Shown here: piece by piece, positions 1 to 37,359 of the stretch
Numbering within the stretch: the stretch's first letter is position 1
Layout of the letters: every line of letters begins with the position of its first letter
Source of the DNA: a virus
DNA: 37,359 nucleotides
Strand: one strand, 5' to 3'
Virus record (IMG/VR): IMGVR_UViG_3300029258_003867
Coordinates: 1 to 37,359 of that record
The notes under the pieces: generated by a model
Database searches by the model: none
Seen by the model: only the letters and a program-made list of their open reading frames with translations
What the model was told of the DNA's origin: nothing
Program-made: the position numbers and the translations under genes

Positions 1-2
1 TA

Positions 3-11
3 TGATATAAT
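3..11 (+). promoter_or_regulatory. Extended -10 promoter element
   Basis: TGA followed by TATAAT (6-11) forms an extended -10 element, 26 bases upstream of the first start codon at 38. The -35 region would lie outside the window. The same TGn plus -10 arrangement recurs near 9490, 11739 and 27752, which supports this being a real promoter. Confidence 0.5.
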
Positions 12-37
12 TAAGATATCAAACGAAGAGAAAAGAT

Positions 38-502
38 ATGAGTAAAAGCACAGAGATAAGTGTAGTAAAGGCAGCAGAGGCAGAAAAAGGAAAGGGTTAC
101 ATAACTGAGGATGGACGAAAGCTAGTCGTGTTGTGCGATAGTAATCCTACCGATAATTATATTTTCTGTCGAGATGAGAAAGGAGGAATTGTAGTAGTCC
201 CGCCTACTCTCAGCTTTGTGCGGGAATTTGAGTACTCTCTGGAGGCCATGCCTCTTCCTTATGAGGAAGAGTTTACAGAATTCATTCGTTTGATGCATGA
301 CGGGTTGACCTTGGGTCTCAAAGAGTACGGGCCTTACGGATATAAGAGAAATGATCTACCAACTATGATAATAGAAGAGTTGAGAGATCAAGCCTGTTAT
401 GCTTTTTTTCAGTTTCTCAAGGTACAAAAACTAGCAGTAAGAATAGAAGAGTTCATTGAACAATCAAAGGTGAAAGGAACAAATGATGAGTATGCAAGCT
501 AA
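38..502 (+). CDS. Hypothetical protein with EExxD-containing helical C-terminal half
   Basis: A 154-residue protein that I do not firmly recognise. Roughly residues 18-65 look like a small beta-rich domain (KGKGYITEDGRKLVVL onward), faintly similar in style to the N-terminal domain of the next protein. The C-terminal half is helical and contains IIEELRDQACYAFF, an EExxD arrangement like that of MazG-type all-alpha NTP pyrophosphatases, preceded by a helix with GLTLGLKEYG. That makes a MazG-like fold possible, but the remaining metal ligands are not clear and the call is inference. The start follows a weak AAAGA-type ribosome-binding site and a TATAAT element at the window edge. The 3' end overlaps the next gene by 20 bases, suggesting one operon leading into the polymerase gene. 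Confidence 0.6.
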   Translation: MSKSTEISVVKAAEAEKGKGYITEDGRKLVVLCDSNPTDNYIFCRDEKGGIVVVPPTLSFVREFEYSLEAMPLPYEEEFTEFIRLMHDGLTLGLKEYGPYGYKRNDLPTMIIEELRDQACYAFFQFLKVQKLAVRIEEFIEQSKVKGTNDEYAS

Positions 503-1187
503 GGACGCAGAAGTAGGAAAAACCTACAAGACATCGACCCAGCGAGTAGTAACCGTTAAGGAGTTTGAGGGGGACAAAGTAGTTTGCATTTCTGCGGCTA
601 CTGGCAATAATGTTACCGTTCCTGGGAAATTTGAATTCATTGTCGAAATTGATTCTGAAGGGAATGAAATTCCTTGTGGGGCAGGAGCAGAAACTCCAGA
701 ACCTGAGGAAACTACAGAACCTGAGGAAACTCCAGAACCTGAGGAAACTCCAGAACCTGAGGAAACTCCAGAACCTGAGGAAACTCCAGAACCTGAGGAA
801 ACTCCAGAACCTGCGGAAACTCCAGAACCTGAGGAAACTCCAAAGCCGAAGAAACAACCAAAACAACCTGCAAAATCTCGAACTGATGATCCCCGCAAGC
901 ACTTGTCCTACAAGGATCCAGAGCTTTTGAGGCTACTAGAAGAAGGGTGCACTGCAAGAGAAATTGCTACGGCTATGGATAAGGAAATGCAAACTGTATC
1001 CATTCGTATTCAGCATCTCAAAAATAAAGGTGCACTACCTGAAAGTAGCTATTATCATCCAGATAATGCTGCAAAGCGAAATAAGCAGAAGGCAGAGGAA
1101 AAGGCAGCGAAGAAGGTAGCGAAGGAGGAAGTTAAGGAGGAAGTTAAGGAGGAAGTTAAGGAGGAAGCTGACCCTACAACTACTTAG
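483..1187 (+). CDS. Pro/Glu-repeat protein with helix-turn-helix-like domain
   Basis: A 234-residue protein of unknown function. Residues about 5-60 form a predicted small beta domain (KTYKTSTQRVVTVKEF). Residues about 70-122 are a low-complexity linker of repeated ETPEPE units encoded by an 18-bp tandem repeat. Residues about 140-185 (PELLRLLEEGCTAREIATAM, then a second helix) resemble a helix-turn-helix in which CTAREIATAMDKEMQTVS would be the core. The C-terminus is Lys/Glu-rich with repeated EEVK units. ATG codons occur at 483, 486 and 492. AAGGA at 474-478 is best spaced for 486, so the exact start is uncertain by one codon. A DNA-binding role is inferred from the helix-turn-helix-like segment only. 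Confidence 0.7.
   Translation: MMSMQAKDAEVGKTYKTSTQRVVTVKEFEGDKVVCISAATGNNVTVPGKFEFIVEIDSEGNEIPCGAGAETPEPEETTEPEETPEPEETPEPEETPEPEETPEPEETPEPAETPEPEETPKPKKQPKQPAKSRTDDPRKHLSYKDPELLRLLEEGCTAREIATAMDKEMQTVSIRIQHLKNKGALPESSYYHPDNAAKRNKQKAEEKAAKKVAKEEVKEEVKEEVKEEADPTTT
691..842 (+). repeat. 18-bp tandem repeat coding for ETPEPE
   Basis: About eight copies of an 18-bp unit (ACTCCAGAACCTGAGGAA) run in frame, with two single-base variants (ACTACAGAA and CCTGCGGAA). They encode an acidic, proline-rich linker. Long open frames in all other frames across this stretch are produced by the 18-bp periodicity and are not genes. Confidence 0.9.
1133..1164 (+). repeat. Three TAAGGAGG anti-SD-complementary octamers on a 12-bp period
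   Basis: TAAGGAGG occurs at 1133-1140, 1145-1152 and 1157-1164, inside a 12-bp in-frame repeat encoding VKEE. This is the exact complement of the canonical 16S rRNA 3' tail. None is followed by an ATG or GTG at usable spacing, so they do not start a gene. They lie within 60 bases of the stop codon. Confidence 0.8.
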
Positions 1188-1210
1188 GTAACGTTACTAT
1201 CCTATATAAT
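1188..1210 (+). promoter_or_regulatory. Palindrome GTAACGTTAC followed by TATAAT
   Basis: A perfect 10-bp palindrome (1188-1197) starts immediately after the upstream stop codon and is followed by TATAAT at 1205-1210. Together they could be an operator and a -10 element. No convincing -35 is visible at 17 bp, and no TGn precedes the hexamer. A promoter here is therefore only a possibility. Confidence 0.3.
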
Positions 1211-1247
1211 ACGGGTTGACATGTGCTATTAGATGCCAACCCGTATT
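1208..1247 (+). other. Strong intergenic hairpin
   Basis: AATACGGGTTG (1208-1218) and CAACCCGTATT (1237-1247) are perfect reverse complements. The 11-bp stem can be extended inside by three pairs after one A-C mismatch, leaving a 10-nt loop. There is no T-run after the 3' arm, so it is not a standard intrinsic terminator. It sits between the upstream stop and the ribosome-binding site of the next gene, where it could protect or process the mRNA. Confidence 0.7.
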
Positions 1248-1270
1248 CAACTAGACTAAGGAGAGATTAT

Positions 1271-1483
1271 ATGCAGCGCACTGCTATTATTCGTAGGTGC
1301 CAAGAGAAAGATATCGATCCTACACGTCCTAGATCGGAACAACTGTATTGTCTTTTTACTAAAGACGGAAATAGCTTATTGGGTAGGCATCCTACTAAAA
1401 AGGAAGCAGAGGAACAGGAAAGAGCTATACAAATTAGAAAGCATCAAAGGGCACAGCAGTTGTACAGGAAAGAGGGAGAGTAG
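1271..1483 (+). CDS. Small basic hypothetical protein
   Basis: A 70-residue protein directly abutting the polymerase start codon. I chose ATG 1271 over an upstream GTG at 1223 because AAGGAGA lies just before it, and because the GTG start would place its first codons inside the 1208-1247 hairpin. The core (LYCLFTKDGNSLLGRHPTKKEAEEQERAI) resembles a short segment found in many phage proteins of unknown role, in which a Gly-His-Pro turn precedes a charged helix. No catalytic motif is visible. Its position suggests co-expression with DNA polymerase. Confidence 0.7.
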   Translation: MQRTAIIRRCQEKDIDPTRPRSEQLYCLFTKDGNSLLGRHPTKKEAEEQERAIQIRKHQRAQQLYRKEGE

Positions 1484-4400
1484 ATGTCTTCAGGCCATAA
1501 AAGTTGTCAGCAGTGTTCCTTCTTTGATGCCAGAACTAACGAGATTGATAATGTAGGTGAGGAAGATGCCCCTATAGTTTTTATAGGAGAAAGCCCTGGA
1601 GCAGTTGAACAGCAACAAGGAAGAGCTTTTTTAGGTCCTGCGGGTGCTAAATTTTGGGAGATGCTAGATAATGCAGGCTTAGATACTAAAGACATTTTAG
1701 TAACCAATGCTGCTCGATGTTGGGGAGGACCTGATAACAAAAAGAAGCCAACAGAAACAGATCTATTAACCTGCCGCGAACTTTTTCTAATGAAGCTCAT
1801 CAAGAAATATCCTCGTAAGGTTATTGTTCCTATGGGTAATGTAGCTTTGTATGCGTTGTATGCTAAGGGGAAAATAAGTTCTCAAGGTATTACAAGCAAA
1901 CAAGGTTTAATGACTGATCTGCCTTCTTTAGGTTGTAAGGTATTACCTATCTATCATCCCTCCTATGTATTACGACAACCTCATCTACAAGAAGCCACAG
2001 AGCAAGCTCTGACCATGCTGAAGGTATATATTGATTCTAATTACACTGCTACTCAAACAGCGCCAAAGACTGACTATATAGTAGCAAGAACTGTGACAGA
2101 TGTACGTCAGATGATTGAAGAGTTCAAATCTGGACAGATAACTGCTATAGATACAGAAACTACTTCTACGGACACCTTTATACCTAACTTTCAAGTTTTG
2201 TGCATTACTGGTAGTAGTGTGTTAGGTAAGTCTTGGTTTTTTCCTATATCACAAGAAGGTTTTCCCTATTGGTCTGATTCTGAATGGTCTTTAGTGTATC
2301 CATTGGTTAAGGAGTACTTGGAGGATAGTAGTTATCCTAAGGTTCTTCAAAATGCCAAATACGACATAAAGGCCCTTTGGTCTCTGGATATTGATTTAGA
2401 TGGTGTAACCTTCGATACCATGCTAGCTCATCATTTATTGGACGAAAACTCTCCTCACGATCTAGAGTCTCTTGCCCGCAGATATCTAGGTTTTGGTGAC
2501 TATGATGCAGAACTTAGAGAAGAGTTTGCCAAGGTTAAGAAACTCAAGATTCCTGTGGAAGATAAGAACTACGGAGCTTTACCTTTTTTTGAAATTCTTG
2601 CCCCTTATGCGTGTAGTGATGCTGATGCTACTCGTCAGTTGTATGACGTGTTTATAAGATTGTTAGAAGAGCAAGACTTACTTTCCATATATCAAAGACA
2701 GATAGTACCGTTGATTGATGTATTGGCTAGAATGGAGCGCAAGGGAGTACATGTAGATATAGACGCTTTGGATAAAATGCATCAAGACCTATCCATGCAG
2801 ATTCAAAGTATAGTTAATGAAGTTAATGAAATAGCAGGAGAAGCGTTTCAACAGTATAAGGCACGTATATTACCTGATATGGAAGAAGCTAAGCAACGTA
2901 TAGAACAGATTAAACAGAATCAGGCACGGTTAGTAGCGTCAGGTGATATAGATGCACTACATCACCAAGATGCAGTGGCGAGAAATAATGCTTCCCCTAA
3001 CACAGAAGCCTTGTATAATAGGACCATAAAACATTGGGAAGAACGTATTACTAAATGGGAAATGGCGCTTAAGGCATCTCCTCCTATAAAGGTAGGCTCT
3101 CCTAAACAGTTGAGTGCCTTTTTGTTTGATTGGTTAGACTTGAAGCCTGTTCGTTATAGTAGTGCAGGAAATCCTTCCACTGATGAAAAGGTTTTGAGGA
3201 AGTTACAACAACGAACTAAACACCCAGTGTTTGATCTACTATTAGAGTACCGACGACTACACAAGAGAGATAGTACTTATTGTGTAGGTCTCAAGAAGAA
3301 GGCAGATGCTAACCATTTGGTACACACTGATTATCTACAGCATGGTACCGTTACCGGTCGCTTTTCTTCTAGAGGGCCTAACTTACAGAATACACCACGT
3401 AAGGGAGGTATAAGAGCATTCTTTGTCCCTGCAAAAGGTCATAAGTTTTTGTACTCAGATTATGGTCAAGCTGAGGTAAGAGCGTGGGCTGCTTATAGTG
3501 GAGACCAAGAGCTTATCAAACTTTTAGTAGAAGAGGATATTCACGCAGAGATTGCCATAGCTGTTTATGGTTTGGAAAACGAACGTGAAGAATTCATGCA
3601 CAGATTAGAATTAGAGAAAAGTGACGACTGGCCTTCAGGTAGTATCAAAGAAGCATCTGAGATGAGAGTAAGAGCTAAAGCTTGTGTAACGTCTGATACT
3701 CTCATATACACTTCAGAAGGTATAGTACCTATAGGTACCCTACCCTTTGCGGAAAAAGAAGGAGAATTTCTTGAACTAGACGAAGATTTATATGTGCAGG
3801 GTGATCAAGGTCTTACTAGAGTAACTCATACTTACTATGGAGGATATAAAGACACAAAGAGGATTACCACTCTCAATGGTTATTCCTTTTGTGCTACTCC
3901 AGATCATGCTGTACAAGTTTTTACTCCACTAGGTGTTTATTGGAAAAAGGTTGAGGAGTTAGAAGAGGGAGATTGGTTATTTAGACCTCCTTTTGTACAG
4001 TGGCCTAAACAGTCTATACTATCTGTAGAACAAGCAAGATTAGCAGGTTTGATTTTAGGCTTTGGTAGGATAGATGAATCAGGGGAGCACATTCGCGTTT
4101 TTGTTCCTAAAGGACAGCGCCATTTCTTACAGGGAGTGCAGGCCGATATTGTAAAGGAACCAAACGGCTCCTCATTCGAGTGCGACCTATATCTACTAGA
4201 ATATCTAGGTTTTACAGTACAAGTACGTTCAAAAGAAGACAGACGTTTGAGAATTATGAGTTGTCCACTGTTACAGATGGACGAGATTGCTGTTAAGGCA
4301 TGCATATCTACACTAGCATCTGCATCTTTAGATAGAATCCCTGGGTGGGGGTACACACTCCTTGTTTGTGCTGAAGTAAACATCATATCCTCATTAGTTG

Positions 4401-5371
4401 CTGTGTTGTCTAATTGGGGTATTTATCCTGGAGTAGTAGAAAATAATGACAACACTACATCTTTGTTCTTTTATGATCGAGATGTTAAACTCATGGAATC
4501 TCATGAATTAGTCATACTTCCCCTATTACCTGAAGCTATTTTATGTGATAACAAGAGGGAATGGGATTTTGTTCCCTATCTGCAAAACTTTTTTGCTAGG
4601 TTAGATTTTACTAGCGTGTCCAAAGGTGTTGCTTCTGCACTGAGGCAGTTGTTGGATAAGAATATTACATCCAGAACTGATTTAACAGCTCTTCACTCAT
4701 TCGCCCCTTTACTAACTGAGGTAGACCGAGATTTTATAAGTAAGTTGTATCATGGGGATCATCATTATGAACTGATTGTCAGAGTAGAGGACGGAGGTAC
4801 TCAACAAGTATACGATCTAACTACAGAGGATCACACCTTTAGCAGCCCCTTCTTTGTAAATCATAATTGTGTGTTTGGTATTATGTATGGTAGAGGAGCT
4901 GCTAGTCTAGCAGAGGAGTTTGGCTTTTCTGTAGAAGATGCACAAGATTTCATAGATAGATTATTTGCGAGATTTCCTGTAGCAGCTGCATGGCGTAACG
5001 AGATTCTTGCAAAGGCCGAAGCGGGTGAAGTGCTAGTAACGGCTACTGGTAGAAGGCGCAGGTTGGCTAATATTCATAGTAGTGATAGGATGTTACGAGA
5101 GGAAGCACTGCGTCAAGCTATTAACTTTCCTATACAGTCATTGGCCGCAGATCTTACTAATTCTGCACTGTTGCGTATTGCAAGAAGTTTATGGGCAAAA
5201 GGTATGCGTTCTGAACCAGTTCTACAAGTACATGACTCTATTACAGTAGAAAGCCCTGAGGAAGAAGTAGAGGAATGTTTTGATATAATGCAAACCGAAT
5301 TATTAAGACCTATGCCTTGGTTCAACGTACCTTTGAAAGCAGATATAGAAATTCTTGATTATTGGAAGTAG
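1484..5371 (+). CDS. polA: Uracil-DNA glycosylase/3'-5' exonuclease/DNA polymerase I fusion with intein
   Basis: A 1295-residue precursor, about 900 residues after splicing. Residues 1-185 match family 4-type uracil-DNA glycosylases (GESPGAVEQQQGRAF, NAARCW, PIYHPSYVL) with Cys residues suited to an Fe-S cluster (CQQC, then later Cys). Residues about 215-395 are a DEDD 3'-5' exonuclease: D223 and E225 in AIDTETT, NAKYDIKAL, and YACSDADAT. The family A polymerase follows, with motif A FLYSDYGQAEVRAW, motif B split by the intein (RVRAKA then VFGIMYGRG), and motif C VLQVHDSITVE. A long helical insertion lies between the exonuclease and polymerase domains. The protein should replicate the phage genome and may remove or sense uracil ahead of the polymerase. 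The start abuts the upstream stop, with GGGAGAG as ribosome-binding site. Confidence 0.95.
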   Translation: MSSGHKSCQQCSFFDARTNEIDNVGEEDAPIVFIGESPGAVEQQQGRAFLGPAGAKFWEMLDNAGLDTKDILVTNAARCWGGPDNKKKPTETDLLTCRELFLMKLIKKYPRKVIVPMGNVALYALYAKGKISSQGITSKQGLMTDLPSLGCKVLPIYHPSYVLRQPHLQEATEQALTMLKVYIDSNYTATQTAPKTDYIVARTVTDVRQMIEEFKSGQITAIDTETTSTDTFIPNFQVLCITGSSVLGKSWFFPISQEGFPYWSDSEWSLVYPLVKEYLEDSSYPKVLQNAKYDIKALWSLDIDLDGVTFDTMLAHHLLDENSPHDLESLARRYLGFGDYDAELREEFAKVKKLKIPVEDKNYGALPFFEILAPYACSDADATRQLYDVFIRLLEEQDLLSIYQRQIVPLIDVLARMERKGVHVDIDALDKMHQDLSMQIQSIVNEVNEIAGEAFQQYKARILPDMEEAKQRIEQIKQNQARLVASGDIDALHHQDAVARNNASPNTEALYNRTIKHWEERITKWEMALKASPPIKVGSPKQLSAFLFDWLDLKPVRYSSAGNPSTDEKVLRKLQQRTKHPVFDLLLEYRRLHKRDSTYCVGLKKKADANHLVHTDYLQHGTVTGRFSSRGPNLQNTPRKGGIRAFFVPAKGHKFLYSDYGQAEVRAWAAYSGDQELIKLLVEEDIHAEIAIAVYGLENEREEFMHRLELEKSDDWPSGSIKEASEMRVRAKACVTSDTLIYTSEGIVPIGTLPFAEKEGEFLELDEDLYVQGDQGLTRVTHTYYGGYKDTKRITTLNGYSFCATPDHAVQVFTPLGVYWKKVEELEEGDWLFRPPFVQWPKQSILSVEQARLAGLILGFGRIDESGEHIRVFVPKGQRHFLQGVQADIVKEPNGSSFECDLYLLEYLGFTVQVRSKEDRRLRIMSCPLLQMDEIAVKACISTLASASLDRIPGWGYTLLVCAEVNIISSLVAVLSNWGIYPGVVENNDNTTSLFFYDRDVKLMESHELVILPLLPEAILCDNKREWDFVPYLQNFFARLDFTSVSKGVASALRQLLDKNITSRTDLTALHSFAPLLTEVDRDFISKLYHGDHHYELIVRVEDGGTQQVYDLTTEDHTFSSPFFVNHNCVFGIMYGRGAASLAEEFGFSVEDAQDFIDRLFARFPVAAAWRNEILAKAEAGEVLVTATGRRRRLANIHSSDRMLREEALRQAINFPIQSLAADLTNSALLRIARSLWAKGMRSEPVLQVHDSITVESPEEEVEECFDIMQTELLRPMPWFNVPLKADIEILDYWK
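3683..4867 (+). mobile_element. Intein in DNA polymerase motif B, degenerate LAGLIDADG domain
   Basis: A 395-residue intein (precursor residues 734-1128). It begins with Cys (CVTSDTLIYTSEG), has block B CATPDHAV, block F VYDLTTEDHTF, and ends VNHN before Cys+1 of the extein. The insertion splits the O-helix motif B between RAKA and CVFG, the dNTP-binding heart of the enzyme. The middle contains an endonuclease-like domain whose first repeat reads ARLAGLILGFGRID. The position of the catalytic Asp is Phe, and the second repeat also lacks an acid. The splicing residues look intact, so this is probably a splicing-competent intein that can no longer home by itself. Confidence 0.93.
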
Positions 5372-5383
5372 CCAGGAGGAGAA

Positions 5384-5938
5384 ATGACTTTAACTCAGCT
5401 AGAAGCTACCAGACGTAAAATGTTATCTGATATGATGGCCTCTGCCATTGAAGGGGCTGACTCTATTGGAATAGAACTAACGCCTCCAAACCAAGATACA
5501 CTAACCGAGCACATGGCCACTTTACCTTCTAGTTATTCTTGGTGGAGTGTTGTATATGAACAAGCTTCTGCCGAACTTAATATGTTAAGGTTGGATTATG
5601 AAATTTGGTACAACGAGCAATATGTCATTCAGGCCGAGGCTGCTTCAGGACAAGGAAAACGTGCTACTATAAAGGATATAGAGTCTGCCGTATCACTATG
5701 TCCTGAGTATAAAGAGCGCAACCATGCAATACTTTTGTCCCAGCGAGATGTTAGCCTCCTAAAGCAAATCTTGAGTGCTTTTCAAATGAAGCACGATGCT
5801 TGTGTTCAATTAGGGGCTCATTATCGCAGGGAGATGGATATGGCAGGAGGTATGTCTACCCCTGCCAGTACAGGTAGCAATGGGCTACCTTGTAGTTTTA
5901 AGCAACCTGGTAAGTTTCAAAGTAATGGAGAAATGTGA
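5384..5938 (+). CDS. Helical phage protein, possible UvsY-like recombination mediator
   Basis: A 184-residue, mostly helical protein preceded by CCAGGAGGAGAA. It contains the pattern seen in phage proteins encoded beside SSB and RecA genes: a tyrosine-rich helix (LDYEIWYNEQYVIQAEA), a small Gly/Lys turn (GQGKRATIKDIESAV), a PEYKER segment, then LSAFQMKHDACVQLGAHYRRE. That resembles the general layout of T4 UvsY-like mediators (long helices ending in a Lys/Arg-rich dimerisation segment), and it lies between polymerase and the gp32-like SSB. The assignment is by layout and context, not by a diagnostic motif. The stop overlaps the next start as TGATG. Confidence 0.55.
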   Translation: MTLTQLEATRRKMLSDMMASAIEGADSIGIELTPPNQDTLTEHMATLPSSYSWWSVVYEQASAELNMLRLDYEIWYNEQYVIQAEAASGQGKRATIKDIESAVSLCPEYKERNHAILLSQRDVSLLKQILSAFQMKHDACVQLGAHYRREMDMAGGMSTPASTGSNGLPCSFKQPGKFQSNGEM

Positions 5939-7023
5939 TGAATTTAGAAACTTTTGGTCAGGCGGTCAATGCAGTAGTTACCGAGTTCACGTTAAAGGCA
6001 TTCCTTAAGGCCGGCAAAAACAAGTTTCGGATACTCTGCGCACCCGACGACGAGAGCGGTTTCCGTATTGTTAAGAGACATTTTCTTCAGAATTGGATTG
6101 TTAGTGGGTCCGGTTTTACTCGAGCACCTTTGTGTTTGGAGACAGTAGATTGTCCTGGTTGTTTATTGGCGCAGCAGTTAGGTGCTGCAGGAGACACTGA
6201 GGGAGCCAAACAAGCCTCCGCAAAGATTCGTGCGATTATGTATTGCATTGATCGATCAGAGCCTACCGATGCTATGGGTAATCTCTCCGTTAGAGTATTA
6301 GAGATATCCCAAACTCTTTTACGAGAATTGGCAGGCTTAGCTAGTGTGTGGAAGTATGATTTTACTGATCCAGAAACAGGTTGTGATATCATTATTGATA
6401 GGGCACAGACTAGAGCACACCAAAGTTCTTCTAGAGACAGTATTGATTTTGATTCTGTGGCCGAAGCCGGTCAGCGTAGGATCCAGCCCTCTCCGCTTAC
6501 CCCTGAAGAGTTGGAGCTCCTGAACAATCTAAATCTGGACCTCTTTGCTGAGCAAGACAAACCTGATCCTGCTGCGTTCCATCAGGCTCTTTTTGCAGAT
6601 GAACCTGAGACTACTTCGCCTACGCAGTCTGCAGGAGAGACTCCGATATCGTTTAGACAACCTCAACCAGCACCTGTCCAACCTCAACCAGCACCTGTCC
6701 AACCTCAACCAGCACCTGTACCTGTCCAACCTCAACCAGCACCTGTCCAACCTCAACCAGCACCTGTCCAACCTCAACCAGCACCTGTCCAACCTCAACC
6801 AGCACCTGTCCAACCTCAAGAAGAAACTCAACCAGCACTCGGGCAAACCTTACCCGGATCTTGGGAAGGCGAGCCTGGGCAGTTTCCTTTTGATGACTGT
6901 GCAGGGTTTGGTACCTCTTTTGAGGCAGGATCAGACATCTGTCTTATTTGTCCTAGAGCAAAGAAGTGTCTTGCTCAAGTACGTGCAGCTTCTTTGGCTA
7001 CGAAAGTTAATGGTAATTCGTAG
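5938..7023 (+). CDS. gp32-like single-stranded DNA-binding protein with QPQPAPV repeat tail
   Basis: A 361-residue protein. The first 180 residues match the phage gp32-like SSB pattern: AGKNKFRILCAP, a His in the following strand (KRHF), a Cys cluster (CLETVDCPGCLL) after which comes a helical segment (AQQLGAAGDTEGAKQASAK), then MYCIDRSEP and the signature YDFTDPETGCDIIIDR. The Cys and His residues probably bind zinc. Residues about 240-295 are seven copies of QPQPAPV. The C-terminus has a second Cys cluster (DDCAGFG, DICLICPRAKKC). I chose ATG 5938 because GGAG at 5927-5930 is seven bases upstream; a GTG one codon earlier is possible. The protein would coat single-stranded DNA during replication and load recombination proteins. 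The acidic tail usual in SSBs is not obvious. Confidence 0.82.
   Translation: MNLETFGQAVNAVVTEFTLKAFLKAGKNKFRILCAPDDESGFRIVKRHFLQNWIVSGSGFTRAPLCLETVDCPGCLLAQQLGAAGDTEGAKQASAKIRAIMYCIDRSEPTDAMGNLSVRVLEISQTLLRELAGLASVWKYDFTDPETGCDIIIDRAQTRAHQSSSRDSIDFDSVAEAGQRRIQPSPLTPEELELLNNLNLDLFAEQDKPDPAAFHQALFADEPETTSPTQSAGETPISFRQPQPAPVQPQPAPVQPQPAPVPVQPQPAPVQPQPAPVQPQPAPVQPQPAPVQPQEETQPALGQTLPGSWEGEPGQFPFDDCAGFGTSFEAGSDICLICPRAKKCLAQVRAASLATKVNGNS
6658..6819 (+). repeat. 21-bp tandem repeat coding for QPQPAPV
   Basis: Seven copies of a 21-bp unit (CAACCTCAACCAGCACCTGTC), with an extra 6 bp (CCTGTA) after the third copy and a partial eighth copy. The units are almost identical at the DNA level, implying recent expansion or homogenisation. 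They make a flexible linker in the SSB. Confidence 0.92.
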
Positions 7024-7036
7024 TTGCTGTTTATTT

Positions 7037-7063
7037 AGGAAGGGGAATTCTTTTCCCCTTCCT
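7037..7063 (+). terminator. Hairpin between SSB and recA genes
   Basis: AGGAAGGGGAA (7037-7047) and TTCCCCTTCCT (7053-7063) form a perfect 11-bp stem with a 5-nt loop. Only two more T bases follow before the recA ribosome-binding site (AGGAG, 7066-7070). It could act as a leaky terminator or an mRNA stability element that sets the SSB to RecA ratio. The T-run is short, so termination is uncertain. Confidence 0.5.
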
Positions 7064-7079
7064 TTAGGAGATGTTCTAT

Positions 7080-8594
7080 ATGTCCAATATGGGTAAGGCA
7101 CAAGAAGTAGCAGCACAAGTACGAAGAGTATTTAAGAGTAATGAAATTGTAACCTTTCTGACATCGACTGCCTTGGATGTAGATGTCATAGAGACAGGTA
7201 TCCCTTCATTAGATCTTGCCTTGGGAGTAGGAGGAGTACCTAGGGGAAGAGTAGTTGAAATTTTTGGCCCCGAGGGAGGAGGAAAAACTAGCACATGCCT
7301 TAGTATTTGTGCACAAGCACAAGCCGCGGGAGGTGTTGCTGCATTTATTGATGTTGAGCATGCTTTAGATCCTACTTGGGCGAGAAAGTTAGATGTGGAT
7401 TTAGATAATCTCATACTTTCACAGCCTAACTCTGGTGAAGAAGCCTTGTCTCTATTGCAGGTGTTATCCGGTTCAGAAGAAGTAGATGTGATAATAGTCG
7501 ATTCTGTTGCTGCTATTTCACCTATGGCAGAATCTACAGATGATGTAACTAACATAGCTTCTGGAGGTATAGGTTTACAAGCTCGTCTTATGTCTTCTTC
7601 TTTACGTAAACTGTGTGCTACCATAGGGCAATCACCTTCGTGTGTTATATTTACAAATCAGGTGAGAGAGAAGATAGGGGTCATGTATGGATGTTTTCAC
7701 GGTGACTCTGGAGTTATGTTGGCCGATGGTAGTAGTTTACCTATTCGTACTATAGTTAACAATCAAATACCAGTGGATGTGCTATGCTGGGATCATTCGG
7801 AGAATAAAGTAGTTTCTGCTCCCGTGATTGATTGGCATCGTAATGGCACAGCCGAACAATTCATTAAGTTTACCGTTAGTGATAATACAGGAACTGTCAG
7901 ACAACGTTTTTTATGTACTGACCATCACATTATACCTACCCCTTCAGGTGAAAGACGTGCGGAAGATCTTGAAGTAGGAGATGATGTATTCTTTCTTAAT
8001 GAGAAGGTACTTTCGGATAAAATACAGTCTAGGCCTGTAGGATCGATTCTAAGTAAAGAAATAGTGACAGACAAACCATCTATGCAGCGCTTTGATATTA
8101 CTGTTCAGGATCATGCTAATTATTTTGTAAATGGTGTTAACGTGCATAACTCGCCTGAAACTACTCCTGGAGGACGTGCCCTCAAATTTTATTCATCTGT
8201 TCGTATTCGGACATCCTCTAGTAGCAGTGCTAGTAAATTGATTGGTGCTAAAGATAATCCTACTGGACAGATGATAAGTTTCAAGATTGTAAAAAATAAA
8301 GTAGCTCCTCCTTTCAAAACAGCAGAAGCTATCATCAGCTTTGAGAGGGGCTGGGACAAGGAAGAGGGTTTAGTTACTACTTTGATAGCGTTAGGTATAG
8401 CTAAAAGGGCAGGTGCTTATTATGATCTGATTGGCGAAAGATTTCAAGGTAGATCTGCTATTGTGGACTATATGAGAGAAGACCCTTTGTTTTGTGAAGA
8501 GGCCAGGTCATTACTATTGGCTCAAGGAAAAGCTCCCATGGTAGGCGAAGAAGTAGTTGATGAAAGTGAAGATATAAGAGAAGAGGAAGAATAA
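7080..8594 (+). CDS. recA: RecA recombinase with mini-intein
   Basis: A 504-residue precursor, 351 residues after removal of a 153-residue intein. The Walker A motif GPEGGGKT, the following helix, Walker B VDVIIVDSVAAI, and the L1/L2-side segments (MSSSLRKL, VIFTNQVREKIGVMYG, SPETTPGGRALKFYSSVR) are RecA hallmarks. RecA forms ATP-dependent filaments on single-stranded DNA for strand exchange. The annotated start at 7080 is nine bases after AGGAG; the in-frame ATG at 7071 touches the AGGAG and is unlikely. The C-terminus is short and acidic (DESEDIREEEE), as in cellular RecA. The position after the SSB gene fits a replication-recombination operon. Confidence 0.95.
   Translation: MSNMGKAQEVAAQVRRVFKSNEIVTFLTSTALDVDVIETGIPSLDLALGVGGVPRGRVVEIFGPEGGGKTSTCLSICAQAQAAGGVAAFIDVEHALDPTWARKLDVDLDNLILSQPNSGEEALSLLQVLSGSEEVDVIIVDSVAAISPMAESTDDVTNIASGGIGLQARLMSSSLRKLCATIGQSPSCVIFTNQVREKIGVMYGCFHGDSGVMLADGSSLPIRTIVNNQIPVDVLCWDHSENKVVSAPVIDWHRNGTAEQFIKFTVSDNTGTVRQRFLCTDHHIIPTPSGERRAEDLEVGDDVFFLNEKVLSDKIQSRPVGSILSKEIVTDKPSMQRFDITVQDHANYFVNGVNVHNSPETTPGGRALKFYSSVRIRTSSSSSASKLIGAKDNPTGQMISFKIVKNKVAPPFKTAEAIISFERGWDKEEGLVTTLIALGIAKRAGAYYDLIGERFQGRSAIVDYMREDPLFCEEARSLLLAQGKAPMVGEEVVDESEDIREEEE
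7692..8150 (+). mobile_element. Mini-intein in RecA
   Basis: A 153-residue intein inserted between VMYG and SPETTPGG. It starts CFHGDSGVMLADG, has block B LCTDHHIIPT, block F FDITVQDHANYF, and ends NVHN before Ser+1. It has no room for an endonuclease domain. The insertion lies just before the conserved TPGG loop that contacts DNA, so RecA should be inactive until spliced. Confidence 0.93.
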
Positions 8595-8598
8595 TCAT

Positions 8599-9435
8599 AT
8601 GCGTAATCACACATTACCTGATGTTCAGGGAGGTATGGCAGCTGAGACAGTGTCTTTGGATAAAGTAGGAGTGTGTAATGTATTGATGCCTGTTGCTGTG
8701 CACACCGTAAAAGGTTCTGATGTAAGAGTTACTGCCAAAGTATCAGCCTATTGCTCTTTGAACGAGTCACAACGAGGCGCTCACATGAGCCGCTTTCCTT
8801 TGACAATACTGGATACTCTGCGAGAGCATTCAGTAGCTTCTGACTTTCTGAACCAAGTACCTTGTAGATTAAGAGATTCACAGGGGGCGGAGGATGCCTA
8901 TATTAAGTTGCGATTTCCCTATGAACTAGACAATATCTCTCCTGTATCAGGATTCAATGGCCCTGTTTTTGCGGATGTAGTATTAGAATCCTCCGTGAAA
9001 GGTTCCGATCCTGTTCGTAAGTTTATTACTGTAACACACCAGGTAATAGCGGTATGCCCTTGCTCTAAGGAATTATCTATAGCCGCTTGGGATGATTTGG
9101 GAGAACATGGTGCACCACATATGCAAAGATCTTATGTGAGCGTGACTGCAGAATTTGACGACCCTTTGATTTGGGTTGAAGATCTAATTTCCGTGATTGA
9201 AGAGGCCGCACCTTCTCCTCATTTCATAGTCAAACGTCCTGATGAGCAAGCTATGGCTCTTACTGCATGGAAAAATACTAATTTTGTAGAAGACATCAAT
9301 AGGACCATTGCTCAGCAGTTGGAACCTAGAACAGATATTATAGATTATGTTATAGTTGTACGTAACGAGGAAACTATACATCCATTTGATGTAGTGGCTG
9401 TTAGGTGCAAAGGGTTACCTGGAGGACTACGGTAG
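8599..9435 (+). CDS. folE2: GTP cyclohydrolase FolE2 (type IB)
   Basis: A 278-residue protein. It contains the FolE2 signatures LPDVQ near the N-terminus, VGVCNVLMPV, the GAHMSR motif (residues 55-60), and CPCSKELS followed by HGAPHMQRS near residues 153-175. The central Cys of CPC and the nearby His bind the catalytic metal in this family. FolE2 converts GTP to 7,8-dihydroneopterin triphosphate, the entry point to preQ0 and folate. With queC, queE and two queD genes nearby, the role here is 7-deazaguanine synthesis. The start lies five bases after the recA stop, and the weak GAGGAAGA sequence upstream suggests coupling to recA translation. Confidence 0.93.
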   Translation: MRNHTLPDVQGGMAAETVSLDKVGVCNVLMPVAVHTVKGSDVRVTAKVSAYCSLNESQRGAHMSRFPLTILDTLREHSVASDFLNQVPCRLRDSQGAEDAYIKLRFPYELDNISPVSGFNGPVFADVVLESSVKGSDPVRKFITVTHQVIAVCPCSKELSIAAWDDLGEHGAPHMQRSYVSVTAEFDDPLIWVEDLISVIEEAAPSPHFIVKRPDEQAMALTAWKNTNFVEDINRTIAQQLEPRTDIIDYVIVVRNEETIHPFDVVAVRCKGLPGGLR

Positions 9436-9466
9436 TTGCCTAGTGTTGGTTTATTTTCTTAACCAC

Positions 9467-9495
9467 TTGCATTTTTTAGTTAAAAATGTGATAAT
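9467..9495 (+). promoter_or_regulatory. Promoter for the dpdA-like gene
   Basis: TTGCAT (9467-9472), a 17-bp spacer, and GATAAT (9490-9495) preceded by TGT form a sigma70-like promoter with an extended -10. It is in the 80-base gap before the dpdA-like gene, whose start at 9516 follows AGAGGTG. This is the most complete promoter in the window. Confidence 0.65.
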
Positions 9496-9515
9496 AATCA
9501 TAGAGGTGAAACACT

Positions 9516-10322
9516 ATGAAATTATCGTTTATTGCACCTATACACTATTTGAAAGAAGTATCAGTCTTAGGTAGCATTCAGTTTTTCTTAGGCCACTTGT
9601 TCGACCATCCTGTATATCGGGACTACTATAATTTGTGTAAGGACTCTGGTGCTTATACTATGGTAGATAATGGAGTAGTAGAGACAGGCGAGCCTATAGA
9701 TGCAGAACAACTAATCAAACTGGCTGTCGACCTACGTCCTTCCGAATTGATCGGTCCTGATTATAGAGATGAGGCTGATCGGACGCTGCGGGCGTTGGAA
9801 GAGTTCATTCCAGAATTTCGCGATCAATGCCGTGGGATTAAATTGATGGGTGTAGCTCATGGCAAAACTTTTAGTGAGTGGATAGACAGCTACAAAGCAC
9901 TGACTCAAATGGATGTAGATGTTATAGGCATTCCCTATCGTCTTTGCTTTGGAGGGCCTATACATGCTTCACATTGGGCAATAAATCGGTATAAGGCATT
10001 AAAGTTTATACACAGTAACCTGTGTAGTGGTATAGAGTATCATTGTTTAGGGTTAAACACTTTGGATGAGTTAAGGACGTTGTCCTGTCACTCCTGGGTG
10101 CGCTCTTGTGATTCTACTTTTTTATTTATGCAGACAGCAAAACACGGAGTTTTATTTGACCCTCGATCTAATTTAGTAAAGGCCTCTACCGATTCTTTGG
10201 ACTTTGAATGTATAGTGGATGACTACACTATCAAATTGATACGTACTAATGCTTTCTATCTCAAATTTTTAGCCGGAGATACTGACCCTATGATTTTAGG
10301 AGGAGTAGATGTCGACCGATAA
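9516..10322 (+). CDS. dpdA: DpdA-like phage guanine transglycosylase (TGT superfamily)
   Basis: A 268-residue protein. It has the compact layout of phage TGT-like enzymes: MVDNGVVETGEP (residues about 49-60), LIGPDYRDEADRT, GIKLMGVAHGKTFSEW, VIGIPYR, HCLGLNTLDE, and WVRSCDST, where the Asp is the likely nucleophile. Tandem strand-helix units fit a TIM barrel. The zinc site of bacterial tRNA TGT is not visible. DpdA enzymes swap guanine in DNA for preQ0 or another 7-deazaguanine, and the flanking preQ0 genes support a DNA rather than tRNA target. It has its own promoter. Its 3' end overlaps dut by 14 bases. Subfamily assignment and DNA specificity are inference. Confidence 0.78.
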   Translation: MKLSFIAPIHYLKEVSVLGSIQFFLGHLFDHPVYRDYYNLCKDSGAYTMVDNGVVETGEPIDAEQLIKLAVDLRPSELIGPDYRDEADRTLRALEEFIPEFRDQCRGIKLMGVAHGKTFSEWIDSYKALTQMDVDVIGIPYRLCFGGPIHASHWAINRYKALKFIHSNLCSGIEYHCLGLNTLDELRTLSCHSWVRSCDSTFLFMQTAKHGVLFDPRSNLVKASTDSLDFECIVDDYTIKLIRTNAFYLKFLAGDTDPMILGGVDVDR

Positions 10323-10956
10323 ATTGATTGCTGAATTACCTGAAAACCCTATTTTACTGGAAGAAGAGAGAGAAAGGACACCTCGTTGTAGTCACCTACA
10401 AATTTATCATCAGGTGATTATTCCTATCTTTCTTGAAGATGCTAATGCTCGACTACCTATAAGAGCCAACGAAGCAGATGCCTGCTTTGATATTCATTCA
10501 TGTACTGAGATAGTTGTTCCTTCTAGTTCTGTACGGGGCTCATTAAAGTCACTACTTGACTATATCGAAGCAAAGCAACAGCTTGTTCCTGGAGGTAAGT
10601 CGCTTGAATCTTTGTATGATAAGCTTCCTGAGGCAGGTCCTTATGTTGTAGATTGTGGATTTAGAACCGCCATTCCTCCTGGTTGGGAAGCTACTCTAAG
10701 ATCCCGTTCTGGTCTAGGTTTTAAGAAAGGTATTCAAATTCATCCAGGTACCATTGATGCTCATTTTACAGGTAGGTGGTCGGTAGGCATCTACAATCAC
10801 TCCGACTTTGACTTTTGCATACATGTAGGCGATCGTATTGCTCAGGTGGCTTTTAGACCTATACCTGCGATTCAACTAAATGAAGTATCTGATGTACATA
10901 CTCTAATTCCTGAAGGAGCTAGGGGAGATAAAGGCCACGGTTCTTCCGGGAGGTAA
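10309..10956 (+). CDS. dut: dUTPase (trimeric family)
   Basis: A 215-residue protein with the five dUTPase motifs: ADACFDIHS (motif 1), RSRSGLGFKKGIQIHPG (motif 2 into 3), GTIDAHFTG (motif 3), GDRIAQ (motif 4) and RGDKGHGSSGR (motif 5). It hydrolyses dUTP to dUMP and pyrophosphate, keeping uracil out of phage DNA. Unusual points are a roughly 45-residue N-terminal extension and an insertion of about 45 residues between motif 1 and the following strand (SLKSLLDYIEAKQQL onward). Motif 5 has His for the Phe that stacks on uracil in most trimeric dUTPases (GHGSSG against GFGSTG). GGAGGAGTAG precedes the start. Confidence 0.9.
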   Translation: MSTDKLIAELPENPILLEEERERTPRCSHLQIYHQVIIPIFLEDANARLPIRANEADACFDIHSCTEIVVPSSSVRGSLKSLLDYIEAKQQLVPGGKSLESLYDKLPEAGPYVVDCGFRTAIPPGWEATLRSRSGLGFKKGIQIHPGTIDAHFTGRWSVGIYNHSDFDFCIHVGDRIAQVAFRPIPAIQLNEVSDVHTLIPEGARGDKGHGSSGR

Positions 10957-10959
10957 GTT

Positions 10960-11685
10960 ATGACTGAGTTCGATCACGATGTTGATAGGTCTGCAGTGAT
11001 ATGTCTTAGTGGGGGAGCTGATTCTTCTACTCTATTAGGTTGGTGGTTAAGCAGTCCTTCGGTAGATAAAGTATTTCCAATATCTTTTGATTATAGACAG
11101 AAACATGTAAGAGAACTAGCAGCAGGAGCATTAGTTCTAGCCCACTACGCAGAACTTTATCCAGAGGTTATTCAGTCACGTAAAATTTTCCATATAGGAG
11201 AAATTTGGGGAGATGTAACTACTGCACCTTTGCTTAATCCTAAAGTAGTCATTCCTGATCAATCAGACAATAAACAAGTTAGCACGGTAGTACCTTTTCG
11301 TAACACTATCCTAATAGCTATTGCTGCTGGCTATGCTGAAACTGTAGGGGCTGCTAATATTGTATATGGTATGGTGAAAGAAGATATACCTGCCTATCGA
11401 GATTGTCGTCCTGAATATGTATCAGGTATGTCCAAAGCTTTGTATCTAGGAGCTACTGAGGAGCATCGTTCTCCTATATTGCACGCTCCTTTTAACACGT
11501 GGAGCAAGGCGCAAATAGTTGAGTGGGGGTTAGCTCATGATGTTCCTTATCATTTAACACATACCTGTTACGAAGGTACTACGTTAGCTTGTGGTAAGTG
11601 TGATGCCTGCGCCGAACGTATTCAATCTTTTAGAGACAATGGTGTAGAAGATCCTATACCTTATGCTATCAGTATAGATTGGTGA
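10960..11685 (+). CDS. queC: 7-cyano-7-deazaguanine synthase QueC
   Basis: A 241-residue protein. The N-terminal PP-loop is LSGGADSSTLLG, and the C-terminal zinc-binding segment is CYEGTTLACGKCDACAER, with four Cys. Between them PFRNTILIAIAAGYAE and YVSGMSKAL are QueC-typical. QueC turns 7-carboxy-7-deazaguanine into preQ0 using ammonia and ATP. The length is normal for the family and no glutamine amidotransferase domain is fused, so it is ordinary QueC rather than a Gat-QueC. GGGAGG lies seven bases before the start. Confidence 0.95.
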   Translation: MTEFDHDVDRSAVICLSGGADSSTLLGWWLSSPSVDKVFPISFDYRQKHVRELAAGALVLAHYAELYPEVIQSRKIFHIGEIWGDVTTAPLLNPKVVIPDQSDNKQVSTVVPFRNTILIAIAAGYAETVGAANIVYGMVKEDIPAYRDCRPEYVSGMSKALYLGATEEHRSPILHAPFNTWSKAQIVEWGLAHDVPYHLTHTCYEGTTLACGKCDACAERIQSFRDNGVEDPIPYAISIDW

Positions 11686-11707
11686 TTAGAGGTATGGTCC
11701 CTTATTC

Positions 11708-11744
11708 TAATATCCTTTAGATTTCGTGGATATTATGCTATAAT
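11708..11744 (+). promoter_or_regulatory. Promoter and inverted repeat upstream of queE
   Basis: TTTAGA (11716-11721), a 17-bp spacer and TATAAT (11739-11744) preceded by TGC form a promoter with an extended -10. An 8-bp inverted repeat, TAATATCC (11708-11715) and GGATATTA (11728-11735), brackets the -35 region and could be an operator. The start codon lies 27 bases after the -10. Confidence 0.6.
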
Positions 11745-11770
11745 TATTGAGAGAAAGAAGGTTGTCTGTT

Positions 11771-12499
11771 ATGAAACACACAATAGCTGTTTCCGAAATG
11801 TTTTACACTATACAGGGCGAAGGCATTTTTACAGGACGACCTTCTTTCTTTATTCGTACTAACTTTTGTAACCTAGGTTGTCATTTTTGCGACACTCCTT
11901 TTACTTCTTTGCAACCTGAAAAGGCATCTAGACTGCTTGTATATGATCTAGTAACAGAAGCCCTTAAGTACAGAGGGAGGCATGTAGTTATCTCAGGAGG
12001 AGAGCCTACTATATGGAGAGAGTCCCTTCCTGAGCTATGTAGTTGTTTAATGCGTGCAGGTAAAAAAGTGACAGTAGAGACTAATGGAAGTATCTATTTA
12101 CCTGCGTTGATTGGAGTTGACTTACTTTCTATATCACCTAAGTTAGCCAATTCTATACCTGAGCCTGGAAGTAAGCACTACGCGAAGCATATTTGCAATA
12201 TGGCTAAGACATCAGAAGCAACCAGTAAGTACATAAGGAATCAAACCTCTCTTGATGGACTAATTCAATTGAAGTTTGTGATAGACCAACCAGAAGATCT
12301 TGTAGATGTAGACGCTTTTCTACAGAGCCTGTTTTGGGGGTTGCGTCCTAACATTTTTGTTGTATTGATGCCTCAGGGGAGAACTTCGGAAGAGTGCAGA
12401 GAGAAGGCATCCTGGTTGGTTGAGATATGTAAAGAAAGAGATTGGATATTTTCTTCTCGGCTTCACTTGGATATTTGGGGAACGAGGAGAGGAGTGTAA
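11771..12499 (+). CDS. queE: 7-carboxy-7-deazaguanine synthase QueE (radical SAM)
   Basis: A 242-residue protein. EMFYTIQGEGIFTGRPSFFIR leads into the radical SAM motif CNLGCHFCDT. VVISGGEPT (SAM contact) and VTVETNGS follow, then LLSISPKLA. QueE rearranges 6-carboxytetrahydropterin to 7-carboxy-7-deazaguanine using SAM and a 4Fe-4S cluster. I chose ATG 11771, nine bases after AAGAAGG, instead of the in-frame TTG at 11747, which overlaps the presumed transcription start zone. The gene is transcribed with queC or from its own extended -10 promoter. Confidence 0.94.
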   Translation: MKHTIAVSEMFYTIQGEGIFTGRPSFFIRTNFCNLGCHFCDTPFTSLQPEKASRLLVYDLVTEALKYRGRHVVISGGEPTIWRESLPELCSCLMRAGKKVTVETNGSIYLPALIGVDLLSISPKLANSIPEPGSKHYAKHICNMAKTSEATSKYIRNQTSLDGLIQLKFVIDQPEDLVDVDAFLQSLFWGLRPNIFVVLMPQGRTSEECREKASWLVEICKERDWIFSSRLHLDIWGTRRGV

Positions 12500-12502
12500 C
12501 AT

Positions 12503-12643
12503 ATGAATATTGAGCATAACTTCAAACGCTCGTTATACATAATAGTAGTAGTTCTAGTTCTTATTTTGTCACTATATAAGTTGTGTACAGATCCTATCAA
12601 TGCTTTACGAGACCTGAGTAATGCCTTGTTTCTTATTTTCTGA
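12503..12643 (+). CDS. Small single-pass membrane protein
   Basis: A 46-residue protein with GAGGAGAGGAG just before the start at ATG 12503, three bases after queE. A basic N-terminus (NFKR) is followed by a hydrophobic segment (YIIVVVLVLILSLY, residues about 12-25), then a mixed segment ending in a second hydrophobic patch (ALFLIF). It probably sits in the inner membrane. Its small size and single membrane span would fit a holin or spanin accessory, but no lysis gene is nearby and I do not assign one. Confidence 0.6.
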   Translation: MNIEHNFKRSLYIIVVVLVLILSLYKLCTDPINALRDLSNALFLIF

Positions 12644-12651
12644 TTATATAT

Positions 12652-12727
12652 GGGCCAGTAGCTCAGTGGATAGAGCAGCTGCCTTCTAAGCAGCTGGCCG
12701 AAGGTTCGAATCCTTTCTGGCCCACCA
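12652..12727 (+). tRNA. tRNA-Arg(UCU)
   Basis: A 76-nt tRNA with encoded CCA. The acceptor stem GGGCCAG pairs with CTGGCCC. The D-arm is GCTC...GAGC, the anticodon stem GCTGC/GCAGC with loop CTTCTAA (anticodon TCT), and the T-arm GAAGG TTCGAAT CCTTT has one G-T pair. The anticodon reads AGA and AGG, which are abundant Arg codons in the surrounding genes. It may serve late translation in a host where these codons are rare. Confidence 0.96.
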
Positions 12728-12769
12728 ATCAATCCTTAACGGCAAACACAAACCTAAGGAGAATGTATT

Positions 12770-13456
12770 ATGTTTTCACATGGGTACTCAGTACGCATCG
12801 TTGGTGGTCGTGAAGTTAGTAATGGATCTGGTTATGTCAAAATAGGTGATCAGGACAGATACAGTATCAGTCTTCGCAACACTCATGATACTCGATGTGA
12901 TGCGCAAGTTACTATCGACGGGGAGTGTGTAGGTACTTGGCGCATTCCTGCAAATAGCTCTATCCACATAGAAAGACCTGCCGATACTGCCCAACTCTTT
13001 ATGTTTTTGAAGAGGGAAAGTTCTTTAGGAATAAAGGGAGAGTTGGACAGAATTTCTAAAGAGAAGCTAGGCTTGATAAGTGTGACGTTTACTCCCGAAT
13101 ACCTAACACCTATGGTTACTGTTCAGAAGGTCTACAGAGAATCTTCTTCGCGTCTATGCGATGATGTTAGGTGGGAATACTACGCAGATACCTCCCCCTC
13201 GTTTAACAATTGTGAGAAAGCAGTTACTACACAGGAAGTAACAAGCACCTCTCCGCTTGACAACGTTTCTGCAGGGGGTACAGTACTTACAGGATGTAGT
13301 CATCAGACGTTTACTTATGCTGATGATATTCTTTTGGATCACGATAGTGCAGTTGTTATCAATTTACGTTTAGTAGTTGATAATGATGAGAGAGGCGTAC
13401 AAGTGACTCCTTTGAGAAAAAGACATAGTACTCCCATTCCTCCTCCCATAAGATAA
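12770..13456 (+). CDS. Conserved beta-rich hypothetical protein
   Basis: A 228-residue protein after a CTAAGGAG site. The first 90 residues are strand-rich (GREVSNGSGYVKIGDQDRYS, then ISLRNTHDTRCDAQVTIDG, VGTWRIPANSSIHIERP). This pattern of a repeated short beta-domain with IDG and ERP motifs is familiar from uncharacterised proteins in phages and bacterial genomes, but I cannot name a function. The C-terminal half is Ser/Thr-rich and contains scattered Cys. There are no signal peptide, membrane segment or catalytic motifs. It lies between the tRNA and a nuclease gene, well away from the visible structural genes. Confidence 0.65.
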   Translation: MFSHGYSVRIVGGREVSNGSGYVKIGDQDRYSISLRNTHDTRCDAQVTIDGECVGTWRIPANSSIHIERPADTAQLFMFLKRESSLGIKGELDRISKEKLGLISVTFTPEYLTPMVTVQKVYRESSSRLCDDVRWEYYADTSPSFNNCEKAVTTQEVTSTSPLDNVSAGGTVLTGCSHQTFTYADDILLDHDSAVVINLRLVVDNDERGVQVTPLRKRHSTPIPPPIR

Positions 13457-13473
13457 AGAATAGGAGATAGATT

Positions 13474-14064
13474 ATGAAAAAAGGTCCTACTGATAAACCT
13501 ACCCAAAAGCGCAAAGGTATAGATGTAAGAAAAAAAGGTCATAGGTTTGAGAGACGATTGGCCAAGAAATTTACTACTTGGGATGGATCTGGTAGGACCT
13601 TTTCTTCTACAAGAGGATCTGGTGCTTGGGATAAAGCCCCTGGAGATTTGTTGAGGGATGAGCGATTTCCTTTCCTTATTGAGGCCAAGGACCATAGTAT
13701 TGAAAGTGGACCAGATGAGAATGGCCTAACTAAGAAGTGGTGGAGTATTATGGAATTATTTTCTCCTAAGTGTAAGAAACCTAGGATGGCGGGTTGGTGG
13801 CAGGAGGCTAGGTTAGAAGCGGAGGCAGCGGATAAGATACCCTGGTTGATTTTTACTTCTAATTATTTTCCTGATTTTTTAGTAATGGAACAATCCGTTT
13901 TTAACTGGATCTTGGAACATGTTCCCGAACTTGACGATGTTATGTATGCAAAGTTTACTTCCTCTGTTCTTAGAGGACCCACACCTACGGTCATGATTTT
14001 GTTGGACCCTTTTCTTGATAGGGTGTCCGAGCAATTACTAGACGATTTGTTTGTAGAGGATTAA
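13474..14064 (+). CDS. PD-(D/E)XK nuclease, Holliday junction resolvase-like
   Basis: A 196-residue protein. The N-terminal Lys/Arg-rich segment is followed by GHRFERRLAKKF (Glu helix), a TRGSGAWDKAPGDLL loop (Asp of the PD position), and FPFLIEAKDHS (the ExK strand). This order E, GD, ExK is that of archaeal-type or phage Holliday junction resolvase-like nucleases. It probably cuts branched DNA during recombination or before packaging. The C-terminal half (WWSIMELF, WLIFTSNYFPDFL) completes the fold and is specific to phage homologs. AGGAG precedes the start, and the stop is two bases before the next start. The precise substrate is not shown by the sequence. Confidence 0.75.
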   Translation: MKKGPTDKPTQKRKGIDVRKKGHRFERRLAKKFTTWDGSGRTFSSTRGSGAWDKAPGDLLRDERFPFLIEAKDHSIESGPDENGLTKKWWSIMELFSPKCKKPRMAGWWQEARLEAEAADKIPWLIFTSNYFPDFLVMEQSVFNWILEHVPELDDVMYAKFTSSVLRGPTPTVMILLDPFLDRVSEQLLDDLFVED

Positions 14065-14066
14065 CT

Positions 14067-17000
14067 ATGAAAGATTACAGTTTACGTGTGCTTGAACAAA
14101 AATATCTACGTAAAGATATTGCTGGTAATGTGATAGAAACGTTACCAGAATTCTATACTAGAGTATCTCAAGGTATAGGAGAAGTAGAGGAGACTGATGA
14201 AAAAAGAGAACTGATTACTGGTAAAGTGTATGACCTTTTAGAAGGACAGAAAGCGCTCTTTGGAGGCCGTACTTTAGTAGCTGCAGGGATTCACCCTAAC
14301 GATGAATTTACCAAGGTTAATCTTACCTTGCTCAATTGCTTTGTTGTAGGCGTACAAGACTCTCTTACTGAGATATTTCAGGCAGTATTTCGATCAGCTA
14401 AGACATTGGCAGCTGGTGGAGGTGTTGGTTATAACTTTTCTATGATACGGCCAGAAGGAACACCTGCTAGTAATTTTGATAGGGTAGCTAGTGGCCCTGT
14501 TTCTTTCATGGAGGTATTTCATGCTGCAGCTAGTAAAATTAACCAAGGAAGTAGACGTGGTGCCCAGATGGGTATATTGGAGGACTGGCATCCGGATATC
14601 TTCAAGTTTATAGAAGCTAAGCATGGAGAAGGGGCGGAGGAGAAGCTTACTACCTTTAACCTTAGCGTAGGTCTTCACGACGCATTATTAGAGGCATACA
14701 GGACAGGCAAAGAATGGCCTTTAACTTTTGATAATAAAACTGTCACTAAAATAGATGCTCAGGAGTTATTATTACATATTGCCAAACATGCATGGTCTAA
14801 TGGAGAGCCTGGAGTTATTTATCTAGATAATGCCAATAGATACAATCCTACTCCTCACCTGGGAAAATTATCGGCAGTTAATCCTTGTATAGCCGAAGGC
14901 ACCTTGATAGCTACTGGTAGAGGAATGGTGCCCATAGAAGAAGTGACAGAACTAGATCAGGTATGGGTAGATCATAGGTTAGATCCTGATCATCATGGAT
15001 CACTTTTTCCTGTAAGTGAAGTTTTTGACGTAGGAGAAAAACCTTTAGTAGAGTTAGTTACTCGTTATGGCTATCGATTAGCAGCTACTCCCGATCATAA
15101 AGTGTATACAGATAGTGGCTGGTTGAGTTTGGACAGACTTCGTCCAGGTCATCGTCTATGTCTTTTATCTAAAAGTATTTTCGGTTCAGGTAACTTGAGC
15201 AATAAAGATCCTTGGGCTGCTGGATTTCTTGCAGGTATGGCTACTCAGGGTGCAGAATTTGCAGGTAATCGATTACATTTTTACGTGAATGTAGGCGATG
15301 CTCACGTGTCAACTTTGGTCATGGAATCTCTCATATCTGCTTTTGAAGTAGTTCCTCAATGTCAAATGGCACGAACAGATAGAGGTTTGATGACGCGTAT
15401 ATCTGTGGACGATTCTAAAGTAGTAGAACTGTTCAGGCAGATAATATTTCCTGATCGTATTGGATCTGAAATTTGGGGATGCGATGTTAGCACACAAGCG
15501 GGCTTTATTGCTGGCTTAATGTTACAACGTGTTAGTGCTATGAAAGGTCCTCAAGTTCTCTGTCGCTATATGCGTTTAGCTAAGGATGCACAGCTGTTAC
15601 TTCTAAACCTAGGCATAATAAGTAATATAAAAGTAGTAGCAGTAGTGCCCAAAGGTTCTAGAGGTAAGAAGAATCTGAACGTTACCTCTCCTCGTCTTCT
15701 TTCCGTAGCGCCTATCTTTGCTTATCAGGAAGCTTGTGCTGAGCTACTTTCATTCCCTGTAGATCCTTTTATGTTGGACTATCTAGAAAATAGACCTGCA
15801 GAATCCTTTTCAGATACAGTACAGAATGTATCTAGTATTGCTTCGGCTAGAGTTTATGACATAAAGGAAGAAACTACTCATTCTTATGTGGCAGGAGGTA
15901 TTGTTGTACACAATTGTTCTGAAGCAGTATTATACCCAGGAGAAGCTTGTTGTTTAGGTTCTATCAATCTGGCAGCACATGTATCTTCTGGTACTGTGGA
16001 TACACATAAGTTATCAGATACTGCAGCTACCATGACCAGAGCCTTAGATAATGTTATACAAACTTCTTATTACCCACTGCAAGATATGGGTGATAATTCT
16101 GTACGAGACTCAGTATTTGATACTAGAAAGCTGGGCTTAGGTATAATGGGATTGCACGATGCTCTTATCGCAGAGGGTGTTCCTTATGATTCTGAGGAAG
16201 GGAGACAAAGAGCTGCTACTTTTCAAGAGATTATTAACGAAACTGCTAGAGAAACATCTATTCAATTGGCAGAAGAGAGAGGTAGCTTTCCTGCATTCTT
16301 GCCTAACCCAGTTATTGGAGATATCCCAATACGTAATGCTTCTCGTACTAGTATAGCACCTACTGGTTCTATTGCGATGGTTTGTGATGTGTCTAGCGGT
16401 TGCGAACCTTATTACGATTGGGTTTTCACTAAGTACTACTTTGATCGTACTGAAGAGGCTTACACAGTAATTCCTGCTCTAGAAACTCTGGCAGTTCAGA
16501 ATGATTATTGGGGATGCAGAGGAGAGTGGCAGTCTCTTATGGACAATCCTCCCTCTGATACTGAATCCATGAAGACCTGGAGAGGTGATATAGAAAAACT
16601 AGTAGGGTCTAAAGTGGTTTCAGTTATTAAAGGGGCTAAAGATATAGCTCCTATGGACCATCTCAAGATGCTAGCAGCTCTACAGGAACATGTAGACCAG
16701 GCTATATCTAAGACTATAAATTGCGCTCACGATACTACCGTGGAACAGATCTTAGAGCTTTTAGTCGCTGCCGATGAGCTTGGCTGTAAAAGTTTTACTT
16801 GTTACAGAGATGGTAGTAGGGGTCTTGAAGTATTGAGCAGTGGTGTAGCTGCTGCTGATGCTGAGATCAAGTTAGTACAAGATCTTACTACGGTTGAGCG
16901 TCCTAAAGGTATTCCTGCTTGGTCTTCCTTTTTACGATCTCCTGCAGGTACTCTTAATGGTACTATCACTATCCACCCTGAATACAATCGACCATTTGAG

Positions 17001-17351
17001 ATGTTCCTTGCGGTAGGAAAGAGCGGTACTGATGTAACAGCCCATACAGAAGCAATGGCTAGATTGATCTCACTACTTTTGAAAAAGGGAGCCACTCTAG
17101 AGGAGATAGCCTCACAACTCCTAGGTATCGGAGGGTCGCAGCCCGTAGGCTTTGGCGCAGACAGAGTCTTGTCGTTACCCGATGGCATTGCTCAGATTAT
17201 TCTCGAATTTTTGAACAGTCGAGGAGAATCTGTCGAGGTAGATGAAGCTCAGGCGATTGGTGAGATGTGTCCTATGTGCCACAATAATAGTATAGTACGT
17301 AGTGGTACATGCACTATGTGTAGAAACTGTTTTTACACTACTTGTGGTTAA
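14067..17351 (+). CDS. nrdJ: Class II (adenosylcobalamin-dependent) ribonucleotide reductase with intein
   Basis: A 1094-residue precursor, 751 residues after splicing. The N-terminal region has TLLNCFVVGV (redox Cys), TLAAGGGVGYNFSMIRP, RRGAQMGIL and GEPGVIYLDNANRYNP. The active site NPC-SE is split by the intein, so that Cys+1 of the extein is the thiyl-radical Cys. After it come EACCLGSINLA, LGLGIMGLHD, ISIAPTGSI-type IAPTGSIAM, and SCEPYYDWVF-type CEPYYDW. The C-terminus ends in a Cys-rich zinc ribbon (CPMCHNNS, CTMCRNC, CG) typical of NrdJ. No NrdB radical subunit is encoded in the window, and a B12-dependent enzyme needs none. It makes deoxynucleotides from ribonucleotides for phage replication. 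Confidence 0.95.
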   Translation: MKDYSLRVLEQKYLRKDIAGNVIETLPEFYTRVSQGIGEVEETDEKRELITGKVYDLLEGQKALFGGRTLVAAGIHPNDEFTKVNLTLLNCFVVGVQDSLTEIFQAVFRSAKTLAAGGGVGYNFSMIRPEGTPASNFDRVASGPVSFMEVFHAAASKINQGSRRGAQMGILEDWHPDIFKFIEAKHGEGAEEKLTTFNLSVGLHDALLEAYRTGKEWPLTFDNKTVTKIDAQELLLHIAKHAWSNGEPGVIYLDNANRYNPTPHLGKLSAVNPCIAEGTLIATGRGMVPIEEVTELDQVWVDHRLDPDHHGSLFPVSEVFDVGEKPLVELVTRYGYRLAATPDHKVYTDSGWLSLDRLRPGHRLCLLSKSIFGSGNLSNKDPWAAGFLAGMATQGAEFAGNRLHFYVNVGDAHVSTLVMESLISAFEVVPQCQMARTDRGLMTRISVDDSKVVELFRQIIFPDRIGSEIWGCDVSTQAGFIAGLMLQRVSAMKGPQVLCRYMRLAKDAQLLLLNLGIISNIKVVAVVPKGSRGKKNLNVTSPRLLSVAPIFAYQEACAELLSFPVDPFMLDYLENRPAESFSDTVQNVSSIASARVYDIKEETTHSYVAGGIVVHNCSEAVLYPGEACCLGSINLAAHVSSGTVDTHKLSDTAATMTRALDNVIQTSYYPLQDMGDNSVRDSVFDTRKLGLGIMGLHDALIAEGVPYDSEEGRQRAATFQEIINETARETSIQLAEERGSFPAFLPNPVIGDIPIRNASRTSIAPTGSIAMVCDVSSGCEPYYDWVFTKYYFDRTEEAYTVIPALETLAVQNDYWGCRGEWQSLMDNPPSDTESMKTWRGDIEKLVGSKVVSVIKGAKDIAPMDHLKMLAALQEHVDQAISKTINCAHDTTVEQILELLVAADELGCKSFTCYRDGSRGLEVLSSGVAAADAEIKLVQDLTTVERPKGIPAWSSFLRSPAGTLNGTITIHPEYNRPFEMFLAVGKSGTDVTAHTEAMARLISLLLKKGATLEEIASQLLGIGGSQPVGFGADRVLSLPDGIAQIILEFLNSRGESVEVDEAQAIGEMCPMCHNNSIVRSGTCTMCRNCFYTTCG
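14886..15914 (+). mobile_element. Intein at the NrdJ active-site cysteine, degenerate LAGLIDADG domain
   Basis: A 343-residue intein (precursor residues 274-616). It starts CIAEGTLIATGRG, has block B AATPDHKVYT, block F VYDIKEETTHSYV, and ends IVVHN before Cys+1. It sits between NP and CSE, the Asn-Cys-Glu active site. The central domain has two LAGLIDADG-like repeats, AAGFLAGMATQG and QAGFIAGLMLQRV, and neither keeps the acidic residue. The endonuclease is therefore probably dead while splicing residues remain. Confidence 0.93.
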
Positions 17352-17376
17352 TGTAATAGAGTATAGGAGATCTTGA

Positions 17377-18726
17377 ATGTCTAATTTTACACCTTCTTTG
17401 ATCAAGTGTCAGTTGTGTGGTACTTCTTTTCAGAAGATTACCAACACTCATCTGCAAAAGGCTCACCCAGGTTGGACGTTAGATAAATATCGTGAAAGAT
17501 TTGGAGAGAACTCCTTAATGTCTGACGATTGGCGTTGGATATTATCCCAATCAGCCCAAGCCAGCTCCTCGGCCAGAAACATTTCTGCTAATATTACTAA
17601 GAGAGAAAAACAAAAGGAAATTGCAGAAGAGTTTACCCTTGAGGAGTTTCAGGTAGTAGTAGGGGGCCTGCTAGGTGATTCTTATTTGTTCCAACCTCAA
17701 TCTATAAAGTATCCTCCTACAGGTACAGGCTCTACTTATTTAGAAATGCAACATTGTTTTAATCAAGTGCCTTACGCAGCATGGAAAGGCCGTTTTCTGA
17801 ATAGGTTTAGTCCTCGACTTCTACAGTGGATGGGTTACAACACAGTTAAGTCCCGATTCGATGTTAAACACAAAATAGCTGTTTGCTCTCATTTTCTCTT
17901 TGGAGATATGGCTAAGGAATTTTACCCCTCACCTACATTCAAAAAAGTTCTTCCACTGTCTTTAGTAGAACAGTTAGAACCTTTGGGCTTAGCTATTTGG
18001 TATCAGGATGATGGTACTTATCCTCATGATAGACTAGCTTATTTTTGTACTGATAGCTTCGCACCTGAGGACGTTGCAGCTGCTGCAGAGATACTAACCT
18101 CTAAATTTGACATTCCATTTAAGGTGCACAATTATAAAGGAGATATTGCTAGATTAGCTATCTCAGGAGACGCCACCTCTTCTTTTTGCGATTTGATTCG
18201 TGAGTTTGTTCATCCTAGCATGAGTTACAAGATAGATCACAGTAATTGTGTGTTTGCAGAAGTGACCAAACGTATGAAATTTATCTACGGCCACTATTTA
18301 TTGGATTATGATGGTGCTTGTAGTACCAATCACGGGCATAATGCAGTAGTAGAGTTTTCTGTGCGTGGACCTATCAATCCTGATACTGGCATGGTTATTG
18401 ACTTTGGAGACATTAAGAAAGTGGTAAAGCCTCTGCTAGACGCTTTTGATCACGCATTTCTTAATGATGAAAATCCTATTTTTGCTGTTAAGTCCACTGC
18501 AGAGGTAATCGCTTCTTATTTAGCTGCTACACTGAGTCAGTATATTCCCGGACTTAGGAGGATACGTTTTTATGAAACGGATACCTCCTGCGTAGATTTA
18601 GATGTACAGGATAATATCGATAACCTAAATTCTTTACTGCAACGGTTAGCTGAATCGGGTGAGTGGTGGCAGAGTTTACAGAAATCTATTAAGAGCTCAG
18701 TGTTTCCTTTGGAAGATTCAGAATGA
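17377..18726 (+). CDS. queD: Zinc finger-LAGLIDADG homing endonuclease fused to QueD
   Basis: A 449-residue single frame. Residues 8-45 are a MucR/Ros-like zinc finger (CQLCGTSF, HLQKAHPGWTLDKYRERFG). Residues about 90-285 are a LAGLIDADG endonuclease with GGLLGDSYLF (acid D101) and LAIWYQDDGTY (D211, D212), both acids present. Residues about 295-430 are a complete QueD: FIYGHYLL (H306), CSTNHGHN (catalytic C315, H319, H321), GMVIDFGDIKK, DHAFLND (H359) and YETDTS (Glu). QueD makes 6-carboxytetrahydropterin from dihydroneopterin triphosphate. A tail of about 20 residues follows. There is no Hint domain, so it is not an intein. AGGAG precedes the only good start. No strong internal ribosome-binding site before QueD is visible, so QueD is made as a fusion unless it is processed. 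Confidence 0.87.
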   Translation: MSNFTPSLIKCQLCGTSFQKITNTHLQKAHPGWTLDKYRERFGENSLMSDDWRWILSQSAQASSSARNISANITKREKQKEIAEEFTLEEFQVVVGGLLGDSYLFQPQSIKYPPTGTGSTYLEMQHCFNQVPYAAWKGRFLNRFSPRLLQWMGYNTVKSRFDVKHKIAVCSHFLFGDMAKEFYPSPTFKKVLPLSLVEQLEPLGLAIWYQDDGTYPHDRLAYFCTDSFAPEDVAAAAEILTSKFDIPFKVHNYKGDIARLAISGDATSSFCDLIREFVHPSMSYKIDHSNCVFAEVTKRMKFIYGHYLLDYDGACSTNHGHNAVVEFSVRGPINPDTGMVIDFGDIKKVVKPLLDAFDHAFLNDENPIFAVKSTAEVIASYLAATLSQYIPGLRRIRFYETDTSCVDLDVQDNIDNLNSLLQRLAESGEWWQSLQKSIKSSVFPLEDSE

Positions 18727-18750
18727 TAGGATATTATGCGAGGACATCTT

Positions 18751-19236
18751 ATGCGCTACCAAGGTAATCATCGAGTAGAAATTGAAATGGCATGGGAAGC
18801 AGGGCATCGCCTATCTTGTAGTAGCTGTCCCTCTTCTTCTTCTCCTCACGGCCACTCGTATAGGGCGTGGATAGCTGTTTCAAGTGCCTCTCTTAATGAT
18901 CAAGGGATGGTAATAGATTTTTCCGATCTGAAGGGTTTTATCAGGGAATGGATTGATTTACATTGGGATCATGCATTTATTTGTAATGATCGGGATCCTC
19001 TTTTCCCTTTGTTGAGGAGCTTGGGAGAGAAACTGCGACCTGCCAATAATACTTCACCACCTTATTCTGATGGAGGTTTTAGGTTGTGGACCTTTTCAGG
19101 TAAAGATCCTACGGCAGAAGCCATGGCTCAACATTTGTATACGATAGTTAAAGAGTGGTTACCATATCCTGACATCTCAGTAGACTATGTTACTGTAGCA
19201 GAAACTCTTACTTCCAAAGCTACTTACCGGGAATGA
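18751..19236 (+). CDS. Second QueD/PTPS-family protein with unusual Cys spacing
   Basis: A 161-residue protein of the 6-pyruvoyltetrahydropterin synthase family. Seen are EAGHRLSC (first zinc His), a serine-rich loop ending SPHGHSYR (two zinc His), GMVIDFSDLKG, WDHAFICND and VAETLTSKATY (Glu). In QueD the catalytic Cys lies four residues before the HGH His and in eukaryotic PTPS six. Here the nearest Cys are seven and ten before, and the residue at the QueD position is Ser. The activity may therefore differ from QueD. I chose ATG 18751 because GAGGA lies six bases upstream; an ATG at 18736 is also possible. It follows the fused QueD by 24 bases, so two paralogs sit in tandem. Confidence 0.82.
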   Translation: MRYQGNHRVEIEMAWEAGHRLSCSSCPSSSSPHGHSYRAWIAVSSASLNDQGMVIDFSDLKGFIREWIDLHWDHAFICNDRDPLFPLLRSLGEKLRPANNTSPPYSDGGFRLWTFSGKDPTAEAMAQHLYTIVKEWLPYPDISVDYVTVAETLTSKATYRE

Positions 19237-19242
19237 GATATC

Positions 19243-20079
19243 ATGCATCCTTTTATAACTGTGGTGCTTCCTACGTATGATCGTTTTCAGGAGCTTAAAG
19301 CCACTATAGCTTGCCTACAACGTCAAACGTTTGAGGATTTTGATATTGTAGTAGTAGATGATACTCCTCGTACTTGTATGTCATATGAGTCCATTCGAGA
19401 GTACTGTAGTGAAATTACAGGTCTTACTTATGTTCATCGGGATTTATCAGGTTATTCAGATAGACCTGTGGCTAGTGCTAGAGGATGCGGTGCTGCTATG
19501 GCTTTGGGTGAGATAGTACTTTGGTTGGATCAGGACTTTCTATTATGTGAGAACTTTCTAACCAATGTTGCTAAAGTACACCGCCACCTATCTGATTGTA
19601 TAGTAGTGCCTAATATTGTTATGAGCAACTTGACCATAAGAGATATACAAAATACTCCTGCCTCTGATATAGAGCAATTTTTCTCTCATGTGAAGTGTGA
19701 TGGTTATACTTCTTATTGGGGCACATCCTCTGATTTTGTTGTAACCTACAAAGTTACTGGTGCCCCTGGTTGCTCTATGCGTAGGAGTACTTTTATGCGA
19801 TATGACCTCTGGGATGTACATTTTCCAGGTTATGCAGTGGAGGATGTAGATTTTGCTGCATCGTGTATGCGCGCTCAGATTCCTTGCGTACATATAATGG
19901 ATGCCATGGGTATTCATTTACACCATTCTACAGACAGATACACTGTTGATATGTGGCAACAGGCCAGAAATGCTTTCTACAACAAGTGGGGCTACTATCC
20001 TCCTAATCCTATCGATCCCTTTCAATCTAGAGAGGAGATAAGTAAGTTGCCTTCTTCTTCTAAGGATTTATCTACGTAG
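19243..20079 (+). CDS. Family 2 glycosyltransferase (first copy)
   Basis: A 278-residue GT-A fold enzyme. It starts FITVVLPTYDRFQELKATIACL with DIVVVDDTP, then VASARGCGAAMALGEIVLWLDQD, where DQD is the divalent metal-binding DXD-like motif. The acceptor half contains GAPGCSMRRSTFMRYDLWD and YAVEDVDFAASC, in which EDVDF holds the probable catalytic acid, then HLHH. GT2 enzymes transfer sugars from nucleotide-sugars. There are no membrane segments, so it acts in the cytoplasm. It is paralogous to the gene at 21073 with the same motif order. The acceptor is unknown; DNA, virion protein or host surface are possible. Confidence 0.88.
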   Translation: MHPFITVVLPTYDRFQELKATIACLQRQTFEDFDIVVVDDTPRTCMSYESIREYCSEITGLTYVHRDLSGYSDRPVASARGCGAAMALGEIVLWLDQDFLLCENFLTNVAKVHRHLSDCIVVPNIVMSNLTIRDIQNTPASDIEQFFSHVKCDGYTSYWGTSSDFVVTYKVTGAPGCSMRRSTFMRYDLWDVHFPGYAVEDVDFAASCMRAQIPCVHIMDAMGIHLHHSTDRYTVDMWQQARNAFYNKWGYYPPNPIDPFQSREEISKLPSSSKDLST

Positions 20080-20108
20080 TAACTATCTTATACAAAAGGA
20101 GCGAACCA

Positions 20109-21062
20109 ATGGCTAAACCTAGGTTACATATATTTACTCATCAAGATTTGGATGGTATAGTAGCTGCAGGAATTTATGCACGCAATTGGAAGTTAGACCA
20201 TCCTGGCTGTTATTGTCATCTTTCCTCATTCACTTATGTGGATATAGACACATTGCCTGATAGAGTAGCTACTGCCATCCATCAAGAAAACTTTAGTGAA
20301 GTGGTCATCCTCGACCTTTCTTTAGAAGAGGACTCTATTGACAAGTTACGAAACATGAAAGGTAATCAGGCAATTACCTATGTAGACCATCATAGCACCA
20401 GTGTCGATCGTATGACAGACCTACCTTTTCGTTGTGTAGTTCGTACTGATGTTTGTGCTACTGAGATTGTACATATGATGTGTTCTAATTCTTTGTTGAT
20501 GGACGATGGCGTATTTCAATGGGTGTGCGTAACAAAAGTGCGAGATTTTGGGGAACTGAATGAGCTAACGGAAGATGCCCAAAAGCTCAATATCCTCGCA
20601 AAATACAAGCGTTATGATCTCTTTAACGCTGTTCTAAAAGGAGATCTTGTAGCAGATGTTCTACTTCAATATAAGGAGCAATGGGAGAGAGGGTTGAGTT
20701 TCATAGGTCGTTCTGTTACTATGGCACGTCTCACACAGCGCCCCTTTGAAGTAGGAGAAGCATCCTGCGTGCTAGCTTTTACTGTATCCGATTCACAAGA
20801 TGTAGCTTTAGAGTTTAAGGCTCAAGAATACGACTTTATTATTATAGCTGTGATATTGAACAACCGCTTAGCCTTATCTCTCAGAACCTCTTTAGAGAAT
20901 TTAGATGTAGCTGCTATTTGTGAAGGTTATGGTGGAGGGGGTCATAAAAAAGCGGCAGGAGCTACTTATGATCTAGAAGAAGAAGAAGGGAATCTAGATG
21001 ATCTGGCCGCTTCTTTGATAAATGAGATGTCTCAACATGTGCGAGCACAGATTTCAGAATAG
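20109..21062 (+). CDS. DHH-family phosphoesterase
   Basis: A 317-residue protein. The motifs HQDLDGIVAA (motif I), VVILDLSLE (II) and TYVDHHSTS (III, DHH) are followed by the C-terminal DHHA1 signature GYGGGGHKKAAGA. This is the layout of the NrnA/oligoribonuclease and related phosphodiesterases, so the natural substrates are small oligonucleotides or cyclic dinucleotides. Its length is close to NrnA. A role in recycling nanoRNA or degrading cyclic dinucleotide signals used by CBASS-type defences can be imagined, but the sequence does not decide. It lies between the two GT2 genes, and AAAGGAGCG precedes the start. Confidence 0.87.
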   Translation: MAKPRLHIFTHQDLDGIVAAGIYARNWKLDHPGCYCHLSSFTYVDIDTLPDRVATAIHQENFSEVVILDLSLEEDSIDKLRNMKGNQAITYVDHHSTSVDRMTDLPFRCVVRTDVCATEIVHMMCSNSLLMDDGVFQWVCVTKVRDFGELNELTEDAQKLNILAKYKRYDLFNAVLKGDLVADVLLQYKEQWERGLSFIGRSVTMARLTQRPFEVGEASCVLAFTVSDSQDVALEFKAQEYDFIIIAVILNNRLALSLRTSLENLDVAAICEGYGGGGHKKAAGATYDLEEEEGNLDDLAASLINEMSQHVRAQISE

Positions 21063-21072
21063 GAAAATAATT

Positions 21073-21936
21073 GTGGGTAAACCTTATTTCACTATAGTAA
21101 TACCTGCATATGATCGAATTGCTGAGCTTACATTGACTTTGGATTATCTACAAGCTCAAACCTTTCCTCAAGAAGAGACAGAGGTTATCGTCATAGATGA
21201 CTCTCCTATGTCTAACGCCCCTTTGACATGGAATGTAGTAAACGAGTTGGGCTACACTTATGTATGGAGGCATCTTCGTAATGTGAAGAGGCCTGTATCT
21301 AGTGCTCGTAAATGTGGTGCTGCCATGGCTAGAGGTAAGATAGTACTTTGGTTGGATCAGGATATTCTTTTAAGGTATGATTCTTTATTAAAGATCGCCA
21401 AGGTACACGATACCTATTCTGATATTGTAGTGTATCCCAATATTCAGATATCTCCTCATACTTACGAGACTTATCTCAATATACCTATATCCAAAGTTGA
21501 TCAACACTTTGATCAGTTTGGCGAAGTAGGTGCAGTTGATGGTGGCGAGATAGGTGGTAATATGCCTGGAGAATTGTGGAGTAACTCAGAGGAACCTCTT
21601 CCAGTATTTTTTCATTTTGGAACTACTGGAATGTCTTTGTCTAGAGAGTTGGCCATGAGTCACGATCTTTGGGATTGTGATATGCCTGGATATGCATTCG
21701 ATGATATAGACTTTGCTTTAGCTTGTCACACAGGTAAGTTACGAAGTGTTTGTTGTACTGATATTAGGGGCATTCACATGCTGCATGATCGAAGACGTTA
21801 TGATCATCACGACCATAGAGCGGCTCACGCTTATCTCATACACAAATGGCAAGAGCAAAGAGGAATAGACCTTAGTTGGCTACCTAAAGAAGAACAGATA
21901 TGGGCTACTATCATGTCTCATTTTTGGAATGTCTAA
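21073..21936 (+). CDS. Family 2 glycosyltransferase (second copy)
   Basis: A 287-residue GT2 paralog of the protein at 19243. It has YFTIVIPAYDRIAELTLTLDYL, EVIVIDDSPM, VSSARKCGAAMARGKIVLWLDQDILL and the acceptor half FHFGTTGMSLSRELAMSHDLWD with YAFDDIDFALAC and IHMLHDRRRYDHH. I chose GTG 21073, eight bases after AGGA (21061-21064). The ATG start further upstream would overlap the DHH gene and add an unrelated segment. Shared sequence with the first copy suggests an ancestral duplication, with the DHH gene inserted between. The acceptor is unknown. Confidence 0.87.
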   Translation: MGKPYFTIVIPAYDRIAELTLTLDYLQAQTFPQEETEVIVIDDSPMSNAPLTWNVVNELGYTYVWRHLRNVKRPVSSARKCGAAMARGKIVLWLDQDILLRYDSLLKIAKVHDTYSDIVVYPNIQISPHTYETYLNIPISKVDQHFDQFGEVGAVDGGEIGGNMPGELWSNSEEPLPVFFHFGTTGMSLSRELAMSHDLWDCDMPGYAFDDIDFALACHTGKLRSVCCTDIRGIHMLHDRRRYDHHDHRAAHAYLIHKWQEQRGIDLSWLPKEEQIWATIMSHFWNV

Positions 21937-21952
21937 CATAGGAGATGATTGT

Positions 21953-22186
21953 ATGGATCTTACTATAGGGGAACTAATTGATCGGTTATCTATTGCCAAT
22001 GTGCGATTGTGGATGTTGCAGGACAAGGTTGCCGATGCCGAAGAAGATTCAGTAGTGGCTAAAGCTGCAAAAGATATAGAAAAGGCCAATGCTGAAAGAT
22101 CACAATTACGAGCTGCTATTAACGAATTTTTTGGTGATAGAGAAGAAGCTGTTAAGAGCTATGGTGAAAAAGGCTCTCCGGAGTAA
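21953..22186 (+). CDS. Small DUF4254-like helical protein
   Basis: A 77-residue protein with AGGAG eight bases before ATG 21953. The sequence MDLTIGELIDRLSIANVRLWMLQDKV, then IEKANAERSQLRAAINEFF (quoted in two parts), follows the pattern of DUF4254-type proteins (Asn-x-x-x-Trp helix, then an Asn-x-x-Arg-x-x-x-x-x-x-Ile helix) that are often encoded beside glycosyltransferases. I am confident of the coding status but only moderately of the family. Its neighbours, two GT2 genes, support a link to a glycan or modification pathway. Confidence 0.65.
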   Translation: MDLTIGELIDRLSIANVRLWMLQDKVADAEEDSVVAKAAKDIEKANAERSQLRAAINEFFGDREEAVKSYGEKGSPE

Positions 22187-22191
22187 TAGTG

Positions 22192-22341
22192 ATGATCTGG
22201 GCGTCCCTAGGTAGATGGCATTTGCATGGTTGCTTATTATGCGTACTGGAGCGCATTTATTATAGAAATCACTGGACGCCTTTTGTAAGAATTATTAAAC
22301 GTCGTCAGTATTGGTTATGTTTAAGGGGGAAGAATTCATGA
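22192..22341 (+). CDS. 49-residue basic, aromatic-rich protein
   Basis: A short frame that fills the gap between the genes at 21953 and 22338. CCGGAG lies upstream of ATG 22192 with good spacing, and its TGA (22339-22341) overlaps the ATG of the next gene as ATGA, the same coupling seen elsewhere in the window. The product (MIWASLGRWHLHGCLLCVLE onward) is rich in Trp, Tyr, His, Cys and Arg. The first part may form a short amphipathic or membrane-associated helix. No family is recognised. Confidence 0.55.
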   Translation: MIWASLGRWHLHGCLLCVLERIYYRNHWTPFVRIIKRRQYWLCLRGKNS

Positions 22342-22943
22342 CAGTGGTAAGAGAAAATCACAACAACCTGCATATAGTAGAATTAGATGATCAACCTTAT
22401 GATGGTAGTCAACTACGTTCTTTGTGGATAGCAGAGCAAGCTGCCTTGTATGGCACTGCCTTATCCGTCTTTCAGGGTCCTTGTGATGTAGAAGATCATA
22501 TGGTAGATTTAGTAGACATTCAAGATAACTCTTTTATATCCTCTGACCTTATGTTACACTACATCATTGAAATATTTGGTATTGGTATAATTCCTACTGT
22601 TTTATACCAGCGTTTGTTTGTAAACGCCATAGCAACAGAACTAAGACCTTACGGTCCTATTTTAGTTAACGGGGACGATATTTTTATTGATGTGGTCAAT
22701 ACAGGAGGAGATCCATATCAACTACCTAAGTTATCTGTTTCTATAGCTACCGTTTCTCCTATCTCTGGCTTAATTCACATAGGTTTGAATATTCACTCCA
22801 GTGGCGTTCCTAAAGGAGTGATTGCGGGATCTCTAGACTACTTTGATTTACCTCTTGATCGTTTCATTTTTAATACAACTACACGTATGGCCGAAATCTA
22901 TAATAGTGTTCTTTTTGCATCTTCTAAAGTAAAAACTGTGTAA
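22338..22943 (+). CDS. DUF366-family protein
   Basis: A 201-residue protein beginning at ATG 22338 with AGGGGGA upstream; the longer frame from 22311 lacks a suitable site. It matches the DUF366 pattern: DGSQLRSLWIAEQAALYGTA, SVFQGPCDVEDHMVDLVD, SSDLMLHYIIEIFG, YQRLFVNAIATELRPYG, GDDIFIDV, LPKLSVSIATVSPISGLIHI and GVP. DUF366 is a small family known mainly from archaea and some bacteria whose biochemical role I cannot state. In this phage it follows the queD and glycosyltransferase genes, so it may act on a 7-deazaguanine intermediate or product. That link is inference. Confidence 0.7.
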   Translation: MTVVRENHNNLHIVELDDQPYDGSQLRSLWIAEQAALYGTALSVFQGPCDVEDHMVDLVDIQDNSFISSDLMLHYIIEIFGIGIIPTVLYQRLFVNAIATELRPYGPILVNGDDIFIDVVNTGGDPYQLPKLSVSIATVSPISGLIHIGLNIHSSGVPKGVIAGSLDYFDLPLDRFIFNTTTRMAEIYNSVLFASSKVKTV

Positions 22944-22954
22944 GGAGAAGTATT

Positions 22955-23302
22955 ATGGATTCAGTCCTAGAAGAAGTTGTACCTATTTCATGGGACTCTG
23001 AAATAGTAACTAAAGAACCTTTGCAGATAGTAACAGAAGTTGTACCTTCTTCAGATGATGTTTTCGAAGAGAAAGTACCGGATTCGAATACACTTGATTG
23101 TAGGTTGGCTGCTCAAGAGTGCCGCACACTTTTGGATAGGTTGCTGCATTCACGATCTGTTGATGTAGATGATCCTATTACTGTCAAAGAAGTATACTCT
23201 GTTATAATGGAAGCTATATTACTTTTGGAAGGATGTGATAGCCTGCAAGCTAAATTAACTGCTATCAATCTACCTTCGGAAGTGCCTAAGGTGTGTTTAT
23301 GA
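22955..23302 (+). CDS. Hypothetical acidic protein upstream of sbcC
   Basis: A 115-residue acidic protein with AAGGAG before the start. The N-terminal 45 residues are disordered and Glu/Asp/Val-rich (EEVVPISWDSEIVTKEP). The C-terminal part (LDCRLAAQECRTLLDRLLHS and SVIMEAILLLEGCDSLQ) forms two predicted helices. The stop TGA overlaps the sbcC-like start as ATGA, so translation is probably coupled. No family is recognised. Confidence 0.65.
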   Translation: MDSVLEEVVPISWDSEIVTKEPLQIVTEVVPSSDDVFEEKVPDSNTLDCRLAAQECRTLLDRLLHSRSVDVDDPITVKEVYSVIMEAILLLEGCDSLQAKLTAINLPSEVPKVCL

Positions 23303-24582
23303 TTACACAACTAGCACTTTCCAATTTTCAATGCTACTCCAAGCTAGCTTTGGAACTGCATCCTCACTTTAATGTTTTTGTAGGAGAGTCTAACGCAGGT
23401 AAGACAGCCATTCTCAGGGCTTTACGTTTGCTCTTCTATAATCAACCTAGAGGTTTATATCTGGTTAGAAAAGGTGCTTCAGAGCTTAGTGTAGAATGTA
23501 TTACTGATACTGGGCATACCTTGAAAAGGACTCGAGGCAAAAAGGTTAACAGCTATGCTGTAGACGACGAAGTTTATAAAAACTTTGGAGTGCATGTGCC
23601 TGAAGAAGTTACTAGAACTTTAGGTATAGCCTCCTCTGAACTTTTGTCTGACATCTATAATGCAGGGTTTGCAGGACAGCTAGATGGCCCTTTTTTGTTA
23701 AACATTACCGATTCTCAAAAAGGAAAAATTCTGACATCTCTAAGTGATGTATCTGAAGTAGATCAGGTACTATCTGAGGTGAGAGCAGAACGTAGAAAAT
23801 CCAAAACTACCACAGACAAACTATTACAGGATTTAGAAGAAGTAGAAGCACAACAAAGTACTTTTGCCTGGGTACCTTCAGCACAAGCAAAAGTAGCTAA
23901 GCTAGAAACTATTTTAGTTAGGGTAGAAGAAACACAGAGACAAATAGAGCAGCTTAAAAAGCTTCAGGATCAGTATGAAAGATGTACTGAACAGTTGGAG
24001 CAACGTAGAAGAGTTGTTACTATTTTAGCCAACAAATTAAATCTTTACTCGTCCTTATCTTTGGAAACCATTTGGGAACGCTATTCTACATTAACAACTC
24101 TTTTGACTAACTGGCGCACTGCTGCCAATACATTATCCCAACTTCAAAAGGACCGAGATGTTCTAGCAAGCAGTACAACGACTTCTTCGATTCATATTGA
24201 TACAGCAACTCAATTACAAGAAGAGCTCCATTCCCTTCGCGCTCTGCTAGCTAACTGGCGCACTGCTGCCAATACATTATCCCAACTTCAAAAGGACCGA
24301 GATGTTCTAGCAAGCAGTACAACGACTTCTTCGATTCATATTGATACAGCAACTCAATTACAAGAAGAGTTATCCTCATTGATCCTTTTACAAATTCAAT
24401 GGCAAAAAACTCAGAGTGAGATGGAGTTGCAAACGGATAGTATTCTTGAACATGGCAGACTTCTATCTTATGTTAAAAAGGAACAACAGAAAGTAATTCA
24501 AGGTTTAGGTGGTATATGTCCTACGTGTGCTCAACCTTTAGGTGAGGATGCTCTAGCTCATTTAGAGGAGGGACATTCATGA
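23299..24582 (+). CDS. SbcC/Rad50-like N-terminal half ending in zinc hook
   Basis: A 427-residue protein. Walker A is GESNAGKT (residues 29-36) after LALSNFQCYSKLALEL. A long coiled coil follows, containing a 48-residue near-exact duplication. It ends with CPTCAQPL (Cys407 and Cys410), the CxxC zinc hook. The ABC signature and Walker B are missing, because they are encoded in the separate gene at 26254. The full Rad50/SbcC ATPase would form when the two chains associate. With SbcD it should process DNA ends during recombination or replication. I chose ATG 23299 because of the ATGA overlap and AAGG upstream; a GTG two codons earlier is weaker. Confidence 0.87.
   Translation: MITQLALSNFQCYSKLALELHPHFNVFVGESNAGKTAILRALRLLFYNQPRGLYLVRKGASELSVECITDTGHTLKRTRGKKVNSYAVDDEVYKNFGVHVPEEVTRTLGIASSELLSDIYNAGFAGQLDGPFLLNITDSQKGKILTSLSDVSEVDQVLSEVRAERRKSKTTTDKLLQDLEEVEAQQSTFAWVPSAQAKVAKLETILVRVEETQRQIEQLKKLQDQYERCTEQLEQRRRVVTILANKLNLYSSLSLETIWERYSTLTTLLTNWRTAANTLSQLQKDRDVLASSTTTSSIHIDTATQLQEELHSLRALLANWRTAANTLSQLQKDRDVLASSTTTSSIHIDTATQLQEELSSLILLQIQWQKTQSEMELQTDSILEHGRLLSYVKKEQQKVIQGLGGICPTCAQPLGEDALAHLEEGHS
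24107..24369 (+). repeat. 119-bp perfect direct repeat, 144-bp period
   Basis: Bases 24107-24225 and 24251-24369 are identical over 119 bp, separated by 25 bp. The 144-bp period is in frame (48 codons), so the coiled coil contains two copies of NWRTAANTLSQLQKDRDV and the following Thr-rich stretch. Identity at all codon positions indicates a very recent duplication. Confidence 0.97.
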
Positions 24583-25496
24583 AATTTCTATACATGACTG
24601 ACCTACATATCAGGTCTCAGATGAAACAAAGAAAAGATGATTTACTGGATACTATGTCCTCTAAATTATCCTCTGTTAGTTTTATGGCCCAAGAGTTAGG
24701 AGTAGATTTAATAGTATGTGGCGGCGATGTATTTGATGCTCCTAATCCTGCTTTAAGTGCTGCTGGCATCTTTGTTAAATTTTTGAAAGAATGTCCTATT
24801 CCTGTTTTCTCTATTCCTGGACAACATGATATGTATGGGTATAATAGGTCTACTCTATGGCGAACTCAATATGGTTTGATAGCCGCAGGGGACCTATTTA
24901 CTGACGTATATTCTCTTACCCCTTTTGAAGATTTTACTTTCATGGATCATAGATATGCTCAAGATAACCCTAAAGCACTTCTAGATTGTGATGTGGAGAT
25001 AGTTCACGAATTGTTGTTACCTTTCCCTTTTCTTGGACAAGAACTACCCATTGAAAGCTTTAATACCAAAGCTAAGGTAGTAGTATCTGCAGATTATCAT
25101 CCGGGTTATCCTATACATTGGCGCTCAGACGGTGTGGTATTTGTGCATCCAGGAGCTTTAATGCGTACAGAAAATTCCAAGACGGAGCGCGCTAGAACTG
25201 TACAAGTAGCCCTAGTAGATTTGAACAAAGAAGAGACGCCAGAAGTAACGTACCTACCTTTACCTGGAGTACTTCCTGCTGAGGAGGTATTTTTAGATAG
25301 GGCAGAAGGTAGCTCTATCATTACCGAAATAGCAGATTTTTGCTTAGACCCTTTTCTAGCAAAGATGGACCAAACGGATTTTAGTGGTAGAGCCTTGTTA
25401 ACTTCGTTAGTGCATTCAGCAGTAAACAATGCAGGTTTAAGTGATTCAGTGGCTACTGCTGTACTAGATAGGTTTACACAGAAAGGTTTGATATGA
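24579..25496 (+). CDS. SbcD/Mre11-like nuclease
   Basis: A 305-residue calcineurin-like phosphoesterase. Metal motifs are MTDLHI (D8, H10), CGGDVFD (D50) and SIPGQHDMYG, where the usual GNHD is GQHD, replacing a metal-binding Asn by Gln. Later SADYHPGYP and FVHPGALMR are typical of SbcD-like phage proteins. It would be the nuclease partner of the SbcC-like ATPase, cutting DNA ends or hairpins. The start overlaps the stop of the sbcC-like half as ATGA, which makes stoichiometric translation likely. The C-terminal capping domain is about 100 residues. Confidence 0.88.
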   Translation: MKFLYMTDLHIRSQMKQRKDDLLDTMSSKLSSVSFMAQELGVDLIVCGGDVFDAPNPALSAAGIFVKFLKECPIPVFSIPGQHDMYGYNRSTLWRTQYGLIAAGDLFTDVYSLTPFEDFTFMDHRYAQDNPKALLDCDVEIVHELLLPFPFLGQELPIESFNTKAKVVVSADYHPGYPIHWRSDGVVFVHPGALMRTENSKTERARTVQVALVDLNKEETPEVTYLPLPGVLPAEEVFLDRAEGSSIITEIADFCLDPFLAKMDQTDFSGRALLTSLVHSAVNNAGLSDSVATAVLDRFTQKGLI

Positions 25497-25762
25497 ACAG
25501 CGACGATGTTGTTTCTCAATTGAATACTTTATCTAATCGCAGACAGCAGCTATCTCGTACGTTGGCCCAAGTAGAGGGTCAGATAGCACAAATAGAAACA
25601 CAACAAGTTACTCTGTTACAAACTATGACAGAAGCAGAAGTAACTCCCGACAGTCTAGCTGCTAAAATCGAAGAATTAGAAACACAACTCTCCTCTGACT
25701 TAATAAAGGCTGATCAGATTCTTACAGCGGCGGAAAGGGAAATCAATGCTAGCGGAAGCTAG
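25493..25762 (+). CDS. Short coiled-coil protein between sbcD and the C-terminal sbcC half
   Basis: An 89-residue protein made almost entirely of a predicted coiled coil (QLNTLSNRRQQLSRTLAQVE, then IAQIETQQVTLLQTM). The start overlaps the sbcD stop as ATGA. Because it lies between the two pieces of a split SbcC, it could be a detached part of the returning coiled-coil arm. It lacks Cys, so it is not another zinc hook. That role is inference from position and helical character. Confidence 0.65.
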   Translation: MNSDDVVSQLNTLSNRRQQLSRTLAQVEGQIAQIETQQVTLLQTMTEAEVTPDSLAAKIEELETQLSSDLIKADQILTAAEREINASGS

Positions 25763-26303
25763 AGGTAAAAAATTAGATAAGCCCAGCGTTGTTCCTAGAC
25801 GAGGCGATAATCCTCTAACTGTTTTAGATGTAGTAAAAGTGGTTAACTATGGAACCTATGAAGTGCATACTGAACTTGTAGATGATTCAGAATTTGGTGG
25901 CGATGGCGCTTTGGAAATGGAAGTGGCTTATACTGTACCTGATGGTTATTATATAGGAACTCCTGAAGATGCCAAAGCTTTAGCTAAACGTGGTATACAA
26001 CCCGAGCCCATTTCGGAAGATAGTAATATCTGCTCCATTGGATTTTCGCCTCAAGATAATAAGTGGTATGGTTGGTCTCATAGAGCTTTGTATGGCTTTG
26101 GCGTAGGAGATGAAGTTGATTCAGGAGATGCCGGCTCTGAGTATTTCGATCCCATAGCTGAGGGTGAAACTGTTATATTGACTAACCTAGACGAAGCTAA
26201 AGAAAGAGCCATAGGCTTTGCTAGATCTGTAGCTATTAAGAAGGAGAGTTCTTATGAGCCAAGTAGCACAGGTCTTAGCTCGCTACAAAAATCTTTCCTC
26301 TAG
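25746..26303 (+). CDS. Conserved phage hypothetical protein (WYGWSHRA motif)
   Basis: A 185-residue protein with AAAGGGA before its start, which overlaps the previous gene by 17 bases. The first 25 residues are basic. A central segment reads ICSIGFSPQDNKWYGWSHRA followed by LYGFGVGDEV, which I associate with uncharacterised phage proteins of unknown function. The final part is overlapped by the next gene by 50 bases. No nuclease or ATPase motifs are visible. Its fixed position inside the sbcCD cluster suggests a related role. Confidence 0.6.
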   Translation: MLAEARGKKLDKPSVVPRRGDNPLTVLDVVKVVNYGTYEVHTELVDDSEFGGDGALEMEVAYTVPDGYYIGTPEDAKALAKRGIQPEPISEDSNICSIGFSPQDNKWYGWSHRALYGFGVGDEVDSGDAGSEYFDPIAEGETVILTNLDEAKERAIGFARSVAIKKESSYEPSSTGLSSLQKSFL

Positions 26304-26886
26304 AGTTAGTGAAGCGGTAGGTCATAAGAAGTCATTGGATGAAAGATACTCTCAACTAAAAGATACTCTAACCAAAGAGGAAGTTATTTCTACCTCTTTA
26401 GATCAGCAAGCGGAAGTGATCCGTGTCGTATCCTCTACGGTTAAGACGAGAGCTACTGAAGATTTTGCTCGTTTAGTAAGCGAAGGGATCAGATTCATAT
26501 TTGAAACTGATGATGAGTTTAGAGTAGTATTGAAAGATACTAAAACGTTACCTGAAGCTTCTTTTGAGTTAGTGGTGGATGGAGAAGCAATGGATCCCAA
26601 AGAGTCGTTAGGAGGAGGTACTGTAGACGTTATTAGCTTTTGTTTACGTCTAGTAATGTTAGAACTGTTTAAGGTAGGAGGTTCTCTTATACTGGACGAA
26701 TCATTTAAGCATTTAAGTAGAGGATATTTATCTAGAACTGCTATGTTTTTGAGACAGTATGCAGAAACCTCAGGCAGACAGATTATATTAGTAACTCATT
26801 CACCTGAGATGACACAGTTTGCCCATAGAGTTTTTCGTGTAACCAAACATAACGATACTAGTAGGGTGGAGGAAGTAGATGGCTAG
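26254..26886 (+). CDS. SbcC/Rad50-like C-terminal half
   Basis: A 210-residue protein carrying what the gene at 23299 lacks. Residues 1-60 are coiled coil, about 65-110 are the strands after the coil, then come the ABC signature SLGGGTVDVISFCLRL, Walker B GGSLILDESFKHLS and the H-loop ILVTHSPEM. It should pair with the Walker A half to form composite ATP sites. There is no CxxC hook here. GGAGAG lies seven bases before the start. The start lies inside the preceding gene, so the cluster is translated in tight coupling. Confidence 0.87.
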   Translation: MSQVAQVLARYKNLSSRVSEAVGHKKSLDERYSQLKDTLTKEEVISTSLDQQAEVIRVVSSTVKTRATEDFARLVSEGIRFIFETDDEFRVVLKDTKTLPEASFELVVDGEAMDPKESLGGGTVDVISFCLRLVMLELFKVGGSLILDESFKHLSRGYLSRTAMFLRQYAETSGRQIILVTHSPEMTQFAHRVFRVTKHNDTSRVEEVDG

Positions 26887-27352
26887 AAGAGCAAAGGCTA
26901 GACGACCTCGTCGTAGAAGAGTGTCCAGTAGTAAGTCGGCCAAGCGTGAACTTTTACCTAATGCAGAAAAAAATCGACGTATGTACCCTCATCTTCTTGA
27001 TAGACATGAAAGTTATGAACAAGCAAAGGCTCTGGCTGATAAGTCTATTGATGATATTGGTGAGTCTATTATTGATGAAATGCGTATTCAATTCAAAGAA
27101 CAGTTTCCTGGGGGAGAAAATGATTCTTATAACTTCACTGATTTTCTAGGCCAGAGTGTTCAAACTTTGCAGTGGCGTATTGATGAAGATATTCCGGAGA
27201 AACTAAAGAAGGGTATTATGGATAAGGAAGATGCAGAAGCCGCTATGGAAATAGCTGCAACAGCAAGAGATGCTATTAAGAGAAGATTATCTAAAGGTTT
27301 GGTCAGCTTAGGTAATCTAGTACTTCCTGGTGATAGTAAGTTTCGTATATAG
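26879..27352 (+). CDS. Basic-tailed helical hypothetical protein
   Basis: A 157-residue protein whose first 25 residues are strongly basic (MARRAKARRPRRRRVSSS), consistent with nucleic acid binding. The rest is helical and acidic (SYEQAKALADKSIDDIGESI, then EDAEAAMEIAATARDAIKRR). GGAGG precedes the start, and it overlaps the previous gene by eight bases. No family is recognised. The charge layout suits a DNA-bridging or nucleoprotein protein, but that is a guess from composition. Confidence 0.6.
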   Translation: MARRAKARRPRRRRVSSSKSAKRELLPNAEKNRRMYPHLLDRHESYEQAKALADKSIDDIGESIIDEMRIQFKEQFPGGENDSYNFTDFLGQSVQTLQWRIDEDIPEKLKKGIMDKEDAEAAMEIAATARDAIKRRLSKGLVSLGNLVLPGDSKFRI

Positions 27353-27360
27353 GAGATTAT

Positions 27361-27723
27361 ATGCCTTACGAGTGTGCCTTATGTGTTAATGTTAATTTGG
27401 TATGCAGTAATCGCAGGATATACAGCAGGGATTCTTTTATATCTTTTACTATACCTGATCCAGATGTGGATCATCACTCTCTTTGGGTGCCTCGTAAGCA
27501 TCTCTCTCCTACTGATTTTATGCACAACAAGGTGAATGTTCTGTTAACTATGCTAGAGTGTATAGATATATACGTGTCGGAACATTCACCTGGCAGTCAT
27601 CGAATAGTGTATGATTTTGGTCCTTCCTTAAATAGCTCCCACAGCATACTACATCTACTATGGAATAATCATCGGTCTCTACCTAGAATGTTCCCCACCG
27701 ACTGGTCAACTATCTTTATATAA
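27361..27723 (+). CDS. Degenerate HIT-like protein
   Basis: A 120-residue protein with AGGAG before the start. It begins with a CALC pair and has SNRRIYSRDS, then VDHHSLWVPRKHL and PGSHRIVYDFGPSLNSSHSI followed by LHLLWNN. The order of strands and the last His-rich strand follow the HIT fold (small nucleotide hydrolase/transferase). The canonical His-x-His-x-His triad is not intact. It reads HSILHLL, so enzymatic activity is doubtful. It may bind a nucleotide without hydrolysing it. Confidence 0.55.
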   Translation: MPYECALCVNVNLVCSNRRIYSRDSFISFTIPDPDVDHHSLWVPRKHLSPTDFMHNKVNVLLTMLECIDIYVSEHSPGSHRIVYDFGPSLNSSHSILHLLWNNHRSLPRMFPTDWSTIFI

Positions 27724-27748
27724 ATCAGGTGAAAAAGTATGGAAAGCC

Positions 27749-27757
27749 TGGTATAAT
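27749..27757 (+). promoter_or_regulatory. Extended -10 promoter before the packaging region
   Basis: TGG followed by TATAAT (27752-27757) is an extended -10 in the 96-base gap that separates the recombination genes from the packaging genes. The -35 region (GTGAAA at 17 bp) is poor, as is common for extended -10 promoters. It is the likely start of transcription for the terminase and structural genes. Confidence 0.55.
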
Positions 27758-27819
27758 ATATACAATGTAACATTTTTTATATCTTGTTTGCATCGTATAT
27801 ATTAGCAAAGGAGTCTTAA

Positions 27820-28131
27820 ATGTTATCAGATCATTACAAAGACTTACCTGAGGATGAAGATCAGGTAATAGAAGCAGAAGAAAAAAAGGTAGGACATTCT
27901 GATTGGCAAAGAATACAAACTCCTACGGGTAGTTTTATCATGCGCAGTGCGGCTCTTACTCGTAAAGCTTCGGGCAGACCTTCCGTAAATATTTGTATAA
28001 CGCGTACTGGTGCTACTTTTCATGCAGAAGGAGATGTTCCTCCTATAGATAGTACGCCTGGCCAGTCCTTTGAGGACTTTATGGACATTGTCAATGGTTA
28101 CGCCTTTGAACAGCTTACCAGCCACAAATAA
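27820..28131 (+). CDS. Hypothetical protein at the start of the packaging region
   Basis: A 103-residue protein, first gene after the 27752 promoter and preceded by AAAGGAG. An acidic N-terminus (DHYKDLPEDEDQVIEAEEKK) leads into a strand-rich segment (DWQRIQTPTGSFIMRS and RPSVNICITRTGATFHAEG). No family is recognised. The 3' end overlaps the next gene by 38 bases. Confidence 0.6.
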   Translation: MLSDHYKDLPEDEDQVIEAEEKKVGHSDWQRIQTPTGSFIMRSAALTRKASGRPSVNICITRTGATFHAEGDVPPIDSTPGQSFEDFMDIVNGYAFEQLTSHK

Positions 28132-28744
28132 TGATTTAGAACTTTCCGAGGCTCTTGAATTAGGCAGGCTTATAGACTCTAGTCCCTACAAGTTTGAAGT
28201 ATCTCGTATGTTATTGCAGGGTAAGAGTTTATTGGATATAGCCGTAGAACTTAGAGATACTTTTGGTTTTGATGTAGATGTTCAGGAACTATACGCCTTT
28301 CAGGGTAAATTCTATGAACAGTACAAACCTCAAGTTGCCCGAATAACTCATCTAGAACGTGTAAGCAGTGACAGTGTGGTGGCCCAGAGCGAACAGTTTA
28401 ATTTGTTATCTCAATTGACCGATCTTCTATCCGATGCAGAGAGTCGCATTATTCGTATTAAAGGGTTACCTGATGCTAAACAAAGCGCACAAATGGAACA
28501 AGCTCTTGTTAAGTTGTACAACCTAAAAAAGGACTTAGCTGAGAGTATAGGCGAGATTTTAGAAGAGACTGGTATCGAGAGTAAACTTCGAAGACTATTG
28601 GAACAAGTGGCTAAGTTAGTGGTACAATGTTTCCTTCCTCATATACCTGCAGAAATAGAAAAGGGAAAGCTTCTCCAGCAATTTTCCAAAGAGATGGATT
28701 CCTTAGTAAGGGTCATCATTAGATCGGGAGATAAAGAACCATGA
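28094..28744 (+). CDS. Putative terminase small subunit
   Basis: A 216-residue, mainly helical protein whose stop overlaps the terL start (ATGA). Residues about 25-70 (YKFEVSRMLLQGKSLLDIAV and FDVDVQELYAFQGKFYE) look like a helix-turn-helix of the kind used by small terminases to bind packaging sites. The C-terminal half has a long helical oligomerisation-like region. The start at 28094 is the first ATG in frame but has no good ribosome-binding site, so it may rely on coupling with the preceding gene. The assignment rests on position and helix-turn-helix character. Confidence 0.55.
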   Translation: MVTPLNSLPATNNDLELSEALELGRLIDSSPYKFEVSRMLLQGKSLLDIAVELRDTFGFDVDVQELYAFQGKFYEQYKPQVARITHLERVSSDSVVAQSEQFNLLSQLTDLLSDAESRIIRIKGLPDAKQSAQMEQALVKLYNLKKDLAESIGEILEETGIESKLRRLLEQVAKLVVQCFLPHIPAEIEKGKLLQQFSKEMDSLVRVIIRSGDKEP

Positions 28745-31296
28745 GTTCTTTCTCAGAATCTCAGGTACCCTCCTCTCCTTTTGGTTCTGTAGAGACCTTG
28801 CTACAAACAGAATTTGATAGGCTTACAGATCCTGATAAATCTTTCTGGTCGGAGGAACCTGTATCTTTTGAGGACTTCGTTACTTCTAGTGATTTTTGTC
28901 ATCACCCTCCTCTTACTCCTATACAACTTACTGATGTATTGGCCGTTTTAGGAGAAGACCCTAAACATATATACTCTCAGGATAAGTGCTCTCCTTATCA
29001 AATAGGAGTGCTAGAATATGGTAAGGGTGGAGGAAAGGATACTATAGCCAGTTTAGTTCAAGCCTACCTCTCTTATGTGTTTTTGTGTATGTACGAACCT
29101 GCTGAGTATTTTCGTCTAGGTCCTGGCTCTACTTTAGATATTCTTAATGTAGCTCCTGTAGGACAACAAGCTGAGAATATCTACTTCACTTACTTTTCTG
29201 AGCGTATCAAACGTTGTAGCTGGTTTCGCGATAATTTTGACCTTTCAGTTTCAGGCAGACTACTAGACCGTAGAAAAAATACTAGCAAAGGTCAAATCAA
29301 CCTAGGCGCTCGTTCCTGCATCTTTCCCAAAGGTGTCAGGGCCTTTTCTTTGCATAGTGCTCATCAGTCCTACGAAGGCTATAACGTGGTCTTCTTCATT
29401 ATGGACGAAAGTTGCTTGGCCCCGAAGACTAAGATTAGTACCTTGGAGGCATCTACTCAATGTATATCTACAATAGTTGAGGAGAAAAAGCCAGTCCATG
29501 TACTTTCCTATAATTGGAATACTCAAGCCTTTGAGTACAGACCTGTAGTGAATTGGTTTAAGTATCCAAAGAAAGAGAAGCTTTTCAGGATACACTTGGC
29601 TAATGGCAGGTCATTAGAGTGTACTTGTAATCATCACATTTTTGTAGATGACAAACGAGATGAAGTAAGAGCAGACGAACTCAGAGTAGGTGATAAGCTT
29701 TATACCAAACACCAAAGGCTATCTTCTGATCAGAATGTACCTGAGTGTATGCAATACAAATGCACACAACTGGCGAAGGCCTTACCCATTGATGATAGTG
29801 GAGAGCCTGAAGCTATCGAGATAGTATCTATAGAGCAGTTCGACTACGAAGGTTTTGTGTATGACATTGAGGTTGAGGGTAATCACAACTATGTAGCCGA
29901 TGGAATAATAGTACATAATAGTGCGTTCACTTCCGATGGCAAAAGAGCTAACGGTCCTGATGTACTTAATCTTCTCAGATCTTCCGCTACTTCTAGATTT
30001 GGAAACGCTTGGAAAGGCTTCTTGTTAAGCTTTCCGAGATATCCTGATGACATCGATTTTACCACTATACAACTAAACAAATGCGGTAATCTAGGCGGCC
30101 CTAATCCTACTATGTATGGTTCTAGGCACCCTACATGGGAGGTAGCTCCTACTAATAGGTTTACTGGAGGTACTTTTACTTTCGATAGAGTACTGGAAGG
30201 TAAACATGTAAAGTTTGATAATGTGCCTGTTATGTTTAAGCCGGAGTTTGATTCAGATCCTTATGAAGCTTTGGCTAAATATGGTACTATTGTTTTACGG
30301 TCCAAGCATCGGTGGTTGTCTGATCTTACTACCTTGGGTCATATAATGGGACCGAGACATCCCATATTTGAAACCCAAACCATTATTGTACAAGACAATC
30401 CAGATAATGAAGCGGGCGTTTCTCTTTATCGTGGTATAGGAAAAGAGATTGTTTCATGGGATATTTCCATTCCCAACAGACGTCTTCCTTTTGTCATTCA
30501 TATAGATTTAGGTCTAAAACAGGACTCTGCTGCACTCATGATAGGTCACGGGGAACCTACTATGGTACAGGTGAATGTTTTGGATGCCGACGGTACACCT
30601 AGAGTAGACGCCGTTACTGGTGAGTTTGTATCACAAGAAGAATCTATTTTGAAAGTAATAGAAGATGCTCATATAGTCTGGAAGCCTGAACCTGAAACTC
30701 CTGTAAGTACTCACAATGTAGAACGTATCGTTTTGGAAATATGTCAAGAGCTTAGAGTGGTTTATGTTAGCATGGACTTTTGGAACTCTGCACGTTTAGT
30801 AGAATCCTTGAAGCGTAGAGGTATACCCACAGAACAGCACAATATAGATAGGTATGATTATAATAATTTAAGACGCTCTCTGTCTGCTGGTTATGTAGAT
30901 CTTCTACAGTCTACGTTATTATGGGATGAACTTACTAATTTAGAAGATGATGGTCAGCGTGTTGATCATCCAGTTAAAGGTAGTAAAGACCTAGCAGATT
31001 GTTTAGCAGGGATTCATAGAGTTCTAAACCACAATAAAGCAGATATCATCAAACGACTAAAGCAGCCAGGGCTGTTAGTAAGAGCTGGAGCAGGGTTTAA
31101 TCATAGATCGCCTACGGGAGGAGGCAGTAATTCTTTTGTACAGAATCTGCCTTTTAATTATGGTAATTCTTCTCCTTCAGGCACTGCAGATTCTTCCCAG
31201 CGCAACAAGACCAGGTCTATACGAGGGGTTTCATTGACCAAGTCTAATGCAGCTCGAGGAGGTAGTAATGCAGCAATCTCTAGAAGATTTGGCTGA
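28741..31296 (+). CDS. terL: Terminase large subunit with mini-intein
   Basis: An 851-residue precursor, 682 after splicing. The ATPase domain has an atypical Walker A, GKGGGKD (residues 94-100), and Walker B VVFFIMDES (D222, E223). The nuclease domain has FVIHIDLGLKQDS, VVYVSMDFWNSARL and DHPVKGSKDLADCLAGI, giving the Asp residues of an RNase H-like fold. TerL is the motor that packs DNA into the capsid and cuts it. The intein is inserted straight after the Walker B Glu, so unspliced protein should have no ATPase. The C-terminus is a Ser/Gly-rich tail. Confidence 0.92.
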   Translation: MSSFSESQVPSSPFGSVETLLQTEFDRLTDPDKSFWSEEPVSFEDFVTSSDFCHHPPLTPIQLTDVLAVLGEDPKHIYSQDKCSPYQIGVLEYGKGGGKDTIASLVQAYLSYVFLCMYEPAEYFRLGPGSTLDILNVAPVGQQAENIYFTYFSERIKRCSWFRDNFDLSVSGRLLDRRKNTSKGQINLGARSCIFPKGVRAFSLHSAHQSYEGYNVVFFIMDESCLAPKTKISTLEASTQCISTIVEEKKPVHVLSYNWNTQAFEYRPVVNWFKYPKKEKLFRIHLANGRSLECTCNHHIFVDDKRDEVRADELRVGDKLYTKHQRLSSDQNVPECMQYKCTQLAKALPIDDSGEPEAIEIVSIEQFDYEGFVYDIEVEGNHNYVADGIIVHNSAFTSDGKRANGPDVLNLLRSSATSRFGNAWKGFLLSFPRYPDDIDFTTIQLNKCGNLGGPNPTMYGSRHPTWEVAPTNRFTGGTFTFDRVLEGKHVKFDNVPVMFKPEFDSDPYEALAKYGTIVLRSKHRWLSDLTTLGHIMGPRHPIFETQTIIVQDNPDNEAGVSLYRGIGKEIVSWDISIPNRRLPFVIHIDLGLKQDSAALMIGHGEPTMVQVNVLDADGTPRVDAVTGEFVSQEESILKVIEDAHIVWKPEPETPVSTHNVERIVLEICQELRVVYVSMDFWNSARLVESLKRRGIPTEQHNIDRYDYNNLRRSLSAGYVDLLQSTLLWDELTNLEDDGQRVDHPVKGSKDLADCLAGIHRVLNHNKADIIKRLKQPGLLVRAGAGFNHRSPTGGGSNSFVQNLPFNYGNSSPSGTADSSQRNKTRSIRGVSLTKSNAARGGSNAAISRRFG
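29413..29919 (+). mobile_element. Mini-intein after Walker B of TerL
   Basis: A 169-residue intein (precursor residues 225-393). It starts CLAPKTKISTLEAST, has block B ECTCNHHIFVDD and block F VYDIEVEGNHNYV, and ends IIVHN before Ser+1. It contains no endonuclease domain. It interrupts the extein between MDES and SAFTSDG. Confidence 0.93.
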
Positions 31297-31633
31297 GGCA
31301 AAACTTCTTAATGAGTTTATGACAGGAGGTTTACATACCCATCAACTTTATTTGCAAGATGGTGTTCGGACCCTTTCAAATTTCTGTGATAAACTTCGTA
31401 CATTGCATTATTATATAAGTACAGAGATCAGACCTTCGTATGATTTACCTGGAGAGGATAGAAGCCTTGAGTTATTATCCTCCACCGCTAGTAACATAGC
31501 AAGTCTACTAAACCAGCTGGAAGGTTTAATAAATCAGCAACAACAGCAGGCGAATTTGGTTCTAGAGGTATTACGTAATTCCGAAGATGCTATACGCCAG
31601 CTAGATGATATGTTGGAAGGAGTAGTATACTAA
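31268..31633 (+). CDS. Helical hypothetical protein after terL
   Basis: A 121-residue, mostly helical protein overlapping the terL 3' end by 29 bases. I chose ATG 31268 because GAGGAGG lies just upstream; an in-frame ATG at 31247 has no such site. Long helices (LYLQDGVRTLSNFCDKLRTL, LLNQLEGLINQQQQQANLVL) suggest a coiled-coil dimer. No family is recognised. The position right after terL suits a head or packaging accessory. Confidence 0.6.
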   Translation: MQQSLEDLAEAKLLNEFMTGGLHTHQLYLQDGVRTLSNFCDKLRTLHYYISTEIRPSYDLPGEDRSLELLSSTASNIASLLNQLEGLINQQQQQANLVLEVLRNSEDAIRQLDDMLEGVVY

Positions 31634-32226
31634 TGAGACAGGATCCATTTACAACAGAACGTCCGGTTGGTCAACAGACCAATACAAAAATCTTCGATCG
31701 TAGTACCGGACGCCCTCCCTTGCGTAAGACAGTTAGGGTGGCAGGACAGGACCATGAAGAGGTGGTGGCCCCTCCTCAAGAAGAAGAGTTTGCTTCTTGG
31801 GTAGGTGATGTAGAAGTATCTCCTAGTGCCATGAGCGGTTTTGGTGCTTTTCTACAAGATAAAGGAGTATCTCCTGAAGATTGGGTTGAACAACCTGAAG
31901 GCTTTGTTACTCGTGAACAAGACTATCCAGATAGTAGAATACAAGTGTTTACTACAGGACCTACTCCCCTGGAAGAACGCAGATTGAAAGAGGCTCATAG
32001 GGTGTCTACTGATCCTTCAGGAGTTCCTGATAACTTTTCTATGATTGATCGAGACCCTCAAGATAAAGCATTCTTTGGAGAAGACAAGCCTGACGAGTTA
32101 ATGCAAGTTAGAGAGCGTATGGAAGGCGCTGAGAGAGAGGTAGAGCATCCAGATTATAACGAAGGACAGAGACCTCCTAAGCCTAAGTTTAGTGCCCGCC
32201 CTCTGAAATGGCTTGTTAAGGAGTAG
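31633..32226 (+). CDS. Hypothetical polar protein
   Basis: A 197-residue protein whose ATG overlaps the previous stop (TAATG). It is rich in Pro, Asp, Glu and Arg with few hydrophobic cores, for example EQDYPDSRIQVFTTGPTPLE and EVEHPDYNEGQRPPKPK. It is probably largely disordered. No domain is recognised. It may be a virion-associated or assembly protein by position. Confidence 0.6.
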   Translation: MRQDPFTTERPVGQQTNTKIFDRSTGRPPLRKTVRVAGQDHEEVVAPPQEEEFASWVGDVEVSPSAMSGFGAFLQDKGVSPEDWVEQPEGFVTREQDYPDSRIQVFTTGPTPLEERRLKEAHRVSTDPSGVPDNFSMIDRDPQDKAFFGEDKPDELMQVRERMEGAEREVEHPDYNEGQRPPKPKFSARPLKWLVKE

Positions 32227-32232
32227 TGAGTA

Positions 32233-32688
32233 ATGCAAATGTTTCGTAATAATGTAGGTGGCGTATTACTTATACCTGCAGCAAACAATTTGAGACTGGC
32301 GCCAGGCGAAGTGTTTGACATTCATACTTATTTTCCCGATGCTAATTATCCTTGGGAAGTAAGACAGTTAATAAAAAAACAAGCGCTAGTACCTGCGAAC
32401 GTAACCGAAAAACACTTGTACACTTCTCCATTTTCACCTGCAGCAGTGCCAAACGGTGACTTTATTCGTAAAGCCTTTTTTACTAAAGATATATCTTGGA
32501 CTAAGTTTCTACAATCTTCTGGCAGAGATAAGCAGATATTAGTGGCTGCTTCCGGTAATAAGGATTTCTTAGGTAAGGTAATTCGTGATACTAGATTACC
32601 TTTAGAGATTACAGACTTAGCAAAAGCTAGATTGAACGTATTACAATCCGTTTCTTCTAAGAATTTGGAGGCCGCTAATGCTGTTTGA
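32233..32688 (+). CDS. Hypothetical virion-region protein
   Basis: A 151-residue protein with AAGGAG nine bases before the start. A strand-rich N-terminus (NNVGGVLLIPAANNLRLAPG) is followed by a helical segment (DANYPWEVRQLIKKQALVPA). This start, with an N-terminal beta-domain with an LAPGE turn, resembles small phage structural proteins, but I cannot assign a family. The 3' end overlaps the next gene by 11 bases. Confidence 0.6.
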   Translation: MQMFRNNVGGVLLIPAANNLRLAPGEVFDIHTYFPDANYPWEVRQLIKKQALVPANVTEKHLYTSPFSPAAVPNGDFIRKAFFTKDISWTKFLQSSGRDKQILVAASGNKDFLGKVIRDTRLPLEITDLAKARLNVLQSVSSKNLEAANAV

Positions 32689-33352
32689 TGAAAACACTGT
32701 GGCTGATTACTGTTACGATCCTATAGGCGGATCTAGGGTATCGGCACAAACAGGCATAGGTATAGATCTTAGATCTGAAGATGAACGCCAAGATAAATGG
32801 TTGGATGAGCTGGCTTCATTGCCTAGACCTCTAGAGTATTTTGCCGAAGATGAAATGTCTGAAGCTGTAGACTCTATGTTTAATCCTACTTCTTGGTCTT
32901 CTCAGGAGCGCCTTCCTCTTAGAAAATCCTCTCTAATAGACCAGGCCTCCAGTGTATTCAAGGAGAACATTAGTACTCTCCAGAACGCTTTTGGATTTCG
33001 TCAGATAGATCTGGAGCGAATCGATTCTGATGATGTACGTGACGGAGTACTTGTCACTGGTAGTATAACATTTACTGCTGAAGTTTTTCCTTTAGGCAAC
33101 GCAGGTATGTATCATTCTTATGAGTCCTTTCCGCTACGTCGTAGTAGACTGAGTATTCCGTTGGAAGTTCGCGAGGGTAATATATATCCTCCGAGCCGAG
33201 TAGTGGATGCCCAGATGAAACAATATCCTTTCAGTATAGAAGGTCTTCGTGCAGCTATGCGAGTACCTGAAGATGCAGAACCTTTTGTTCGTCGTAGGGC
33301 ACCTAAAGTAACTCGCTCTTGGGACATTCCCCGAGATTACAGAGCATTTTAA
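32678..33352 (+). CDS. Hypothetical protein
   Basis: A 224-residue protein with GGAGG before its start. Mixed helical and strand segments include SSWSSQERLPL-type TSWSSQERLPLRKSSLIDQA and GVLVTGSITFTAEVFPLGN, ending in a basic tail (RRRAPKVTRSWDIPRD). No catalytic motif or known family is visible. It is probably part of the structural module. Confidence 0.6.
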   Translation: MLFDENTVADYCYDPIGGSRVSAQTGIGIDLRSEDERQDKWLDELASLPRPLEYFAEDEMSEAVDSMFNPTSWSSQERLPLRKSSLIDQASSVFKENISTLQNAFGFRQIDLERIDSDDVRDGVLVTGSITFTAEVFPLGNAGMYHSYESFPLRRSRLSIPLEVREGNIYPPSRVVDAQMKQYPFSIEGLRAAMRVPEDAEPFVRRRAPKVTRSWDIPRDYRAF

Positions 33353-33365
33353 GAAGGAGAATACA

Positions 33366-34754
33366 ATGGCTGAGGAACAAGTCTTTAATCTTAAAGGGGA
33401 AGTGATTCCCGATTGGCTGCAAGTTGGAGCCCTGGATGAGCCCGATACATTACAAGAACCGGTTGTTCTAGAGCATCCTGATGGTACGGCAAGTATTGTA
33501 ATAGTTGAGACCGGACCTGATGGTACCTCTTATGAAGGTGATCGAGATGATGGCTGGTCCAGTGTAGCACAAGCTACCAGAGTTGCTAGAATGATGTATG
33601 GCAAAGATCAGGTAACCATTAGAAAAGCTGCTAGTATGCATCGTCGCAGTGCTATTCGGGCAGGCATGCGAGGAGAGATAGGTAATGAGGAAGTAGTAGT
33701 CTTAGAGACCTATCCTGATTCTAGTGAATCTAAAGTCATCTTTCCTAGCGGTAAAGTTGCTATCGTAACCGATTCAGAAATCAACGATCTTCGCGCGGCT
33801 GCTCCTGCTCAAGATGGTGGCGACTTAGGTGAGTATCGAAATGAAGATAATCCAGACAGCGGTGATCTTGCTGTAGATACAGGTAGAGATTTTGGTGGCG
33901 ATGTACAAATCACTGAAGTCATCAGAGAGCCTAGCAATTGGGATGGGGCTCCTAGGGGTGCTAAGCGGACTACAGCTGCTGGGGAGCACACACCTACTCA
34001 CGATGAGTCGAAAGAAGGAAGCACTCCCGAAGAGGTTATTAAGTGGCACGCTGACAGAGCTGGAATGTCCGAAGTCGAATTGCTTGCTGCTGCTGGACTA
34101 GATCGAATGCGTGCCTTGGGTATGGATCTAGATAAGTTAGATATTGCACTTGATAAGATTGCCGAGCCTGAAGAGTTTGAACAAGAGAGAAAGGGCAGTA
34201 AGAAACCTACCCTTTCCCGAGAAACACTTCCTGAGGAGGATGATGTGAGCACTACTACTAGCAGAGTTGATGTGGCCAACTATCATGCAAAGATTGGTAT
34301 TCCTGTACGAGCCTCTCAGACCCTTGCAATGTTCCAGCCTGAGACCTACGATATCGATCCTAAAGCGTTTGAACTGGAAACTCCCGAAGTGCGTGAGGTA
34401 GTAGCTCATGTTCTTTTGGCAGGTCAAGAAGACATTCAACCAAGTCAAGCCTTTGCTCAGTTCTGTCGTATGAATGGTGTTACTGAACTAGGCGATCTAC
34501 TTTCTCTAGCAGGGGCTCTTATGGACTATGGTGTAGAAGTACCCCTTGGTGGGGTTGTTGTTCCTGAAACTATGCAAGGTAAAGAATCTGATGGACAAGA
34601 CGCCGAATTTGTAGGAGTAGAGGTTGTAGAACACCTTAGTCCTGCAGCCGCCCAAGCCATTCGAGATCTGGGTGCTAAAGGTGTATCTGCCAAACTGTTG
34701 GTGCAAGCTCTTCGTGAGGCCGATCAGGAGTTCTCGGATAACCCTTTCGTATGA
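33366..34754 (+). CDS. Large acidic hypothetical protein of the structural region
   Basis: A 462-residue acidic protein with AAGAAGGAG upstream. It is composed of several segments: a small beta-rich N-terminus (VVLEHPDGTASIVIVETGPD), a helix (DDGWSSVAQATRVARMMYGK), a second beta-rich segment (EVVVLETYPDSSESKVIFPS), a disordered acidic linker, and helical C-terminal repeats (TPEEVIKWHADRAGMSEVEL). The first two segments resemble small domains seen in uncharacterised phage proteins. The ATGA overlap with the next gene indicates coupled translation. Function unknown. Confidence 0.65.
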   Translation: MAEEQVFNLKGEVIPDWLQVGALDEPDTLQEPVVLEHPDGTASIVIVETGPDGTSYEGDRDDGWSSVAQATRVARMMYGKDQVTIRKAASMHRRSAIRAGMRGEIGNEEVVVLETYPDSSESKVIFPSGKVAIVTDSEINDLRAAAPAQDGGDLGEYRNEDNPDSGDLAVDTGRDFGGDVQITEVIREPSNWDGAPRGAKRTTAAGEHTPTHDESKEGSTPEEVIKWHADRAGMSEVELLAAAGLDRMRALGMDLDKLDIALDKIAEPEEFEQERKGSKKPTLSRETLPEEDDVSTTTSRVDVANYHAKIGIPVRASQTLAMFQPETYDIDPKAFELETPEVREVVAHVLLAGQEDIQPSQAFAQFCRMNGVTELGDLLSLAGALMDYGVEVPLGGVVVPETMQGKESDGQDAEFVGVEVVEHLSPAAAQAIRDLGAKGVSAKLLVQALREADQEFSDNPFV

Positions 34755-36577
34755 GGAGGGTTCTTCGAGAAGCCGCTACGACCCCTCCAAAATTGCATGA
34801 GTGGCTCGAGAGTATTATAGCAGAACTGTCTCCCGAAGAACGTAGTCGAGTACAGGAGGCAGCCACTGTTGCCGAAAGATTCGGCGCTCGAGCTGCTTGG
34901 CGCTTTTTGGGTGAAGAACTAGGTGAGGAACAGTTAGACAAACTCCAATATAATTGGAAGAGGTTCAAGCGCCAACTACAACAAAAAGATATCTTGCCTA
35001 AGCTACCCACTCCTGCTCCTACTACTTCTCAAGCAGCTGTTGAGGAACTATCACCTTTACAGCAAGCTTTAGATACTACTTTAGAAGAACTAGATGGAGA
35101 TCTTTTAGGTACTCTAATTGACTCTCATCCTAGAAGTAAGGAGCCTCTACGTATTCCTAAAGAAATACCCATCACCGTTGAGTCGACAGAAGAAATAGCA
35201 TTTAAGAGAGCACTAGAAACATCTCCTAAGACTATGGGCGCCTTAGTATCTGCTTTTGCCACAGAGCTAGGATTGGTGGATATTCAAGAACGTTCTGAGG
35301 TTAGTACGCTTTTTCAAACAGTGGATAATCTACTAGTCACTCTTAGTGATAGAGATGACAAGAAGGCCAAAGATCATTTAGCTCGTCTTTGCTCTCGAAC
35401 TAGAGGGCAAATATATACAGGAGTTATACAACCCGATCTTTCTTTGATACGTAATGCTCTTCTACATCATTGGACATATTTGACAGCTGCAGGGGAAGAT
35501 GACAAACTTCTTAGCGACATCGAAGAGACCTTGCAAGATTTAGAAACTTTATTGGAAGAGCGATCTGAAGAAGAACCTGCAGGTTTGGTTAGTCCTGTAG
35601 ATATGCCCGAAGAGCTACTTATCTCCGATTCTCCTATCCATCCAGTGTTTCTGGCAGATGTTGAAAGAGTTTTAGAAGAGGCTACTCAAGGTAGGTCTAT
35701 GGATATAGCTTCCTATACTAATGCTCTCAGACAGGCTGGTTGGGATTATGCTGACGCTGAAACCATGCTACTTCTGCATAATGTGCAACCTCAGTCCTTA
35801 CGGGATCTTTTGAATGCTGTTTATACAGAAGATATGCAAGAGCAAAATCCTTCCGAAGCTGCCAGGATAGCTCAAGACTTACAGAATAGAGTAAATAATG
35901 TAGGGGCTCAAATTCTAGACAAGGGACTTGCTACTATCCAAGAAGACATTTCAGACACCGATGACCACCTGTTAGACTCAGATATGAGAATCATTGGTAC
36001 TCCTGAAGTTACTGAAGAAGAAATCACAAACTTTGCTTCAGAAATAGTTTCAAGTTACTCCAAAGTAGTAGATGCTCTACAGGCAGAATACGAAGGTAAT
36101 ATGTCTGCGGTGAGTGAGGTAATAAAAGCAAAGCAAAGTCCTGATGTAGTGAACGCGTGGGACTTTTTTCCTATGGAAGATCCTTCTTTGGATAATGTAT
36201 CTGATTGGTTAGTAGGTGAGCGTTTTACTGTGGAAGAAGCCTATACGTTGATCTCAGGTCTTATCAACGTGTTACAAGATCTTGGTGTTGAAGATAACTC
36301 GTTAAATGAGTTTGCCGCTGAGTTAGACAACATGTTTACCTCTCCTTTAACAGAGACTTCAGAGGAATTAGCACTATTAGTTTCAGAAGATATTGCTGAG
36401 GCCTATGAACTACTCCCTAGAGAAATACTTCAAGAAAATCCAAGTGCAATAAAAGATCTTCTTCCTATATACACGGACAGTACTGTTATAGCTGCTTGGG
36501 ATTATTTTCCTGCGGATAATGTTACTGTCACTACTGTTAGAAAATGGTTGGAAGATAATTCATTATCCTCTGATTAA
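34751..36577 (+). CDS. Acidic helical protein with C-terminal AWD(F/Y)FP repeats, possibly truncated
   Basis: A 608-residue, strongly acidic helical protein. No family is recognised. The C-terminus contains two related repeats: one (about residues 473-517) begins AWDFFP, and the last (from about residue 579) begins AWDYFP. The second copy is cut by TAA at 36575-36577, but the frame stays open for 17 more codons that match the end of the first repeat (see the next entry). The original protein was probably 625 or 626 residues long. It may be a head, tail or scaffolding protein by position. Confidence 0.65.
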   Translation: MRRVLREAATTPPKLHEWLESIIAELSPEERSRVQEAATVAERFGARAAWRFLGEELGEEQLDKLQYNWKRFKRQLQQKDILPKLPTPAPTTSQAAVEELSPLQQALDTTLEELDGDLLGTLIDSHPRSKEPLRIPKEIPITVESTEEIAFKRALETSPKTMGALVSAFATELGLVDIQERSEVSTLFQTVDNLLVTLSDRDDKKAKDHLARLCSRTRGQIYTGVIQPDLSLIRNALLHHWTYLTAAGEDDKLLSDIEETLQDLETLLEERSEEEPAGLVSPVDMPEELLISDSPIHPVFLADVERVLEEATQGRSMDIASYTNALRQAGWDYADAETMLLLHNVQPQSLRDLLNAVYTEDMQEQNPSEAARIAQDLQNRVNNVGAQILDKGLATIQEDISDTDDHLLDSDMRIIGTPEVTEEEITNFASEIVSSYSKVVDALQAEYEGNMSAVSEVIKAKQSPDVVNAWDFFPMEDPSLDNVSDWLVGERFTVEEAYTLISGLINVLQDLGVEDNSLNEFAAELDNMFTSPLTETSEELALLVSEDIAEAYELLPREILQENPSAIKDLLPIYTDSTVIAAWDYFPADNVTVTTVRKWLEDNSLSSD

Positions 36578-36631
36578 GGTTATGGTGTAGTAGGAGCTAT
36601 TCAGCACGCACTAGAAGATTTTGAGGTGTAG
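36578..36631 (+). pseudogene. Post-stop continuation of the 34751 gene
   Basis: Seventeen open codons after TAA, then TAG (36629-36631). The encoded GYGVVGAIQHALEDFEV aligns without gaps with the end of the upstream repeat (AYTLISGLINVLQDLGV). Counting from AWD(F/Y)FP, both repeats are 45 positions long, and the TAA falls at position 28 where the first copy has Glu. A single GAA to TAA change would explain it. The next gene's ribosome-binding site (GAGGTG) lies in the last codons, as expected at a true gene end. Confidence 0.65.
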
Positions 36632-36633
36632 GT

Positions 36634-36876
36634 ATGACCAAGTCTCGTCCTCTTATTTTTATACACGGAGCTGTTGACCCTACTGATATGATGCACATAA
36701 AAGCTGCTTTAGCGGATGAAGAAAAAGCTGTTCAAGAATATACTGCTTGGGCAGAAGAGACGGATGATCCTGATCTCCAGGAGATATTTCAACATATGGC
36801 TGCAGATGAACGGTATCATTCAAACACTCTGCGTCATTATCTTCAATATGGAGAGCCTCCTAAGGACATAGAGTAA
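36634..36876 (+). CDS. Small ferritin-like helical protein
   Basis: An 80-residue protein with GAGGTG upstream. Two helices carry EEKAVQEYTAWAEE and LQEIFQHMAADERYHSNTLR. The E...Y and DE..H patterns are those of ferritin-like/rubrerythrin half-bundles that dimerise to bind metal. Similar short proteins occur in phage structural regions. Whether it binds iron here is unknown. The stop overlaps the next start as TAATG. Confidence 0.65.
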   Translation: MTKSRPLIFIHGAVDPTDMMHIKAALADEEKAVQEYTAWAEETDDPDLQEIFQHMAADERYHSNTLRHYLQYGEPPKDIE

Positions 36877-37359
36877 TGATTATCTATGCACAAAAGATAC
36901 GCCCTCTACCTTTAAGAATAGGTGCTAGGCCCTTATGTGCAGTACGTCTACTCTATCCTATCCCCTACGATACTTCTCTGTATACTCCCGTTTATGCCCA
37001 TGAAATATTTCCTTACCTGTATAGAACAGGACAGGATGAAGACGGGTTTCAACCTATTCCAGAAGAACAATATCCAGGGTTTGAACAAGAAGAACCCTCA
37101 GTAGAAGAACCTCCAGTAGAAGAGCAGACAGAAGCGCCGGCTTTTGAGTATGCGACTCCAGGGGTAATTCCAGAGTACCCCCCTCGATACGAACCTCCTC
37201 AACCCACACAGTATCCAGGATATGCTCCAGGAGTACACCCAGGAGTACCTTTGGAGTATTTACCGTTGTCGCGTACTACCCCCGCAGAGCCGTCGCTGCC
37301 GCCCGAGCTACCTCCTCAGTGGACACCTATGCCCGCACTGCTGCCTGAGGAGGTAGCTA
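36876..37359 (+). CDS. Proline-rich protein, partial at window end
   Basis: An open frame of 161 codons running off the right edge. ATG 36876 overlaps the previous stop and AGGA precedes it by nine bases. The N-terminus (MIIYAQKIRPLPLRIGARPL) is hydrophobic and basic. The remainder is Pro/Glu/Tyr-rich with repeated PG-Y/V motifs (YPGYAPGVHPGVP). It is likely disordered or fibrous. Local G+C rises sharply near the end (37261-37320). The gene end and the next gene lie outside the window. Confidence 0.6.
   Translation, partial: MIIYAQKIRPLPLRIGARPLCAVRLLYPIPYDTSLYTPVYAHEIFPYLYRTGQDEDGFQPIPEEQYPGFEQEEPSVEEPPVEEQTEAPAFEYATPGVIPEYPPRYEPPQPTQYPGYAPGVHPGVPLEYLPLSRTTPAEPSLPPELPPQWTPMPALLPEEVA
37306..37358 (+). 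promoter_or_regulatory. 14-bp inverted repeat masking a ribosome-binding sequence
   Basis: AGCTACCTCCTCAG (37306-37319) and CTGAGGAGGTAGCT (37345-37358) are perfect reverse complements with a 25-base loop. The 3' arm contains GAGGAGGT, a strong Shine-Dalgarno sequence. The 5' arm contains CCTCCT, like the 16S anti-SD. If a start codon follows just outside the window, this hairpin would hide the next gene's ribosome-binding site. Confidence 0.7.

Follow-up and report, generated by a model that had tools for sequence, protein, structure and literature searches.

The SbcC/Rad50 ATPase of this phage is encoded in pieces. The window, by which we mean the whole 37,359-base virus record analysed here, is a fragment; within it, an N-terminal half of the ATPase (N-half), a C-terminal half (C-half), a small two-helix coil protein and the SbcD nuclease are specified by separate genes, and these genes are kept together in more than 100 loci. 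The likely reading is that they form a phage SbcCD/Mre11-Rad50 complex in which Rad50 is naturally made as separate chains, with the small coil as the hook-proximal part of the returning arm and SbcD as the partner. The split itself is firmly supported. The placement of the coil is supported but unproven, as there are no co-folding, binding or activity data. The usual picture of SMC and Rad50 proteins is a hairpin in which a single chain, folded at a hinge or hook, provides both arms. In the open-access literature searched, we found no account of an SbcC/Rad50 that is split in nature.

The N-half matches Pfam AAA_23 (E = 2e-13) and PHROG 16465, an exonuclease family (E = 3e-42). In the PDB, its profile matches Rad50 N-terminal chains, with 1ii8_A, 3qkr_A and 1f2t_A among the top hits. 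Foldseek, run with a predicted AF2 model of the protein (mean pLDDT of 84), returns RecF, cohesin and Rad50 N-lobes or N chains. The Walker A and Q-loop motifs occupy the N-terminal lobe and are followed by a long helical arm, as is expected of SbcC/Rad50. The CPxC hook of the family is also present, but at the chain end and not in the chain middle; the stop codon lies 17 residues past the CPTC motif. Zinc binding by this motif is inferred. A hook at the end of a chain is nonetheless chemically plausible, because short peptides from the hook are enough to form zinc dimers: those of 4 and 14 residues from P. furiosus Rad50 have logK12 values of 14.9 and 19.2, respectively (PMC5093744). The outgoing arm additionally carries a recent, in-frame tandem duplication that makes it longer, with protein copies beginning at residues 271 and 319.

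The C-half matches PHROG 15167, listed as an ATPase (E = 3.5e-29), and, weakly, Pfam SMC_N. The best PDB matches of its family profile are separate Rad50 C-terminal chains (3qkr_B and 1ii8_B), and 1f2t_B also scores high. The protein holds the signature, Walker B and H-loop that characterize the C-terminal lobe of SbcC/Rad50, with the signature serine replaced by glycine. This replacement is family-wide, giving GGG where Rad50 has SGG, and it is possible that ATP engagement is weak or altered with glycine at this position. Neither half taken alone contains a complete ATP site.

Five overlapping or adjoining genes follow one another on the plus strand in the order N-half, SbcD, coil, Tad6-like gene and C-half (Table 1). 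The N-half and C-half are separate open reading frames, each with its own start codon, and the C-half starts 1.67 kb downstream of the N-half stop. The SbcD start overlaps the N-half stop (ATGA), and purine-rich sequences resembling ribosome-binding sites lie 5' of SbcD, the coil, the Tad6-like gene and the C-half. SbcC/Rad50 is expected to be encoded with an SbcD/Mre11 nuclease, and this is the case here. An earlier, sequence-only reading of the window had claimed a Walker A half ending at a CxxC hook, a separate gene for the signature and Walker B half 1.7 kb downstream, and SbcD and an 89-residue coil between the two; all of these claims hold. Its description of the remaining gene between the halves as a conserved unknown fails. 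The encoded protein is a strong match to Tad6, described in Pfam as a Type I Thoeris inhibitor, scoring 120.9 bits against a curated cut-off of 27; Tad6 activity is inferred from this match only. The gene is present in the window locus and in none of the other fetched loci, and we therefore regard it as an insertion that lies outside the conserved module. Its sole match in the phage collection is in Phage NCTB (38% identity over 66%).

Table 1. Features of the split SbcC/Rad50 locus, in order of position in the window.
Feature	Position	Strand	Remarks
SbcC/Rad50 N-half, 427 aa	23299..24582	+	ABC lobe I, outgoing helical arm, C-terminal zinc-hook motif
Walker A GESNAGKT, N-half residues 29-36	23383..23406	+	G29, G34 and K35 invariant in 80 relatives
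Q-loop glutamine Q127 of N-half	23677..23679	+	>=90% conserved; invariant in 78-row set
In-frame tandem duplication in N-half outgoing arm	24098..24369	+	Two 128-nt copies, spacing 144 nt, 97% identical
CPTC zinc-hook motif, N-half residues 407-410	24517..24528	+	C407 invariant; P408 and C410 >=90% conserved
SbcD/Mre11-type nuclease, 305 aa	24579..25496	+	Pfam Metallophos E = 1e-9; PHROG 100 SbcD E = 8.5e-5
Small coiled-coil subunit, 89 aa	25493..25762	+	Proposed hook-proximal part of returning arm
Tad6-like ORF between coil and C-half, 185 aa	25746..26303	+	Pfam PF25188 E = 5.9e-35
SbcC/Rad50 C-half, 210 aa	26254..26886	+	N-terminal coil, ABC lobe II
ABC signature, C-half G120-G122 (region LGGGTVDV)	26611..26619	+	G120 and G122 >=90% conserved; aligned to Rad50 SGG
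Walker B LILDE of C-half	26686..26700	+	D148 and E149 invariant in 47 sequences
H-loop histidine H182 of C-half	26797..26799	+	T181 and H182 invariant in first six sequences aligned

Relatives were collected by tblastn against annotated phages and then by scans of viral contigs with the N-half and C-half alignments, which yielded at least 80 loci each; profiles built from these loci were used to find loci holding both halves. Both are found in 110 distinct loci, nearly all on viral contigs, and a single-chain form is present in none of the 110. Since the loci were gathered by similarity to split members, this absence applies to the family and not to all phage SbcC. The sequence-only reading had proposed a search for the same gene order in phage genomes. 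The order N-half, SbcD, coil, C-half recurs in 91 of the 110 loci, and N-half, coil, C-half, SbcD is found in 17. When 84,980 prokaryote genomes are scanned with the C-half, only 14 loci are recovered, all on MAG contigs, and the family therefore looks viral. Distance correlations among the N-half, C-half, coil and SbcD range from 0.83 to 0.91, with a permutation maximum of 0.23, which supports the conclusion that the four genes evolve together. SbcC/Rad50 proteins have both lobes and arms in one polypeptide, and the family departs from this definition in every locus; for that reason, we file it only as a split variant working like SbcC/Rad50.

The position of the hook is conserved as well. 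The CxxC lies 30 residues or fewer from the N-half end in 105 of the 110 loci, and 120 of 126 distinct complete N-halves carry a terminal CxxC, counted over the 34 residues at the C-terminus. Shuffled sequences would give 0.4 such proteins on average and 4 at most, so the terminal CxxC is far beyond chance. The exceptions among the 110 loci are three proteins with a variant CPxx...C ending (L051, L072 and L094), one with an HNH-like extension beyond the hook (L133) and the fusion of SbcD and N-half in L064, whose hook is far from the end of the chain. Variants such as CPIFDVPC in place of CPxC are seen at the N-half ends of L051, L054, L068, L072 and L094.

Among annotated phages, tblastn identifies the same split in Bacillus phage vB_BboS-125, Microcystis phage Mvi-JY20 and the 485-kb uncultured phage LR745208, and C-halves also in Microbacterium phage Magritte and Tunturiibacter phage Tunturi_5. 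An SbcD-like ORF in vB_BboS-125 (L002:9247-10227) is unannotated in the record. In each of the five genomes, the N profile has a single main match, and so does the C profile. A full-length SbcC elsewhere in the genome had been named beforehand as an observation that would refute the split; no full-length SbcC or AAA_23 protein was found in the five named phage genomes, the window being only a 37-kb fragment. In Magritte, the C-half (gene 2, at 0.3 kb), the N-half (gene 155, at 93.8 kb; L277:3839-4891) and the coil (gene 245, at 127.2 kb) are all unlinked. Magritte retains the coil and C-half, but a terminal CxxC is missing from its N-half; conservation of the hook is thus not universal. In Tunturi_5, the C-half is on the plus strand at 19 kb and the N-half on the minus strand at 127 kb, about 108 kb apart; a coil-like 97-aa ORF, with a weak profile match, directly follows the N-half. 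With the halves tens of kilobases apart in two phages, and on opposite strands in one of them, no frameshift can join them.

These observations bear on three alternatives to a two-chain ATPase. Apparent gene splits often turn out to be artefacts of sequencing or pseudogenes, and the locus might represent a broken gene or a faulty assembly. This is all but excluded by the 110 loci, the conserved motifs, the co-inheritance of the genes and the distant halves in two phages. Assembly error, frameshift and readthrough were ruled out by the conservation and by the distant gene positions. Alternatively, a split intein could join the halves after translation, or frameshifting could do so during translation. 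The window is intein-rich, a point in favor of joining, but Pfam assigns neither half an intein or Hint domain, and the distance and opposite strands of the Tunturi_5 genes speak against both routes, making either very unlikely. Finally, each half could work in a complex of its own, the N-half acting, for example, with the coil and SbcD, and the C-half with a sliding-clamp-like protein. A clamp-like ORF does lie between the coil and the C-half in LR745208, and another is found downstream of the coil in Magritte, which we take to be sliding-clamp-like from our own reading of its sequence; moreover, the C-half is unlinked from the N-half in two phages. Against this, neither half has a complete ATP site, and each genome holds one of each half, with strong co-inheritance, so that separate complexes seem highly improbable. 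The 110 loci without a single chain and the two phages with distant halves support the sequence-only claim of an ATPase that has to be put together from two polypeptides.

The role of the small coil is less certain. By match it belongs to PHROG 18563, a family of unknown function, and its own family is matched in 138 loci, by one ORF in each, at an E-value below 1e-3; the set searched has 4974 similarly sized ORFs. The coil ORF sits between the N-half and C-half in 108 of the 110 loci. A coil-like ORF is seen at the same position in L015. The AF2 model predicts two helices (residues 3-47 and 52-88) divided by a proline-containing turn, with a pLDDT of 92.6; the pTM of 0.49 leaves the relative placement of the helices uncertain, and a Foldseek search with the model gives no meaningful match. 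Within E. coli SbcC, the best segment for the coil profile is 529-597, with 21 bits versus 2.3 for the next, and it begins about twenty residues past the hook at 506. Of 13 single-chain SbcC proteins compared, however, only 4 have their best coil match in the 110 residues that follow the hook, and the likeness to the post-hook segment is therefore suggestive and not general.

Arm lengths give a mixed picture. In the clade with the order N-half, SbcD, coil, C-half, the median out-arm of 169 aa approximates the sum of the return pieces (7 post-hook residues, 81 of the coil and about 65 of the C-half coil, the last being our estimate). In the N-half, coil, C-half, SbcD clade, the out-arm is far longer (median of 295 aa versus about 157 for the return pieces), which excludes a simple one-to-one antiparallel coil there. 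A natural fusion of SbcD and N-half, 771 aa long and accompanied by a separate C-half, is found at L064:7059-9374 (same contig as L167). The stretch from its hook to its C-terminus is 142 residues long, though this tail scores barely above shuffles.

A different view of the coil is possible, namely that Rad50 consists of two chains and that the coil is a separate subunit with a regulatory or clamp role, in the form of a helical hairpin bound to the arm or to SbcD. The two helices with a proline-containing turn in the AF2 model are consistent with this, as are the near-constant length of the coil (about 77-84 aa) while the out-arm varies, with no correlation between them (rho -0.06), the retention of the coil without a hook in Magritte, and the 4 of 13 result for single-chain SbcC. 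On the other hand, the coil lies between the N-half and C-half in both gene orders, its best E. coli SbcC segment is immediately past the hook, and lengths are roughly balanced in the main clade. The assignment of the coil to the returning arm, which the sequence-only reading had raised as a possibility, gains support from the conserved position between the halves, the post-hook match in E. coli SbcC and the long-tailed L064 fusion. It remains an inference, unproven without binding data or a co-folded model.

In the split-Rad50 reading that we prefer, the N-half and C-half would associate into one ABC head, by analogy with the N and C chains of Pyrococcus Rad50 in crystals. ATP would be sandwiched between two such N:C heads, ATP-dependent dimerization being inferred, and zinc would join the tips of two N chains. 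The returning arm would not be covalently continuous; the part near the hook would be the small coil, and the part near the head would be the coil with which the C-half begins. SbcD would be located at the base of the complex. The window also encodes DNA polymerase A, a match to single-strand-binding protein, RecA and a RusA-like resolvase, neighbors that fit recombination-dependent replication. The complex may trim DNA ends for this mode of replication together with the RecA and RusA-like proteins, end processing being inferred.

The closest working model is the pair of separately expressed catalytic halves of Pyrococcus furiosus Rad50 (A and B chains of PDB 1f2t, 1ii8 and 3qkr), which form one head from separate chains and are the closest profile matches. 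That pair was made in the laboratory and lacks the hook and the distal arms, whereas the phage split is natural, occurs at the hook and comes with a third chain. Single-chain SbcC/Rad50 and T4 gp46 represent the parent kind. E. coli SbcCD (SbcC of 1048 aa) and archaeal Mre11-Rad50 share the ABC head motifs, the helical arm, the CxxC hook and the neighboring SbcD/Mre11; they differ in having one chain, where the phage family has halves cut at the hook plus a coil, and in having SGG as the signature. T4 gp46/gp47 are likewise phage-encoded Rad50/Mre11 homologues and serve recombination-dependent replication (PMC3175470). Unlike the split phage Rad50, T4 gp46 is a single chain. Fusions of Mre11 and Rad50, the opposite rearrangement to a split, are known from Mimivirus (R555) and Bacillus phage 0305phi8-36, the latter without one P-loop NTPase segment (PMC3175470). 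L064 is likewise an SbcD fusion, in its case to the N-half. PHROG 16465, 15167 and 18563, which match the N-half, C-half and coil, respectively, are listed there as unrelated families, and we found no recognition of them as parts of one Rad50.

A chain broken exactly at the hook, with a small helical gene in place of the missing arm, is a natural experiment on arm continuity. It asks whether continuity is needed for opening, tethering and control of the nuclease. The split also offers biochemists small proteins that can be expressed one by one, and it links PHROG families listed apart as 'exonuclease', 'ATPase' and 'unknown'. A bolder reading, that this is a lineage-wide three-chain phage Rad50 whose arms or heads can be opened or exchanged by subunit dissociation, could as easily prove wrong as right. 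In it, one chain would carry the arm with the hook, a free small protein would serve as the returning arm, and the second lobe of the head would be on a third chain. Such dissociation, if true, would be impossible for a single-chain Rad50.

Several other features of the window deserve mention. Intein splicing domains are found in DNA polymerase A (1484-5371), ribonucleotide reductase (14067-17351) and an 851-aa putative terminase (28741-31296), and the phage is thus intein-rich. There is also a weak Hint match in RecA (7071-8594) and a LAGLIDADG domain in a QueD-like protein (17377-18726). The DNA polymerase A carries an N-terminal domain of the uracil-DNA-glycosylase superfamily (residues 24-173, E = 2e-24). 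A DUF366 protein is encoded at 22311-22943 (Pfam, E = 1.7e-35). Lastly, a QueC-like gene (10960-11685) and two QueD-like genes (17377-19236) suggest 7-deazaguanine DNA modification.
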